DNA of 64,000 nt from Geitlerinema sp. PCC 7407 (GTDB lineage Bacteria > Cyanobacteriota > Cyanobacteriia > PCC-7407), in NCBI RefSeq assembly GCF_000317045.1, contig NC_019703.1, positions 1,786,501 to 1,850,500 on the forward strand, written 5' to 3'. The notes beneath the pieces were generated by a model that searched no databases, was not told where the DNA came from, and worked only from the letters and a program-made list of their open reading frames with translations. This document shows, piece after piece, positions 1-64,000 of this stretch; the first letter of the stretch is position 1; each line of letters opens with the position of its first letter. A program made the translations under genes and the position numbers.

Positions 1-521
1 CCAATTTTGGTCTCAAGATCGAGAATCAAAGCGATATTCGCATGGTGATGCTGCCGGGGCGTTTCAGCGGTCCCAACGAGTTTGTGGCGAGCTACTGGCT
101 GATGGATCCGGAGGGCCGCGATCGCGTGATGTCCCAGTACTTTGGCCAGAGCGCGATCGCCCGCGATGACTTCCTCGGCCAAGAGGGCGATCGCGACTTC
201 GACACCCTGCGCATCGCCGTCCAGAACGCGACGGGACGACCAGAAGTGGCTGAAAAGGTAGCAGATTACCTCTGGGATCAAGGCATTCGCAACGTCTACA
301 TCATCCAGGACTGGCCCGACGATCTGCGCCAGACGCAGATCATCGTGCAGCAGGGAGACCTCGACGGCGCGAAGGCCCTCAAGCGAATGCTGGGCTTTGG
401 CGCCGTTGAAGCGGCGTCTGTTGGCGACATCAACTCTGACCTGACGATCCGGGTGGGAGACGACTGGCTCGAAAGCCCCTCTGCGGACCTCCCGAGCGCC
501 ACGAAAGCCTCAGCAAACTAG
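1..521 (+). CDS. LCP (LytR-CpsA-Psr) family protein, C-terminal part
   Basis: The reading frame is open from the left edge of the window, so only the last ~173 residues are present and the start lies outside. The visible part reads RMVMLPGRFSGPNEF followed by a compact alpha/beta domain with VADYLWDQGIRNVYII, which fits the LytR_C domain (PF13399) found at the C-terminus of cyanobacterial LCP proteins. LCP enzymes are membrane-anchored and transfer polyprenyl-linked glycopolymers to the cell wall; their catalytic LCP domain would be upstream of this window. The gene ends 27 bp before a large palindrome and converges on acnB. The family call rests on the C-terminal domain alone. Confidence 0.7.
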   Translation, partial: NFGLKIENQSDIRMVMLPGRFSGPNEFVASYWLMDPEGRDRVMSQYFGQSAIARDDFLGQEGDRDFDTLRIAVQNATGRPEVAEKVADYLWDQGIRNVYIIQDWPDDLRQTQIIVQQGDLDGAKALKRMLGFGAVEAASVGDINSDLTIRVGDDWLESPSADLPSATKASAN

Positions 522-547
522 ATCCAATTAATCCAATTAATCCAATC

Positions 548-589
548 AAACCGAAGAGAGGAGGGCGATCGCCCTCCTCTCTTCGGTTT
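548..589. terminator. 42-bp perfect palindrome between convergent genes
   Basis: Bases 548-568 are the exact reverse complement of 569-589. The centre is GCGATCGC (HIP1) and the outer arms are AAACCGAAGAGAGG / CCTCTCTTCGGTTT. It sits between the stop of the LCP-family gene (521) and the stop of acnB (619), the expected place for a bidirectional terminator. Each arm ends in a short T-run on its own strand. Confidence 0.7.
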
Positions 590-618
590 AGTTAACAGGG
601 GTGTTTTGGCGGGCTAAG

Positions 619-3216
619 TTAGCGACCGGCGTTTGCGATCGCCTCGATCTTCGCCTCCATTTCCTTCGGAATCACCCGACCCTCATCCTCAAATCCCACA
701 ATCTGGTCGAAGTTGAGGTAGCGGTACAGGTCAGCCTCCAGGGGCTCGATCTTCTTCGTCACGATCTCCAGGTACTCTTCCTGGGTCGGAATTCGGCCCA
801 GCAGCGCACACACTGCCGCCAGCTCCGCCGAGCCCAGATAGACCTGCGCTCCCTTGCCCATCCGGTTGTTGAAGTTGCGGGTCGAAGTGGAGAACACCGT
901 CGCGTTGTCCGCCACCCGGGCCTGGTTGCCCATGCACAGCGAGCAGCCCGGCATCTCTAGGCGCGCTCCCGACGCCGCGAAGATGCTGTAGTAGCCCTCT
1001 TGGCGCAGGATTTGCTCATCCATGCGGGTCGGCGGGCAGATCCACAGCCGCGCCTTAGCCGGCCCTGCTCCCTCCAGCACCTTCGCCGCAGCCCGATAGT
1101 GGCCAATATTGGTCATGCAAGAGCCAATGAAGACCTCGTGAACCGGGTCGCCAGCGCACTCCGACATCGTCTTGATGTTGTCGGGATCGTTGGGAGCGGC
1201 CACCAGCGGTTCGCGAATCTCATCCAGATTCACCTCCAGGACGTGGGCGTACTCAGCGTCTGCATCGGCCGACAGCAGGCTGGGATTGGCCAGCCACGCC
1301 TCCATCTTGGCGATGCGTCGCGCCAGCGTCCGAGCGTCCTGATAGCCCCGGGCGATCATGTTCTTCATCAGGGCGATATTGGAGCGCAGGTACTCCGCCA
1401 CCGTCTCCTCGCTCAGCTTGATCGTGCAGCCTGCGCAGGAGCGCTCTGCCGTTGCGTCCGTCAGCTCAAAGGCTTGCTCCACCTTGAGATCCGGCAGGCC
1501 TTCCATCTCCATGATCCGGCCTGAGAAGATGTTCTGCTTGTTTTGCTTCTCGACGGTCAGCAGCCCCTGCTGGATCGCCACATGGGGAATGGCGTTTACC
1601 ACGTCGCGCAGGGTGACGCCGGGCTGGAGCTTGCCGCTAAAGCGCACTAAGACAGACTCGGGCATGTCCAGGGGCATGGCGCCGATCGCCGCCGCAAAAG
1701 CCACCAGACCCGACCCAGCCGGGAAAGAAATCCCCAGGGGGAAGCGGGTGTGGGAGTCGCCGCCCGTGCCCACGGTGTCCGGCAGCAGCATCCGGTTCAG
1801 CCAGGAGTGGATGATGCCGTCGCCAGGCCGCAGCGCGACGCCGCCCCGCTGGGCAAAGAAGTCGGGCAGATCCTGGTGGGTCTTGATGTCCACCGGCTTG
1901 GGATAGGCGGCGGTGTGGCAGAAGCTCTGCATGACCAGGTCAGCGCTGAAGCCCAGGCAGGCCAGCTCTTTCATTTCGTCGCGGGTCATGGGACCGGTGG
2001 TGTCCTGGGACCCCACGGTGGTCATGATGGGCTCGCAGGAGGTGCCGGGCCGCACGCCGGGCAGGCCGCAGGCCTGGCCGACCATCTTCTGGGCGAGGGT
2101 GAAGCCGGTGCCGGTGTCTGCGGGGGCAGCGGGGCGGGTGAAGAGGTCGCTGACGGGCAGTCCCAGGGCCATGCGCGTCTTGTCGGTGAGGGAGCGGCCG
2201 ATCAGCAGCGGAATTCGGCCCCCAGCGCGCACTTCATCCAGGATGGTTTCGGGCTTGAGGGAGAAGGTGGCGAGGACTTCGCCGCTCTCGCTCGTGATTT
2301 CCCCTTTGTAGGGGTGAATGGTGATGACGTCGCCGGTTTCCAGGCCCGAAACGTCGCACTCGATGGGCAGCGCGCCCGAGTCTTCGGCGGTGTTGAAGAA
2401 GATGGGGGCGATTTTGCTGCCGAGGATGACGCCGCCGGAGCGCTTGTTGGGCACAAAGGGGATGTCGTGGCCGATGTGCCAGAGGACGGAGTTGATGGCG
2501 GATTTGCGGGAGGAGCCGGTGCCGACGACGTCCCCGACGTAGGCCAGGGGATGGCCTTTGGCCTTGAGCTGGCTAATGGTTTCCAGGGCATCGGTCATGC
2601 GGGATTCCAGCATGGCCAGGGCGTGGAGGGGAATGTCGGGGCGGGTGGTGGCGTGGGTGGCGGGGGAGAGATCGTCGGTGTTGGTCTCGCCCGGCACTTT
2701 GAAGACCGTGACGGTGATGGTTTCGGGTAGGGGTGACTTGCTGGTGAACCAGTCGGCGGCGGCCCAAGAGTCGATGACTTGCTGGGCGTAGGCGTTGGTT
2801 TTGGCTAGCTCGATGACGTCGTTGAAGGCGTCGTAGACCAGCAGGGTTTTCTTGAGGGAGTCGGCGGCGCCCTGGGCGATCGCCGCTTCGGGGGACTGGA
2901 GCAGGTCCACTAGGGCCTGGACATTGTAGCCGCCCATCATGGTGCCCAGCAGCTCGACGGCTTCTTGGGGGGAGACCAGGGGGCTGGTGGCGCTGCCCTG
3001 GGCGATCGCCGTCAAAAAGGACGCCTTCACGTAGGAGGCCTGGTCGACTCCGGGGGGAATGCGATCGCGCAACAGGTGCAGCAACGTTTCCGCTTCGCCG
3101 GCGGGAGGATTTTTGAGCAATTCACACAAATCCGCCGTTTGCTCGGCTGTCAACGGCAGCGGCGGAATTCCCAGGGCTTCCCGTTCTGCCGCGTGTTGAC
3201 GATACGCTTCCAACAT
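619..3216 (-). CDS. acnB: Aconitate hydratase B (aconitase/2-methylaconitate hydratase)
   Basis: Interconverts citrate and isocitrate through cis-aconitate using a [4Fe-4S] cluster; cytoplasmic, in the (branched) TCA cycle. The N-terminus [13 protein letters not shown] and the whole length of 865 residues match the E. coli AcnB architecture: HEAT-like domain, swivel domain, then the catalytic domains. Cluster cysteines are visible in [11 protein letters not shown] (about residue 700) and in [10 protein letters not shown] (about 758 and 761). The upstream in-frame ATG at 3225 lies only 1 nt from the AGGAG sequence, whereas the ATG at 3216 is 10 nt from it, so 3216 is chosen. Followed by the palindrome at 548-589. 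Confidence 0.96.
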
Positions 3217-3410
3217 CTTCTGCATTCTCCTTCTATAAGCACCAGTACACACTTGGCCTGTCTTGCCAATTCTTCACGGCTGGGATGGGCCAGACTGTCA
3301 GCCACGCTACGAGCGCAGCATTTCGCAGCAGGCCACAGCCTCCCCGGGGAGCATTTTGTAACTAAGTATTTCTATTCTGCCCTAGAGGGGCAGCGGATTA
3401 CGGCGATGTC

Positions 3411-3428
3411 GAGGGGCGATCGCCCCTC
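3411..3428 (-). terminator. HIP1-centred palindrome at the end of the DUF3370 gene
   Basis: GAGGGGCGATCGCCCCTC is an 18-bp perfect palindrome that overlaps the TGA stop of the upstream minus-strand gene (3427-3429). No clear T-run follows, so termination is only possible, not shown. Confidence 0.3.
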
Positions 3429-4947
3429 AAGATCCAGGAGCCAGAGTCTCAACCGTCAGAACCTGGGGCGGCGTCGCGTCCGGCGGATACAGAAGATCAA
3501 CGTGCACCAATCGGCGGGCATCGGGGGGCAGCGTTAGCTTCACTAGGGGCTCCCCTCGCTGACCGCGCCGCTGAACAATGTGCACAAAGCGCGTTTGGGG
3601 CCGATTTTGGTCATCGTTATAGCGTATCCGCACCGGTCCCCGGAAAAAGATACGCTGGGGCGGCTGGTCAAAGAACAGGAGCCCCCCCTCAATTTGCTCT
3701 TCTTTGATGGGGGTTTGCAGGGAGATCGTTACCGTTTGCGCGGTCTTCTGAGCATTGTGCAGCGGCAATGTCAGGCTGTACTCGATGCCGTAGTTGCCGT
3801 TGGCCAAATAGGCCGTGTCGGCATAGCGCGCCACCATGGGCGCACTTTGGATCTGGCCCGTGCCCAGGGTGCCTCGCTCCAGGAGGCTGAGGCCGTAGGA
3901 AATCGCCTGGCCCGGCGGCGGAATCGTAAAGTCTGTGGCGTTCGCTGAGTCGGTGAGCTGGGCCTTCCACAGGGAGCCCTTGGCCACGCCGGCCACCCGA
4001 CCGTAGATCACCTGACCCGTCTTGGTGCCGGGCGTCGTCGGCGGGATGTCCCGCGGCCCTGCCAGATTCGCGGTCCGAATCAGGTTTTCCCACTCTGCCA
4101 CGGTGGGGATGCGCTCGGTCTTGTCCGGGTTCTGGGGCGCAAACATGGCCAAACTCGCCACGTACACCGGCCCATTACTCCGCAGACGCAGCAAGGTCGA
4201 TCGCCCGTTGGAGGTGGGAGTCACCTTGCCCGCCGGAATGGGCAGATTCATCAGCATGTAGCTCTCCCCGGGCGGAATGGTTACCACCGCTGGCAAGCCG
4301 CTCCGCAGGCGTCCGCGCAGGACATCGTTCATGGCGCGGCTGCCGGGGCCGGAGTACACCGTACCGAGGGGATCATCCACGTAGTCCGGCAGCTCTACAA
4401 ACAAAGCGTCGGGCCGGGTGAGGTAGGTGGCTCCCTGCAAGACATTGAGGGTGATGGGGCGCCGGGTCGGATTGAACACCAGCAGGCCCTGAAAGAGCGA
4501 TCGCGTTTCAGCCGGAGTTTCGGCTCGGGAAATGTGGTGGCTGAAGATGTCAAAGCGACCTTCGAGGGGCACATTGAGGTGCGCGTTTGGAAAAGCTTTG
4601 CCGCTGCCCGGAAAGGTCGAGAGCAAGATACCTTCGGTTTTGACGACTTCGGGGCTGTTGCTGTTGACCACAGGGACATCGTCGAGGTCGCCGGGCAGGG
4701 GCCGCACTTCCTGAAGCTGTAGAATTTCCATGGGCGGAAACTGGCTGTCTACGGTGGGTACTGCCTCCTGGGGACGCAGGATTTCCTGGGTCGGCAGGGG
4801 ATCGAGTTTGGGTTTTGGCGCAGCAACCGGAACGATAGGGCTGGCTTGGGCCAAGGACAAAAGCGTCAAAAACGAGAGCATGGAACAAATGACGGCGATT
4901 GGGATACTAGAGAACAGGTCGCGGCGCTTGGGGTAAAGCTTAAACAA
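3427..4947 (-). CDS. DUF3370 family exported protein
   Basis: A 506-residue protein with an N-terminal hydrophobic segment (residues ~14-35, ending near AQA-SP) typical of a Sec signal peptide, then a Pro-rich stretch containing repeated LPTQEILRPQE / MEILQLQEVRPLPG phrases, then a long beta-rich body. It resembles the cyanobacterial DUF3370 family, whose biochemical role is not established. The gene is divergent from the exported MORN protein across 231 bp. acnB lies downstream on the same strand after 210 bp and is probably a separate unit. Function cannot be stated. Confidence 0.72.
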   Translation of the reverse strand: MFKLYPKRRDLFSSIPIAVICSMLSFLTLLSLAQASPIVPVAAPKPKLDPLPTQEILRPQEAVPTVDSQFPPMEILQLQEVRPLPGDLDDVPVVNSNSPEVVKTEGILLSTFPGSGKAFPNAHLNVPLEGRFDIFSHHISRAETPAETRSLFQGLLVFNPTRRPITLNVLQGATYLTRPDALFVELPDYVDDPLGTVYSGPGSRAMNDVLRGRLRSGLPAVVTIPPGESYMLMNLPIPAGKVTPTSNGRSTLLRLRSNGPVYVASLAMFAPQNPDKTERIPTVAEWENLIRTANLAGPRDIPPTTPGTKTGQVIYGRVAGVAKGSLWKAQLTDSANATDFTIPPPGQAISYGLSLLERGTLGTGQIQSAPMVARYADTAYLANGNYGIEYSLTLPLHNAQKTAQTVTISLQTPIKEEQIEGGLLFFDQPPQRIFFRGPVRIRYNDDQNRPQTRFVHIVQRRGQRGEPLVKLTLPPDARRLVHVDLLYPPDATPPQVLTVETLAPGS

Positions 4948-5107
4948 ATCTTAAGCGGTCCCAGCGATAGATTTTGTGAATCTACCTTTGGCCGAGAAAA
5001 CCCGAAAATTGTGGAGACGGGCGAGTGTAGTTCACCAAACACTCCGGATAATGCCTGATCCGCAAGGTTTTAGACAGAGTTATTGAGTGTTTCGCGACAG
5101 TTTGTAC

Positions 5108-5146
5108 TCAGGGGGAAGACGCCCCTGATGGTAAGCGGTTCCACCA
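5108..5146 (+). promoter_or_regulatory. Two consecutive hairpins upstream of the MORN gene
   Basis: TCAGGGG (5108-5114) pairs with CCCCTGA (5122-5128), and ATGGT pairs with ACCAT immediately after it, ending near 5146. They lie 33-70 bp before the start codon at 5179, so they would be in the mRNA leader. A regulatory role is inference only. Confidence 0.25.
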
Positions 5147-5178
5147 TCACTGTTTGAAAGGATATTTCAGAGAAAAAG

Positions 5179-6057
5179 ATGGCTGAGTTGAAGGCTGTGG
5201 AGCGACATGGGTTGAGCGGAGCCGGGCGATCGCGCCTGCTCGGTGGCGGCCTGTTGGTGGTCTTGGCGACTGCGGGCCTCTTGGCACCGGCGGCGGCCTT
5301 TGCCCAGGCTGGGCCGCAGGTGAGCCGTCAGTGTGAGGGCCGCCGCGATGACGGAAAGCTCAATGGTCGCGGTGTGTGCGTTTATCCCAGCGGCAATCGC
5401 TACGAGGGCGAGTTCAAGAATGGCCTGCGTCACGGCCAGGGGACGTTTACCTTTAGCGACGGTACGCGCTGCCAGGGCACCTTCGAAAATCAGCTGCTCA
5501 ATGGTCGGGGGCAGTGCGCTTTTTCGTCGGGCGATCGCTACGAGGGCGAGTTTAGAAACGGGCGGCCCAGCGGCTCAGGGCTTTGGGTTTTCAGCGATCG
5601 CACGCGCTGCCAGGGCACTTTTACCAATGGCACCCTCAACGGCCGCGCCATGTGCGAATTTCCCAGCGGCAACCGCTACGAGGGCGAGTTCAAGGACGGC
5701 CAGCGGGAGGGCCAGGGAGCGTTCATCTACGCTGATTCCACTCGCTGCGAGGGCACCTTCCGGGGCGGCAGCCTTAACGGCATTGGCCGGTGCACGTTTC
5801 CGGGCGGCAACCGCTACGAGGGCGAATTCCGAGACGGCCAGCGATCGGGGCGGGGCACATTCACCTACGCCAGCGGTCCTCGCTGCGAGGGCACCTTTGT
5901 CAACGGCAGCCTCAACGGGCCGGGGGTGTGTATCTACCCCAACGGCGATCGCTACGAAGGCACCTTCAAAAACGGCCAGTATGACGGTCGCGGGGTTCTC
6001 GTCACCCAGGACGGCAAGCGCCAGCCGCTCAACTGGCGCAACGGGCGGCTAGAATAG
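5179..6057 (+). CDS. Exported MORN-repeat protein with regular cysteine pairs
   Basis: 292 residues. Residues ~20-43 form a hydrophobic signal peptide ending AFAQA. The rest is built of MORN-like repeats of ~23 residues (NRYEGEFKNG, RCQGTFENQ, and so on), arranged as alternating RYEGEF-type and RC[QE]GTF-type units. Every second unit carries two cysteines separated by exactly 14 residues, five times in all, which in an exported protein could form disulfides. MORN repeats generally bind lipid or act as protein scaffolds; no enzyme domain is visible. Divergent from the DUF3370 gene and 32 bp upstream of the EVE-domain gene. Confidence 0.85.
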   Translation: MAELKAVERHGLSGAGRSRLLGGGLLVVLATAGLLAPAAAFAQAGPQVSRQCEGRRDDGKLNGRGVCVYPSGNRYEGEFKNGLRHGQGTFTFSDGTRCQGTFENQLLNGRGQCAFSSGDRYEGEFRNGRPSGSGLWVFSDRTRCQGTFTNGTLNGRAMCEFPSGNRYEGEFKDGQREGQGAFIYADSTRCEGTFRGGSLNGIGRCTFPGGNRYEGEFRDGQRSGRGTFTYASGPRCEGTFVNGSLNGPGVCIYPNGDRYEGTFKNGQYDGRGVLVTQDGKRQPLNWRNGRLE

Positions 6058-6089
6058 GGGGCCTCCCTTACCCTGACGAGAAACTTGCT

Positions 6090-6545
6090 ATGGCCTACTG
6101 GCTTGTGAAGTCAGAGCCCGACGTCTACAGCCTCCAGGATCTGGCCCGCGACGGCCAGACCCTCTGGGACGGCGTGCGCAACTACCAAGCGCGCAACTTC
6201 CTGCGATCGATGGTGCCGGGCGACCTGGCCTTTTATTACCACTCCAACACGACGCCCCCCGGCATTGTGGGGCTGGCCCAGGTGGTCGAAACGGCCCTCG
6301 ATGACCCGAGCCAGTTCGACCCGGCTAGCCCCTACTACGATCCCAAGTCCAGCCCCGACCAGCCCCGCTGGCAAACGGTGCGTCTGGCCTTTCAGGCGGC
6401 GTTTCCGGGCCTGATTTCCCTCGACCAGCTGCGCCAAACCTTTGAGCCCGAGGAACTGTGGGTGGTGCGGCGGGGCAACCGGCTGTCGGTGATGCCGGTG
6501 CCGGAGGCGGTGGCGGCCAAGCTGCTGGCGATCGCCCAGTGCTGA
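6090..6545 (+). CDS. EVE domain-containing protein
   Basis: 151 residues covering a single EVE domain (PUA-like fold, thymocyte nuclear protein 1 family). Typical features are MAYWLVKSEPDVYS at the start, WDGVRNYQARNFL, and DLAFYYHSN with IVGLAQV. EVE/PUA-like domains recognise modified bases in nucleic acid; the target of this stand-alone bacterial form is unknown. It lies between the MORN gene and the molybdate permease gene on the same strand, 12 bp before the latter, so the three may be co-transcribed, though no functional link is evident. Confidence 0.9.
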   Translation: MAYWLVKSEPDVYSLQDLARDGQTLWDGVRNYQARNFLRSMVPGDLAFYYHSNTTPPGIVGLAQVVETALDDPSQFDPASPYYDPKSSPDQPRWQTVRLAFQAAFPGLISLDQLRQTFEPEELWVVRRGNRLSVMPVPEAVAAKLLAIAQC

Positions 6546-6557
6546 GGATCTGAAGGA

Positions 6558-7223
6558 ATGGAATCGGTGTGGCCAGCGCTGCGCTTGTCGATTCAGGTGG
6601 CCTGTTTGGCGACCGGGATCGTGGCCTGGGTGGGGGGCGCTCTGGGCTACTGGCTGGCGCGCGATCGCGGCCCCCTGCGCAGCCTCGTCGATGCCCTGGT
6701 GGCGCTGCCCTTGGTCCTGCCGCCCACGGTCACCGGCTTTTATCTGCTGGTGCTCCTGGGCCAGCAAGGGCCTCTGGGCCGCCTGCTCCAGCGGGTCTGG
6801 GGCTGGACGCCCATTTTTCACTGGAGCGGGGCCGTGCTGGCGGCGGTGATCGTCACCCTGCCCCTGATGACCCGCACCACCCGCGCTGCCCTCGAAAGCG
6901 TGGATGTTTCCTATCTCCAGGCCGCCCGCACCCTGGGCCAAAATGAGTGGGAAGTCCTGATCCGGGTCTGGCTGCCCCTGGGCTGGCGGGGCATTTTGGC
7001 GGGGGTGGTCCTGAGCTTCGCCCGCGCCCTGGGCGAGTTTGGCGCGACGCTGATGGTGGCGGGCAATATTCCGGGGTTGACCCAGACCATGCCCATGGCA
7101 ATCTACGAGGCGGTGCAGGTGGGCAATGACGCGATCGCCTTTGCCCTGGTGCTGGTGCTCAGCGGCATTTCCCTGGCGGCCATCTTGCTCCTAAACGCCC
7201 TCGAAGGCCGCAGCCTGCCCTAG
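6558..7223 (+). CDS. modB: Molybdate ABC transporter permease subunit
   Basis: 221 residues, very hydrophobic, with about five or six membrane segments and the permease EAA-loop signature ALGEFGATLMVAGNIPG preceded by LGQNEWEVLIRVWLPL. This is the ModB family that carries molybdate (or tungstate) across the inner membrane. No ModA binding protein or ModC ATPase gene is next to it, and it is not the ModBC fusion common in cyanobacteria, so its partners must be elsewhere. Its stop overlaps the stop of the convergent histidine kinase gene by 4 bp. Confidence 0.88.
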   Translation: MESVWPALRLSIQVACLATGIVAWVGGALGYWLARDRGPLRSLVDALVALPLVLPPTVTGFYLLVLLGQQGPLGRLLQRVWGWTPIFHWSGAVLAAVIVTLPLMTRTTRAALESVDVSYLQAARTLGQNEWEVLIRVWLPLGWRGILAGVVLSFARALGEFGATLMVAGNIPGLTQTMPMAIYEAVQVGNDAIAFALVLVLSGISLAAILLLNALEGRSLP

Positions 7224-9754
7224 GACGAGCTGCCCGATCGCCGCCCCAAAACCTCGATCGCCGTTTTGAGGCGCAGCGGCAGCTCCACCATCACAGACAC
7301 TTGCCGGTTGTGGCTCTCTAGCCAAATTTTGCCTTCAATGTGCTCCACTAGGCGCTCCACCAGCGCCAGCCCGAGGCCCGTTCCGCCCTGCTTCCAAGGA
7401 TCAGCGGAGGGCACGCGATAAAAGCGCTCAAACAGGTGAGGCAGCTCCTCCTCCGGAATCTCGACCCCAGTATTGGTGATCGTGAAGAGAATGCCCTGGG
7501 CCTTCGGCTCCACCGCCAGAGAAATATGCTCCTCAGCGGGGGTGTATTTGCAGGCGTTGTTGAGCAGCTCCGTCAGGATGCGCTCCAGGCTGCGCGCATC
7601 GGAAATGAAGCCGAGGGCGTGGGACGGCAGGCTGAGCTGGAAGTCCTGCTGCTGCTGCTGAAACCGCGCCCGAAAGGACTCCAGGAGCGGGGGCAGCCAC
7701 AGGGCAAGGTCGATGGCTTCGGGAATCAGGGACTGAACGCCGGCATCGAGGCGCTGGAGATCCAGCAGGTCATTGATCAGGCGAATTTCCCGATCGGCCT
7801 CGTTCTGCAAAATGCGCAAATAGCGCTCGGTGCGGCTCGTCTCGGGGGAAATGGGGGCATCAGGGCCGGCCTGATGGCTGCGCCTAAAAGAAATTTCGAG
7901 CATCTGAATCGCCATTTTCAGGTTGGTCATGGGCGTTCGCAGCTCGTGGGACACCGTGCTGAGAAAGTCGTTTTTGAGGCGGTTGAGGCGCTCGAGCTCG
8001 GCCACCTGGGCCTGGGCCGCCTGGTACAGCCGGGCCTGACGCATGGCGATCGCGCACTGGTTGGCGACTTGGCCCACGAGCCGCACCTCCGCCGCGCTAA
8101 AGGCCTCATCCTTGGCCTTGATCAGCCACAGGTCACCGATCACCCCCTGATCGTCCACCATGGGGCACGCCAGCACCGCGCAGCGCTCTTCGTCGGAGTT
8201 CCCCAGGGTGCAAAACTGCACGGCCTCCCCCTGGAGCAGGCACTCGTACACGCTCGGCTTGTCGGCCATCAGCAATACCCCCCGGCGCATGGAGGGGGGC
8301 TTGATGGTGCACTCGTAGCAGACCGTGGCGGTCTGGCGCGTCAGATCGTAAAGGCTGGCGTCGCAGCTTTCGACATCTAGGCCGGTGGCCAGCTCCTCGA
8401 CGGCAGTGTGCAAAATCTGGTCTTCGTCCAGGCTGTCGCGCACTTTGTCGGTGATGCGCTTGAGCATTTCTTCGAAGTGCAGGACGCGGTGAAGCTGGGC
8501 GGTGCGCTCTTGGACCTGATATTCCAGGTCGCTGTTGAGCTGGCGCACCTGCTGACAGAGCTCGGACTGGTGGATGGCGATCGCCAAATGGGTGGCCAAC
8601 TGCTGCAATAAATCCTGCTCGAGCACCTGCCAAGGACGGGGTCCAGAGCACTGGTGCACGGCCAAAAAGCCCCAGAGCGTGCGCGATCGCGCGCTCACCG
8701 AATCCTCGATCCGAAAAATCGGCACCACCAGCAGGGCCTGAATCGAAAACAGACTCATCAGGTTGGCGGACTCTTCGCCGAACTGGGCGAGGGCAACGTT
8801 GTCCACGGAGCGCGTGTGGCCCCGGCTGTAGTAGCGCATGGACTTGCGGTGGTCGGTCCACGCATTCCGAATCACCCAGCCCTGCATCGACGGGTAGCCC
8901 TCGGCCATGGACTCCACGACGACCTTACAGCTCTGGTCGCTGTTGATCCGCTGAATGATGACCCGGTCCACGGCCAAAAACTGCCGCAAATCCGCAGCGG
9001 TCTGCTCCAGAGTTTCATTGAGGTTGAGGGACTGCTGGATTCGCTGGGCCAGGGTGATCATCAGCCGCTCGCGCTCGGTTTGCTGGCGCAGCACACCTTC
9101 GGCGTGCTGGCGATCGCTGACTTCCTGCTGTAGCCGCTGCTCTGTCAGCCGGAGCTGGTCGAGGCGGCGATCGCCCCCATTCTGGAGTCCTGAGGCAGCC
9201 TGCTGGCGCTGGCGGATCGTCCCAATGCGGTACGCCAAATCTTCACTGAGCTGGGTCAGCCAGCTCATTTCTTCGGTGTCGAGGGGCTGGTGGGCGTAGA
9301 GCAGCAGCGCTCCCAAGGGTTCGGGCATCAGCAGCGGCAGGACGACGGCAATGGGACCCGTTCCAGATCCCGGGCGATCGCCCCAAGCAGACAACTGGGG
9401 CGATCGCGTCTGTAGCGATCGCTCCGCCAGCGCCGCTTCTGGCCAGATCAGCCCCTCCCCAAACGAACACAGACCGCTGGTGCTCCACTGGCTCACAACC
9501 TGGAGGCTTTCGACCCCGTAGCCGATCCAGGCCGACCGGTAGCCCCCCGTCTGCACCAAGAGACGGCAGATTTCTTGCAGGAGTGGAGCTTCTTTCTCCG
9601 CCCGCAAGATGGCTCGGTTGCAAGCACTCATGGCATGGATCGTACGCTGGCAAGACAAGGGAACAGGGTTAGGAATCATTGATCTTTGGGCAGGCAGATA
9701 GCGGCTTTGAGCAGACGAAGCAAAAGGAAGTTCCGGCAACAGCGCGATCTGCAT
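7220..9754 (-). CDS. Multi-GAF sensor histidine kinase
   Basis: About 844 residues. The N-terminus begins MSACNRAILRAEKEAPLLQ, a GAF-like sensor block; a coiled coil and a phytochrome-type GAF (FLAVDRVIIQRINSD), a second coiled coil and a third GAF follow. The kinase core has the HisKA H-box VSHELRTPMTNLKMA and a HATPase with GGTGLGLALVERLVEH. No membrane segment or receiver domain is visible, so it is likely a cytoplasmic kinase signalling to a regulator encoded elsewhere. The start is uncertain: a GTG at 9793, ATGs at 9754 and 9679 are all in frame and none has a strong ribosome site. Ends against modB. Confidence 0.88.
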   Translation of the reverse strand: MQIALLPELPFASSAQSRYLPAQRSMIPNPVPLSCQRTIHAMSACNRAILRAEKEAPLLQEICRLLVQTGGYRSAWIGYGVESLQVVSQWSTSGLCSFGEGLIWPEAALAERSLQTRSPQLSAWGDRPGSGTGPIAVVLPLLMPEPLGALLLYAHQPLDTEEMSWLTQLSEDLAYRIGTIRQRQQAASGLQNGGDRRLDQLRLTEQRLQQEVSDRQHAEGVLRQQTERERLMITLAQRIQQSLNLNETLEQTAADLRQFLAVDRVIIQRINSDQSCKVVVESMAEGYPSMQGWVIRNAWTDHRKSMRYYSRGHTRSVDNVALAQFGEESANLMSLFSIQALLVVPIFRIEDSVSARSRTLWGFLAVHQCSGPRPWQVLEQDLLQQLATHLAIAIHQSELCQQVRQLNSDLEYQVQERTAQLHRVLHFEEMLKRITDKVRDSLDEDQILHTAVEELATGLDVESCDASLYDLTRQTATVCYECTIKPPSMRRGVLLMADKPSVYECLLQGEAVQFCTLGNSDEERCAVLACPMVDDQGVIGDLWLIKAKDEAFSAAEVRLVGQVANQCAIAMRQARLYQAAQAQVAELERLNRLKNDFLSTVSHELRTPMTNLKMAIQMLEISFRRSHQAGPDAPISPETSRTERYLRILQNEADREIRLINDLLDLQRLDAGVQSLIPEAIDLALWLPPLLESFRARFQQQQQDFQLSLPSHALGFISDARSLERILTELLNNACKYTPAEEHISLAVEPKAQGILFTITNTGVEIPEEELPHLFERFYRVPSADPWKQGGTGLGLALVERLVEHIEGKIWLESHNRQVSVMVELPLRLKTAIEVLGRRSGSSS

Positions 9755-10159
9755 GGTTTTTGCCGAGGAACCTAGCAGCGAAACCCGAGCCACCTGCCAC
9801 AGGTCGAGAGCCTCAGGCGCGCCACACCATGCGGGTCGGTGTTTAGAGCTAGGTCGTCAGCACCGAATCCCTCGCAAAGGAGACTAGGGAATGGGAGGCC
9901 ATGGAGGCAAACTTACGACACTGGGCCAGCTCAAGTCTTCTGTCACGAGATACAAATTACCGAGTTCTCTAGAGCCGAAGTGTCCTGAGCCTTTGGGGCG
10001 GCAGGGCTCAGCGGATCGCGCGTATTGTGCTGGGGGGCTGACTCGCGATTTTTGGCCAACAGAATTTTGGTCCATTGACCGGGGCGGTTTTGGGAACTGC
10101 CCAAGCTCAGGGTTCCGTCGTTGACGCCCAAAACCAACAGCAGAGCCCCAAGATCTACC
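9755..10159. other. 405-bp gap with no convincing gene
   Basis: Upstream region of the GAF histidine kinase and downstream of rluE. Short open frames (for example 9943-10137 minus) lack family features and a ribosome site. One hairpin is visible (CTGAGCC 9985-9991 with GGCTCAG 10005-10011) but without a T-run. Confidence 0.5.
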
Positions 10160-10792
10160 CTAGGAGCGATCGCCCCGGGGACGCGACCCTCGGGCTCGGC
10201 TCACAGGCCGCTTTCCCAGGGACTTTAGCGCCGCTAGCTCTGGGGCGCTGAGGTCGCGCCATTGCCCCGGCGCTAGGCCCTCCAGCCGCAGGTCCCCGAT
10301 GGCAAAGCGCACCAGACGCAGGGTCGGGAAGCCCACCGCCGCCGTCATCCGGCGCACCTGGCGGTTTCGCCCCTCGGTCAGCGTGATCTCTAGCCAGGCC
10401 GTGGGGATCTCTTTTCGGTAGCGGATGGGGGGCTCGCGGGGCGGCAGAGGGGGCTCCTCGGGCAGCAGACGGGCGATCGCCGGTTTGGTGCGGTAGTCCT
10501 GGATCGTCACGCCCTGCTGTAGCTGAGCCAGGGCCTCAGCATCGGGGCAGCGCTCCACCTGCACCCAGTAGGTGCGGGGATGCTCAAAGCGCGGATCGCT
10601 GAGGCGGTGCTGGAGACGCCCGTCGCTGGTCAGGAGCATCAGGCCCTCGCTGTCGCGATCGAGGCGGCCCACCGGATACACGTCCGGCACCGGGATGTAG
10701 TCGCTGAGGGTGCCGCGATCGCCTTCTTCGCGATCGGTGAACTGGCTCAGGACGTTGTAGGGCTTGTAAAAGAGCAAATAGCGGTGGGACAC
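10160..10792 (-). CDS. rluE: 23S rRNA pseudouridine synthase, RluE type
   Basis: 210 residues, RsuA/RluB/E/F family without the N-terminal S4 domain, like RluE. The catalytic aspartate lies in [40 protein letters not shown] is the second family signature. RluE makes pseudouridine at position 2457 of 23S rRNA in E. coli; the same site is assumed here. The C-terminal tail is Arg-rich. Downstream of the CHASE2 kinase on the same strand with a 93-bp gap. Confidence 0.88.
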
Positions 10793-10885
10793 GATGATCT
10801 TGGCAACGGTGGCAGGGAAACAGCAAAGCTTCCAGTTTATCGCCTGCTCAGGGATCGCCTGCTTGACCCAATATCTTTGTGAGCG

Positions 10886-13800
10886 CTAGACCGGGGTGAG
10901 GTGGCGCAGGGCGACGACCACCTGCGCATATTCCTGCTGGGCGGCGGGCCAGTGGGTCTCGGCTTCGGCGAACTGGCCGGTGCGAGCGCAGGTCTCGAGG
11001 GCCTGGCAGTGGTGGCTGAGGGCGATCGCCCCCACGAGGCGACTGGTGGACTTGAGGGTGTGGGCGGCTTGCTGGAGGGCGGCGGCGTCTTGCTCGGCGA
11101 TCGCCTTTTGCATCGCCTCCAGCAGGGTTGGCGCCTCGGCCAGATACTCCGCGATCGCCCCCAGCACAAAGTCCTCGCCCAGCTCGCGCAGCTCCGCCAG
11201 CAGCGCCGGGTCGATCGATCCCTCCCCAGGCAAGGCAGGGACCGCGATCGGGGACGCTAGCCCCACGCCGCAGCGGTTGAGGGCTGCCACCAGGGCGCTG
11301 ATCTGGAGGGGCTTGCTGACGTAGTCATCCAGGCCCGCCGCCAGACAAGCTTCGCGGTCTTGGACCAGGGCATTGGCCGTCATGGCGATCAGGCGGGGCC
11401 GCCCGTGGGGCCAGCGCTTCAGGACGGCCTGGGTCACCGCGAACCCGTCGAGCTCGGGCATCTGCATGTCCAGCAGCACCACGTCATAGACCTGCTGCTC
11501 CAGCGCCTCCAGGACCGCTCGCCCGTGGTCCACCACGTCTGCTTCGTAGCCCAGACGCCGCAGGAGCTGGGTCGCGACTTTTTGATTGAGCCGGTTGTCG
11601 TCGGCCAGCAAAATCCGCAAGGGATGGTGCTGGCCCATCTGGCGATCGGCGCTCAGAGAAAAGACCTGACTCGGTCGGCGGCGGGTCCGGTCGTGCATCA
11701 GCAGCCCCACCAGCGCGTCGTACAGGTGGGACTGCTTCACCGGCTTCATCAGGACGCTGATGCCTTCGGAATATGCGCTGTCGGGGACGCCGCCTAGGAC
11801 CTGCTCCGTGGGGCGCAGCAGCACCCCCGGCAGGCCCGGATCCACTAGGGATCGCAGCTTGGCCATCAGCGTCGCGTCGCTCATGGCCGACTGCTGGCAG
11901 GACACCACCAGCAGATCGCAGAGGTTGCCGCCCTTGACCCAGGCGATCGCCTCCTCCGGTGAGCCTAGGGCCGTCACTGCCATGCCCCAGGACTCCCCCT
12001 GGAGCACCAGCAGCCGCCGATGCACCGGATTGTCATCCACCACCAGCAAATGGCGATCGCGCAGTTGCAGCAGGTTATCGTCCTCCAGCGGCGCGTCTGC
12101 TGGGGCCTGCACCACCAGGGTGAAGAAAAACGTCGAGCCCTGATTGACCTGGCTTTCCACCCACATCCGGCCCCCCATCAGCTCGCTGAGGGACCGGCTA
12201 ATCACCAGGCCCAGCCCGGTTCCCCCGTATTGGCGGCTGACCGAAACATCGGCCTGGGAAAACGCGTGAAACAGGCGATTCATTCGCTCGGGGGGAATGC
12301 CGATCCCGGTATCGCGCACCGAAAACTGCAGCTCGTACCAGGGATCCGTTGCCGCTGCCCAGGAAGGGGGCGATCGCCGCTGGGCTCCCGACGGCGCAAA
12401 CAGCAGCCGATTCGCTCCCACCGACACCACCACCTCCCCTTGGTGGGTAAACTTGAGCCCGTTGCCCACCAGATTCACCAAGATCTGGCGCAGCCGCCCC
12501 GCGTCTCCATAAATCACCGACGGCACCTCCCCCGCCAGGATGTAGGCCAGCTCCAGCCCCTTTTCCTCCGCCTGCTGGGCCAGCAGATCCAGGGCCGCCT
12601 CGATCCCCAGCCGCAGCTCAAAGGGCTGAAGCTCCAGCTCCAGCTTGCCGGCCTCCAGCTTGGAGAAATCCAGAATCTCGTTGACCAGATCCAGCAGGGC
12701 GTTGCCGCTGCCGCGAATAATTTCCACAAACTGGCGCTGCTGGGGCGAAAGCTCCGTCTCCAGCAGCAGCCCTGTCAGGCCAATTACCGCATTCATGGGC
12801 GTGCGGATCTCGTGACTCATGGCCGCAAAAAACTGGCTGCGCGCTTGCAGCACCGCCCTGAGCTGCATTCGCTCATAAAAAATCACCGCCATGCTGGTAA
12901 TGCCCAGGGTGTGCAGGGGCATGACGATGGGAACGCGGTAGTTTGCCAAGAAAAGGCCCGCGCTCAGCAGCCCCCAGCCCAGGCTCAGCCCGCCCCACAG
13001 CATCAGCTGGCGCTGGACCTTTTGGCGCATCAGCAGCAGACTGTAGAGCGGCCCCAGACCCAGCAGCAAAATCCCCTGCGCCCGGAAGCCCACGGGGCGC
13101 AGCCAGTTTTGTTGCAGGATGCTGGAGAGGGCGGCGGCGTGGAGGCTCACCCCGCTGGTGGGCGGCATCTGGTCGAAGGGGGTCGACAGGGCATCGATGC
13201 CAGCGGCGTCGACTCCTACCAGGACGATCTTGTTGCGAAAGGCCTTGGGGGGGACAACGCCCCGCAGCACCGCCTCAAAGGAGTAGTGGGGCGATCGCGC
13301 GACGGGGCCGGGCCAGTTGACCCACAGCATTTGCCGCACATTGGGGAGGGGGATGACCTCGGTGGTGAGGCTGTAGGCATTGATGGTGGCCAGGCTCAGG
13401 GAAGGGACGCCTTGGTGGATCAGGTCAACTCGGCGCACGAGGCCATCGCTGTCTTGCTGGCGGCGGATGTGGCCCAGGGCGATCGCCTCTTCGGCGAGCT
13501 CGGGCCGGGGGAACAGGGGCAGTCCTTGGTAGTCCCAGGCGCTGGCGAGGATGACGTTGCCCTGGTTGGCGATCGCCTGTCCCAGCGCCTCGTCGTCGGG
13601 AGTCGGCTCTGCCCACAGCACGTCGAAGGCGATCACGCTGGGCTGCGCTTCCTCTAGTTGCTCCAAAAGCTGGGTGTAGTAGGAGCGCGGCAGCGGAAAG
13701 CGGCCCAATCGGCTGAGGGTGGGCTCATCAATTTTGATAGTGACCAGCCGCTCATCCCACGGGATCGGGCCGCGCAGGCTGTACAGGACCCGGTCTACGG

Positions 13801-14014
13801 CGTTTTCCCAGGGCTGCCAGACTCCCAGTGCCCCCAGGCCGACCACCGCCAGGGACACGAGGCCGCCGGGCAGCGATCGCCGGACGCCCAGGGGAATATC
13901 AATCGGGTAGTGTTCTCGCAGGTGCTGCCACTGCTCGGACCAGGACGTGCCTGCGCCAGGGCGATCGCCCTGTTTCCGAAAGACCGTCCAGTCCCTAGGG
14001 AAGCGCCAGTTCAT
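10886..14014 (-). CDS. CHASE2 hybrid histidine kinase with two receiver-like domains and Hpt
   Basis: 1042 residues. Order: N-terminal membrane segment ([17 protein letters not shown]), extracytoplasmic CHASE2 sensor ([18 protein letters not shown] to [13 protein letters not shown]), two or three membrane segments, HisKA with [15 protein letters not shown], HATPase with [13 protein letters not shown], receiver 1, receiver 2 and a C-terminal Hpt with [14 protein letters not shown]. Receiver 2 keeps its phosphoacceptor in [10 protein letters not shown]; receiver 1 reads LLVVSCQQS where that aspartate should be and is probably a pseudoreceiver. The longer frame to 14047 begins with TTG, so the ATG at 14014 is preferred; it overlaps the end of the FecR gene by 20 bp, implying coupled translation. 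FecR-CHASE2 pairs are common in cyanobacteria. Confidence 0.92.
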
Positions 14015-14849
14015 AGGTCTGACGCTTGCCCAAGGGTGTAATGACAATGGCGGTGATGCGACCGTTGCGCAGCGGAGCTTCCAGGCTAAATTGGCCGTCC
14101 GGCGGCACCACCTGGGGCTGGTCCTCGATCAGCAGCAGATTGACCGGGTCGAGTCGGCCCACGATGCGGGCGGCCCGGCCTCCCTGGGCCGACTCGATCT
14201 GCTGAAGGTCCAGCCGGGGATCATCCCGCAGGGGGACGGGCGGGGTCGGCGGCTCCCCGGGCACGATCAGGGTTTGCAGGTTGGCCCCTACGGCCACCGT
14301 TGCCCCCTCGGCTGAGGCGTCTACGCGGCCCTCCAGGGTGGCCACGCCGGTTTTGCCGTCGGGCTGCACGCTCACGCCAAACTCAGTTCCCCGCACGCCG
14401 CTCAGGCCAGCGGGCGTCTCCACCTCCAGGCGCGATCCCCGCCGATTGAAGGGGCGCACCCGCAGCCGGGCCTGACCGCCAGAGACCTGGAGGCGGGTCA
14501 CGCGGCCCCCGTCGGGGGCCATGCGCATTTCCTGGACCCGCAGGGCGGTGTTTTCAGACACATCGATAAAGCCGATGCCCGTATCCACAGCGAGCACGCT
14601 GCGCGATCGCTGGCCGGTTTGCAGGCCGTCGCCCACCTGCTGGAGCCGCTGGCCCACCTGGCCCGGCAGCCGCTGGCCCCGCTGCAAAAAGGTGACCTGG
14701 CCCACCACTTGGCGCACCTCCAGCCAGCGATCGGGTCGGACCTGGAGCTCGCGCGATCGCCCTGCCGGGACGCCCACGACCGTCGCCGCTGCTAGGGTCA
14801 GGGCTGCGATCGCAACGAACGGCAACTTCGGACGAGACAGAAAACCCAT
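13995..14849 (-). CDS. FecR domain-containing exported protein
   Basis: 284 residues with a hydrophobic N-terminal signal or anchor ([20 protein letters not shown]), then a FecR-type beta domain ([50 protein letters not shown]). Such domains act in the periplasm, often with CHASE2 sensors; the CHASE2 kinase gene begins inside the end of this gene, so the two products probably work together in sensing. It starts 22 bp after citramalate synthase on the same strand. Confidence 0.85.
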
Positions 14850-14871
14850 GGGCGCGCCAGACGGTAAAACG

Positions 14872-16509
14872 TTAAGAAGACTGGGGACTGAGGACAGGAG
14901 CTGCCTGATTTTGCAGCAAGAGGCCGTATTCTAGCCCCTCAACTACAGCTTGATAGGATGCTTCAATGATATTGCCGGAGACGCCGACCGTTGTCCAACG
15001 CTGGTGGCCGTCGCTGGACTCGATGAGGACGCGGGTTTTGGCGGAGGTGCCCGCTCCGCCGTCGAGAATGCGCACTTTGTAGTCCGTCAGATAAAACTGG
15101 GCGATCGCCGGATAAAAGTTTTGCAGCGCCTTGCGCAGCGCCCCATCGAGGGCCGACACGGGGCCATTGCCTTCTGCGACTTCCAAAAACGTCTGGTCCT
15201 GGATCTGCACCTTGATCGTCGCCAGAGAGTGGGTCTGCCACGGATCGCTGCCCGGCACCATTTCACAGTGCACCTGGAACCCCAGCACCCCAAAGAACCG
15301 GGGGCGATCGCCCATGGCCTCTCGCATCAGCAGCTCAAAGCTCGCCTCTGCCCCCTCAAACTGGTAGCCTTCGCTCTCGAGGACCTTGAGGCGCTGGAGA
15401 ATCTGGCGGCTGGTGGGGTCTTGCTTGTTGAGCTCGATGCCAAAGCCGCGGGCCTTGGCCAGAATATTGCTCAGGCCCGACTGGTCCGAGATGACGATGC
15501 GGCGACGGTTGCCCACAGTCTCGGGGGGCAGGTGCTCGTAGGTCAGGGGGTTGCGCTCGACAGCGCTGACGTGGATGCCGCCCTTGTGGGCAAAGGCCGA
15601 GAGCCCCACAAAGGGCGCGTGGTCGTCGGGGGCCAGATTCACCACTTCGCTGACAAAGCGGCTGGTTTCGGTCAGCTGGCTGAGCTGGTCAGGGCTGATG
15701 CAGTCGTAGCCCAGCTTGAGCTGCAAATTGGGAATCAAGGAGCAAAGATTGGCGTTGCCGCAGCGCTCCCCGTAGCCGTTGATGGTGCCTTGGACCATGC
15801 GCGCGCCGTCGAGGACAGCGGCGATCGCATTAGCGACGGCGGTCCCAGAATCGTTGTGGGTGTGGATCCCCAGGCGGGGGTGATCCGAGTCCGGCGCGAG
15901 ATCCAGCGCTTGGCTGACAGCCTGGACGATCTGGGCGATCTCGTGGGGCAGGGTGCCGCCGTTGGTGTCGCACAGAACCAGCCACTCCGCCCCCGCCTCC
16001 AGGGCCGTGCGCAGGGTGGTCAGGGCGTAGTCTGGGTTGCGCTTGTAGCCATCAAACCAGTGCTCGGCGTCGTAGATGATCCGCCGCTCGCGATCGCGCA
16101 GATAGGTGATCGTGTCCTGGATCATGGCCAGGTTTTCGTCCAGGGTGGTCTTTAGCCCCTCGGTGACGTGGAGATCCCAAGACTTGCCAAATAGCGTGAC
16201 CCAGCGGGTGCCCGCCGACAGGATGGGCTGGAGCATGGGGTCGGTGGCGGCGGTCGTACCGGGGCGACGGGTGGAGCAAAAGGCGACCAGCTCCGCCTGG
16301 GTGAGGGGATTTTCGTGGAAGTGCCAGAAAAACTGGATGTCCTTGGGATTGGCGCCGGGCCAGCCCCCCTCGATGAAGGGAATGCCGAGGCGATCGAGGC
16401 GCTGGGCGATCCGGAGCTTGTCGTCGAGGGAGAGAGACAGGCCTTCGCGCTGGGCGCCGTCCCGCAAGGTTGTGTCGTAAAGCCAGAGGCGACGAGGCGT
16501 GGAAGTCAT
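14872..16509 (-). CDS. cimA: Citramalate synthase
   Basis: 545 residues, the long cyanobacterial CimA form of the isopropylmalate/homocitrate synthase family. It condenses pyruvate and acetyl-CoA to (R)-citramalate, giving a threonine-independent route to isoleucine. Visible: LYDTTLRDGAQREG (metal and catalytic site), LCDTNGGTLP, GIHTHNDSGTAVAN, GTINGYGERCGNAN, and a C-terminal LeuA-type allosteric domain (residues ~430-540). The frame extends to a GTG at 16560, but the ATG at 16509 begins MTSTPRRLWLYDTTLRDG, as expected for the family. Divergent from the ferredoxin gene across 178 bp. Confidence 0.94.
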   Translation of the reverse strand: MTSTPRRLWLYDTTLRDGAQREGLSLSLDDKLRIAQRLDRLGIPFIEGGWPGANPKDIQFFWHFHENPLTQAELVAFCSTRRPGTTAATDPMLQPILSAGTRWVTLFGKSWDLHVTEGLKTTLDENLAMIQDTITYLRDRERRIIYDAEHWFDGYKRNPDYALTTLRTALEAGAEWLVLCDTNGGTLPHEIAQIVQAVSQALDLAPDSDHPRLGIHTHNDSGTAVANAIAAVLDGARMVQGTINGYGERCGNANLCSLIPNLQLKLGYDCISPDQLSQLTETSRFVSEVVNLAPDDHAPFVGLSAFAHKGGIHVSAVERNPLTYEHLPPETVGNRRRIVISDQSGLSNILAKARGFGIELNKQDPTSRQILQRLKVLESEGYQFEGAEASFELLMREAMGDRPRFFGVLGFQVHCEMVPGSDPWQTHSLATIKVQIQDQTFLEVAEGNGPVSALDGALRKALQNFYPAIAQFYLTDYKVRILDGGAGTSAKTRVLIESSDGHQRWTTVGVSGNIIEASYQAVVEGLEYGLLLQNQAAPVLSPQSS

Positions 16510-16687
16510 GAAGCGTACCACGGGAAGCGATAAAGAGTACGGACGGAGACGGGCACTCACCCAGGGGCAGAAAAGGCGCTATCGAAGGCAGGTCGCCGGG
16601 GAACTCAGGCCCGCAGAAACCGCGACCGCAGCGGACAGCGATAGAATCAAAGACGGAATATTTACAGGGTAACTGGACAACGAAGGA

Positions 16688-17026
16688 ATGCCTAAGGTAA
16701 CCGCCCAGGGAAAAACGTTTGAGTGCGATCGCGGCGCGAATTTGCGCCAGGTATTGCTGCAAAACGGCGTGGCGCTGTACAACGGCCAAGCGAAGGTGAT
16801 CAACTGTCACGGCATTGGCACCTGCGGCACCTGCGCGGTGGCCATCGAGGGAGAGGTGTCCGAGGCAAATTGGCGAGATCAGGCCCGGCGATCGCTGCCG
16901 CCCCACTCCCCGGCCCAAAATCGCCGTCTAGCCTGCCAAACGCAAGTTTTGGGCGACATAACCGTGACCAAGTACGACGGATTTTGGGGACAGGGAACGG
17001 CGATCGCCTGGACCCCGGAGGGCTAG
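16688..17026 (+). CDS. 2Fe-2S ferredoxin, plant-type fold
   Basis: 112 residues. The cluster ligands are visible as INCHGIGTCGTCAVAIEG plus RRLACQTQV, a C-x5-C-x2-C ... C pattern, which is close to but not the same as the C-x4-C-x2-C spacing of photosynthetic PetF. It is therefore one of the non-PetF cyanobacterial electron carriers rather than the main photosynthetic ferredoxin; its partner is unknown. A GAAGGA sequence directly precedes the start. Confidence 0.85.
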   Translation: MPKVTAQGKTFECDRGANLRQVLLQNGVALYNGQAKVINCHGIGTCGTCAVAIEGEVSEANWRDQARRSLPPHSPAQNRRLACQTQVLGDITVTKYDGFWGQGTAIAWTPEG

Positions 17027-17152
17027 ACTGAAGGCAGCAGGCTGATCCGCTGGGCGTCTCGATCCCCTAGTCTTGGGTGCCCGAAGCCTCCCCTCGTTGC
17101 CCCCGCCGCGGCTGGGAGTGGTCTGTCAGCGGCGAACCAAGCAAACATTGTC

Positions 17153-17530
17153 ATGAACTCCAAACAATTAGCGGTCGTGGTTTTTGTGCTGCTGGCTGGG
17201 TTCATCGGAGCCGCGATCGCCATTCGCTATCCCTCCCGCAACAGCGCCAACCAGATCAGCCCAAGTCCCGACCCCGCAGCGCCCCTCCAGAGCCCCGCCG
17301 CCAGTCCCGACGGCACGACGGTGCCCCGCGCCTTTGACAAGCTGCCCTCGGCCATGACGGCCAGCACCTCAGGGACTCAGCCTGTGACCTCCCAGCCAGC
17401 GACGGTGCCGTCGGTCCAGTCGTCCCCCGCCACAACGCCTCCCGCGAATCCCTCCCCGAGCCCCTCTCCCAGCCCTTCCCCGACGCCTCGCTCTAGCCCC
17501 AGTCCGCCGGGCGTCCGGGCTTTGTGGTAG
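17153..17530 (+). CDS. Small Pro/Ser-rich protein with one N-terminal membrane segment
   Basis: 125 residues: one hydrophobic helix (LAVVVFVLLAGFIGAAIAI) followed by a low-complexity Pro/Ser/Thr tail ending in PSPSPSPSPSPTPRSS. No domain recognised. It may be a membrane-anchored, extracytoplasmic linker-like protein, or a lightly constrained frame; the clear membrane helix at an ATG start makes a real gene more likely. Lies between the ferredoxin and thiO-thiG on the same strand. Confidence 0.5.
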   Translation: MNSKQLAVVVFVLLAGFIGAAIAIRYPSRNSANQISPSPDPAAPLQSPAASPDGTTVPRAFDKLPSAMTASTSGTQPVTSQPATVPSVQSSPATTPPANPSPSPSPSPSPTPRSSPSPPGVRALW

Positions 17531-17636
17531 GATTTGCCCCCGCAGTCGCGCCCTCGAAGGCTTTCCCTAGAACGCTTTCGGCGGAACTGGTGCGGTCTGC
17601 GCCTGAATTTCCCTGTGACAACTGCCCTAGGCCGAG

Positions 17637-19598
17637 ATGAGTACAACGTGTGACTTTTTGATCATTGGTGGCGGCATCACCGGCTTGGCGATCGCCGTTG
17701 AACTGAAGCTGCGCGGCGCGGCGGTGACCGTCCTCAGCCGCAGCTTTGCTGAGGCGGCGACCCAGGCCGCCGCTGGCATGCTGGCCCCCCGCGCCGAAGG
17801 CCTCGAAGCGGGGCCGATGCTGGATCTGGGCCTGGGTAGCTTGGCTCTGTACCCGGACTGGGTCAGCAAGCTAGAAGAGGTGAGCGGCCTCGAGACGGGC
17901 TACTGGCCCTGCGGCATTTTGGCGCCGGTGTACGACGCGCCGAGCCAGGAGGACGCCGGGGACTGGCTCGATCGCGCAGCCATCGACACCTACCAGCCGA
18001 ACCTCGGCGAGGCGGTGGTGGGGGGCTGGTGGTATCCCGAAGAAGGCCAGGTGGACAACCGAGCCCTGGCGCGATCGCTGCGGGCCACCGCCGAAGCCCT
18101 GGGGGTCGAGATTCGCGAAGGGGTGAGCGTGACGGCCCTCCAGCAGCGCCACGATCAGGTCACGGGGCTGCACACCTCCGCCGGACTGCTGACGGCCAAC
18201 CACTACATTTTGGCTGCCGGTGCCTGGGCGCGATCGCTCCTGCCCCTGCCCGTCCATCCCCGCAAAGGCCAGATGATGGCTCTGCGAGTCCCCGCGACGC
18301 TGCCCGAGCTGCCCCTCCAGCAGGTGCTCTTTGGCCCTGGCCTCTATGTGGTGCCGCGCCGCGATCGCCGCATCGTCATCGGCGCTACCAGCGAAGACGT
18401 CGGCTTCACGCCCCACAACACCCCCGCTGGCGTCCAGACCCTCCTGGCAGGGCTGCATCGCCTCTTCCCCGCCCTAGCCGACTACTCCATCGAAGAGCTG
18501 TGGTGGGGATTTCGGCCCACGACCCCTGACGAAGGCCCCATTCTGGGGCCGAGCCAGTGCCAAAACCTGACCCTTGCCACGGGGCATCACCGCAACGGCA
18601 TCCTGCTGGCCCCCATCACGGCGCGCCTGATCGCGGACTGGGTCGAAAAAGGCCACGCCGATCCCCTGCTGACGGCGTTTCGGTGGGACCGCTTCCGGTC
18701 GGCAGCGTCTCCGGCTGCCCCGACAATCTCTCCGCGTCCTGTGCAATTTGCTGAACCTTCTTCTTCTCCTATGCAAACGCTTCCTCGCTCCTCCGCTGCT
18801 CTGACCGATTCGCCCCTGGTGATTGCTGGGCGGACCTTCACCTCTCGCCTGATGACCGGCTCTGGCAAGTACCGCAACTTCGAAGACATGCGGGCCAGCA
18901 TCGCGGCGAGCGGCTGCGAAATCGTCACCGTGGCGGTGCGCCGCGTCCAGACCAACGCGCCGGGCCACGAAGGACTGGCCGAGGCCCTCGACTGGAGCAA
19001 GATCTGGATGCTGCCCAACACGGCGGGCTGCCAAACCGCCGAGGAAGCGATCCGGGTGGCCCGTCTGGGCCGAGAAATGGCCAAACTCCTGGGCCAGGAG
19101 GACAACAATTTTGTGAAGCTCGAAGTGATTCCCGACAGCAAGTACCTGCTGCCGGACCCCATCGAGACCCTGAAGGCCGCTGAGCAGCTGGTGAAAGAGG
19201 GCTTTGCAGTGCTGCCCTACATCAACGCCGATCCGCTCCTGGCCAAGCATCTGGAGGATGCGGGCTGCGCCACGGTCATGCCCCTGGGTTCGCCCATCGG
19301 CTCGGGCCAGGGCATCAAGACCTTGGCCAATATTCAGATCATCATCGAGAACGCCCGGGTGCCGGTGGTGGTGGACGCGGGCATCGGGACGCCCAGCGAG
19401 GCGGCTCAGGCCATGGAGGCGGGGGCCGACGCGCTGCTGATCAACACGGCGATCGCCCAGGCAGCCAATCCGCCCGCCATGGCGCGGGCCATGGGACTGG
19501 CAGCGGAGGCGGGGCGGCTGGCCTACCTGGCGGGCCGAATCCCGGTGCGGGCGATCGCCAGCGCTAGCTCGCCGCTCACGGGCACGATCACCAGCTAG
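17637..19598 (+). CDS. thiO/thiG: Bifunctional glycine oxidase / thiazole synthase (ThiO-ThiG fusion)
   Basis: 653 residues joining two thiamine enzymes. Residues ~1-365 are ThiO, a flavoprotein that oxidises glycine to dehydroglycine (FAD motif [37 protein letters not shown]). A Ser/Pro-rich linker (~365-390) leads to ThiG, residues ~395-653, which builds the thiazole phosphate from that product ([33 protein letters not shown] with the Schiff-base lysine, and [18 protein letters not shown]). This fusion is known in cyanobacteria. No TPP riboswitch was recognised upstream. The stop is 3 bp from that of the convergent YjbQ gene. Confidence 0.95.
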
Positions 19599-19601
19599 GG
19601 A

Positions 19602-20039
19602 CTACTCGCCCGAGACCTGCACCCAGACGGTGCGCTGGCGGGGACCGTCCAGGTCCAGCATCAGGACCGACTGGTAGGTGCCCAGGCCCAAAGCCCCCTC
19701 GATCACCGGGATCACCTCGCTGGTGTTGAGGGTGATGGCCATCAGGTGGGAGTGGGCGTTGATGGGCTCATCGGGGGGCACGTCCCGCAGGTGCAGGTCG
19801 TTGTGCCGATAGCGATCGCCCGCCGGAGCCAGCTTGCGCAGATAGATCTGGATATCGTCTAGGAGCCGCTCCTCGTCTTCGTTGATGGTGAGGGCGGTGG
19901 TCGTATGCCGCGCAAAAACCAGCACCTGGCCATTGCGCACGCCGCTCTCTTTTAGAAGGCGCTGGAGCTGGGGCGTCAGGTTGTGAATCGTGATGCCGGG
20001 GCCGGTTTCGATCTTGAGCTGGTGGTTAACAATCGTCAT
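19602..20039 (-). CDS. YjbQ/UPF0047 family protein (secondary thiamine-phosphate synthase type)
   Basis: 145 residues from the ATG at 20039 (MTIVNHQLKIETG); the frame is open to 20132, but the extra part lacks family similarity. Family features are VFARHTTTALTINEDE, HNDLHLRDVPPDEPINAHSH and LGTYQSVLMLDLDGPR with conserved His residues. Some members have weak thiamine-phosphate synthase activity; the true role is debated. Its position back to back with thiO-thiG is suggestive of a thiamine link but is not proof. The aminotransferase gene lies 108 bp upstream on the same strand. Confidence 0.85.
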   Translation of the reverse strand: MTIVNHQLKIETGPGITIHNLTPQLQRLLKESGVRNGQVLVFARHTTTALTINEDEERLLDDIQIYLRKLAPAGDRYRHNDLHLRDVPPDEPINAHSHLMAITLNTSEVIPVIEGALGLGTYQSVLMLDLDGPRQRTVWVQVSGE

Positions 20040-20147
20040 GGTGATCGCAATGGTGATCGCAGGAAAACAAAAGCTGGGCGCGATCGCCGTTGGCAACGCG
20101 CCCCAGAGCCACCCTACGCCATTCCCCAGCACCAGAAAATCCCTGGC

Positions 20148-21320
20148 TCAGGCTTCCTCCGCCAAGATGGCCTGAATGCCCCCCACCAGCCGCTGAATGC
20201 CCTCGGCGGCGGTGTCGCTTTGCAGCGCGCCGTAGGCCACCCGCAGGTAGCAGCCCTCCGCCAGCCCGAAGGTGCTGCCCGGAATCACCGCCACGCCGTG
20301 CTCTCGGATGAGCCGCTCAGCGACGACTAGAGACGGCAGGGCCGTGGGGACTTTTAGGAAAAAGTAGAAGGCTCCCTGGGCCGGGGCGATCGCGCACTGG
20401 TCCTTGAGGGGAGCCAGCAGGTCCAGCACCCGATGGCGCACCGCCGCGATCGCCTCTTGATGGGGCCGCCAGTAGGCCTCTCCCGCCTGGAGCGCCCCCA
20501 GGGCCGCATACTGGGACACCACGGGCGGACAGATCAAGATCGTGTCCTGAATTTTTTTGACGGGGTCGAGCAGGGCCTGGGGAATCACCATGTAGCCGAT
20601 GCGCCAGCTCGCGAAGCCGTAGACCTTCGAGAGGCTGTAGAGGGAGATCGTGTGGCCGCTGCTGTCTGGCAGGGAGGCGGGGGAGCAGTGGCGGACGCCG
20701 TCGTAGGTGAAAGCGTCGTAGGCCTCGTCGCTGATGTGGTAAAGCCCGCGATCGCGACAGAGATCATTCACGGCCCTCAGGGTCGCGGGGGGGTAAACCG
20801 CGCCGGTGGGATTATTGGGCGAGACGGTGACCACGGCCCGGGTGCGGGGAGTGATGGCCCGGGCGATCGCCTCGAGGTCCGGCTGGTACTGGGCATCGGT
20901 GGGCACCAGGACCGGCTGGCAGCCCGCCATGGTGATGGCCATCTCGTGGTTGAAATAGTAGGGCGTCAGCAGGATCACCTCGTCCCCCGGCGCAGTGATG
21001 GCCAGCAGGGCATTCATAAAGGCCATGTTGCCCCCGGCGGTCACCACCACGGTGGTTTGGGTGGCCTCGCCCACGGTGATGCCATTGAAGCGGGCCAGCT
21101 TGGCGGCGATCGCTTCTCCCAGGGCCGGGATGCCCTCCACGGCTTGGTAGCGGTGGTTGAGGGGCTCTGCCAAAAAGTCGCTGATCCGGGCGATCGCCTC
21201 GGGCGGCGGGCCGTAGTACACCACCCCTTGACCCAGGGAAATCGTGCCGGGATGGGCGCGAATCAGCTCCCCAATCACCGGAATAATCGGCGACTGCACC
21301 GCGTCCATGCGAGACGCCAT
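20148..21320 (-). CDS. PLP-dependent class I/II aminotransferase
   Basis: About 390 residues, fold-type I. The cofactor lysine is in SLSKVYGFASWRIGYM; SPNNPTGAVYPP and ISDEAYDAFTYDG are the other family signatures, and LRVAYGALQSD holds the substrate-binding arginine. Substrate cannot be told from sequence; relatives are annotated as aspartate or aromatic aminotransferases. The GTG at 21338 is possible, but the ATG at 21320 has ACGAGG at good spacing. It follows the CoA-binding protein gene closely (28 bp), so the two are probably one transcript. Confidence 0.88.
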   Translation of the reverse strand: MASRMDAVQSPIIPVIGELIRAHPGTISLGQGVVYYGPPPEAIARISDFLAEPLNHRYQAVEGIPALGEAIAAKLARFNGITVGEATQTTVVVTAGGNMAFMNALLAITAPGDEVILLTPYYFNHEMAITMAGCQPVLVPTDAQYQPDLEAIARAITPRTRAVVTVSPNNPTGAVYPPATLRAVNDLCRDRGLYHISDEAYDAFTYDGVRHCSPASLPDSSGHTISLYSLSKVYGFASWRIGYMVIPQALLDPVKKIQDTILICPPVVSQYAALGALQAGEAYWRPHQEAIAAVRHRVLDLLAPLKDQCAIAPAQGAFYFFLKVPTALPSLVVAERLIREHGVAVIPGSTFGLAEGCYLRVAYGALQSDTAAEGIQRLVGGIQAILAEEA

Positions 21321-21347
21321 CGGCAAAATCCTCGTCACTGCTGCCCC

Positions 21348-21749
21348 CTAACCCATCAGCCGTTGATATTCGATCTTGATGCACGCATCCATCACCAGGA
21401 TCAGCCCCGCCGCGATCGCCCGCTGAGCCGCCTCGGGATGGGTCACGCCTACCTGAGCCCACACTGCCGGAGCCTGGATGGCGATCGCCTCGGTCACCAC
21501 CTCCGGCAACAGGGGCGATCGCCGAAACACATTCACCAGGTCCACCGCCACGGGCACCGTCGCCAGCGAAGGATAGCAGGGCTGGCCGTCGATGGTGCTC
21601 AGGGCCGGATTAACCGGATACACCTCGTAGCCCACCCGCCGCAAAAACTGGCCAATCTGATAGCTGGGGCGGCTGGGCCGATCCGAGTGGCCCACCACCG
21701 CGATGGTGCGCGTCTGGGTCAGCAGTTGCCGCATTGCCTCGTCGTCCAT
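21348..21749 (-). CDS. CoA-binding protein (YccU family)
   Basis: 133 residues, one Rossmann-type CoA-binding domain: TRTIAVVGHSDRPSRPSY, GYEVYPVNPAL, VDLVNVFRRSP, and VWAQVGVTHPEAA. The function of the stand-alone form is not settled. The ATG at 21749 is preceded by GAGGAGGACGCC, a strong ribosome site, so the longer frame to 21824 is rejected. First gene of a likely pair with the aminotransferase. Confidence 0.88.
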   Translation of the reverse strand: MDDEAMRQLLTQTRTIAVVGHSDRPSRPSYQIGQFLRRVGYEVYPVNPALSTIDGQPCYPSLATVPVAVDLVNVFRRSPLLPEVVTEAIAIQAPAVWAQVGVTHPEAAQRAIAAGLILVMDACIKIEYQRLMG

Positions 21750-21890
21750 GGCGTCCTCCTCTGCCTTCTTGCTCCCTGCTGCTCTCCAAATTATCCAGGG
21801 TGACGGGGGCTGAATCGCCCTCACCCCGCTTTTTGGGGCAAATGGCGCAAGATAGAAGGGTCAACGACTCCAAATGACTCTGAGGGTTAC

Positions 21891-22361
21891 ATGAAACGTC
21901 GCTGGTTTCTATCTTGGATGGGCCTAGGCTTTTTGGCGAGCTCGCTGCCCGTGGCCGTGGCCGCCTGTTCGCCGGGGGAAACGACTGCCTCTGACGCGAC
22001 CGGAGGCGCAGAAGCAAATGGTGCTAGCCCTGGGGCGTCGGCGGGCGCAGCGGGGGGCTTTGTGGCCCTGGGCAGCGTGGCCGATCTGGACCAAAAAGGC
22101 TCCCTGACCGGCAGCGTGAACGGCAAGTCTGTGGTGGTCGTGCGATCGCCCCAAAATGCCAGCGCCGTCTTCGCCCTGGACCGCGCCTGCACCCATCGCG
22201 GCTGTGACGTCGAGTGGAAAGCGGATCAAAAGCAGCTGGTGTGTCCCTGCCACAACTCGATCTTCGCGCCCGATGGCCAAGTGACCCAGGGTCCGGCGAC
22301 TCGCCCCCTGCCCACCTACACCGCCAAAATCGAGGGCGATCAGGTGCTGGTCCAGGCCTAA
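21891..22361 (+). CDS. Exported Rieske-type 2Fe-2S protein, probable Tat lipoprotein
   Basis: 156 residues. N-terminus MKRRWFLSWMGLGFL has a twin arginine followed by a hydrophobic stretch and a lipobox-like VAAC at residue 26; then a low-complexity Gly/Ala/Ser linker; then a compact Rieske domain. Cluster ligands are C100/H102 in CTHRGC and C118/H121 in CPCHNS, with C105 and C120 as the disulfide pair. It is much shorter than PetC and lacks its membrane helix, so it is not the cytochrome b6f subunit. Its electron partner is unknown. Converges on the DUF72 gene 9 bp away. Confidence 0.85.
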   Translation: MKRRWFLSWMGLGFLASSLPVAVAACSPGETTASDATGGAEANGASPGASAGAAGGFVALGSVADLDQKGSLTGSVNGKSVVVVRSPQNASAVFALDRACTHRGCDVEWKADQKQLVCPCHNSIFAPDGQVTQGPATRPLPTYTAKIEGDQVLVQA

Positions 22362-22370
22362 GCCCTGGCC

Positions 22371-23237
22371 TCAAAACAGGCTCAGCTGGTCTGGCTCGGG
22401 CTCAGGAGCCTGTTCTGGTTGGTTCCAGGGAAGCGGCGGCACCGGCACCTGCTGGGCCTCCAGCATTTTCTGGAACCACCGGGCCGTCCCCGGCGAATAC
22501 ACTTCTTCGGGGCAGTGGACAAAAAAGTAAACCTCGGTGCCCTGGGCTAGCCAGTCCCGCACCCGCGTCACCCACTCCGCCAAAAAGTCCTGGTTGCGGG
22601 GGCGATCGGGGTGACTGATGAAACGCACCAGCGCGAAGGGCGCGGTCACGGCGGGCTGGAGGGGCAGCTTGGGCTTGCGGCGCTGGGAGTTGGCCTGGGG
22701 GTCGTCGCTGCCGCTGTAGATGGCCCGAGTGTCGAGAATGACGCGGCCTACGCCGTGGGACTGGAGGAGCTCATTGAGTCGGCGATCGCCCGCTGGGGTA
22801 AACCACTGGGGATGGCGCACTTCTACGGCGAGGGGCGCAATGCCTTGGGGCCACGCCGCCACGAAGGCGGCCAAGTCCTCAAACTGAGCGGGACCGTAGC
22901 TGGGCGGCAGCTGGGCGAAAAATGGTCCTAGCCGCTCGCCCAGGCCCGCCATGCGCTCGGCAAAGGCGATCGCCTTGGTCATGGCCGGAGCCAGCAGGCC
23001 GCTGTGGGTGACGTCTCGGGGCACTTTGAGGCAAAAGCGAAAGTCTGGCGGTGTTTCGGCGGCCCAGCGCGCGACGGTTTCTTCGTTGGGCACGGAGTAA
23101 AAGGTCGTGTTGCCCTCGACGGTCAGGAGGCGATCGCCGTAGAGTCGCAAAAAATCGCTCGCCCGACTGCCCGCCGGGTAAAACTCTCCCACCCAGCCCT
23201 TGAAGGCCCACACGGCACAGCCCATTCGAAACTGCAT
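22371..23237 (-). CDS. DUF72 (YecE-like) family protein
   Basis: 288 residues with the DUF72 pattern: FRMGCAVWAFKGWVGEFYP at the start, VEGNTTFYSVPNEETVARW, FRFCLKVPRDVTH, GPFFAQLPPSY, VEVRHPQWF and VYFFVHCPEE. TIM-barrel-like fold; function unknown. The C-terminus is Pro/Glu-rich. Nothing nearby suggests a role. Confidence 0.88.
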   Translation of the reverse strand: MQFRMGCAVWAFKGWVGEFYPAGSRASDFLRLYGDRLLTVEGNTTFYSVPNEETVARWAAETPPDFRFCLKVPRDVTHSGLLAPAMTKAIAFAERMAGLGERLGPFFAQLPPSYGPAQFEDLAAFVAAWPQGIAPLAVEVRHPQWFTPAGDRRLNELLQSHGVGRVILDTRAIYSGSDDPQANSQRRKPKLPLQPAVTAPFALVRFISHPDRPRNQDFLAEWVTRVRDWLAQGTEVYFFVHCPEEVYSPGTARWFQKMLEAQQVPVPPLPWNQPEQAPEPEPDQLSLF

Positions 23238-23304
23238 GATGACTCCCGATCGCTACCGACTCCATTGTCTCGCGATCGCGGCTCTCTATCCTGCTCCTTT
23301 CGGC

Positions 23305-23958
23305 CTAGCAATTTCGATTCGAAATACTGCCATCGGGCATAGTCGTTTTACACAGTTTCGCTCCCTCCAGTAGCGCCCCTTTCAAGCTCGCGCCGTCGAA
23401 AGTTGCGCCGCTCAAATCTGCCCCCGTAAAATCAACTCCCGGCAGCCCCACTTCCCCCACGACCGTGAAGCCCACCCGGCTAAAGTCTGCGCCCGCAAGA
23501 TTGGCATTTCTGAAACTTGTATTGTCCAAGGCGGTGCAGCTTCCGCCGCCGCAGCTAAAGTCTGCGCCCTGCAAATCCGCCTCATCAAAGTTCGCGCCGG
23601 TCAGGTTTGCCTGCCGCAGTACCGCCTGTCGCAGCTTTGCCCGAGTGAAGGTGGCATCGCGCAAATCAGCCGCGCCCAGGCTGCTAAATTCTAAGTTGGC
23701 CCCAGATAGGTTTGCGTTTTGGAGTTTCCGCAGCGCTAAATCTTGATTGGATAAATCGCATTCTCGACAGTGATTGCTTCTTCTGTCGAGAAAGTCTTCT
23801 TTGATTTCTGCGGGATCTTGAGGCATCAAAAAAACTACGGCTGGCAGAGTGAGAAACCCAGCTAGATAACCCAGGCAACCCATCCCTAAAGAAGAGCGGT
23901 TGAGCCACGAAGCTTTTTGCTGATCGCCTATTTTGCTCGCAGAGTCTTGATTTGCCAT
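23305..23958 (-). CDS. Pentapeptide-repeat protein with N-terminal membrane segment
   Basis: 217 residues. A hydrophobic helix (GCLGYLAGFLTLPAVVFLM) is followed by a short Cys-containing stretch (HCRECDLS) and about 20 pentapeptide repeats of the A(D/N)LXX type (ANLSGANLEF, ANLTGANFDEADLQGADF), which fold as a right-handed beta helix. The function of such proteins in cyanobacteria is generally unknown. Repeat regularity is interrupted by GGGSCTALDN and by TVVGEVGLPG. From here to ~30.3 kb base composition is less GC-rich than the neighbours. Confidence 0.85.
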   Translation of the reverse strand: MANQDSASKIGDQQKASWLNRSSLGMGCLGYLAGFLTLPAVVFLMPQDPAEIKEDFLDRRSNHCRECDLSNQDLALRKLQNANLSGANLEFSSLGAADLRDATFTRAKLRQAVLRQANLTGANFDEADLQGADFSCGGGSCTALDNTSFRNANLAGADFSRVGFTVVGEVGLPGVDFTGADLSGATFDGASLKGALLEGAKLCKTTMPDGSISNRNC

Positions 23959-24131
23959 CGCTGATTCAATGAATTTGAAAGGGCACCTCTACTGATCCAT
24001 CTTCGATGAGGAAGATTTTGGATATTGCATCCTTGATGAGATGCGAAATTGAGGAATTTTTTTCTTTAAATTTGGCCCGTCAAATCCATCTATAGATAAG
24101 GTTGAAATGATTGATAGAGCACTTTTGAAGA

Positions 24132-24302
24132 TTAGTAATCACTATCGGCAACGCAAAGCCCTTGGCATTTGATGCCATTGGTGGCTGTTCTTAGGCAGTG
24201 GCGACACAGGATCTTCTCTGCGCTTGACTCTGGCGGGCGGCTATTTTCAGTTGTCTCTGTTGGGTTGTGGTCAGCCCCTGCGATCGCTTCTGGTTGATTC
24301 AT
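24132..24302 (-). CDS. Small Cys-rich protein, conserved cyanobacterial type
   Basis: 56 residues from the ATG at 24302; the longer frame begins with TTG. The C-terminal half reads CRHCLRTATNGIKCQGLCV and ends ADSDY, a four-cysteine arrangement (C-x2-C-x9-C-x3-C) that could bind zinc or iron. I recall similar short C-terminal motifs in other cyanobacteria, but no function. The N-terminal half is polar and low in complexity. Stands alone between the pentapeptide gene and the large kinase, all on the minus strand. Confidence 0.6.
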   Translation of the reverse strand: MNQPEAIAGADHNPTETTENSRPPESSAEKILCRHCLRTATNGIKCQGLCVADSDY

Positions 24303-24435
24303 GCTGTCTCGTTTCTTGAATCTATACAAAGTAAATTATTTTAAACCAAAATTCTCAGCATCGGTCAAACATCCGTTGCTGATGAGCGCTATGCATCACG
24401 GGTCTCACTAAGCGTGACGATTCAAAATAATAAAA

Positions 24436-24470
24436 AAGCGATCGCCTTCAGAACAAATAGGCGATCGCTT
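24436..24470 (-). terminator. Rho-independent terminator of the Ser/Thr-His kinase gene
   Basis: AAGCGATCGCCT (24436-24447) pairs perfectly with AGGCGATCGCTT (24459-24470) around an 11-nt loop. Read on the minus strand the stem is followed by TTTTTTATTATTTT. It begins ~60 bp past the stop of the kinase at 24532. Both arms are HIP1 sites. Confidence 0.8.
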
Positions 24471-24531
24471 ATGAGTCAAGATATAGCCGGTGTCTAAGCC
24501 TTTCTCCTGGTAGGCGAAAGGGGCCGACTAA

Positions 24532-27500
24532 TCACGCGACAGACTGATTGTCAGCGCTGTATCGCACAGGAATTGAGATCAGAATCTTCGTTCCTCTGCC
24601 CACCTCAGAGCTAATCTTCATCGATCCCTTGTGCTTCTCGATAATGGCATAGCAAATCGATAGGCCTAGACCTGTTCCTTTGCCAACCGGTTTGGTTGTG
24701 AAGAAAGGATCAAAGAGCCGTTTTTTGACCTCCTCGGGCATGCCAGCGCCATTGTCCATAATCTCGATTGTCAGAGCCTGATCGTCTTTGAGACCGGTGC
24801 GAATTCGAATTTCAGGATGATAATTTTCGTCCTGGTGACGACGCTCTTCCATCGCGTCAATGGCATTGTTCAAGACATTCATCAAAACCTGATTCATCTG
24901 GCTCGCATAGCAGGTAACTCTCGGAAGCGTCCCATAGTCGCGAATCAAAGAGATGGACGATCGATGATTTTTCTCTTTCAGTCGATGCTGCAAAATGAGG
25001 AGCGTGCTCTCGATCCCTTCGTGGATATCAACGGGCTTCATTTCGGCCTCATCGAGCCGCGAGAAATTGCGCAGGGACAGAATAATTTGACGAATTCGAT
25101 CCGCCCCCAGCTTCATCGATTGCAGCAGCTTTTGGAGATCATTGCGCAGAAACTCAAAGTCAATTTCTTCTAGCTCTGCGGCGATCGCCTCGTGGGGCTC
25201 TGGGTAATAGTGCTGGTACTGCTCTACCAGATGCAGCATGTCTTTGAAGTACTCATTGGCGTGGGCAATGTTGCCATAGATGAAATTAATTGGGTTATTA
25301 ATTTCATGGGCGATTCCAGCTACCATCTGGCCGAGGGAAGACATTTTTTCGGTCTGAATGAGCTGCGTCTGAGTTCGCCGTAGTTCTTCGAGGGTGCTGG
25401 AGAGCCGCTGATTTTTTTCGTGGAGTTCCTCAGTTCGCTGCTGGACTTTATTTTCAAGAGTGCAATTGGCATCTTCTAGCTGAACTTTGGCAATGCTGAG
25501 ATTGTGATACAGCAAAGAATTTTGCAAAGAAATAGCTGCTTGCACCGTCAGAAGCCGCAGGATTTCCAGTCGATTGCGGGTAAAGGCACCAGTTGTGAGA
25601 TTGTTCTCAAGATAGAGAATGCCAATCAGCTTGCCTTGGTTGTGAATCGGGGTGCACAACAAACTCTTGGGCTGATGCGTCAAAATATAGCGATCGCTGG
25701 CAAAATTGGTCGCGCTTCGAGCATCATCTAAAACCAGGGTTTCAGCGGTGCGAGCGACATAATTGATCACCGATTGCGGGATACTGCCGCTGCTCTCAGC
25801 AGTCTCCTTGGACAAGCTTTCCAGCGATACCTCGGTAGAGGCCGCAGAGAAACAGTTGAGGCTGCTTAGCATGACCGTTGATTGGGTATTGGGCGTCTGC
25901 TCCGCCGCAATGACCCATCGATCTTCGTGGCGCAAAAGCAGAACACAAGTTTCCGCTCCTGCATTTTCGAGGACTACTTTAATCAGCGTTTCTAGCAGTT
26001 TCTCAAGCTCAATTTCGCCAGAAAGAACTTGAGATGCCTTCATGACCGTTGCCAGATCCAAGGCCTCAGACATGGTCGAACTGCTGCGATCGCTCCCCGT
26101 TGTCGTGGTGCGAACTCTGACCGGAGTTGTGCTTTCTTCGGGTTGCAAAACCGAAGTCAGAAGATGGGAATAATGCTGCTCCAAAAACTTGACTTTGGCG
26201 ATCGCTCCCCAGCGAACATAGTCATAATAGGCATTGGCTAAATAGGCCTTGGCGATCGCCTCTTTTTCCCAAGTTAGATAGAACTTGGCTGCTAGCTCAT
26301 TGGCTAGTGCCTCCTCTTGCAAATACTCATTAGCTTGAGCATCGGCGATCGCGCAGTCATAAAGATCGACCGCCTGGGCCATCTGCCCGAGAACCCGCAT
26401 TTCCTCTGCCTGAACTAGTTCGTATTTATGCAAATAGTTAGCGGGTGAATGGTACGCCCACTTTTTGAGCTTGACCTGATTTTGGGCAACTTTTCCAAAT
26501 AAAGCTGCCTGATCCTCAGGTGCTGCTTCTGGAATTTGGGCGAGGGCTGTCAGGGACTGATAGAAACAAAAGATGGGAATAATGCTCTGACCCGCGACTC
26601 CGGCTAAGCACTGTTCGGCTTTACCCGCGAAATGCCAAGCCTGGGCATAATCACCAAACAGATAGAAAAGCTGTAGCTTGCAGAAGTAAAAATGCATCAA
26701 GGTGCAAACATCATTTGCCTCAAGATGCAGTGGCAAAATCGTTTCTTCGCTGTACGCGACCCCCGTAATTTGGCAAGGATGATCTGATTGACCCTGCAAG
26801 TTCAAAACAACTTGTCGATACAGCTCATTCCAATAGAGCGTACCGGTCTGCTTCATCTGTCGGATCGCTTCGCTGTAGGCGGCGATCTCCTGTTGCAAAA
26901 TAGAAAGATCTCGCCCCATAAAGTAAGCTGCATAGGAACAGGTCCTGAGAGAGTAGGCGGCAAACTCAAGATCTCCTGTTTCTAGACCCACTGAGTAGGT
27001 TTCTAGCAGGGGTTTGATCGTATCTTGAAGGTGATCTTTCCAATGACGAACTAAGCCATTGAAAGTTTGAATTGTTTTGGTTGTAACTGCCTTGGCAGAC
27101 ACTTTTGACAGTAGATCAGTTCCTAGCTTGCCAAACTGATAGCCTGCCTCGATATCGCCTAAGACCTCACACAAAATCAAGCCATAGCTTGCGTAGGCAA
27201 AGGCAGAAAAGGGTGCGTTGCCGTCGTGAATCGATAGATAAATCTGTTGACTAACAACTAGCAGAAATAGCTCGGGAACCACTTGATAGGAAAAGGCCGT
27301 AATGCTCGCTAAGATTCGCATCGCTGCCAGCGATCGCGCCTCGGTCATCATCGGCAAATCAATCAGTTCCTCAATTGGCCGGTCAGCCAAAATTTGATTG
27401 ATTCTCTCGAGGTCTTGCTGAATGTCTTGCTGCGTTGGGTTGAGCGGTAGACTAAAGCCTAGCTTTTCCAGGAAGCCTAGAGCGATCGAAACTGCTTCTA

Positions 27501-30111
27501 AAGCCTTGTTTTGGGCTCCAAAGGACTGAATAATTGCATCATGCACTTTGACCTGATCTAAGGCTGTTTGGCCATGAATAATGACTGGATTGGCAAAGAT
27601 ATTGACCTTCTCAAACCGCCCATCTAGATAGGCTGCTTCGGCAGCATCTTCATGCAAGGTCAGCGCTAGCTCGTAGTGATTTGACCAAGCATTGTCTGAC
27701 AAAAGAGAGATTCCGCTCTGAAAATATTTGATGGCTAGGGTGTAAGCGGTTGAGCTCTTTGCCTTTTGACCGGCGATCGCATTTAGCTGAGCGAGCTGAT
27801 GGCGATCGCTATCATTCTCAATCAGCTCCATTCCCATATTGAGCTGATTGACGATCTCAAAGATTTTTTCCTCCCACTCAGCAACCGGAATATTCCGAAG
27901 CAGAAGCTGCCCCATGGCCTGATGGGTTGCCTGCTTCTGGTCTATGGGAATCAAAGAATAAGCAGCTTGCTGGACACGATCATGCAAAAACTTATAAACG
28001 CAAGATTCGGCCTCTAGACTTTCAGAGAAGGCGTTTGAGAAATGGCTCTGGTTGACCTCTAAATGACCAGCTTGGCTGCCAAAGTCTTCTTCTTGAAAGA
28101 GCTTATAGCTATCTCCCTGAGGCAAAATCAAGTTCTCTTTGAGAGCAGGCCAAAGATCTTGAGCAACCTCGGCTAAAGATCGTTCTGAAACGATCGCTAA
28201 AGTCGATAGATCAAACTGATTTCCGACACAAGCGGCCAGCTTTAGAACCTCTTGAGTTTGAGTTGGTAGCTTCTGAAGCTGAGCCGCCACAAACTCGACC
28301 ACATCTTCTGTGAAAGATAGGGTGCGAATATCGCTTAAGCGCCATTGCCAGCAGCCACTGCTGTAGTCAAACGTGATGAGCTTATCTTCATAGAGAGACT
28401 TGAAGAACTGGCTGCTAAAAAATGGATTGCCCTGAGTTCTTTGATAAATCAAATCCGTCAGCAATTGGACATTCTCTGGCAGCTCGCTCAATGTTTCTGC
28501 AACGAGCTGATTGAGATCCTGGCCACTGAGAGGGGATAGGGCGATCGCACGAATGCTGACCTCGGCCTGACGCAGCATATCAATCGTGAGCATGAGGGGA
28601 TGGGCCGCCGTCACCTCATTGTCCCGATAAGCGCCAATGACTAGCAAATAGTGGCTATCAGCCTCGCTCAGCAAAAGCTGCATCAGCTTCAGAGAAGCAG
28701 TATCTGCCCACTGCAAGTCATCCAAGAAAATCACTAGGGGATGCTCTTGAGACGTGAAGACCTGAATGAACTTTTGGAAGAGTAAGTTAAAGCGATTTTG
28801 AACTGCGCTGCCGCTCAGCTCCGAAACGGGCGGTTGCGGACCAATGATCTGCTCTAGTTCAGGAATAACGTCAATAATGACCTGACCATTCTCCCCTAGG
28901 GCCGCCAAAATTTTGCTCTGCCACTGCTCAATTTGGCGATCGCTTTCTGTCAGCAGCTGATCCATAAGATCGCGCAGTGCCTGTACTAGCGCAGAGAAGG
29001 GAATATCGCGCTGAAACTGATCGAATTTCCCTTTAATGAAATATCCTCGCTGGCGCACAATGGGCTTGTGCACCTCATTGATAACGGCGGTTTTGCCAAT
29101 GCCTGAAAAGCCCGAAACCAGCATCAGTTCAGTAGCGCCCTGCTGCACCCGCTCGAAGGCGTCCAGCAAAGTATGAACTTCTGACTCCCGCCCGTAGAGC
29201 TTTTCGGGAATCACAAAGCGATCGCAGACGTCTCGCTCCGCCAGCGGAAAAGCTTGAATACTGCCGCTGTGCTGCCACTGTCGTTGACAAATCTCTAAGT
29301 CGTGACGCAGTCCCAAAGCACTTTGATAGCGATCTTCAGCATTTTTGGCCATCAACTTTCGGACAATATCCGAAAGAATGGCTGGCACCTCTGGATTGCG
29401 ATAAATAATGGGAGCAGGCTGCTTTGCAATGTGGCAGTGCACCAGCTCTAAGGGATCCTCTGACTGGAATGGCAAATGACCGGTCAGCAGTTCGTAAAAT
29501 GTCACACCCAAAGAATAAAAATCAGTCCGATAGTCGACTCCCCGGTTCATGCGACCGGTTTGCTCCGGAGAGACGTAAGCTAGGGTGCCTTCCAAAACGG
29601 CTGGACTCGTTGCAGTTTGAGTTTCTCGGAGCAGTCTAGAAGCGATGCTGAAATCTGTCAGCTTGACCTGCCGAGTAACGGGATGAATCAGAATGTTTGT
29701 GGGCTTAATATCTTTATGAATAACCTGATGCTGATAAAGCCCATCTAGAATAGTAGCGATCGCGATCGCAGTGTCGAAAAACTCCGCCAGCGATCGCACT
29801 TTACCATCCACCAAAAAATAGTCTCTGAGGGGAATTCCCCCAAAGTCTTCCATCACCAAAGCGAGGCGATTTTGATAATGCTCAAGGCTGTAGGGACGAA
29901 CAACCCCTGGCAGATTTAGATACTTGACGAGGGTGTACTGGTTTTTGAACTGCGCAAGCTCAGCCAGACTAGGGTAGAGATTTTTGAGCAGCTTAACGAC
30001 TACGGGCATCTGATCGCTCTCACGACACCCGCGATAAACCAACGTTCTAGAACTGCTGTAAATTAACTCGTTGAGGGTATAGCCGGGAACACTGATCAAC
30101 ACGTCCATCAT
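24532..30111 (-). CDS. Ser/Thr kinase - AAA ATPase - GAF - histidine kinase fusion
   Basis: 1859 residues, the trifunctional architecture found in filamentous cyanobacteria. Residues ~10-275 are a Ser/Thr kinase with catalytic HKDIKPTN (D134); the metal motif reads DFS at 153-155 in place of DFG. Residues ~295-560 are an AAA_16/STAND-type ATPase (Walker [10 protein letters not shown]; Walker [12 protein letters not shown]). A long TPR-like helical region follows (~650-1330), then a GAF domain (~1385-1540), a coiled coil, and a histidine kinase with [16 protein letters not shown] and [18 protein letters not shown]. No membrane segment. It probably integrates Ser/Thr and His-Asp signalling in the cytoplasm; no target is encoded nearby. 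The second Met (30108) is an equally good start. Confidence 0.95.
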
Positions 30112-30179
30112 AAAGCCAACTTTTCAGGGAACAGGGAAGCATAACGCCGTAACCAAAATTCATAGAAACTCAGGAGTTG

Positions 30180-30193
30180 TGTAATACATTACA
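30180..30193. promoter_or_regulatory. Inverted repeat upstream of the large kinase
   Basis: TGTAATACATTACA is a 14-bp inverted repeat (TGTAAT/ATTACA, 2-bp centre) about 70 bp before the kinase start. It resembles an operator by form only; the half-site spacing is 2 bp too short for the NtcA pattern GTA-N8-TAC. Confidence 0.25.
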
Positions 30194-30301
30194 AATAAAT
30201 CCCCTGGGAAACATCAGTTGAAACAACAGATTTTAACTAAAAGAACCTATCTTTAGACTTTTGACTGATTCCTTAAAAAAATAAATTCTAAATTCATAGA
30301 A

Positions 30302-30341
30302 ATTTGCCCCCTAAGTTCCAAAAGGAAGCTAGAGGGCAAAT
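30302..30341 (-). terminator. Interrupted hairpin after the heme-oxygenase-like gene
   Basis: ATTTGCCC (30302-30309) pairs with GGGCAAAT (30334-30341); inside, CTA pairs with TAG and TTCC with GGAA around a short A-rich loop. It lies 38 bp past the stop at 30379. The following T-run is weak on the minus strand. Confidence 0.5.
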
Positions 30342-30378
30342 AAAAATCGCTAAATTTTCGGTAGCCGATTTGCTGGTT

Positions 30379-31104
30379 TTATGCAGCGTTTACAGGCGAT
30401 CGCAAGGGTTCTTGGCGAGAATAAGTTTGGGCGTAGACCAAAAACTCCTGCATCAACTCATTGAAAAACTCAAATCCCCGCTCCACCACTTCCAGCGATC
30501 GCTGAAAAGTCTCTTCCGAGACCTCGAGATTGCGCAGGGTCTGCATGGAGTCAGGCATGTGAAGCGTGTGGGTGTTTTCTACTTGGTTGTGGCACATGCC
30601 AAAGTAGCGCAGCTCTTGCCCCGTTGTTGCCTGGAGCTGAAGCGCGATCGGCCGGGTCGCCCGAAAGAAAACGTTAGCCGTCACCTCGGCAACTTCGATC
30701 GCGACCAGCTTGAGAATTGGATCATCTCCTTCGGTGTAGCGCTCAAATCGGTAATACATAGAGCGCGCCACCCGCGTATGCTGGCTCCAAATAAACTTCA
30801 AAGCATCACTAAAGCGCATGGAATAGTCGATGCCCAGCTTCTCCAAATCTTCGATGAGCCACTGCCAATGAAAGTGCTCTTCCTCGGCATGCTGGTTGAC
30901 CATCGCTTGGAGCGGATCGGTCGTGGGTTCTTGCTTAAAAACCCGGTTGCACAGCTCACCAAATTCAAGGGCAAGCGGCGCAATCACCGGCGCGAATGAA
31001 AGCTTTTGGTAAGGATCAATTTCAGGGTCTGCTAAATACGCAAAGAAGGGGTGTTGCGCATACTCCTGATTTTTCTGCTCGATCAGTTCTAAGATGGCCT
31101 GCAT
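30379..31104 (-). CDS. Heme-oxygenase-like (HDO/TenA fold) putative metal-binding protein
   Basis: 241 residues, almost wholly helical by composition. It carries MVNQHAEEEHFHWQWLIEDLEKLG, EVTANVFFRATRP and CHNQVENTHTLHM, i.e. repeated E/H residues spaced as in iron-containing redox enzymes of the heme-oxygenase-like diiron superfamily. No exact family is recognised and the substrate is unknown. The ATG at 31104 has GGAGA 8 nt upstream; the longer frame begins TTG. A long inverted repeat lies ~50-80 bp upstream and may be an operator or leader hairpin. Confidence 0.6.
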   Translation of the reverse strand: MQAILELIEQKNQEYAQHPFFAYLADPEIDPYQKLSFAPVIAPLALEFGELCNRVFKQEPTTDPLQAMVNQHAEEEHFHWQWLIEDLEKLGIDYSMRFSDALKFIWSQHTRVARSMYYRFERYTEGDDPILKLVAIEVAEVTANVFFRATRPIALQLQATTGQELRYFGMCHNQVENTHTLHMPDSMQTLRNLEVSEETFQRSLEVVERGFEFFNELMQEFLVYAQTYSRQEPLRSPVNAA

Positions 31105-31609
31105 TCGCAAATTCTCCAGATAAATAATTCGATCGTTTTATGCACGCGATACTGTCATTAGAGAGAGCTCGCAAAACCTCTAATGAAGAGCGTGAAAAGT
31201 AGGTAATAAATCTCCTAATTCTCTGTAGCTACCTGTAGCAAATGGGTGAAACTGTAGAGGGGTGATGCGTTAAATCTTTTGCTCCACAGAAAAGGTTTTA
31301 GCTTGAAATCTTTACTGAAAGAATCCGTGGAAACACGATTTGTTTCCATTCATGAAGGCTGCTGCCTCCTGGCCAAGCCCTTAGGAGAATATCCGAGAAA
31401 TTAGCTAGTTCAGCCAGAAGCCTCACGTCCATAATCTCTGATTTGGCGTGAGATGAAGGCGCGTTTATGGCGGGGCAGTCGGTGAACCATGTTTGAGGCG
31501 AGAACCTACCAGCCCCGTCATGAACCATCTCTGTCGCCTCAAATCAGAAAATCATACTCTCCAGCTAAGTGGATGTATGCTGAAAAATCTCACCCAGTAA
31601 AACGTTTAA
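31105..31609. other. 505-bp gap with several inverted repeats, upstream of tnpB
   Basis: No convincing gene; short frames at 31298-31528 (minus) and 31489-31716 (plus) look spurious. Visible structure: CATTAGAG/CTCTAATG (31156-31185); TGGAAACA/TGTTTCCA (31328-31348, 5-nt loop); CTCACG/CGTGAG around 31422-31451; and TTTGAGGCGA/TCGCCTCAAA spanning roughly 31492-31543. The left end of the IS200/IS605 element probably lies in this gap, but its exact boundary cannot be fixed by eye. Confidence 0.45.
31156..31185 (-). promoter_or_regulatory. Inverted repeat upstream of the heme-oxygenase-like gene
   Basis: CATTAGAG (31156-31163) and CTCTAATG (31178-31185) are perfect reverse complements with a 14-nt centre, 52-81 bp before the start at 31104. 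Could be an operator or a leader hairpin. Confidence 0.3.
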
Positions 31610-32842
31610 GTGAGAACCGCTTACCAGCACCGATTGCGTCCAACCTCCAGTCAAGTCGCCTTAATGGGCGAGTGGCTGGAACTCTTGCGCAGACAGTACA
31701 ACTATCGTCTTGGTGAGCGGTTCTCTTGGTATGAACAAAACCGCTGCGACGTCACCGATTGCCCGCTAATTTGCCATCTGCCAGAGCTTCGAGAGAATCC
31801 TGACTTCTACTCTCAGAAACGAGACCTGGTGAACTCCAAGGCTCTGTTTCCGGAGTACCAGCAGATTTATTCTCAAGTGCTGCAAGATTGCATTGGTCGG
31901 GTGAAGAAGACCTTTGACCGCTGGCTCAGAGGAGACTGCAACGGCAAGCGAAGCGGTAAACCTCGGTTTAAGGGAGTAAACCGATATCGCTCATTTACTT
32001 TCCCGCAAGTTAAACAGGACTGTATTCAGGGCAAGCAGATCAATCTCCCCAAGATTGGCTGGGTGAAACTAATCCAGCATCGTCCCTTACCGGAAGGCTT
32101 CAAGATCAAGACCGCCACCGTCAGCTACAACGTCGATGGCTGGTATGTGACGCTGAGTCTTGAGGACGCATCGGTTCCCATCCTCACGCCTGATAGCCCC
32201 AGTCTTGAAAATACGATGGGGATTGACCTGGGCTTGAAGTCGTTTTTGGTGGACGACTCAGGGAAAGAGGAACCTATCCCCCAGCACTACCGCAAAGCCG
32301 AAAAGAGCCTGAAGCGGTTGCAGCGCAGTCTTTCACGCAAGAAAAAAGGCTCCAATCGCCGGAAGAAGGCGGTTAAACGCGTTGCCAAGGCGCACCTAAA
32401 AGTCTCAAATCAGCGCAAAGACTTTCACTACAAGACCGCAAACAAGCTTTTATCCAAAGGAAATCATGTTGCTCATGAAAAGCTGAATGTTCGAGGCATT
32501 GCCAGAAGCAAGCTGGCGAAGTCAACTCATGATGCTGGCTGGGGCCAGTTCCTGCAAATTCTGGCAATCAAGGCTGAAAGAGCCGGGTTGCTAACGATTG
32601 CGGTGAATCCCAGCGGTACGTCTCAGAACTGCTCTGGCTGCGGAGTCAAGGTTCCCAAGACACTTCAGGACAGGCTGCATACCTGTCCTAAGTGTAGGTT
32701 GATGCTGGACCGTGACCACAATGCAGCGATCAACATCAAGTATTTGGCGGTAGGGCATTCCGTCAATAAAGCTCAGGAAACGCCCGATGGGTTACCAGGG
32801 GTCACTGAGAAGCCTACACCGGATACGTCAGTATCGGTGTAG
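31610..32842 (+). CDS. tnpB: RNA-guided endonuclease TnpB (IS200/IS605 family)
   Basis: 410 residues, GTG start giving MRTAYQHRLRPTSSQ, the usual TnpB beginning. The RuvC-like nuclease residues are all present: first Asp in MGIDLGLKSFLVD, Glu in VAHEKLNVRGIAR, last Asp in LDRDHNAAINIKY. The zinc ribbon has CSGCG and CPKC. TnpB proteins cut DNA guided by an RNA made from the element's 3' end, helping the element persist. The protein looks intact. The TAG stop (32840-32842) lies inside the 3' arm of the terminal hairpin, so coding and guide-RNA sequence overlap. Confidence 0.92.
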   Translation: MRTAYQHRLRPTSSQVALMGEWLELLRRQYNYRLGERFSWYEQNRCDVTDCPLICHLPELRENPDFYSQKRDLVNSKALFPEYQQIYSQVLQDCIGRVKKTFDRWLRGDCNGKRSGKPRFKGVNRYRSFTFPQVKQDCIQGKQINLPKIGWVKLIQHRPLPEGFKIKTATVSYNVDGWYVTLSLEDASVPILTPDSPSLENTMGIDLGLKSFLVDDSGKEEPIPQHYRKAEKSLKRLQRSLSRKKKGSNRRKKAVKRVAKAHLKVSNQRKDFHYKTANKLLSKGNHVAHEKLNVRGIARSKLAKSTHDAGWGQFLQILAIKAERAGLLTIAVNPSGTSQNCSGCGVKVPKTLQDRLHTCPKCRLMLDRDHNAAINIKYLAVGHSVNKAQETPDGLPGVTEKPTPDTSVSV

Positions 32843-32850
32843 GAGTATGT
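32700..32850 (+). ncRNA. Candidate omega (reRNA) scaffold at the tnpB 3' end
   Basis: TnpB guide RNAs are made from the 3' end of the gene plus the element's right end. Here the last structured part is a hairpin at 32813-32843: CCTACACC + GATAC pairs with GTATC + GGTGTAGG, 13 bp with a single bulged G and a GTCA loop. The guide would then be the sequence just after the hairpin. The 5' limit is a guess. Confidence 0.35.
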
Positions 32851-32914
32851 CACAAATTGGCTGGAGTGAACATAGCTGATCCGTAATATTTCTGGCCTGG
32901 GCTGTGAGGTGTGT

Positions 32915-34636
32915 ATGGTCAAGGTTGTAATGATGGGGCTTTGGGGACTGGTGGGCTGGATGCTGGCGATAGGCATGCTGCCGGTCGAGGCGGAGGAACT
33001 GGAGGCTGTCCGGGAGGAGGCCCAATCCCTTGGGGAACCCAGGACGTCAGAGCCCCTAGAGCAGATGATGAGCGTGTCTCAGCTCAAGGATGTAGAGCCG
33101 ACGGACTGGGCGTTTCAGGCGCTGCAGGCGCTGGTGGAGCGCTATGGCTGCGTGACGGGGTTGCCCGACGGGACGTTTCGGGGCGATCGCGCCCTTGGAC
33201 GCTACGAGTTTGCGGCGGGCCTCAGCGCCTGCCTTGACTGGCTGACCGAGCGGATCGACACTCTGGCGGACAAGGACTTTGTCTCCCCAGGGGATCTGGC
33301 TACCCTTCGCCGCCTCCAAGAAGAGTTTGAGGTTGAGCTGACGACCTTGCGAGGCCGGCTGATCAACCTGGAGGCGAGCACGACGGCGCTAGAGGCGCAG
33401 CAATTTTCGACGACGACCCGGCTCAATGGCTTGGTGTTTTTCAACCTGACGGGGGCGGGTGCCGGGGACGAGGTGCAGGCGGAGGGACCGAGAGTCTTTT
33501 CGGCGGCCCGCGATCCGGGCACGGGCCAGCCCGTGGTGCGCCAGGTGGACGATCCGGAGATTACCTTCAGCACCTTGGCGTGGCTGACGCTCAATAGCTC
33601 CTTCACGGGGAAAGACAATCTGCGGCTCAACCTGGCAGTGGGCAATGGCGATTCGCCCGCGAATCAGTACGTGTCAGCGGGGCTCTACAACACCTATGGG
33701 GTGCCGTTTACGGACCAAGCGCCCAGCGCGCCTAATGATGTGGTGGTTCGGGATTTTGAGTATCTGTTTCCGGTGGGCGATCGCCTGCGTTTGGTGGTGG
33801 GGCCGCGGATCAACTGGTATCGCTACTTTGATGAAAACGCGTTTACGCTCTTTTTGAACGGGGCCAGCAGCTTCAATGCCAGCGGTGGAACGCTGGTTAA
33901 CGCAGTGGATCGAGGCGCGGGTGCGGTGGCGCTGTGGCCCATTAGCGACAAAATTCGCCTGAATTTTGGCTATCTGGGCGAAAATACGGAGTTTTTGCCA
34001 GGTAGCGTTTTCAACTCGTCCAGCAACCCTCAGCAGGGGCTGTTTGGCGGTACTTATACGGCTACGGCGGAACTGGTGGTTTCGCCGACTCCTCGGGCAA
34101 ATCTGCGGCTGCTCTATACGCGATCGCGCCTCCAGCAGATCGGTGGCTTGGTGGGGGGCGCGATCGGGGAGCCGCTGCTGGGGCTGGCGGACGATGGTCT
34201 GGGCGGCCCGCTCTACAGCAGCACGGCGGATACTTTCAGCGCCAATTTTGACTGGCAACTGGGCGATCGCCTCGGGCTGTTTGGCCGCTACGCCTACGGC
34301 AGCACGAATATTTTTCCCAAAAATGCAGCTTTGGCAGCGGGCGAGGTCAATGCTCAGTCGTTCCAGCTCGGCTTGGCCTTTCCGGATCTGGGCAAGGAGG
34401 GAGCGCTGGGAACGCTATCCTTTGGGGTACCGTTTGATGTGCTGGAGGGTCGTCGGTATCTGGTGTCGGGGGGCGGCAACGGTGGCGCCCAATATGAGGT
34501 CGAGGCGACCTATTTTTACCCACTAACGGAAAATATCGCGATCGCCCCTGCTTTCTACGTCATCGGCAATCCCAATAATTTTGATGACAATCCGACGATT
34601 TTTGTCGGTAATTTGCGAACTCAGTTTAGTTTCTAG
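32915..34636 (+). CDS. SLH/OprB-type outer-membrane porin (iron-uptake porin family)
   Basis: 573 residues: N-terminal signal peptide (MMGLWGLVGWMLAIGMLPVEA), an SLH-like region (SVSQLKDVEPTDWAFQALQ, GCVTGLPDGTFRGDRALGRYEF) that anchors to the periplasmic wall, a short coiled coil (residues ~115-150), then a carbohydrate-selective-porin-like beta barrel ending in Phe (NLRTQFSF), typical of outer-membrane proteins. Cyanobacterial members pass inorganic ions, including iron. The ATG at 32915 has GAGG 5 nt upstream; a GTG 6 bp earlier is less likely. Follows the IS element. Confidence 0.9.
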   Translation: MVKVVMMGLWGLVGWMLAIGMLPVEAEELEAVREEAQSLGEPRTSEPLEQMMSVSQLKDVEPTDWAFQALQALVERYGCVTGLPDGTFRGDRALGRYEFAAGLSACLDWLTERIDTLADKDFVSPGDLATLRRLQEEFEVELTTLRGRLINLEASTTALEAQQFSTTTRLNGLVFFNLTGAGAGDEVQAEGPRVFSAARDPGTGQPVVRQVDDPEITFSTLAWLTLNSSFTGKDNLRLNLAVGNGDSPANQYVSAGLYNTYGVPFTDQAPSAPNDVVVRDFEYLFPVGDRLRLVVGPRINWYRYFDENAFTLFLNGASSFNASGGTLVNAVDRGAGAVALWPISDKIRLNFGYLGENTEFLPGSVFNSSSNPQQGLFGGTYTATAELVVSPTPRANLRLLYTRSRLQQIGGLVGGAIGEPLLGLADDGLGGPLYSSTADTFSANFDWQLGDRLGLFGRYAYGSTNIFPKNAALAAGEVNAQSFQLGLAFPDLGKEGALGTLSFGVPFDVLEGRRYLVSGGGNGGAQYEVEATYFYPLTENIAIAPAFYVIGNPNNFDDNPTIFVGNLRTQFSF

Positions 34637-34782
34637 GCTCTATTCGCTTGCAAAGGGCGATCGCGCCGGCTGGCGACGACTAGCTAAAGATTGCTAGCGA
34701 TCGCTGCCTGGTAAAAATCGCGAACATGCCCTGAATTCATGCTTGCCCTGCTGTTCTTGACCACTGTTGATGAATACTGACC

Positions 34783-35724
34783 ATGACGCTTGTAACCCGA
34801 CTGCTCCAGGCCCACGAAATTTCCGATGCCGATCGCGTTTTTCGGCTGGCCTTTGGGACGTTTCTCGGTCTCCCAAATCCCCAGGACTTTATGGGAGATG
34901 CGACCTATCTTGAGCACCGCTGGCACATGGACCCCAGCGCTGCTTTTGCGGCGGAGAAGGCTGGCAGACTGGTGGGCTCCAATGTGGCGGTTTGCTGGGG
35001 AAGTTTTGGCTTTTTTGGCCCCTTGAGCGTGCATCCGGACCTGTGGGATCACAGCATTGGCCAAAAGCTGGTGGCGGCGGTGGTCGATCGCCTCGATGAA
35101 TGGGGGGTTACCCATGCGGGCCTGTTCACCTTTGCCCGCAGCCCCAAGCACCACGCCCTGTATCAGAAATTCGACTTTTGGCCCCAGCACCTGACGGTAG
35201 TGCTGGCCAAGGCGATCGCCCCTGGCCAAACCCTGGCAGATGAGGCCCGCTATACGCGCCTATCTGAGGACCAGCAGGCCGAGGCCCTGGCGGCGGCTCG
35301 CGCGCTGACCCACGGGCTCTACGACGGGCTGGATCTGTCGCGGGAGATCGAGGCGATCGCCGCCCACAACCTTGGCGAAGTCGTGCTGCTGTGGGATGAG
35401 GCCGGTTTGGCAGGCTTTGCCGTTTGCCACTGCGGCCCGCAAACTGAGGCGGGCAGCGACACCTGCTACATCAAATTTGCGGCGGTGCGCTCCGGCCCCC
35501 AGGCGAGCCAGAACTTTGATCGGCTGGTGCAGCAGTGTGAGGCCCTGGCCAGTGCCGAAAACCTGACGAAACTCAGCGCCGGGGTGAACACCGCCCGGGT
35601 GCAGGCCTACCGCCAGATGCTGGCGGCGGGCTACCGCGTCGAGCTGGTGGGCGTTGCCATGGAGCGCCTGCCCCGCTCGGGCCACAATCGCCCCGAGGTC
35701 TTTGCCCTGGACGACTGGCGCTAG
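34783..35724 (+). CDS. GNAT family N-acetyltransferase
   Basis: 313 residues, two halves. The first holds the acetyl-CoA site (VGSNVAVCWG, FGPLSVHPDLWDHSIGQKLV); the second, residues ~170-300, looks like a weaker repeat of the fold (LAGFAVCHCG, YIKFAAVRSG, CEALASAENLTKLSAGVN). Acceptor unknown. Converges on pyrB with only 13 bp between the stops. Confidence 0.85.
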   Translation: MTLVTRLLQAHEISDADRVFRLAFGTFLGLPNPQDFMGDATYLEHRWHMDPSAAFAAEKAGRLVGSNVAVCWGSFGFFGPLSVHPDLWDHSIGQKLVAAVVDRLDEWGVTHAGLFTFARSPKHHALYQKFDFWPQHLTVVLAKAIAPGQTLADEARYTRLSEDQQAEALAAARALTHGLYDGLDLSREIEAIAAHNLGEVVLLWDEAGLAGFAVCHCGPQTEAGSDTCYIKFAAVRSGPQASQNFDRLVQQCEALASAENLTKLSAGVNTARVQAYRQMLAAGYRVELVGVAMERLPRSGHNRPEVFALDDWR

Positions 35725-35741
35725 AGGGCGATCGCCCCTAG
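35721..35741. terminator. HIP1-centred hairpin between convergent stops
   Basis: GGGCGATCGCCC (35726-35737) is flanked by CTAG on both sides, with one bulged A. It fills the 13-bp space between the GNAT and pyrB stop codons and overlaps both. Confidence 0.4.
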
Positions 35742-36748
35742 AGCTTGCTGCTGCCCATCAGGTACAGCAGCGCCATCCGCACCGCCACACCATTGGTCAC
35801 CTGCTGAGCGATCAAGCTCAAGTTGGGATCGTCCATCAGGTCCGAGCTCAGCTCCACGCCTCGGTTGACCGGCCCTGGGTGCAAGACCTGCACCTCGGGG
35901 CGGCAGCGCTGGAGGCGATCGCGCGTGATGCCAAAGCGCAGATGGTACTCCCGCAGGCTCGGCAGCAGATGCTGGGTCATGCGCTCCTTTTGCAGGCGCA
36001 GGGTCATCACAAAATCAGCGTCCTCCAGGGCCGCCTCCAGGGACCAGTGCAAAAACACCTTGCCCGATCGCCAGGGCTGCTGAGCCGCCATCTCCTCGTA
36101 CATCGTCCCAAACAGCTTGGGCAGCAGGGTCGGCGGCCCCGCCAGATGCACCTCTGCCCCGCAGGCAGTCAGGCTCCAGAGATTGGAGCGGGCCACCCGC
36201 GAGTGCAAAATATCGCCAACAATGGCAATTTTCTTGCCCTGAAGCAGCTCGGGACGCGGATTTTGGGGGTCGAGGTGGCTGCACAGCGTAAACAGGTCCA
36301 GCAGCGCCTGAGAGGGATGCTCGTGCAGGCCGTCCCCCGCATTCAGGACGCCGACCCGCACCCCCAGCCGGTCCATTTCCGCCGCGATCGCCGCTGGCAC
36401 CCCCGACTCCTTGTGACGGATCACCATCATGTCCGTCCCCATCGCCAGATAGGTCTTGGCCGTATCCAAAATCGTTTCGCCCTTCGACAGCGACGAACTG
36501 CCGGGCGCAAAGTTGATCGTGTCCGCCGAGAGCCACTTGGCCGCCAGCTCAAAGCTGCTGCGGGTGCGCGTCGAAGGCTCAAAGAAAAGGTTGGTCACCA
36601 CCTGACCTTGCAGGGCGGGCACCTTTTTGGTCGGCCGAGCCATCACCTCCCGGAAGCTGGCGGTGGTCTGCAAAACCGTCTCGTACTCAGAAACGGTGAA
36701 ATCTAACAGGGAAAGAATATGTCGCCGATTCCAGGCGGGAGTAGCCAT
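35738..36748 (-). CDS. pyrB: Aspartate carbamoyltransferase catalytic subunit
   Basis: 336 residues. Makes N-carbamoyl-L-aspartate from carbamoyl phosphate and aspartate, the committed step of pyrimidine synthesis; cytoplasmic. Signatures: [76 protein letters not shown]. The ATG at 36748 gives [17 protein letters not shown], as in other cyanobacterial PyrB; the frame runs on to 36838. No other pyr genes are nearby. Divergent from the GerMN gene across 369 bp. Confidence 0.96.
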
Positions 36749-37117
36749 GTGTGCCGAGTGCATCAAAACATTGAGATTTGCTGTTCTATAAGATACTGGA
36801 TGCCGCCTCCCCCAACGGCGATCGGCCCAACGATACACTAGATCTAGTCCCCCCTTCGGACTCCAAGCGGCTCAATCGGGTTGCAAGGGGCTGCTTCGCC
36901 CCCAAGCCTTCAGAAAAATCGCCTGATCAGGCGACCCCCTTTCACCCGCCAAAATCCTAGTTCTAAGCGGATTGGGCAGGCCTGAACCTGAAGTGACTGA
37001 TCACAAACCTTTTAGAAGTTCCCTCTCGCGGCACTGATCAGCCTGGGGCCAACTTGGCACAATACTGCGCGAGGGTAAAGCCTCTTCTCTCATCACGCCC
37101 TTAGCGGCTCTTTTGGT
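36749..37117. other. 369-bp divergent intergenic region
   Basis: Between pyrB and the GerMN lipoprotein gene; must contain both promoters. No gene or clear operator is seen. The short frame at 36778-36960 overlaps the pyrB leader and has no family features. Confidence 0.5.
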
Positions 37118-37714
37118 ATGAAACGGACCCATCTCTATACGTTTGGTTTTGCAGGACTGCTGGCTGTGACGCTGGCTGGCTGCGGCACTTCGCCCAGTGG
37201 CTTTGATGCCTCTCCTAGCAACAACGCCCTTCAGTCCTCCCCTGCGGCTCCAGCGTCCCCTGACTCCGATGTGCCCTCCCCACAGCCGGGCGCATCGCCC
37301 ACTGCCTCTCCCGAGGCGTCGGCCTCTCCCGGTGCGGCGACCCGCCAGCAGCCGATGGCTGCGGCCAACACCGTCAATGTCATGGTCTATCAGGTGGATA
37401 GCCAGTGCGAGGCCCTGGTGCCGCAGCAGATGGCGGTGCCCCAGGCGGAGCCAATGGAGGCTGCGGTGGGGCGTGTGCTAGAGCAGAACGCGACGGCGGA
37501 CTTTAGCGTGGCGGGCTATCGGGTGGATGTGGCCAATGGGGTGGCGACGGTGGATCTGCGCCTGGCGCCTGACTCGCGCCGCCAGTTTGAGTCGCTGTCG
37601 AGCTGTGAGCGCTTTGCGCTATTTGGCAGCCTGCGCGAAACCCTCACCCAAAATCCTCAGTGGAATGTGTCTGAGGTGGAGTTTACAGAGGGTGGTGAGG
37701 AGATCGTGCTGTAA
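37118..37714 (+). CDS. GerMN domain lipoprotein
   Basis: 198 residues. Signal peptide with lipobox VTLAGC (residues ~17-22), a Ser/Pro/Ala-rich linker (~25-85), then a GerMN-type domain: VNVMVYQVDSQCEALVPQQ, AAVGRVLEQN, YRVDVANGVATVDLRLAPD, FALFGSLRETLTQNPQWNVSEVEF. Expected at the periplasmic face of a membrane; role unknown in cyanobacteria. A terminator follows at 37754. Confidence 0.8.
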   Translation: MKRTHLYTFGFAGLLAVTLAGCGTSPSGFDASPSNNALQSSPAAPASPDSDVPSPQPGASPTASPEASASPGAATRQQPMAAANTVNVMVYQVDSQCEALVPQQMAVPQAEPMEAAVGRVLEQNATADFSVAGYRVDVANGVATVDLRLAPDSRRQFESLSSCERFALFGSLRETLTQNPQWNVSEVEFTEGGEEIVL

Positions 37715-37753
37715 CGGCGCAGCGATCGCCCTTTCCTAGCGCTTCCCAACGCA

Positions 37754-37782
37754 AAACCCGGAGCCGTCTTGGCTCCGGGTTT
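37754..37782 (+). terminator. Terminator after the GerMN lipoprotein gene
   Basis: AAACCCGGAGCC (37754-37765) pairs perfectly with GGCTCCGGGTTT (37771-37782) around a GTCTT loop. It lies 39 bp past the stop and 38 bp before the convergent DnaJ-like gene's stop, so it may serve both. Confidence 0.75.
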
Positions 37783-37819
37783 GCACGTTAATGGGGCCTA
37801 AAAAACGCGAGGCTGGGCG

Positions 37820-38821
37820 CTAGAGGCGAATTTGCTTGAGATGGGCGCGCGGATCGCTGGTGCGGCTGGCGCGAATTTTCTCGTAGAGCTCCCGCTCGGT
37901 GGCGCTGAGATCCTTGGGCGGGGCGATCGCCACTCGCACGAGCTGATCGCCGCGCTGGCCGCCCGGTTTGGGCCACCCTTTCCCCCGCAGGCGCAGGGAC
38001 TGGCCCGATCGCACTCCCGCCGGGACATTCACCGTCACGCTGCCGTCGGGCGTGGGCACCTCGATCTGAGCGCCCAAGACCGCTTCGTCGGGCAGGATCG
38101 GCACCTCACACACGAGGTTGTCCCCTTCGAGCTGAAAGAAGCCGTGGGGCTGAATTTGGATATTCAGGTAAAGATCGCCGCGCTGACCGTAGGGCGTGGC
38201 CTGACCCTTGCCCCGGACGCGCATCCGAGTGCCCTGCTTGATGCCGACGGGAATCCGCACATCAATGGTTTCGCTGCCTAGGCTGAGGCGCTTTTGCACG
38301 CCGCTGAAGGCTTCGCCGAAGGTGAGGGTGATGTTGGCTTCGCGATCGAGGGCTGAGGAGCTAGAAGTCGACTGAGCACCGTCGAAGCCGCCAAAACCGC
38401 CAAAGCCCGTGCCGCCGGGGCTGTGGTAGTAGCTGCGGCTACTGCTAGCGCTACCCGGACCGCCCATGCGCCCCAGCAGTTCGTTGATAAACTCGTCAAA
38501 GCTGCCGTAGCGACCAAAGTCAAAGTCAAGGTTGTTGAAGTCGCCCATGTTGACGCCGGCGCCGCCGGGCCAGCTGCCCTGGTCTGCCTGTTTCCAGTAG
38601 CGACCAAACTGGTCGTATTTTTGGCGTTTTTCGGCGTCGGAGAGGACTTCGTAGGCTTCGCTGATTTCCTTGAATCGGGCCTCAGCAGCGCGATCGCCCG
38701 GATTCATGTCGGGGTGGTACTGGCGCGCCAGTTTCCGAAAGACTCGCTTGATTTCGTCGGCGCTAGCACTCTTGTCGACGCCCAAAATGGCGTAGTAGTC
38801 CTTGAAATCCGTTGCGGCCAT
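37820..38821 (-). CDS. DnaJ-type co-chaperone without zinc finger (CbpA-like)
   Basis: 333 residues. J domain at 6-72 (DYYAILGVDKSASADEIKR, HPD in YHPDMNPGDRAAE), Gly/Phe- and Ser-rich linker (~75-160), then two C-terminal substrate-binding beta domains (ITLTFGEAFSGVQKRL, VRIPVGIKQGTRMRVRGKG, VTVNVPAGVRSGQSLRLRGKGWP). No CxxCxGxG zinc modules, so a class B J-protein that hands clients to DnaK. Gene stands alone. Confidence 0.92.
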   Translation of the reverse strand: MAATDFKDYYAILGVDKSASADEIKRVFRKLARQYHPDMNPGDRAAEARFKEISEAYEVLSDAEKRQKYDQFGRYWKQADQGSWPGGAGVNMGDFNNLDFDFGRYGSFDEFINELLGRMGGPGSASSSRSYYHSPGGTGFGGFGGFDGAQSTSSSSALDREANITLTFGEAFSGVQKRLSLGSETIDVRIPVGIKQGTRMRVRGKGQATPYGQRGDLYLNIQIQPHGFFQLEGDNLVCEVPILPDEAVLGAQIEVPTPDGSVTVNVPAGVRSGQSLRLRGKGWPKPGGQRGDQLVRVAIAPPKDLSATERELYEKIRASRTSDPRAHLKQIRL

Positions 38822-38990
38822 CAGCGCTCTCCCATAACGGTTTTTGTAAGGGTTTCTGTAGGGGCGGGACGGAGCCGGAGCGGCCCAGACACACCAGAAG
38901 AAATGATGACCCTAGATTAACAAAGGTTGTGGGGCCGCTGAGTTCGGTTGTGCCCTCGGTGGCGATCGCAATGTCCGTACTAGCCCTTGA

Positions 38991-39500
38991 TCAGCGGCCC
39001 ACGAGCGATCGCGCCACCCAGTCCGGATCGCAGCTCACCAGCAGCCCATCGAGGCCATCGGCCAGCTCGGGCGGCGCGCCCACCAGCTGCCGGTGCATCC
39101 GCACCACAATCTCCGGCGGCACCTGGCGATCGCGCTGCTGGTTGCGCCAGAGACACTGGGGCAGCGGCGTCGGCACCCACACCCCGATGACGCTGCCAAA
39201 GCCGACGCTCCGGGCGAGGGCGATCGCCGCTCGTCGGTCCTGGCGCTTGGCATTGGTGGCGTCGTAGATCGCGGCGATCGCTGATCTTTGGGAGGCGATC
39301 GCAGCTTGGCGCAGGCGGCGCTCCACCTCTCGCCAGAGCACCGGCCACGGCCCCTGCACCGCCGCATCGCCAAACAGGTCCCCGCGAATCTGGTCCGTAG
39401 AAACAACAAGGCTACCGGGAATTGCGATCGCGAGGCGCTCTGCCATCGTCGACTTACCGCTTCCCGGTAGCCCAATCATCAGCACCAGCCGTGGGGCCAA
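38991..39500 (-). CDS. P-loop (AAA-type) small-molecule or polynucleotide kinase-like protein
   Basis: 169 residues with Walker A in LMIGLPGSGKSTMAERLA, a switch-like STDQIRGDLFGD, YDATNAKRQDRRAAI and a lid region rich in Arg. Resembles the Zeta-toxin/polynucleotide-kinase type of ATP-binding proteins; substrate unknown. The first codon is TTG, 3 bp after the glgC stop, consistent with coupled translation; the next ATG (39479) would remove the first beta strand. Confidence 0.75.
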   Translation of the reverse strand: MAPRLVLMIGLPGSGKSTMAERLAIAIPGSLVVSTDQIRGDLFGDAAVQGPWPVLWREVERRLRQAAIASQRSAIAAIYDATNAKRQDRRAAIALARSVGFGSVIGVWVPTPLPQCLWRNQQRDRQVPPEIVVRMHRQLVGAPPELADGLDGLLVSCDPDWVARSLVGR

Positions 39501-39503
39501 GCC

Positions 39504-40799
39504 TTAGATCACCGTATTGTCAGCAATCACTGCATTCTTGAGAATCACCACAATACCGCTGCGAATGTAGAAGCCCAAATCCTCGCGGTTGGCCTCCTCC
39601 ACTCGGTCCTTGTTGATGATCTGGACATTGCGGCCAATGCAGGCATTCTTGTCCACAATGGCGCGGCGAATGATCGTATTCTCCCCAATGCCCATCGGCA
39701 CCTTGCCATTGCTCATCCGCTCGCCCGACTGACGCTCCGAATACGGCTGATAGAAGTCCGCCCCCATCAGCAGCGCATGATCAATCACACAGCCTGCCTC
39801 AATGCGCGATCGCACCCCCAGCACCGAATTCTGGATCGTGCAGTTCTTGATGATGCAGCCCTCACCAATGATCGACTCCGTCACGTGGCAGTCCAGCAGC
39901 TTGGTCGGCGGCAGATACCGAGGACGCGTGTAGATAGGCGCCTGCTCGTCATAGAAGCTAAAGGGCGGCCGGGGCTGCTTGGTCAGCGCCAGGTTGGCAT
40001 CAAAGAACGCCTCAATGGTTCCGATGTCCTCCCAGTACCCATTGAATAGGTACGCCTGGATGTTGTAATCCTTCGCGGCGCTCGGAATGATTTCCTTCCC
40101 GAAATCCGTCTCCTTCATCCCTTCTTGCAGCAGCTTGTGCAGCACTTCCCGCTTGAAGACGTAGATGCCCATCGAGGCAATGTAGGGCTTCTCGCGGGCT
40201 TCCTCTGGCGTCAGACCCAGCAGCGTCGTATCCACCGCCATCTCTTTCAGCGCGTCACCCTTCGGCTTCTCGCTAAAGGAGATCACGCGGCCCGAATCGT
40301 CAATCTTCATCAGGCCAAAGTCCGAGGCGCGGCGCTCGTCGATGGGCAGCACCGACAGCGTAATGTCTGCGCCGGTCTCGCGGTGACGCTCCACAAACTG
40401 GCGGTAGTCCATGCGGTAGAGGTGGTCACCCGAGAGGATCAGATACTCGTCGATGTCCCACTCTTCGAGGAGCCACAGATACTTCCGGACGGCGTCAGCA
40501 GTCCCCTGGAACCACTCGGGGCTCTCGGGGGTCTGCTGGGCCGCTAGCACCTCCACGAAGCCATCGGTGAAGCCCGAGAAGTTGTAGGTGCGGGCTAGGT
40601 GACGGTTGAGGGAGGCAGAGTTGAACTGGGTGAGAACGTAGATTTTGTAAATTTCGGAGTTGATGCAGTTGCTGACAGGAATATCGATGAGTCGATACTT
40701 GCCAGCAAGGGGGACGGCGGGCTTGGCCCGCAGCTTGGTGAGCGGGTATAAGCGTGTACCAGCACCGCCTCCCAGAATGATCCCAAGTACTTTTCTCAC
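39504..40799 (-). CDS. glgC: Glucose-1-phosphate adenylyltransferase (ADP-glucose pyrophosphorylase)
   Basis: 431 residues, full length. Makes ADP-glucose, the committed step of glycogen synthesis in the cyanobacterial cytosol. Signatures: [62 protein letters not shown]; the C-terminal left-handed beta helix and the terminal [18 protein letters not shown] complete it. Regulated by 3-phosphoglycerate and phosphate in this family. Start is GTG with AGAGG 7 nt upstream. Followed at once by the P-loop kinase gene. Confidence 0.97.
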
Positions 40800-41041
40800 A
40801 AAAAACCTCTTATCTTCTGCCGGTCGGTTCCCAAACTTAGTGTCCGCCGACAGGGATCAGTTTGCAAGGGTCTTGGGAAAGATCTCCATTGTCTGTAATG
40901 TGGGCTACAAGCGGCACACAGCCTTGATCCCCCCACCAAATCCCCGATGGGATGATACCCACCGAGCGCCATCAGGCTAGAGGCGATCGCCTGTTCTCAG
41001 ACAGCTCTGCAATCAAGCTTGATATCTAAACCCTATGCCTT

Positions 41042-41503
41042 TTAAGGAAGTTCACGCATTAACTCCATAATGGCGGAAACTGTGTGGCAATCTCTACATA
41101 CTGGTCCTGTGCGGCAATGAGGAACTGCGTTAACTTCATCAAAAGCTTTTAGAGGTCTAGAGAATGTATTGACTATTTCCTGCTTTTCGCTTGAGGATAT
41201 TGTTTCCCTGCTCAGAATCGCTCTAGCTCTGGCCAAACTCTCGGCATCTAATTCAACTGTAAAGTCAACATAGACCTTGCTTTGAATCTCGACTAAATCT
41301 TCTGCTGTATTACTTGAAAAATTATCAAGTTGAATTTTAAGCGTATTGTTTTCAGTAGTGATATTGATATCTTGATAGATTTTCTGAAATCTTCGCAGTA
41401 TATATTCCTCTAGCCTTTCGGTGCTTTCAGTGGGATCAGGCATTGCATCCTCTCGAAAGCTTTCTTGCAACAGCACGAAAAGAGCAAATTGTATTTTGTT
41501 CAT
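41042..41503 (-). CDS. Unknown small protein next to the caspase-STAND gene
   Basis: 153 residues from the ATG at 41503, which has AAGGA 6 nt upstream; the longer frame is rejected. Not recognised. The N-terminal 80 residues look helical then beta-like (LEEYILRRFQKIYQDINIT, NTLKIQLDNFSS, SKVYVDFTVELDAESL); the C-terminus carries HCRTGPVCRDCHT with three cysteines and two histidines, a possible metal site. It lies 66 bp after the caspase-WD40 gene on the same strand, shares its AT-rich, HIP1-free composition, and is probably co-transcribed, so it may be part of the same conflict system. Confidence 0.65.
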   Translation of the reverse strand: MNKIQFALFVLLQESFREDAMPDPTESTERLEEYILRRFQKIYQDINITTENNTLKIQLDNFSSNTAEDLVEIQSKVYVDFTVELDAESLARARAILSRETISSSEKQEIVNTFSRPLKAFDEVNAVPHCRTGPVCRDCHTVSAIMELMRELP

Positions 41504-41569
41504 TGCCAATCCTTGTCTGAATTGTGTCTGAATCTGCAAAATTTAAGGCATTAGCCATTGTCTTAAATT

Positions 41570-44500
41570 TTACTTTGTTTTTAATGTTAGTATCGCGTCT
41601 ATTTTATCCAGAGATTTGCGTGTTTTTTCTGATTTCTCAAAACGAATCTTCTCGTTCTTTCTGATGGCCCACAAGCGAATTTTTTTGTCATCTCGACCTG
41701 CGGAAACAGCAAAGGAAGCATCGGACGAGATTTGAACTGACGAACTTTCACTAATAAGAGTTCCGATCTGTACTGGATTTGAGTTTAGAAAGAATTTATC
41801 CTCGAGATTAAAAACCATAAGGTTCTTACTAAGATCAGAGATGAAAACCTTTGAATCATCAGAGCTGATAGCTGCATCAACAGCGCCAGCGCCAGCATTG
41901 GCCTTAAGCAGGATTGGTTCAGTGGATTTTGATAATCTAAGGTCCCAAAACCGCATAACGTCATTTTCCCCTATCGAAATCATCTTCTCACTGCCATTGA
42001 TAAAGGCTAGAACGTAGACTGCTTTATCGTATGTCTTTGGAAGCGCTTTGCAAGATCGCTGAAGAGGTAATAGCTGACAAATGAATATATTCCCTTTCTC
42101 GTCGGCAACTGCTAGCTTATGACCTAATTTGTCAAATTCAACTTCCTTAATTTGTCCGATTGTCGGTATCTTTAATGAAATTGAATTCTTGTTTACCTGA
42201 TCGTGATTTTGAATCCTGATATCCCCTCTGCTGCCGACGAATGCTAGTTGATTGTCAGGCATAAATTTGATGCCTACAACTGACTGCTGATTTCCTGATT
42301 TTGTATTTGGAAAGGGTGTAAAAGACCTTTCATCATTCCCTTGAATATTCCAAACCCAGACTGTGCCAGATTTGTCGCCTGACGCAATCAAATTATTGTC
42401 ACTTGCTATGTCAATTACCCAAACGTCTTCTTGATGTTTCTCAAAAGTTTTGACAGGCAGTCCGTTAGTTGGGCTATCAATAGGCCAAACTTTAACCTTG
42501 CCGCCAACTCCCCCTGCTGCAATCAGTTGATCGTTGGGGCTAAGAGTTGCTTCAACCAGTACATTTTCATAAGAGAAATGATTGATTTCGCGAACTTCAG
42601 AAACAATTTTGAGTAGATTGGGTGGAGTGAGCGTGTTAGGCCCTTGTTTTTCAGCAATAAACTCTAAGGCTTTTTTTGTGTGTTGAAGGGCTTCAAGCTG
42701 TTCTTGAAACTTAAGAGCGGTCTCAGCATCGGTGGTTATGGATTGAAGAGTGGCTTCTTGGATCGAGCGGTTAACTTGTCGGATGGAGTGGATGATGGTG
42801 CCTGCTAGAACGAGGATCAGGGTGATAACCAGGGTTCCGGCTCGCAGTTTGGTTTGGCGGCGTTTTATCTCGGCCATCACCTTGTCTTCGAGAAGTTTGA
42901 CCTGCTGCTGGCGATCGCGATCGCGCTTGTCCAAACTCCGCTGCACAAACTGCTCCTCTTCTGGCAACAGTCTCGGCTGCGTGCGCTCAATCCACTCCGC
43001 GATCTTGGCGAGGCGCGCGCCCGACAACAGCGCCTCTTCTGATTCCCCAAAGCGGGTCTGCCAAACGTGACAGTCCGTTTCCAGGAGTCGCTGGAGCCGG
43101 ATGTCGTCGCGGTCCTCAGTGATCCAGTTGCGCAGGAGGTCCCACTCGGAGAGCAGCGCCTCGTGGGCGACCTGGACCCACTCCTCGTCCGCGATGATGA
43201 GGCGCTGTTGCTGATCGGCCAGCAGGCACACCATCTGCTCGATCCGCGCCTCAGGGGCGATCGCCCGCAGGCGCGCCCACGAAACGCGGCGGCGCGTGAC
43301 CGTCTCGTTGTCCTCGCCGATCTGCACCAGCTCCTTGAACAGGCAGCGCACCAGGGCCTGATCGTCCTCCGAAAAGCTCCGATAGAGGATGGTGGCGCGG
43401 CGGTTGAGAGCGCCTTGAACCTTGCCGATGTCGTGGTACTTCTCGGCGGTGAGCTGGCCGGTGGGAGACTCCGCCTGCTCGATGCAGACCTGCCACAGCT
43501 CTTTGAGGGCGTATTGCAGGAGGGGCAGAGCGCCGGGCTGACCGAGCACATCCTGGGCGATCGCATTGATCAGGCCCTCTTCGAACTGGACCCCGTGGAG
43601 GGTCGCCGGACGAGCGATCGCCTGGTGAAGTTCGGCTAGGGTCATGGGCGTCACCATGTAAGCCGACGGCTGGGTGCGGTTCACCAGGGTGGCCGATTCG
43701 GGGTAGGTGGCGCAGCGATCGAGGAAATCCCCGCGAATCGCAATGATCACCCGGGCTTGGCTGCCCTCCCGCGTGACCTCGTCGGCCAGGAGCCTCAGCA
43801 GGCGCTGGCGATCGCTGTCTTGGGACCAGTGCGTAAAAATCTCTTCAAACTGGTCGATCAGCAGCACGTAGGGCTGGGGCGATCGCGTCAGCTCCGCGAT
43901 CAGCCCCGCAATCTCGCTAAAGCTGTGAGTGCTCGGCATCACCAGGCGCGTGGACCACTGGCTGCTCCCCGGCAGGCGATCGCGCGCCAGCTCTGGCAGC
44001 AGGCCCGCCCGCAGCAGCGAAGACTTGCCGCAGCCCGACGGCCCGATCACCGTCAGGACCTGGCTGTCGAGGAGGCGAATCGTCAGATGGCGCACCGCCT
44101 CCTCGCGCCCGCAAAAATAGTCGGCGTGCTCTGGCTCAAAGGTGTACAGCCCCCGGTAGGGGTTGGCGGTCTGGAAGGGATGCTCTGAGGGGATGGGCTC
44201 TAGGGGCGGGTAGCGCAGCAGCGTGATGTAGCGGCCCCAGCCCATGCGCAGCGGCTCCTGGCCTGACTGGCGCAGGGTCCGGCCGACGCAGTCAAAGAGG
44301 CGATCGCCGCTGATATCGCCATTGATGTCCGCGTTTTCGCGATCGAGCCCCTTCAGCAGTGCCTCCGTGAAAACACTGTGCTCCTCACCATAGAAGGCTT
44401 CCTCGGTTTGGCGGCTGGCCGTGACGATGTAGTAGTCCCCGCTGGTGTTGAAGCTGGTGAGCTTTTGCCTCAGGAGGTCGTGCTCCAGAAAATGACCGCT

Positions 44501-44935
44501 GTGGCAGCAGTCCAAAAAGACCATCAGGCTGCTGAGCTGGGACTTGCCAATCAGCAGGTTGAACTTGTAGAGCGAGAGGCCGGGCTGCTGGGGGCTGTAG
44601 TCCGAAGTGGCCAAAAAGCCCGATCGCTCGTCGGTATCTGGGTCTGTCTGGGTGACGCCGTGGCCGGTGTAGTAGATCAGCCCTTCGCCTTGCTGGGCCT
44701 GCTCCAGCAAAAAGTTTTTGATCGTGTCGATCAGCTCTGGGGCGCTGACGGCGCGCTCCGCCACTTCGTAGCAGTTCTCGGCTGCTTTCCACTGAGCGGG
44801 GAAGCGCCGGACCACATCGAAGTTACCGTGACGCTCGAGGACCTGGGCCACCGCTTCGGCATCCCGCGCAGCATTGGGCAGAGAGGCGAGGTTCTGATAC
44901 TGGCTGATACCGATGATGAGGGCGTAGCGGGGCAT
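41570..44935 (-). CDS. Caspase-like peptidase - nSTAND NTPase - membrane segment - WD40 protein
   Basis: 1121 residues. Residues 1-230 are a caspase/metacaspase-like (C14) peptidase: catalytic His92 in YYTGHGV and Cys144 in FLDCCHSGHF. Residues ~255-640 are a STAND ATPase of the nSTAND1 type (NPYRGLYTFEPEHADYFCGRE, Walker A GPSGCGKSS at 298-306, Walker B LLIDQFEEIFTHW). A single membrane helix follows (GTLVITLILVLAGTIIHSI, ~700), a short coiled coil, then six or so degenerate WD40 blades (~780-1100; KVKVWPIDS, TVWVWNIQG, MRFWDLRLS, IRLWAIRKN). Such proteins are thought to switch on the peptidase when the C-terminal repeats sense a signal. Composition changes from GC-rich with HIP1 sites to AT-rich without them around residue ~695-730. 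ATG at 44935 chosen over the longer frame. Confidence 0.9.
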   Translation of the reverse strand: MPRYALIIGISQYQNLASLPNAARDAEAVAQVLERHGNFDVVRRFPAQWKAAENCYEVAERAVSAPELIDTIKNFLLEQAQQGEGLIYYTGHGVTQTDPDTDERSGFLATSDYSPQQPGLSLYKFNLLIGKSQLSSLMVFLDCCHSGHFLEHDLLRQKLTSFNTSGDYYIVTASRQTEEAFYGEEHSVFTEALLKGLDRENADINGDISGDRLFDCVGRTLRQSGQEPLRMGWGRYITLLRYPPLEPIPSEHPFQTANPYRGLYTFEPEHADYFCGREEAVRHLTIRLLDSQVLTVIGPSGCGKSSLLRAGLLPELARDRLPGSSQWSTRLVMPSTHSFSEIAGLIAELTRSPQPYVLLIDQFEEIFTHWSQDSDRQRLLRLLADEVTREGSQARVIIAIRGDFLDRCATYPESATLVNRTQPSAYMVTPMTLAELHQAIARPATLHGVQFEEGLINAIAQDVLGQPGALPLLQYALKELWQVCIEQAESPTGQLTAEKYHDIGKVQGALNRRATILYRSFSEDDQALVRCLFKELVQIGEDNETVTRRRVSWARLRAIAPEARIEQMVCLLADQQQRLIIADEEWVQVAHEALLSEWDLLRNWITEDRDDIRLQRLLETDCHVWQTRFGESEEALLSGARLAKIAEWIERTQPRLLPEEEQFVQRSLDKRDRDRQQQVKLLEDKVMAEIKRRQTKLRAGTLVITLILVLAGTIIHSIRQVNRSIQEATLQSITTDAETALKFQEQLEALQHTKKALEFIAEKQGPNTLTPPNLLKIVSEVREINHFSYENVLVEATLSPNDQLIAAGGVGGKVKVWPIDSPTNGLPVKTFEKHQEDVWVIDIASDNNLIASGDKSGTVWVWNIQGNDERSFTPFPNTKSGNQQSVVGIKFMPDNQLAFVGSRGDIRIQNHDQVNKNSISLKIPTIGQIKEVEFDKLGHKLAVADEKGNIFICQLLPLQRSCKALPKTYDKAVYVLAFINGSEKMISIGENDVMRFWDLRLSKSTEPILLKANAGAGAVDAAISSDDSKVFISDLSKNLMVFNLEDKFFLNSNPVQIGTLISESSSVQISSDASFAVSAGRDDKKIRLWAIRKNEKIRFEKSEKTRKSLDKIDAILTLKTK

Positions 44936-45090
44936 GGCAGGATGGCGTAAGGGCGATCGCCCAGAAGGCAAAGTGATAAATGCTACCCGCGATTCTAGCC
45001 ACAGTTTTTTCTAAAGTCAGGGTTTTTTCTGAGCTACACTCAAACTTTTAAGAAACTTCATTAACCCCTAGACGGAGATTTGCAAACGCC

Positions 45091-45447
45091 ATGGCCCAGC
45101 TTCAGCGCCTCGACATCGTTGGCGATGATGGTCAAACCATCGAAATTTTTGTGGAAGAAAAAGACGCCCCGGTGTTGGCGACCTCTCCCAACCGGGACGG
45201 CAGACCCAGTATGGGGGCCGGCAGTCCCAGCGTGAAAATGCAGCAGATGCAGCAGGTGATTCGCGGCTACGCGACCTATGCCCTGAACGCGTTCAAGGAT
45301 TTTTCGGCGGCTGAGGTGGAAGAGATCACCCTCATGTTTGGGGTCAAGCTCAGCGCCAGTGCGGGGATTCCCTATATCGCCAATGGCACCACAGACAGCA
45401 ATCTCGAAGTCCAGGTCAAGTGCCGCTTCCCAGCCAAAGACGGCTAG
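45091..45447 (+). CDS. Trypsin-co-occurring domain 1 (Trypco1; CU044_2847-like) protein
   Basis: 118 residues: a beta-rich N-terminus (LQRLDIVGDDGQTIEIFVEE), a low-complexity middle, a helix (MQQVIRGYATYALNAFKDF), and the diagnostic end EITLMFGVKLSASAGIPYIA followed by a last strand. This fits Trypco1 (PF19493), a domain that travels with trypsin- or caspase-like peptidases and STAND NTPases in bacterial conflict systems. It is divergent from the caspase-nSTAND-WD40 gene, 155 bp between starts, so a shared promoter region is likely. Activity unknown. Confidence 0.75.
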   Translation: MAQLQRLDIVGDDGQTIEIFVEEKDAPVLATSPNRDGRPSMGAGSPSVKMQQMQQVIRGYATYALNAFKDFSAAEVEEITLMFGVKLSASAGIPYIANGTTDSNLEVQVKCRFPAKDG

Positions 45448-45483
45448 GTGCTGGGATATCTGGGCGCTTTGCACAGCAAAAAC

Positions 45484-45509
45484 GCGGCGGGGGCGATCGC
45501 CCCCGCCGC
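45484..45509. terminator. 26-bp HIP1-centred palindrome between convergent genes
   Basis: GCGGCGGGGGCGA is followed directly by its exact reverse complement. It lies between the Trypco1 stop (45447) and the TIGR02588 stop (45531). No T-run, but position and GC-rich stem suit a bidirectional terminator. Confidence 0.5.
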
Positions 45510-45530
45510 AGGAATCGAGCCCGCTAGCCC

Positions 45531-45947
45531 CTAGGGCAGGCTGTAGCTAGCAACCCGCAGGGACAGGTCTCCCTGGGCCGGATCGCGCTGAAAAACAAAG
45601 GCTCCCTCGGCTTTTTCGCCCCCCGACAAAAAGTCAAACTGCTGCTCGCCGGTCTCGATGACTTCGCCATTCACGCGCAGTTCGGCGATCACCTGAACGG
45701 ATTCGGCAGTGCCGCCGCCGGTGTTGGTGACGCTGAAGGGAATGTAGAACTGGCTCCCAGCTTGGCGCACCTCAGGGGTGATCTCGGTTTCGAGGACCGG
45801 CGGCTGGGTGTCGCCCGTGGCCCAAGTGTAGGCCACGAGCCCCAAAACGCTGGCGATGATCGCAGCGGCGATCGCAAAGCTCACCCACTCGGCAAAGGAG
45901 CGCTGGTGCTTGGCCTGGGAGGTCGAAGAATCAGAAGACTGGGTCAT
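45531..45947 (-). CDS. TIGR02588 family membrane protein
   Basis: 138 residues from the ATG at 45947: a polar N-terminus, one membrane helix (FAIAAAIIASVLGLVAYTWA), then a beta-sandwich-like extracytoplasmic domain (FYIPFSVTNTGGGTAESVQV). Function unknown. It overlaps the end of the TIGR02587 gene by 4 bp (ATGA), so the pair is co-translated, as is usual for these two families. Confidence 0.8.
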   Translation of the reverse strand: MTQSSDSSTSQAKHQRSFAEWVSFAIAAAIIASVLGLVAYTWATGDTQPPVLETEITPEVRQAGSQFYIPFSVTNTGGGTAESVQVIAELRVNGEVIETGEQQFDFLSGGEKAEGAFVFQRDPAQGDLSLRVASYSLP

Positions 45948-46900
45948 ATCGCAAGGCGTCCGGCAGCGCCACCAATGGTTGCAGGCAGGCCCAACACAAT
46001 CACGTTGCGGAGCCACAGCGACCAAGGATCGCTAAAGCTCAGCCGATGAAAGAACCAAAGCATCAGGGCTGAGGCCAAGAGGGCCACGATGTACGAGACG
46101 ACGGTTTCGGTGCCCGGTCGCTGAAAAATGCCGGGCTGGGCGTAGCGCTTGGGCTGGTTGGTGAAGCCAGCGGCAAAAACCACGCCGTAGGAAATCAGCA
46201 GCGAAGTCAAAATGATGGCGATCAGCCACGGCGGCGAGGCAGCGGAAACCAGCATCGGCACCTCGTCGGTGGGCGCGATATTGAAGGCGATCATGACTGC
46301 CCCAATCAGCGTGGCGCTCAGATCAGCCAGGGTTTCGTGATAGTTGATTTCTACTTTGCCGATCGTCACAGTGGCGTCGGACTTGTCCCCCGAACCCTGG
46401 GAATCATCGTCGCCGTTGCTCAGGCGATCGCCGCTGAGGAGCGATCGCGCCAGGCTCACCCCCAGACCAAAGGGCGCTCCTTCGAGAATCAGCTTGCCCA
46501 AGGCTTCGTCTAGGGGCGTTTCGCCCGTGATCTGGCGCAGCAGCACCAAAATCACAAAGCTGCACGCCAAGCCAATGGCCAGGGCCTCGGTGCTCTCGGC
46601 GGCGGTCTCCATCCAGGAGCGGCCTTTATGCTTCCGAAAGCCTTCGGTCCGATCGATCAGGAAAATAACGCCGTAGGTCCCGATCAAGATCGCGAGCATC
46701 AGGGGCGGTTCGGTGTAGGAGCCAATCCACCAAACCTCCATGGTGTAAAGCAGGGGAATGCCAAACAGGAAGCCGCCTGAGGCACCGCGCACCAGCTCTT
46801 GGAGCTCATTGCGCCACTCTTGGCGGCTGCTCCGTTGGGCAAGGTGGCGTAGCGAAGGCCTCGGTTCAGCCAAAGCGGGATCTTCTTTCAAGGGTTTCAA
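45944..46900 (-). CDS. TIGR02587 family integral membrane protein
   Basis: 318 residues, about seven membrane segments, with the N-terminal signature VRGASGGFLFGIPLLYTMEVWWIGSY. A charged loop (GDDDSQGSGDKSD) separates the two halves. Function unknown; always seen with TIGR02588, which follows here with an ATGA overlap. The start is unclear: the first in-frame start codon is TTG at 46900 and a second TTG lies nine codons on; an upstream in-frame stop rules out anything longer. Confidence 0.82.
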   Translation of the reverse strand: MKPLKEDPALAEPRPSLRHLAQRSSRQEWRNELQELVRGASGGFLFGIPLLYTMEVWWIGSYTEPPLMLAILIGTYGVIFLIDRTEGFRKHKGRSWMETAAESTEALAIGLACSFVILVLLRQITGETPLDEALGKLILEGAPFGLGVSLARSLLSGDRLSNGDDDSQGSGDKSDATVTIGKVEINYHETLADLSATLIGAVMIAFNIAPTDEVPMLVSAASPPWLIAIILTSLLISYGVVFAAGFTNQPKRYAQPGIFQRPGTETVVSYIVALLASALMLWFFHRLSFSDPWSLWLRNVIVLGLPATIGGAAGRLAI

Positions 46901-47141
46901 CGGGTCAAACGTTCACAAAAAAGTTGCGCCCGCTTTGCCAGGAGCTTCCCGTTTAGTCACGCAGGCGATCGCCTCCAGCGCTTCCCAGCGGAAAATCTGT
47001 CAAATTTGGGCTCAGTTACTTTTGATACCCGAAATTTTGGGCCAAGGCATGTCTCTAGAGGGTGATTGTGAGGCGAGGGGCGATCGCCGGATTTTTCTCT
47101 TTCTCAAAGCAACTTGTTCTAGCTAGCCCATTAAGCTCGCT

Positions 47142-49976
47142 TCAGCTCTGTGGGCGATCGCCGTACCGCAGCAGCGCCTCGATCGCGTCCAGGCGATTTT
47201 GCCACACCGTCACCTGGTAGCCGTTTTGCAGCTTGTGCAGGTGCATCCAGCTTGGGAACTTTGCCTGAAAGCGGCTCAGGGCCGCTTTGGCAGCGGCAAC
47301 TTCAGCACTTGAGGGCGTCTCTTGGAGAGCGGCGATCGCCCCTCGCAGCTCCTCAGCCTGGGTGCGCAGCTCCGTCAGCTCCGGCTCGCGCAGCCAAAGC
47401 TGCTCCTGGCCCAGCAAAAAGCTCCACTCCCGCTGCAGGGCATCAAAGCGTTCGAGAGCGGCGCCGTAGGGCTGACGCTGGGGCAGCAGATCAGAGTTGC
47501 CCTGGGTCCGACTAAAGATGCCCTGGAGGGCCTCATCGAGATTTTCTGCCGCAAAGAGGGCGTAGCCCGCCGCTGCCTCATCTCGCAGCAGCTGGATTTG
47601 GTCGAGGGTGACTGCCGTGGGCAAGTTCAGCAGCCGAATCCCCGGCAAAATCAGCGCAGAGCCCAGATTTTCGGCCCCGAGCCAGGGCGTCGCCAAGCGC
47701 TCAAAGCGATTGGTATCCAGGGCATAAGTCATCGGGACCACCCAGTCGATATCGCCCCGCTTCGCCCAGGTTTCCCAGTGCTGCTGGAGCTTTTGGATCC
47801 GCTCGTGCTCCGACAGCGGAAAGACCGCCACTGACAAGATCAAGTCAGGCTTTTGACGCCGGAGCTGCTGGGAAACCTGGGCGACGAAGCTGTCAATTTG
47901 CTGCGTCCGGAACTCGGTCCAGCGCTGCCACAGGGCCTGATCGCGCGGCGAAATCGTCGTCGGGTCCACGCCAGTTAAGGTCTTGAACTGTGCCCGGGCG
48001 GCCTTGCCGTAGCCGTAGCTGCGATTGGCGCTGGGATCTTGGAACGGGTAGCGAATGTAGTCGAGCTGCACGCCGTCCACGTCGTAGCGACTGACAATCT
48101 CGCCCAGAAGACGCGTCAGGTAGCTGCGGACCTCCGGATTCGCCGGGTCCAAAAAGGGTTTGCCCTGACCGGGCGGAATCAAGCTGCCGCGATCGTCGTA
48201 GTTGGCCCAGTCAGGGTTAGCCGCAATCAGCGGCCCCGGATAGCTCGCGGGCAGATTCAGCAGGGCATTGTGCCGCTCATTGCCCGCCGCAAAGGCCCAT
48301 ACCCAGGCGTGCAGCTCCATGTCTCGCTCGTGGGCTAGCTTGACGGCGGCTGCCAGAGGGTCCCATTGACGAGTGAGGGGATTTTGCTGGGGGGCGATCG
48401 CGCTGGGATACACGGGATAGCCCGCGTTCACCGTCTCAAAGAAAACGGTGTTGATGCCAGCATCAGCCAGGCGATCGAACACCTTGCGCAAGCCTGCCTC
48501 GGAGCCGGCTTTGACGATGGTGCCGCGATCGAGCCACAGGGCGCGGACCTCTGGGTGAGCGCGGGGGCGATCGGTGGGGTAGTTGTTCCACAGGAGCTGA
48601 CGGGCGCGCAGCCACTCGCTGCGGGCGGTGGCGTAGTCCTTTTTGGCCACCAGATCCGGGAAGGCTTTGGCGATTCGGCGCGCTTCTTGCAGGACGGCTG
48701 GGCCGGAGCCGTTGAGGGCGACGGCGGTGGGTAAAGCTGCCGCTAGGGTGCCCGCTGGCTCTGGATCGCCGGTGGCTTGGGCTTTGGGGCTGGCGGCAAC
48801 GCTTTCGGGCCGCTCCAGGCTAATGGGGGTGTTGTGAGCGTTGGCTGCTAGCAGGGCGCTTTCGACCCGTCCCAGCAAATTATTGAGCTCCTGGCCCATG
48901 GCGATCGCCTCCAGAGTGGTGATCGGCTGGGAGCCGCGCTGCACCTCCAGGCCGGGGGGCGCTGACTGTTCCGCCGGATCGGTGATCGCCCCTGCGCCCT
49001 GCGCTCCCAGAGTGGTGGGTCGGCTGGGCGGCGCAGAGGGCGAAGGGGAGCGAGGAGCCGGCGCTGTGGCTTGGGCGGTAGGTGCTGGCTGGGGGACTGG
49101 CGTCGCTGCCCTCGAAATGCTGGGCGCTGTGGGGTTTGGCGGTGCGGTGACGGGAGCGGCTGCGGGAGTTGTGGGACGACTGGACGATCCGGCGGCGATG
49201 GGCGGCGTCACAGTCCCGTAGCGGGCGATCGCCGCCTTGAGCCAGGAGCTGTCCATGGCCACGCTGCTGGCGCTCTCTGCGCCCCACGTCCAGCCAAAGA
49301 AGGTCGCGCGGTCGGTGGTGACAACCGCTGGCGGGCGATCGCTCATGGCCCAGGTAGCGGCCGTTTGGCTGGCCAAACCCGTGGGAATCACCACCCCGCC
49401 CACGGCGGCGCGAGCGTTGTCAGTGGAGCTGGCCCAGGCGCTCACGCAGGGCTGGGTCGGGACGCAGTCCACCCGATCGAGCTTGGCGGGCTGGGATAGC
49501 GAAAACGCCCAGTAGCCGCCGAGTGCCAAGCGCAGCTGCTGGCGCACGTCGGGGGCAGACTGGGTGGCCACGGGACCGCTGGCAATCACCCGACCGCCCT
49601 GCTTGACCCAGGCGGCGATCGCCTCACTCTGGGCCGGCGAAAGGCTCTTGAGATTCGGCAAAAACAGCACTTGGACCCCGCCCAGATCCGACAGCTCGTC
49701 GAGATCCTGGAGCTCGAGCACCTGGTAAGGAATCCCGCTGGCCTGGAGGCGCGAGGTGATGCCCAGCCAGATTGACAGGTTCTCGGGGCTGCGAATCACG
49801 GTCAATTCGCTGGACTGGGCGATCGCGGGCATGATTCCTGTGCTGACACCCACAAGGAGGCCTGCCACGGCTCCTGTGACGGCCCGATAGACGGCGGCCA
49901 GTGGCGATCGCCCTAGAGCGGGACTTTTCACCCCCGAGCGGCCAGCCGCAGAGGCCTCAACGAAGAAATCACGCAT
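47142..49976 (-). CDS. GHL10-type glycoside hydrolase (DUF187), exported
   Basis: About 944 residues. Signal segment (VYRAVTGAVAGLLVGVSTGIMPAIAQ), an N-terminal domain with a glutamine-amidotransferase-like look (VQVLFLPNLKSLSPAQSEAI), a long Ala/Pro/Thr-rich linker (~265-330), then a GHL10 (beta/alpha) barrel from ~480: RALWLDRGTIVKAGSEAGL, AGINTVFFETVNAGYPVYPS, HAWVWAFAAGN, VDGVQLDYIRYPF, WVVPMTYALD. A helical C-terminus follows. Expected to act outside the cytoplasm on polysaccharide; substrate unknown. The ATG at 49976 has AGGAG 10 nt upstream; the frame runs on to 50054. Confidence 0.88.
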   Translation of the reverse strand: MRDFFVEASAAGRSGVKSPALGRSPLAAVYRAVTGAVAGLLVGVSTGIMPAIAQSSELTVIRSPENLSIWLGITSRLQASGIPYQVLELQDLDELSDLGGVQVLFLPNLKSLSPAQSEAIAAWVKQGGRVIASGPVATQSAPDVRQQLRLALGGYWAFSLSQPAKLDRVDCVPTQPCVSAWASSTDNARAAVGGVVIPTGLASQTAATWAMSDRPPAVVTTDRATFFGWTWGAESASSVAMDSSWLKAAIARYGTVTPPIAAGSSSRPTTPAAAPVTAPPNPTAPSISRAATPVPQPAPTAQATAPAPRSPSPSAPPSRPTTLGAQGAGAITDPAEQSAPPGLEVQRGSQPITTLEAIAMGQELNNLLGRVESALLAANAHNTPISLERPESVAASPKAQATGDPEPAGTLAAALPTAVALNGSGPAVLQEARRIAKAFPDLVAKKDYATARSEWLRARQLLWNNYPTDRPRAHPEVRALWLDRGTIVKAGSEAGLRKVFDRLADAGINTVFFETVNAGYPVYPSAIAPQQNPLTRQWDPLAAAVKLAHERDMELHAWVWAFAAGNERHNALLNLPASYPGPLIAANPDWANYDDRGSLIPPGQGKPFLDPANPEVRSYLTRLLGEIVSRYDVDGVQLDYIRYPFQDPSANRSYGYGKAARAQFKTLTGVDPTTISPRDQALWQRWTEFRTQQIDSFVAQVSQQLRRQKPDLILSVAVFPLSEHERIQKLQQHWETWAKRGDIDWVVPMTYALDTNRFERLATPWLGAENLGSALILPGIRLLNLPTAVTLDQIQLLRDEAAAGYALFAAENLDEALQGIFSRTQGNSDLLPQRQPYGAALERFDALQREWSFLLGQEQLWLREPELTELRTQAEELRGAIAALQETPSSAEVAAAKAALSRFQAKFPSWMHLHKLQNGYQVTVWQNRLDAIEALLRYGDRPQS

Positions 49977-50225
49977 GAAACATGGGCTCCTGACATCACA
50001 ACGAAAGGTCAGCTCGATTGCCGTGAAAAAGCTGTCCGCCATTGGCGATATCACCCAGACTCGGGTGACGCCTCAATGACTGTTTTGTCTCGTCAAGCAC
50101 CCCAAAGGCCCCCTGGGAGCTGTTTGGCTCAGCGGGGGTACCAGTCCTCAAAACCCGCCGTCGATCCTATGTCCCCGACGGGTCTCCGAAAACCGCGATG
50201 CGCCGCCCAGGACCCGCGATCGCTC

Positions 50226-53018
50226 CTAGTCGATCGCCTCGCTGACTGGGAAGCGATCAATCAGCCGAATAGCCTGATACGCGTTGCGGCGCATTGCCTC
50301 CGGCAGATGGGGCACGTGGGGCAGCTGGGACAAGAAGTCCAGGGTGCGGCGCAGCACCCGCACCACGTCCCCTTCATCCAGGCTGGTGTTGTTGCACAGC
50401 TCCACCCAGTCTGCTTCCAGGGCCCACTGCTCCACCAGCGAAATGAAGTCTTCCTCTAGCCAGATGGGCATCGCTACCTGATGGCGGCGCTGGAGCTGGA
50501 AGAGCTGGCGACGCAGACCTCGCAGGTCATTGAGGGCTTCGTCCACCTCAGGGGACGACGTGTAGCGCGTCCAGATGTCGGGGCGCGAAACCTCCGTCAC
50601 CAGGGCCGCACAGGCCGCCGCAAAGTGATGCGGCTGCAAAGCATCGAAGGAGCCCGACAGCATGGCCATGCCCAGCCACAGCTCGTTGTCGCCCCGAATC
50701 GCCGCGATCGCCTCCCCGATTTCCGTTGGCTTGTAGCCGTGCAGGCAGCCAAAGGCTTGCAGGATGTCGATCAGGCTCAAAAACTCTTCCCAGTGGCGGT
50801 GAGACTGGCGATCGAGCTCTTCCTGGCGCTGATTGATTTCCGATCGCAAGGACGACAGCCGTCGCTGACGCTTCAGGATCGAAGCGCGATTGCGCCACTG
50901 ATGGACCGGATGCGCCTCCAGCTCCTGCTCCAGTTCCGTCGCCCGCTCCAGCTGGCCAGAAACCTCCGGCGCCAGACTCATCAGCGACGGATCGTCAATG
51001 CCAACCGCTAGGCGCTCGCGCAGCAGCTCACAAATAATTGCTGTTTCCTCGCTGCTGCGGCGCACCTGACCCGGCTTGAGGGGAAGCTCCGGCGGCAGGA
51101 CCAGATCATCCACGATCGCCAAGCGGGGAATCTCGCCATAGAGCGCCACCACATCCCCCGTGGTCACCACGTACCAGCGGTTGTCCTCGCCCAGGCACAC
51201 CAGGTAGGGAAACTGGCCAGAGCCGTGGACCTTGGTCACCAAGACCGCGGGCAGGGGCGCAGCCTTGCCCTTGATGCTTAAAATAGTGCCCGCCACCGCG
51301 AACTTCAGCGCCTCGACCATGCCCTTGGTCCGTACCTCCTCGGCCTGCTGCTGCAAGATCTTGAGCAAGCGGCGCTCTTCCTTCAGGCGCTGACTGAGCT
51401 TTTCGTAGTGGGCCAGGGCATCCCAGTCCACCTCCTCTATCTGGGCCTCGAGCTGCTCGTACTCCGCCTCCAAGTCGGCGATCGCCCGCTGCTGGGGCTG
51501 CAAATAGAGCGTCGAGAGATACTGGCCAAAACTTCGCTCGACAAGCTCCCTGGCTTCATCAACGGAGTGGGTTTGCAGCAGATTGAGCACCATGCCGTAG
51601 CTGGGCGTAAACTGACTGACCAGCGGGTCGGCCTGGGCCGTCGCCAGGTAGGAAGCCTCCCGCGCCCCCTCAAAGGGCGTCTGGGCCGTCACCACATAGC
51701 CCATGGTGTCCATGCCGCGCCGGCCTGCGCGCCCCGCCATCTGCAAAAACTCTGACGGATTGAGCAGCCGGTGACCGCGATCGGTCCGCTTGCTGAGGCT
51801 AGAAATCACCGTGGTCCGGGCGGGCATGTTGATGCCAGCGGCCAGCGTCTCGGTCGCAAACACCACCTTCACCAAGCCCTGCTGGAACAGCTCCTCCACA
51901 AAGGCCTTCCAGGCTGGCAGCAGGCCCGCGTGGTGCGACGCAACGCCGCGATAGAGCGGCTCGATCTGGGAAACTCGCCCCACTTCTGGGTTGCGGGCCA
52001 AAAAGGCATCGACCTGCTCCCGCAGCTGTCGGGCCTCCTCAGGGGTGACCAGGGCCATGTCGCCGAGTGCCTCGACTGCGCGATCGCACCCCCGCCGGCT
52101 GAAGATGAAATAAATCGCCGGCAGCATGTCGCGCTCCTGGAGCTGCCCAACCACGGTGGTCACGCCAGGACACTCTTCCTGGGGAACCCGCTGATTGCCC
52201 CCCTTGCGCCCGCGACGGGACTTTGCCAGCTGGGGATTGATTTTCTTCTGATTGTTGTCGAGGAGCGGAAACAGCCCCTTGACATTGCTAAAGCCAAACT
52301 GCAGCGGCACCGGCCGAAAGTCTGAATAAATCAGCTCCGTCGGACCGTGCACCCGATGAATCCACTCAGTCAGCTGCTCACTGTTGGCCACCGTGGCCGA
52401 GAGCGCCACAAGCTGGACGTCTGGCGGGCAGTAGATGATCGACTCCTCCCACACCGTCCCGCGCTGGCGATCGTTCATGTAGTGGCACTCATCGAGCACC
52501 ACCGCCTCCACGCCCACCAAGGAAGTTCCCACCTCCCCAATCGGCGTCCCGTAAAGCATGTTACGGAAGATCTCCGTGGTCATCACCAAAATAGGGGCGT
52601 CTCGGTTGATCGAAGCATCGCCGGTCAGCAAGCCGACATTCTCCGCCCCAAACATCTCACGGAAGTCTCGCAGCTTCTGGTTGGACAGGGCCTTGAGCGG
52701 CGTCGTGTAAAATACGCGCCGTCCGCGGCTCAGAGCCCGGTAGATGGCGTATTCCCCAATCAGGGTTTTACCGGAACCCGTGGGGGCACACACCACCACC
52801 GATCGCTCGGCTTCTAGAGCCGCGATCGCCTGTCTCTGGAAACTGTCTAGCTCAAAAGGAAATAAGGTATCTAGGTCAAGCTTCGGCAAAATCGCTTTAA
52901 CACTCAAATGGCTGGAAACGAGAGGAGGACAACGGTTTCGGGAAGATTGCAGCGCTTGGTAGGGGGTGAAGATTCGCGCCAAATACGAGCCGTACTCGCG
53001 CGATCGCCCCTTGGTCAC
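50226..53018 (-). CDS. Ski2/Mtr4-like DEAD/DExH-box RNA helicase
   Basis: 930 residues as read from a GTG at 53018; the true start may be later, since similarity begins near DLDTLFPFELDSFQRQAI. Helicase motifs: CAPTGSGKTLIGEYAI (I), LDECHYMND (DECH, II), ALSATVAN (III), FATETLAAGINMPART and MAGRAGRRGMDTMG (VI). A Mtr4-type insertion with a coiled coil and KOW-like beta region (~500-660) and a DSHCT-type C-terminus follow. The family unwinds structured RNA with ribonucleases; the target in cyanobacteria is not known. Confidence 0.92.
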   Translation of the reverse strand: MTKGRSREYGSYLARIFTPYQALQSSRNRCPPLVSSHLSVKAILPKLDLDTLFPFELDSFQRQAIAALEAERSVVVCAPTGSGKTLIGEYAIYRALSRGRRVFYTTPLKALSNQKLRDFREMFGAENVGLLTGDASINRDAPILVMTTEIFRNMLYGTPIGEVGTSLVGVEAVVLDECHYMNDRQRGTVWEESIIYCPPDVQLVALSATVANSEQLTEWIHRVHGPTELIYSDFRPVPLQFGFSNVKGLFPLLDNNQKKINPQLAKSRRGRKGGNQRVPQEECPGVTTVVGQLQERDMLPAIYFIFSRRGCDRAVEALGDMALVTPEEARQLREQVDAFLARNPEVGRVSQIEPLYRGVASHHAGLLPAWKAFVEELFQQGLVKVVFATETLAAGINMPARTTVISSLSKRTDRGHRLLNPSEFLQMAGRAGRRGMDTMGYVVTAQTPFEGAREASYLATAQADPLVSQFTPSYGMVLNLLQTHSVDEARELVERSFGQYLSTLYLQPQQRAIADLEAEYEQLEAQIEEVDWDALAHYEKLSQRLKEERRLLKILQQQAEEVRTKGMVEALKFAVAGTILSIKGKAAPLPAVLVTKVHGSGQFPYLVCLGEDNRWYVVTTGDVVALYGEIPRLAIVDDLVLPPELPLKPGQVRRSSEETAIICELLRERLAVGIDDPSLMSLAPEVSGQLERATELEQELEAHPVHQWRNRASILKRQRRLSSLRSEINQRQEELDRQSHRHWEEFLSLIDILQAFGCLHGYKPTEIGEAIAAIRGDNELWLGMAMLSGSFDALQPHHFAAACAALVTEVSRPDIWTRYTSSPEVDEALNDLRGLRRQLFQLQRRHQVAMPIWLEEDFISLVEQWALEADWVELCNNTSLDEGDVVRVLRRTLDFLSQLPHVPHLPEAMRRNAYQAIRLIDRFPVSEAID

Positions 53019-53646
53019 TGCGCCGCCCCATCATCAACTCTCAGAAACATGATACTGCGCCCTCCCAGAACCCTACCAAGCGACCTGCCAGCAGCCTGCA
53101 AGACACTCGTCCCCAGCTAGCGAAAACTTGCGAAAGTTACCGAGGAGGTGCGCCGTGAAGCCAGCGTAAGTTGGGCAGGCCCGCAATCGTCAACTTTTCT
53201 GATGAGGCGATACTCTAGAGAAGGTGCCAAGATGAAAGCACGGAGGCGGACTGCTGCCAACCCGCCCTTGGTGGTCCCTCAATTGGTGGCTTAGATCACA
53301 CCGGAGCTAGATGTAATTCGATAAACTTAACGAGTAAGTTCCTCTCTAGAGAGTTGACCTGAATTCTTCTAGTGGAGCGGGTCGTCTACCTCGTATAACT
53401 CCCGTGGTTAGCCATCTTTGGCGATCGGTAACTTGTTAACTTTTGCATCACTCAAGCGTCTTTACCCCTTCTCTCTCTATCAGTCCCGGATAGTTTTCTA
53501 GGCAACACAGACACCTACCAATCGCCCCTCCCAAGCTATACCCGGAGCCTTGGCTGAGCGGCGACTTCGAAGTGAGCCCCGATCATCCCTTGTCGAGTGG
53601 GCCGCTTCCCAAACTCATTCCATGTACGAATAGCGAGGTTTCTGTT
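53019..53646. other. 628-bp gap, no gene recognised
   Basis: Divergent region between the helicase and the universal stress protein. No open frame with family features, tRNA or riboswitch was recognised. CTCTCTAGAGAG (53342-53353) is a perfect 12-bp palindrome, and TTGACC and TATAAC occur at 53354 and 53394, too far apart to be one promoter. A long leader or small RNA cannot be excluded. Confidence 0.5.
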
Positions 53647-54336
53647 GTGAATCTCATGACGATGCTCGTGCGTTTGCAGAACGCGATGGGACGTATGGAT
53701 TTGGCCAAGCAGATGGTGCTGCTGCCCGGCCGATCGGATCGCCCATCGTCTTTGCCGAGCACCACTAACCTGGTTGTCGGATACGACAGCTCTCCCCGCA
53801 GCCAGACGGCTTTGGACCTAACCCTTTGGATCGCGCATCAAACTCGCCTCGCTACTTCTGAGTCTTTGACGGTGCAGGTTGTGTACGTCATCGACCCTAC
53901 CCCCAAGCGCCAAAAGACCCCAGCCTCGGCGGCAGAGCTGATCAAGGTCAATGGAGCTGCGAAGGCCGCTCGTCGAGCGGCGGTAGGCGCTTCAGCAGGC
54001 GCTGCGATCGCCTCTGCCAAGGGCTCCCCCCTCCCCTTTCTGACGCATCCTGAACTCCCCGTCGGTCAAGCGGAGCAGTTTGAGCACGCCGATCGCATTT
54101 TGTGGCAAGCTCGCTGCATGGCCGACGAATGGAGAGGCTCTCTCAAGACCCATCTTCGCTTTGGCTCGGTGGCCCAAGAGCTGCGGCAGGTTGTGGAGTC
54201 GGAAGGTGCCACGCTGCTGGTGATGGGTTGCCCTACCCGCGAACATCCCATGATCAAGGCCCTTGGCAAGAATTTCCCCTGTCCTGTGCTGGGAGTGCCC
54301 CACAGCCTACTCCATCCCGAGATGGAGGGCCGCTAG
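53647..54336 (+). CDS. Universal stress protein (UspA) family
   Basis: 229 residues from a GTG at 53647 with GAGG 8 nt upstream; another in-frame GTG at 53572 and an ATG at 53656 are alternatives. Usp fold: NLVVGYDSSPRSQTALDLTLWIA at the start of the domain, LTVQVVYVIDP, HLRFGSVAQELRQVVE, TLLVMGCPTREHPMIKALG and CPVLGVPHS. The glycine-rich ATP motif is not clear here (MGCPTREHP), so nucleotide binding is doubtful. A large insertion rich in Ala/Lys (~95-150) follows the second strand. Confidence 0.8.
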   Translation: MNLMTMLVRLQNAMGRMDLAKQMVLLPGRSDRPSSLPSTTNLVVGYDSSPRSQTALDLTLWIAHQTRLATSESLTVQVVYVIDPTPKRQKTPASAAELIKVNGAAKAARRAAVGASAGAAIASAKGSPLPFLTHPELPVGQAEQFEHADRILWQARCMADEWRGSLKTHLRFGSVAQELRQVVESEGATLLVMGCPTREHPMIKALGKNFPCPVLGVPHSLLHPEMEGR

Positions 54337-54345
54337 ACTCAGCTG

Positions 54346-54373
54346 AAGTGTTTGGAAATACTTCTAAACACTT
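54346..54373. repeat. Hairpin and reiterated 10-mers after the universal stress gene
   Basis: AAGTGTTT (54346-54353) and AAACACTT (54366-54373) are perfect inverted repeats. Variants of the same unit (AAACACTTTA, GAACACTTCG) recur up to ~54420. Confidence 0.4.
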
Positions 54374-54450
54374 TAGGACATCTTGAGATATTTCGAAACA
54401 ATTTAGAACACTTCGAGACTTGGCCGCGCCCGCCGCGAGCTAAAGCACTC

Positions 54451-54483
54451 AATCCCGAGAGATAGGCAATATCTCTCGGGATT
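54451..54483. terminator. Strong hairpin between the universal stress and TPR genes
   Basis: AATCCCGAGAGAT (54451-54463) pairs over 13 bp with ATCTCTCGGGATT (54471-54483) around the loop AGGCAAT, followed on the plus strand by TTGG. Sits between convergent stops (54336 and 54542), so it may act on both strands. Confidence 0.7.
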
Positions 54484-54541
54484 TTGGTGTTGGGCCTTGG
54501 GACTCTGGCAGGGAGCGAAGGCTGGGACAGGCAGCGACGGC

Positions 54542-56962
54542 CTAGAGGCGGGGCAGCAGCTCTGGCAGCAGATGCCCCGGCAGCTTGCTGAGGGCTTGAT
54601 TTTGTCCTTCGAGGCCCTGCTCAGCGTAGAAAGCGCGAACGGTTTGGATGACGTAGTTGAGGGCGGTTTGGTACTGGTCTGGTTTTTGCTGCCAGCCCTG
54701 GAGGGCGTGGAGATGGTTCTCTAGAGCGCTTGTGAGGTGCTGGGCTTGGGTGGTTTTGTCGAGGGGCTGTCGGGGGTGGGTGGCGAGCTGGTAGTGGGCG
54801 AGGCCGAGGTTGTTGTGGGTGGCGAGGGGGTCAAAGGTGAGCAGTGCGCTCTGGTTGAGGGCGGCGAGGTACTGGGCGGCGGTGAGGGCGGCTTCGTAGG
54901 CGGCGATCGCCTGTCGGTAGTAGCGCTTTTGGGTGTCGGGCTGATCCTTGGCGTGGTTGGCCAGGTGCCAGTAAGCGGTGCCGAGATTGTTCTGGGTGGC
55001 GGCGTAGGCGGTGGGCGTTTGGTCCAGGGTGCGGTGGCGCAGGGCAACCTGGTAGGCGGTGACCGCCTCGGCCAGCCACGTGATGGGGTCTTCGTACTGG
55101 GCCAGGTTCCAGTAGGCCGTCCCCAGGTTGTTTTGAATCATGGCGTGGTTGAGGGGCTGCTCGCTGGCGTCGTAGTGCTGCAGCGCCTCTCGATAAGCGG
55201 CGATCGCCCGGTGAAGGTTTTGGCCGGGCTGCTCATGCTGGGCGAGGTTCCAGTGGGCGGTGCCGAGGTTATTTTGGGTGGCGGCGTACTTGAGTGGGTC
55301 GTCGGCCGCTTGGCGATATTCCAGGGCGACTTGGTAGGCCTGAATTGACTTGCGCAGATTGACGGCGGCATTTTGCCAGCGGGCCAGCTCGCCATAAACG
55401 GCACCCAGATTGTTCTGGATGCGGGCATAAACCTGAGGCTGCTGGGCGAAGTCCACTTGCAGCAGGGCGATTTCGTAGGCCATGATGCCCTGCTGCAAAC
55501 AGGTGATGCGCTCCTCAGGAGCCGACAGGAGCCGCGCATACATCCACTGAAAGTTGCCCAGGTCGTTGAGCAGGTCGGGCAGCAGCGGATCAAAGTCGGG
55601 CGTGACGCCCGTTTCGAGGATCTTGAGAGTTTGCTGGTAAGCCTGAATGGCCAAGTCAAGAACCGGACGGCTGCTGTCTCCCTGCTCAATGCGATCGCGA
55701 TAGAAATAGCACAGGTTCAGATAGGCCGAGACGACCGTGAGAGGCGATGCTTGCTGCTGGAGCAGCTCCCGGATGTGGCGAACCAGCGACTGGCTTTCGG
55801 GGAGGGAGTCTGCCAAATCCAGAGCGATCGCCGCTGTCTCGTCCGCCGCCTCGGCGGGAGCCGCCACACCGTCGGCAGTGGTCGCGATCGCCGCGCTCTG
55901 GGCAGCCGCAGCATCCTGGGCAACGGCGATCCAGTCCGCTTCGTCGATGCAGCAGTCTGTGGCGGGAGACTCTTCGGCACCGGCAGCCCGGGCCGGAGCG
56001 ATCGCTTCGGCCTCGGTGGCCCCCGGGGTCTCCGGTAATGCGCTGGGAGGCAGCAGGCGATCGCTGCTGGGGGCCTCGGCGGTCTCTGGATCTTCAGTGA
56101 CCACCCGCACGGAGGTGGCTTCAACCTCCCGCAGGATGGCCGTCTCAGTTCCCCGCAGCGTGGCTAAATCTTGATTTAACAGGGTCAGCAGGCGATCGCG
56201 CTCGGTCGAAATCCTCTCCAGCTGAGCGGCCTTGGGCAGCCTGCCAGGACCGTGGAGCCCCCGCCGACCGCTGGACCCCTGCGGCCCTTTGGGAAAATGA
56301 CTGTCCGGCTCGATGTCCCCATTGCCTGGGCTACCGGGAGAGCCGAGGGGTCGGGGGCGCCCCTTGCGGGGCGATCGCCGCATGGGATTGACTGGCATCG
56401 GCTCCCCAGCAAACTCAAACACCCCACTGCGCCAGCGCCAAAACTCCGGCGAAGTCTGCTGAATCAGGCGTAGCCAAGGCTTGGGAACCCAGATCAAAAC
56501 GCTTGACTCCAGCCCAGAAAGCGTTTGGCCAACCCCCTGGAGATAGCTCAAAAACAGCCGCTGAATCGCGATCGGCTGTCGCGTCAGCTGCTCCACCCCC
56601 AAAATCTGAAAACACGGCGGCGGCGAACCCTGCTCCTGGCGCAAGACAGCGGCATGTTGGACCAGCCACTGGCGGATTTGGGCCATGGGGTTTGGGTCAG
56701 CCGGATTGAGGGTCAGGCTGACAAAGCGCCGGTACAGCTCAGCCTCCGGCGGCAGCCCCACTGCAGCGGCCATTTCCGGAGAAAGCGGCCCCGTCAGCTC
56801 CCGGTGCAGCATGACGGCCAGGTGGTTGCGCAGCTGCAAGTCGTCGCATACGGCGATCAGCAACTGTCGGCGCAGATTGAGGGTCAAGGTCAGCTTGAGG
56901 TGTTGATAGACCTGATGATTGAAATCAGAGACCGTTGGAGCCAGTGCATCCCGTCGAGTCAT
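54542..56962 (-). CDS. TPR-repeat protein
   Basis: 806 residues from the ATG at 56962. Residues ~1-190 form a conserved N-terminal domain (NLRRQLLIAVCDDLQLRNHL, VLIWVPKPWLRLI) that looks like the ATP-lacking module seen before TPRs in cyanobacteria; a charged, Pro/Gly-rich linker (~195-245), an Ala/Glu-rich stretch (~285-390), then about eight TPR units of 40-50 residues with the recurring core TQNNLGTAYWNLAQ / IQNNLGAVYGELA. A scaffold for protein contacts; partners unknown. The TPR units are near-repeats also at the DNA level. Confidence 0.85.
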   Translation of the reverse strand: MTRRDALAPTVSDFNHQVYQHLKLTLTLNLRRQLLIAVCDDLQLRNHLAVMLHRELTGPLSPEMAAAVGLPPEAELYRRFVSLTLNPADPNPMAQIRQWLVQHAAVLRQEQGSPPPCFQILGVEQLTRQPIAIQRLFLSYLQGVGQTLSGLESSVLIWVPKPWLRLIQQTSPEFWRWRSGVFEFAGEPMPVNPMRRSPRKGRPRPLGSPGSPGNGDIEPDSHFPKGPQGSSGRRGLHGPGRLPKAAQLERISTERDRLLTLLNQDLATLRGTETAILREVEATSVRVVTEDPETAEAPSSDRLLPPSALPETPGATEAEAIAPARAAGAEESPATDCCIDEADWIAVAQDAAAAQSAAIATTADGVAAPAEAADETAAIALDLADSLPESQSLVRHIRELLQQQASPLTVVSAYLNLCYFYRDRIEQGDSSRPVLDLAIQAYQQTLKILETGVTPDFDPLLPDLLNDLGNFQWMYARLLSAPEERITCLQQGIMAYEIALLQVDFAQQPQVYARIQNNLGAVYGELARWQNAAVNLRKSIQAYQVALEYRQAADDPLKYAATQNNLGTAHWNLAQHEQPGQNLHRAIAAYREALQHYDASEQPLNHAMIQNNLGTAYWNLAQYEDPITWLAEAVTAYQVALRHRTLDQTPTAYAATQNNLGTAYWHLANHAKDQPDTQKRYYRQAIAAYEAALTAAQYLAALNQSALLTFDPLATHNNLGLAHYQLATHPRQPLDKTTQAQHLTSALENHLHALQGWQQKPDQYQTALNYVIQTVRAFYAEQGLEGQNQALSKLPGHLLPELLPRL

Positions 56963-57159
56963 AGGTGCAAACGAAGTAGCGGGGGAACTACCCAAAGCCC
57001 TCGGGGGCGATCGCAGGCGTCGTGGTGGGTAATGTATTGTTCGCTGCGACCTCCGACGGGTCAGGACAGCCCCACGGTTGTTCGGAAGGCGATCGCCTGC
57101 TGGCCATTCCCCACCCCTGCTGATAACTCTGGGAAATTTGGGCTGGCTCTAACGAAGCA

Positions 57160-57192
57160 AAAGCCAGGCTAGGGTTTCCCCGGCCTGGCTTT
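57160..57192 (-). terminator. Terminator of psb34
   Basis: AAAGCCAGGC (57160-57169) pairs with GCCTGGCTTT (57183-57192), 13-nt loop. On the minus strand the stem ends in TTTTGCTT. It begins 55 bp past the psb34 stop. Confidence 0.7.
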
Positions 57193-57246
57193 CTGTGATG
57201 AATTTCACGAAATTCTTAAAAAATTCAGAATTCTTTAAGGTGATTC

Positions 57247-57426
57247 TTAACCTGCTTGAGAAGCGGAAACCGCTACAAAGACCAGACCGCCGACGAGCAC
57301 AGCCGCTGCTGCTGCCCACAGGGCATACTGCGTCTTTTGCTTGCCCGAAGGAGGCTCTGCCACATACATCTTGGGCTCACTGGCGAAGTTGTTGAGGCGG
57401 CCGCCTTCTTCATTGGTGTAGGGCAT
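57247..57426 (-). CDS. psb34: Photosystem II assembly protein Psb34
   Basis: 59 residues from the ATG at 57426 (MPYTNEEGGRLNNFASEP), with AAGGATAG upstream; one C-terminal membrane helix (ALWAAAAAVLVGGLVFVAVS). This matches the short thylakoid protein Psb34, resembling the N-terminal arm of Hlip proteins, that binds the RC47 intermediate during photosystem II assembly or repair. Single gene with its own terminator. Confidence 0.9.
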   Translation of the reverse strand: MPYTNEEGGRLNNFASEPKMYVAEPPSGKQKTQYALWAAAAAVLVGGLVFVAVSASQAG

Positions 57427-57669
57427 GAGCAACTATCCTTATCCTGCTTGTTTTAACTAGTGTAACAAAAATCTTTAACCGTTTCCTCCGTAGAAAGTCA
57501 TAAATCTTTACACTTCACTCAGACTTTTGGCTGAGTTTCTGGCCTAGAACTGAGCGCGCCTCGCATCTGCCTTTCCTGTGTTGGTTGCTGCTATGCAAAG
57601 CACTGCGAAAAATCCCCAGCGATCCATTGCAGAGAACCCAGAAACGTTCCAAACTTGCCAAGCGGCGCG

Positions 57670-58785
57670 CTAGTTTGGCAAGTGCTCAGGTAGCGGCGGC
57701 GCGGGCTGAGGGGGGCGAGGGAGCGAGGCTGCTCGGCGCTCAGCAATCAGCTTGGGCCGCAGATAGAGCTGCTCGACCAGGACCGACGCGCCTGCAAACC
57801 ACGGCGGCACGATCACGGCGCCCAAAATCCCCAGTAGCTGCACCCCTCCCAAGACCGATAGCAGCTGATACAGCGGATGCACGCCCACGGAGGACCCCAC
57901 CAGCAGCGGATCGAGGATGTAGGTCTCGACGTTTTGAATAATCACGAACAAAATCAGCACCCAAACCACCAACCATCCGCCCTGGGCAAGGGCGACGACG
58001 AGGGCCGGGATAGCGCCGAGAATGGGACCCAAAAAAGGAATCAGATTGGTGACACCGGCGATCGCCCCTAGACCGAGGGCGTACTGCGGCAACCCTAAAA
58101 AGCTCAGGCCCGCCGTCGTCGCGATGCCCAGCACCACTGACACCAGCAGCCGTCCCCGAATGTAGCCCCCCATCCGCTGACTGATCGGCCCGACCTGAGC
58201 CGCGAGGCGATCGTCCCAGGGCTTGGGGAAGAGGCGCACGAATCCCCGAACCAGCGTTTGGCTGTCGGCCAGCATGTAGCCCGCGATGAACACCGACAGC
58301 ACCAGACTAAAAACTCCGCCCAAAATCCCCCGCGTGATGCCGTAGGAGCGCAGCACCACTTGCTGACTCGATCGAATCACCCAGTTGGTGAGGGACTGGG
58401 TGTCGAGGAGCTGGCGGATCAGCTCGGGGCGAGTGTCGCTGATGCGCAAGACCCACTGCTCAATGAGCGATCGCAGGGTTTCGGCGTAGGCGGGCAGCTG
58501 GCGGATCAGCTGCTCGATCTGCTCAAAGACCGTTGGCCCAATTACCAGCCCAACCCCAGTCAGGGCGAGGAAAATCAGCAAGTACGCCGAAATCGCCCCC
58601 AGCCACCGAGGCACGCGATAGCGCTCGGCCCAGTCCACCATGGGTGCGATGGAGGCCGCCAGCACTACCGACACCATCAAGATCACCAGCAGGCTCCGCA
58701 ACTGCCACAGCACCACGAGCAGCAGCACCGACCCCACCACAGTCAGCAATCCCGAGAGAGAAAGCGAAATTCGCTGTTCAGACAT
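57670..58785 (-). CDS. AI-2E family transporter (UPF0118)
   Basis: 371 residues, about eight membrane segments, with the family's central motif GITRGILGGVFSLVLSVFIAGYMLA and the conserved AIAGVTNLIPFLGPILGAIPALV, then LDPLLVGSSVGVHPLYQLLS. Family members move small molecules or ions (some sodium/proton antiport, some autoinducer-2); substrate unknown. The ATG at 58785 gives MSEQRISLSLSG; a TTG 27 bp earlier is in frame and the ribosome site sits unusually close to the ATG. Confidence 0.88.
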   Translation of the reverse strand: MSEQRISLSLSGLLTVVGSVLLLVVLWQLRSLLVILMVSVVLAASIAPMVDWAERYRVPRWLGAISAYLLIFLALTGVGLVIGPTVFEQIEQLIRQLPAYAETLRSLIEQWVLRISDTRPELIRQLLDTQSLTNWVIRSSQQVVLRSYGITRGILGGVFSLVLSVFIAGYMLADSQTLVRGFVRLFPKPWDDRLAAQVGPISQRMGGYIRGRLLVSVVLGIATTAGLSFLGLPQYALGLGAIAGVTNLIPFLGPILGAIPALVVALAQGGWLVVWVLILFVIIQNVETYILDPLLVGSSVGVHPLYQLLSVLGGVQLLGILGAVIVPPWFAGASVLVEQLYLRPKLIAERRAASLPRPPQPAPPLPEHLPN

Positions 58786-59213
58786 ACCTTCTAGGCCGCT
58801 CCGCGATCTCAACCAATCTCACAACCTGAAGACTAGTGTTACAGAGCAAACCTGACTTGCGCTCTGGCGATCGAAAGGTTTTTGGGGAAATCCCTCAATT
58901 AGTGGAGAAGTGAAGAGCTTGACTGCCTTAATGGCTAGTTTCTTTCCCCACTGCCAGCTAATCCAATGTAAGTACAGCTTTGGGAGCCGAGACAGATGTT
59001 TTAAAGTAACGTTAGAGGTAAAAAATCTCTTTCAAAAAACGTAAGTAATTGCTTACTAATTAATAAATTGATACTCCCTTCAATGTGCCAGGATTGTAGT
59101 GTGTGCAGCTCTACTTAGGCTTAAGGACATAAAACCTCCATAATCGTCTGACAAAGCTATCTAATAGGAAGCATTAACATAGCTAGTATTATGAGCTGGC
59201 TGTAGATTCAACA
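58786..59213. other. 428-bp AT-rich gap at the left edge of the defence-like island
   Basis: No gene recognised. Composition falls sharply from ~58,860 onward and HIP1 sites stop. It would hold the promoter of the AI-2E gene and the end of the druA-like transcript. No tRNA or attachment-site repeat was found. Confidence 0.5.
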
Positions 59214-60287
59214 TTACTGGTCAGAATATGATTCTAGGCTGGCCTGCAAGACATCAAGTCTGGGAGTGACCCATCTTTTATGCCAGTAACTTACTAAATC
59301 TCTTTGGTTGAAACTTTTCCAAACTACTCGATTTGTTTTTCCTAACAGATACTCTTGCCAATTCTCAGCCAGCGTACAACGGTAATATCCTCGCTGCCAC
59401 CCAATGCTAAGCATTTCCTCTGATAATCCAAGCTCACGTAAAGCTCTTCTCAAGGTACGCATTTTCCAGTTTGGCCCTTGCCCAAATTTGTAAGTTTCAA
59501 AGGTATCTTCTTGAACAACCTGTCTGATTAGTTCCCAGCTACCATTAGCCGTTATGTGAAGATGGCTTTGCCCTTTCGTGTAATTTATAAATTCCCAATT
59601 GATCAAGCGGTTGTAAATTGATGATTTTCCAAAAGCTCCTAACGTATCAATATAAGCAAGATAAGGTTTTTTGTTTTCTCTGGTAATAACTGAAAAACTA
59701 TCTTTATACTTTTGATAAAAATCTTTGCGAACTTTTGGAAACATTAAAGTGAGAGCAACTAACTTGGAGCTAAGAACCTGATTGTAAGGAGGAATAGCTC
59801 CAAGAATATAGGCAGTCATACAATTATATAGACGTTGTGTCTTTTGATCTTTTGTCCATCCAATAGATTCATCATCTCTAACACCCAAGCCAATAACAGG
59901 ATCACAAAGACCAACGATGCCAATCAGTTTGTTATTCTGACGATCAAAGACAAAATATCGAATACGTCTACCATAACCAACCGTAACGGGAACAGACCAA
60001 TGAGATGTAGCATATGCCCAAAGGCGTTGATGTTCATCTCTGGATTCAACTGTAACAAGGTAGGGATTAATTTTAGATATATCTATGTCTGATGGTTGTG
60101 CAAGATATTTCTGAACCTTACTCTTATATTTTTGGCCTTTTAAGTTTGTTCGCTCAGCTAATTTTCGCTGAACCTCTCTAAAGTCTCCAACAATAACTTG
60201 ATGTTGCTTTTCATTCCATATAACTCCATAGTCTCTTAAGTTTTGAAGAATCTTTCGTTTAAGAGCTTGCTTTTGCTTTTCTTCCAT
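59214..60287 (-). CDS. DruA-like protein (DUF4338)
   Basis: 357 residues. Matches DUF4338, the domain of DruA of Druantia anti-phage systems. Features: YLVTVESRDEHQRLWAYAT, NNKLIGIVGLCDPVIGLGVRDDESIGW, VLSSKLVALTLMFPKVRKDF and a core YIDTLGAFGKSSIYNRLINW, which replaces the more usual ETFVD...GT.Y.A.NW. The biochemical role of DUF4338 is unknown. ATG at 60287 preferred to the overlapping GTG at 60290. Last gene of a three-gene row, 44 bp after the HerA-like gene; AT-rich and free of HIP1 sites, unlike the host background. No druB, druC, druD or druE accompanies it. Confidence 0.8.
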   Translation of the reverse strand: MEEKQKQALKRKILQNLRDYGVIWNEKQHQVIVGDFREVQRKLAERTNLKGQKYKSKVQKYLAQPSDIDISKINPYLVTVESRDEHQRLWAYATSHWSVPVTVGYGRRIRYFVFDRQNNKLIGIVGLCDPVIGLGVRDDESIGWTKDQKTQRLYNCMTAYILGAIPPYNQVLSSKLVALTLMFPKVRKDFYQKYKDSFSVITRENKKPYLAYIDTLGAFGKSSIYNRLINWEFINYTKGQSHLHITANGSWELIRQVVQEDTFETYKFGQGPNWKMRTLRRALRELGLSEEMLSIGWQRGYYRCTLAENWQEYLLGKTNRVVWKSFNQRDLVSYWHKRWVTPRLDVLQASLESYSDQ

Positions 60288-60331
60288 CACGTTTTGCCTG
60301 AGAATTTATGAAGTACGATCCTCAAGCTGAA

Positions 60332-61996
60332 TTAATCTTTGAATCTAGCTTCTGGGTATACTTTCTCCCCTACCAGCTTTTCAAATTCAGTAACTCGAAC
60401 AGGAAGGGCAAAGGCTTGGTCTGACGAAACCATATAGAGATTACCGGCAATCGTCTCACGTTGAATAAAGTTTGAGATCACTCCATCATAGTTGATATTG
60501 GACTTCACAAGTGCCTTGATATCATCAGAGTTACCCATATGGAAGGAAAAGAAATTTTCTGCCTGAGTCCGGATTTCATCAGAAATTGCAGAAGGACGTT
60601 GCGTTACGGCGACTAATCCAAGTCCAAATTTACGTCCTTCTTTTGCAACTCTGACAAATGGATTGGCATTAGACTTAACGAACTCCTGAGATAAGACATT
60701 TTGAGCTTCCTCCACAAAAACAACGGCATTAACAACCTTCTCTATTTCATCTGAAGTAAAGTTTTCCTTGTTACTCTCAAATAGCTTACGAACTAAAATA
60801 GTTGAGATAATGCTGGCATCCATATTGTCTTTCAGCGACAAATCAACGATGACAGTTTTTCCTTCCTTTAAATATTTGAATACATCTTCTATAAGCTTCG
60901 ACGTTCTAGAGTGTAAATTACCTTCATCGATCAGATGGCGAATCCTTTTTCGAATCGCCATGATCGTTTTTCGAGCAGAAACATCTTCTTTAACATTTCC
61001 TTTTGCATCTTTCTTCGGCTCACCAAAGAAATCAGAAAAGTCTCTGTAAAGGTTGCTTGGGGTTTCGACATAATCATCAATATTTTCAATGAAATTAGAA
61101 ACACCGTCTTCATCAAGATATAGAAGAAAAGATTTCATTACTTCAGAGAAGCCTGCTCCGAAATTTAATATATCGCCCACTGCCAAGTGCTTGTGCATAT
61201 TGAGAGCAACTTTGCCGCCAGAAATAAATCTTTGCTTTTTCGTATAGTCTTCCGGAAGTTTCTTGTCAGTGTAAACAACGACATTATTTCGAATTCGATC
61301 GTCATCAATGTCGCCCAAACCATATGTATGAGTGCCACGCAAGAAATACTCTCCATTTAAATCGAAAATTAACTTTCCGTATGACGTATCACGAGTCATG
61401 TGATAGAGGAGTACTTTAACAAGATTGGTTTTCCCAAAGCCAGATTGGGCGAAAACCATTGTGCGCTTGTTACGCAGCTTTTCGATCTCAAACAGAATTG
61501 GACCTTTATCTTTAAAGACAGTTTCTCCTACGCAGAGATATCCAATCTCAACACCATTTTCATTAGTTTTGTTGAGAATAAATTCTATTTCACGCTTGTT
61601 CAGATGCCTCGCAATGTACGAAACAACTGGCAATTTTCTTACAGCCGTTGTGAAGGAAATTGTAGAGCCACTGTCTGTAAACGTACCTAGAATTCGTACT
61701 TTATAGGTATAGCTAAACATTTTCTGCTTATCTCGCTCAGAAAGCTCTCTTTCTGCAATTCGAGCATAATGTACAGCAATTAAAGTTTTATCCTGTGACT
61801 TAAAAATCGGGTCTTCGTCATAGATTTCAGCCTCGACTCTTGCGAGATACTTTGTATTTCCCTCATCTTTCGGAGTTAGCACGATGAAATCACCAGTTTG
61901 CGGACTGGCTTTAGCATCCTCATAAGAGGAATAAATTAGTAATGCATCTTCAGTAGTTTTCTGACCGTAAAGAACGCCAAAATCAACCTTTCCCAT
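60332..61996 (-). CDS. HerA-like DNA-translocating ATPase
   Basis: 554 residues. N-terminal HAS-barrel-like domain (~1-135), then a HerA/FtsK-type ATPase: Walker A AQSGFGKTNLVK (183-194), FDLNGEYFLRG (~211-221), a helical insertion (~280-380), Walker B AVVFVEEAQNVL (~424-435), and AVTQRPSAISDEI (463-475), followed by MGNSDDIKAL. HerA forms hexameric rings that pump DNA and pairs with NurA nuclease. It starts 13 bp after the NurA-like gene with GGAGA 9 nt before the ATG and is followed by the DruA-like gene; surely one operon. Confidence 0.9.
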   Translation of the reverse strand: MGKVDFGVLYGQKTTEDALLIYSSYEDAKASPQTGDFIVLTPKDEGNTKYLARVEAEIYDEDPIFKSQDKTLIAVHYARIAERELSERDKQKMFSYTYKVRILGTFTDSGSTISFTTAVRKLPVVSYIARHLNKREIEFILNKTNENGVEIGYLCVGETVFKDKGPILFEIEKLRNKRTMVFAQSGFGKTNLVKVLLYHMTRDTSYGKLIFDLNGEYFLRGTHTYGLGDIDDDRIRNNVVVYTDKKLPEDYTKKQRFISGGKVALNMHKHLAVGDILNFGAGFSEVMKSFLLYLDEDGVSNFIENIDDYVETPSNLYRDFSDFFGEPKKDAKGNVKEDVSARKTIMAIRKRIRHLIDEGNLHSRTSKLIEDVFKYLKEGKTVIVDLSLKDNMDASIISTILVRKLFESNKENFTSDEIEKVVNAVVFVEEAQNVLSQEFVKSNANPFVRVAKEGRKFGLGLVAVTQRPSAISDEIRTQAENFFSFHMGNSDDIKALVKSNINYDGVISNFIQRETIAGNLYMVSSDQAFALPVRVTEFEKLVGEKVYPEARFKD

Positions 61997-62009
61997 AGTT
62001 CAATCTCTC

Positions 62010-63242
62010 CTAAAATCTTTCGTGCATATCTAGAAAAAGATTTTCGATATCAACATTGTCCATCCTTTGATCTCTGTAAAGAGAATATTTTAGGCGAGCT
62101 ATAATTTCCTCTTTAAAATTTTTCTTTAGTGATATGAAATTGTGAGCTTCACATAACGGATAAGGATAGCCAAGAATATAATGTTCTTGAGTAAGGCGGG
62201 TTAATTCCTTAAATATACAATCTAGTTCTGTTCTATCTCTTGCAAAATTTTCTAATTCGATTTGGGGAATTGCATTGAAAATATTCGCATCTATTATGAG
62301 CCAGTCATAGTTTTGCAATTTTTCAACGTAGTCCAACCTGGCTGCAAAAAATAATCCAAATCCTCGTCCTCCGCGAAGGGATTTTTTAATAAACATATCA
62401 CCTTGATATGCTGACTTAAGGATTACATCGGGAACCTCAAACCAACAACAAAGCTTTTTGCGTTTTGGATCTTTTTCCGTGAAGGGATACTCGTACTTAA
62501 GCTGATCTTGTAGATAGTTGTCTATCTGCTTGAATGTATAAGCAAGCTCCATTTTGATAGGAGACTGCTTCGTGACAGCGACTATTGTTACACCTTTTTC
62601 GTAGGCATATTTTCCTAGCCTCACTAAATACTTCTGCTTAACTTGCAAAGGACGTAGTGTGCCATCTCGTAAAATGAAATCTCCTGGTTTTGTTCCTGTC
62701 AAATCAATGACTTCCAAAATGAGGGCGATTTCTAAGACTTCTTGGCAAAATCCCAACAATGTTGATAGGTTTGTGCAAACTTGTTCTTTCTTATATGGAA
62801 AGATTTCTTCTGGCTTCTCGTTTAGAAAATTGAGTAGATTTTTTACAGGTTCTAAAGTTAAAAATTCATCGTAAATAGCGATCAGGTGATCTTGATGGGT
62901 AATCAAAATATTTTGTGGATAATATGCTTTACCTAGTATGACTGGATCATCTAGGGAATTCATCCGAATCTGTCGACCTCTATGAAAACAGATATACCCA
63001 GCTGCATAAATAGCAATGCATAAACCGTTATAAAACTGTTCACTGTTGTAGCTGCCATCGATTGCATAAAAACGCCTATTGCTACTGTCTATGTGATCAA
63101 AAGGAATAATCTCAAAAAATTGTGGAGTTTCTATATTTTCTTCATTTCCAATTACAGGAATACCATAATTTTTATTGCTTCTTGTATTGATATGTTTAGC
63201 CACTAACTCAATAGCACTGTCAGGTATCTCTTTTCTGAGCAT
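62010..63242 (-). CDS. NurA-domain nuclease
   Basis: 410 residues. NurA signatures in order: FYAIDGSYNSEQF (D62), QEVLEIALILEVIDL, FILRDGTLRPLQ (D193), VAVTKQSPIKM (K225), WLIIDANIFNAIPQIE, and the closing ILGYPYPLCEAHNFISL (H367). These fit the metal-dependent nuclease that works with HerA in DNA-end resection. Operon leader gene: nurA, herA, druA-like on the minus strand. No strong ribosome site; the leader is AT-rich and holds two copies of a 13-bp repeat. Composition is AT-rich with no HIP1 sites. Confidence 0.85.
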   Translation of the reverse strand: MLRKEIPDSAIELVAKHINTRSNKNYGIPVIGNEENIETPQFFEIIPFDHIDSSNRRFYAIDGSYNSEQFYNGLCIAIYAAGYICFHRGRQIRMNSLDDPVILGKAYYPQNILITHQDHLIAIYDEFLTLEPVKNLLNFLNEKPEEIFPYKKEQVCTNLSTLLGFCQEVLEIALILEVIDLTGTKPGDFILRDGTLRPLQVKQKYLVRLGKYAYEKGVTIVAVTKQSPIKMELAYTFKQIDNYLQDQLKYEYPFTEKDPKRKKLCCWFEVPDVILKSAYQGDMFIKKSLRGGRGFGLFFAARLDYVEKLQNYDWLIIDANIFNAIPQIELENFARDRTELDCIFKELTRLTQEHYILGYPYPLCEAHNFISLKKNFKEEIIARLKYSLYRDQRMDNVDIENLFLDMHERF

Positions 63243-63260
63243 TTTTAACTTTTAAAGCCT

Positions 63261-63313
63261 CTGTCTAAGGAAATTTTACTCGCTAACTTTAAAATAATTC
63301 CTGTCTAACGAAA
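63261..63313 (-). promoter_or_regulatory. Two direct repeats 40 bp apart in the nurA leader
   Basis: CTGTCTAASGAAA occurs at 63261-63273 (S = G) and 63301-63313 (S = C), 12 of 13 bases identical, with starts exactly 40 bp apart, i.e. about four helical turns. They lie 19-71 bp upstream of the nurA start, where an operator would be expected. Confidence 0.4.
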
Positions 63314-63458
63314 ACTTCACACTTTGGCTTTAATTTGTTGCTTTTAAGAAACATGATTTTAAGGCCTGCTAAGTGAATTGGGTATTCATATTTCTCGCCT
63401 CAGCCTTCCTACTTGTTTATGGAGAAGTGAGATAAAATCGCTGGCACTTAGTGGATGA

Positions 63459-63725
63459 TTAGAGGGTGTAGGTGAAGTCTTTGATGATCATGCCGGGGAC
63501 GAGGTTGCCGCCGAGTCTGCGGCTGTCGTAGGTGCCGACGTTGGGAATGAACTTTTGGAAGTCGGTGAGGGCAACGAGATTTTCACCCGAGAAGCGGCAA
63601 AGACTTTCATCGAAGCGAAGATTTGCCATGGGGGCAACGGTTTCACCGTCTTTGACCCAGAAGCACGCATAGCGGGTCATGCCGGTAATGCGGCTTGCGA
63701 GGCGATCGCCCTGCGCGATCGCCCT
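63459..63725 (-). pseudogene. Truncated C-terminal remnant of a TldD/PmbA-family metallopeptidase
   Basis: The minus-strand frame reads ITGMTRYACFWVKDGE, LRFDESLCRFSGENLVALT and ends PGMIIKDFTYTL, the closing part of TldD/PmbA proteins. Only ~88 codons are open: an in-frame TAG at 63726-63728 cuts it off, and the metal-binding part is missing. The junction contains two HIP1 sites. It is therefore a gene remnant, or a short frame of no function, lying between the CobW gene and the AT-rich island. Confidence 0.6.
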
Positions 63726-63739
63726 CTAGCACCCCGGTT

Positions 63740-64000
63740 CTACTTGCCGAATCCCTTTGCTCGACCAGTCGAAGCCGTACCTAGGCAGTTTTCCAGCTGC
63801 GAGAGCAGCCCCTCGCGATCGAGGTTTTGGCCAATCAGCACCAGCTGATTTTTGGGCGCGCCTTTCCACTCATCATCATCGAGGGAAAAACGCTTGCCGC
63901 TGAGGTGGAAAATGTGGCGCTTGGGGCTCTCGTCAAACCAGAGAATGCCCTTCGCCCGGAACACACTCTCGGGCAGCTGGTTGTCTAGGAAATACTGGAA
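63740..64000 (-). CDS. CobW-family GTPase, C-terminal part
   Basis: The frame is open through the right edge of the window (the gene begins outside it) and ends at a TAG (63740-63742). The visible 86 residues include LPESVFRAKGILWFDESPKR, IFHLSGKRFSLDDDEWKG and QLVLIGQNLDREGL, the CobW C-terminal domain of COG0523 GTPases, which serve as metal chaperones (zinc and others). The P-loop part is outside the window. The last residues (ASTGRAKGFGK) are not typical and may be altered by the downstream junction. Confidence 0.82.
   Translation of the reverse strand, partial: FQYFLDNQLPESVFRAKGILWFDESPKRHIFHLSGKRFSLDDDEWKGAPKNQLVLIGQNLDREGLLSQLENCLGTASTGRAKGFGK

Follow-up and report, generated by a model that had tools for sequence, protein, structure and literature searches.

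The window, which is the whole stretch of 64,000 nucleotides that was analyzed, contains a caspase-STAND gene with a divergent Trypco1 gene on one side and a small gene on the other. We propose that this is probably an NLR-like receptor locus, in which Trypco1, the caspase and nSTAND are constant, whereas the WD40 tip and the gene at its 3′ side are exchangeable; the functions given below are predictions throughout. The exchange, its limits, and the joint movement of the tip and the 3′ gene were demonstrated in relatives of the window locus.

Organization of the caspase-STAND locus

The window belongs to a cyanobacterial genome of 4.68 Mb in a single contig. The features of the locus are as follows.

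45091–45447, plus strand: Trypco1 gene, 118 residues, divergent constant partner (PF19493, E = 2.4e-19; NF041216, E = 1.1e-20)
41570–44935, minus strand: caspase-nSTAND1-TM-WD40 protein, 1121 residues (Pfam matches and nine-protein alignment)
44273–44929, minus strand: Peptidase_C14 domain with His92 and Cys144 (Pfam; residues checked)
43052–44161, minus strand: nSTAND1 NTPase, end of the conserved head (PF20703, E = 6.5e-104)
42782–42847, minus strand: hydrophobic helix, residues 697–718, at the head/tip junction (Kyte-Doolittle peak of 2.2 at residue 697)
41666–42550, minus strand: WD40 repeats of the exchangeable tip, limits approximate (WD40/beta-propeller matches, residues 790–1090)
41010–42780, no strand: AT-rich block with the tip and the 153-residue gene, putative exchanged cassette (change points; same segment replaced in relatives)
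41042–41503, minus strand: 153-residue gene, 3′ of the caspase gene, within the cassette (ORF; GC 0.39, GC3 0.33; probable family member)
41357–41503, minus strand: EILK/FQKIY-type domain in the first ~49 residues of the 153-residue protein, with two probable helices (HMM, 14.3 bits; hhalign, P = 4e-5)
41081–41119, minus strand: Cys/His cluster HCRTGPVCRDCHT of the 153-residue protein (sequence)
39504–40799, minus strand: glgC, right-hand anchor of the locus (gene order common to Nostoc and G404)

The receptor ORF of 1121 residues starts from the ATG at 44935, which is preferred to the TTG at 44971 because homologues begin with MARYAL. Pfam assigned Peptidase_C14 (PF00656, E = 6e-16) to residues 3–221 and nSTAND1 (PF20703, E = 6.5e-104) to residues 259–628, and also detected WD40 (E = 3e-16). 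His92 (in GHG) and Cys144 (in DCC) are present and invariant in an alignment of nine proteins, so that the p20-type domain and the His-Cys dyad of C14 caspases and orthocaspases were both found. The most hydrophobic 19-mers begin at residues 697–703. STAND proteins have an N-terminal effector, an NTPase switch, and C-terminal repeats as a sensor, and the same tripartite layout was seen here: the effector is N-terminal, the NTPase has Walker A (IGPSGCGKSS) and B motifs, and the repeats are C-terminal. Thus, Pfam, hydrophobicity, and the alignment agree with the earlier note, which had described a fusion of a C14 peptidase with intact His92 and Cys144, a STAND switch, a membrane helix, and WD40 repeats. 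Other caspase-STAND and STAND-WD40 proteins of the window genome are encoded at 1998633–2000699, 2177073–2178329, and 2182132–2183439 of the same contig (G000:C1).

The order of the caspase gene, the 3′ gene, glgC, a kinase gene, and dnaJ was the same in the window, Nostoc, and G404. The immediate neighbours of the window locus are glgC, an AAA_33 P-loop kinase-like gene, and genes for DnaJ, TIGR02588, and DUF2391. A scan of the locus for promoters and terminators gave sites no more numerous than in shuffled sequences.

Exchange of the tip and the 3′ gene in relatives

Full-length relatives were gathered from GTDB contigs and from two genera, Nostoc and Microcoleus. Congeneric pairs of loci from Nostoc and from Microcoleus showed DNA identity of about 90% or more over Trypco1, caspase, and STAND. 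In these pairs, identity was lost at ORF nucleotides ~2050–2460 (codons 685–820) and was absent from there across the tip and the complete 3′ gene, after which it was regained (at least 88%) just before glgC in Nostoc and before the next conserved gene in Microcoleus. The Nostoc receptor lies beside glgC as in the window, and Microcoleus shows the same pattern at another chromosomal site. Congeneric proteins had heads that were 90–94% identical and tips that were 25–38% identical. The converse case was found in L167/L169 and L162/L295, where the tip and the small gene were 99–100% identical in DNA and the flanks 88–98%; such blocks are what recent block transfer would leave.

The head and tip trees conflict. 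The tip group formed by L164 (Microcoleus), L170 (Symplocastrum), L173 (Leptolyngbya), and L088 and L283 (Nostoc) was rejected by the heads (p-AU 2.7e-10), and although Nostoc and Microcoleus each form one head clade, the tips rejected a Nostoc clade (p-AU 0.003) and a Microcoleus clade (p-AU 0.0002), all these values being descriptive because the groups were picked after the identities had been seen. Nostoc tips were 54% alike when the 3′ genes were of the same class, compared to 32% otherwise (permutation p = 0.0008), while Nostoc heads showed no link to the 3′-gene class (86% versus 88%). In Microcoleus, the association of tip and 3′ gene over six loci was not significant (p = 0.10).

The same region could be an ordinary hypervariable spot, where rapid evolution of the WD40 part coincides with insertion of unrelated genes ahead of glgC. 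WD40 repeats do diversify quickly, and transposase-like ORFs, recognized by eye, adjoin L084. However, the left breakpoints fall together at a single domain junction and preserve the reading frame, the blocks of 99–100% identity lie within more diverged flanks, and tips from different genera group together in conflict with the head tree. This explanation is already disfavoured for Nostoc and Microcoleus, and we consider it very unlikely overall, although less firmly so for the window itself.

The AT-rich block of the window locus

A two-change-point maximum-likelihood fit delimited an AT-rich block at 41010–42780 with a log-likelihood gain of 109. Its GC content was 0.40, compared with 0.63 for the head and 0.54 for the glgC side. 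The left edge of the block is codon 718, directly past the membrane helix, and is covered by the range of the Nostoc breakpoints (e.g., nt 2156, which is codon 719); the right edge is 32 nt beyond the stop codon of the 153-residue gene. GC3 was 0.33–0.38 in the 153-residue gene and the tip, and 0.83 in the head. The block edges and the common GC3 indicated that the 153-residue gene goes together with the tip and is separate from the head. The searched set contained no genome congeneric with that of the window, and for this reason the exchange in the window itself rests on composition and synteny, from which we infer that 41010–42780 is an exchangeable cassette. The window tip was the most divergent of the set (~20% identity to all others), and long isolation of this tip instead of recent exchange is possible; relaxed selection can also account for the AT-richness of the block. 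A search of the window genome for spare tips yielded nothing but ordinary WD40 proteins. Window positions 24000–32000 and 58000–64000 are also AT-rich (GC 0.47–0.49 and 0.38–0.48, respectively, versus ~0.62) and are possibly acquired islands.

Contents of the 3′ slot

The 3′ slot in relatives holds small proteins, a papain-like protease, or a spare WD40 tip, or it is empty. In Nostoc, it contains a convergent papain-like peptidase (PF00112) in six loci, an ORF of 64–83 residues in three loci, and a 121-residue protein in L292, whose head and tip are broken; it is empty in L287, whose tip has a Cys-rich tail. Small co-directional proteins occupy the slot in Microcoleus, Symplocastrum, and Leptolyngbya. 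Two further Nostoc loci carry WD40 ORFs in the slot: L086 has a spare tip at 4328–5404 behind the main gene, 82% to the resident tip and with a Cys-rich tail like that of L287, and L298 has a second WD40 ORF at 5810–8399 behind the main receptor gene.

A convergent papain-like (C1) protease between the receptor and glgC or the next gene was seen in L163, L168, L281, L282, L285, L290, and L291. The C1 proteases of the slot keep the Cys motif QGxxxSCTA or a similar one, with the His not located. Region 7329–9592 of L292 is a decayed receptor with stops in the head and a lost tip, in which the 121-residue gene is still open. The tip C-termini mostly end with C-x2-[WFL]-[LI]-x2-Y-[LS]-...-C, which is absent from the window and L287 tips.

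A constant head, a swapped C-terminus with its 3′ gene, and spare tips behind the main gene also form the pattern of polymorphic toxin tips and their immunity genes. If the resemblance extends to function, the 3′ protein would restrain its cognate tip, and the locus would serve kin or strain recognition. The tip is a WD40 propeller and no toxin, however, the head is a caspase-STAND protein with no secretion module, and the several loci with an empty slot or a convergent protease indicate that restraint is not obligatory; we regard this reading as improbable. Alternatively, the 3′ proteins could be effectors or substrates of the caspase that are freed by cleavage. In line with this, a protease adjoins a small variable protein, a separate Peptidase_C1 is present in the Nostoc slot, and a published precedent exists in nucleases made as proenzymes, which a trypsin-like protease encoded nearby activates (PMC12799240). 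Substrates should track their protease, yet the caspase is constant and it is the tip with which the 3′ gene moves, which makes it less likely that the 3′ proteins serve as caspase substrates. Moreover, enzymatic or pore-forming domains were not recognized in the small 3′ proteins, and we rate this role as quite improbable. The preferred reading is that of an accessory protein matched to its own tip.

The 153-residue protein

The 153-residue ORF is co-directional with the caspase gene and starts 66 nt past its stop codon, with AAGGA upstream of the ATG. An ORF of at least 150 residues in any frame was obtained in only 0.25% of shuffles of this stretch. The protein matched no Pfam, NCBIfam, or PADLOC family above the cut-off. 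BLAST-type searches gave no full-length homologue in 386 cyanobacterial genomes, where only short weak matches appeared, and no convincing homologue in GTDB contigs, viral contigs, plasmids, or phages.

Several small proteins of the 3′ slot (L162, L294, L295, L164, L170, L173, and L292) share an N-terminal EILK/FQKIY domain, MNxLEASLEILKIV...ILExFQKIYxxI, which occurs twice in some of them. We define the family here by this N-terminal motif of ~45 residues and by location in the 3′ slot of a Trypco1-caspase-STAND gene, which is where the 153-residue gene sits. An HMM built without the window protein ranked it as the top non-member among 16,469 ORFs (E = 0.025), and its score of 14.3 bits was matched by 0 of 20000 shuffles. 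Comparison with the family by hhalign gave P = 4e-5 and a probability of 70%, but over 15 aligned columns only. Membership of the 153-residue protein through its N-terminal ~45 residues is thus probable, not proven. In wider searches, the model gave only short weak matches beyond Trypco1-caspase-STAND loci; a match in L277, which has neither a caspase nor a WD40 neighbour, was examined closely and taken as noise.

The earlier note had called the small protein unrecognized and possibly a new component, and had proposed a search of all genomes with a count of neighbours. The first point stands for database families, although synteny has now provided a probable family. As a component, the protein does travel with the WD40 tip, but it is not conserved and occupies a variable slot. 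The cassette exchange of sensor and 3′ gene does not figure in that note. The search itself produced no full-length homologue, while the N-terminal ~45 residues probably match 3′-slot proteins beside caspase-STAND genes in other genera.

An AlphaFold2 model of the protein had a pLDDT of 43 and was unusable. Its CXXCH was set aside as a haem site from the sequence, where no export signal was evident by eye. Other kinds of Cys cluster are found in the small proteins of L292, L066, and L084 and in the tip tail of L287.

The divergent Trypco1 gene

The Trypco1 call, which the earlier note had left to be decided by PF19493, holds: the protein scored 70.2 bits, above the Pfam gathering score of 24.6. 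In relatives, Trypco1 lay head-to-head with every close homologue of the caspase-STAND gene. Conversely, a head-to-head caspase gene was found in 40 of the 87 Trypco1 loci examined, which were ranked by similarity to the window Trypco1 and so form a non-random sample biased to its clade. This head-to-head pair of Trypco1 and caspase genes is widespread among cyanobacteria. PMC7159879 places Trypco1 beside trypsin-like peptidases and pairs caspases with an alpha/beta-hydrolase instead, and no divergent Trypco1-caspase pairing was found in the available literature on Trypco1. The earlier statement that Trypco1 travels with peptidase/STAND systems is therefore borne out for caspase-STAND genes by the 40 loci, whereas the published partner is a trypsin-like peptidase; the caspase pairing is an addition to the published associations.

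The window genome has a second Trypco1 at 1603671–1604072 (G000:C1; L063 7651–8091), with no caspase match nearby. In L090, L091, L103, and L107, Trypco1 is divergent to a gene that resembles cobD/cbiB by eye, which suggests a conserved non-caspase context.

Proposed mechanism

We propose that recombination between related cells would swap the tip and the 3′ gene in one step, with the conserved head as one anchor and a conserved neighbour (glgC in the window and Nostoc) as the other. The exchangeable part would begin near the membrane helix, run through the whole WD40 propeller, and include the 3′ gene, which is that of the 153-residue protein in the window. The WD40 tip may set what is sensed, either an invader or a non-self signal. 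nSTAND would then assemble at the membrane and the caspase be switched on, acting on cell proteins near the membrane so as to kill or arrest the cell. Trypco1 presumably works with the constant head, and the small 3′ protein could be an accessory matched to its own tip as a co-sensor, bait, or restraint. More speculatively, and with low expectation, this may be a polymorphic self/non-self locus of filamentous cyanobacteria, in which a constant caspase-STAND death receptor has a WD40 tip and a matched small co-receptor or restraint that are inherited and exchanged as alleles, a counterpart of the fungal NLR-WD40 incompatibility genes.

Cassette exchange may thus be how bacteria alter what their cell-death receptors recognize. 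Near-identical heads with different tips would permit a direct test of tip recognition and of the role of the small partner by tip swaps, with or without the 3′ gene, in one backbone. Breakpoints and co-exchange also provide function-blind criteria for finding partners of STAND sensors.

Comparison with known systems

The locus resembles the VMAP ternary systems (Kaur et al. 2020, PMC7159879) in that Trypco1 is beside a peptidase with an NTPase switch. In those systems, Trypco1 occurs with trypsin-like peptidases and MoxR-vWA, whereas its partner in the window is a head-to-head caspase-nSTAND gene. No MoxR, vWA, or VMAP genes were found in the flanking ORFs examined, and with glgC, AAA_33 kinase-like, DnaJ, TIGR02588, and DUF2391 as neighbours, the locus was not assigned to this class. 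The EACC1-caspase two-gene system (NF047832; PMC7159879) similarly has a caspase fused to variable C-terminal domains, and some such domains on conflict-system caspases carry TM helices or nSTAND1 (PMC8195603). That system has a 5′ EACC1 gene, where the window caspase has Trypco1 instead; the EACC1 model had zero matches in the flanking ORFs scanned, and the caspase scored 91.2 bits against the NF047832 cut-off of 140, which places it outside the system.

Polymorphic toxins (CdiA-CT/CdiI and Rhs; PMC3150448) share the exchange of a tip and 3′ gene behind a constant head as well as spare tips. Exchange of the C-terminal tip with the 3′ gene was observed in relatives and is likely for the window. 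Those proteins deliver a toxin, whereas the present one is receptor-like; a caspase-nSTAND head and a WD40 tip were found in place of a trafficking head and a toxin tip. In DGR-diversified sensors (PMC10907252), diversification likewise affects the sensor of a STAND conflict protein, but it proceeds by reverse-transcriptase mutagenesis of a lectin domain, as opposed to whole-cassette replacement here.

Variable domains on conflict-system caspases (PMC7159879), DGR-driven sensor diversification (PMC10907252), and tip-plus-3′-gene exchange in polymorphic toxins (PMC3150448) were thus already known, and the open literature searched did not describe a STAND sensor being exchanged jointly with a 3′ gene at fixed sites. 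Avs and bNACHT, the bacterial NLR-related STAND defence proteins, share the order of effector, STAND NTPase, and C-terminal repeat sensor. In contrast to these, the present locus type shows a same-site swap of the sensor and the 3′ gene, which bears on the question of how the specificity of bacterial NLR-like receptors changes. The part that would set specificity behaves in these loci as an allele that is exchanged while its chromosomal site stays the same.
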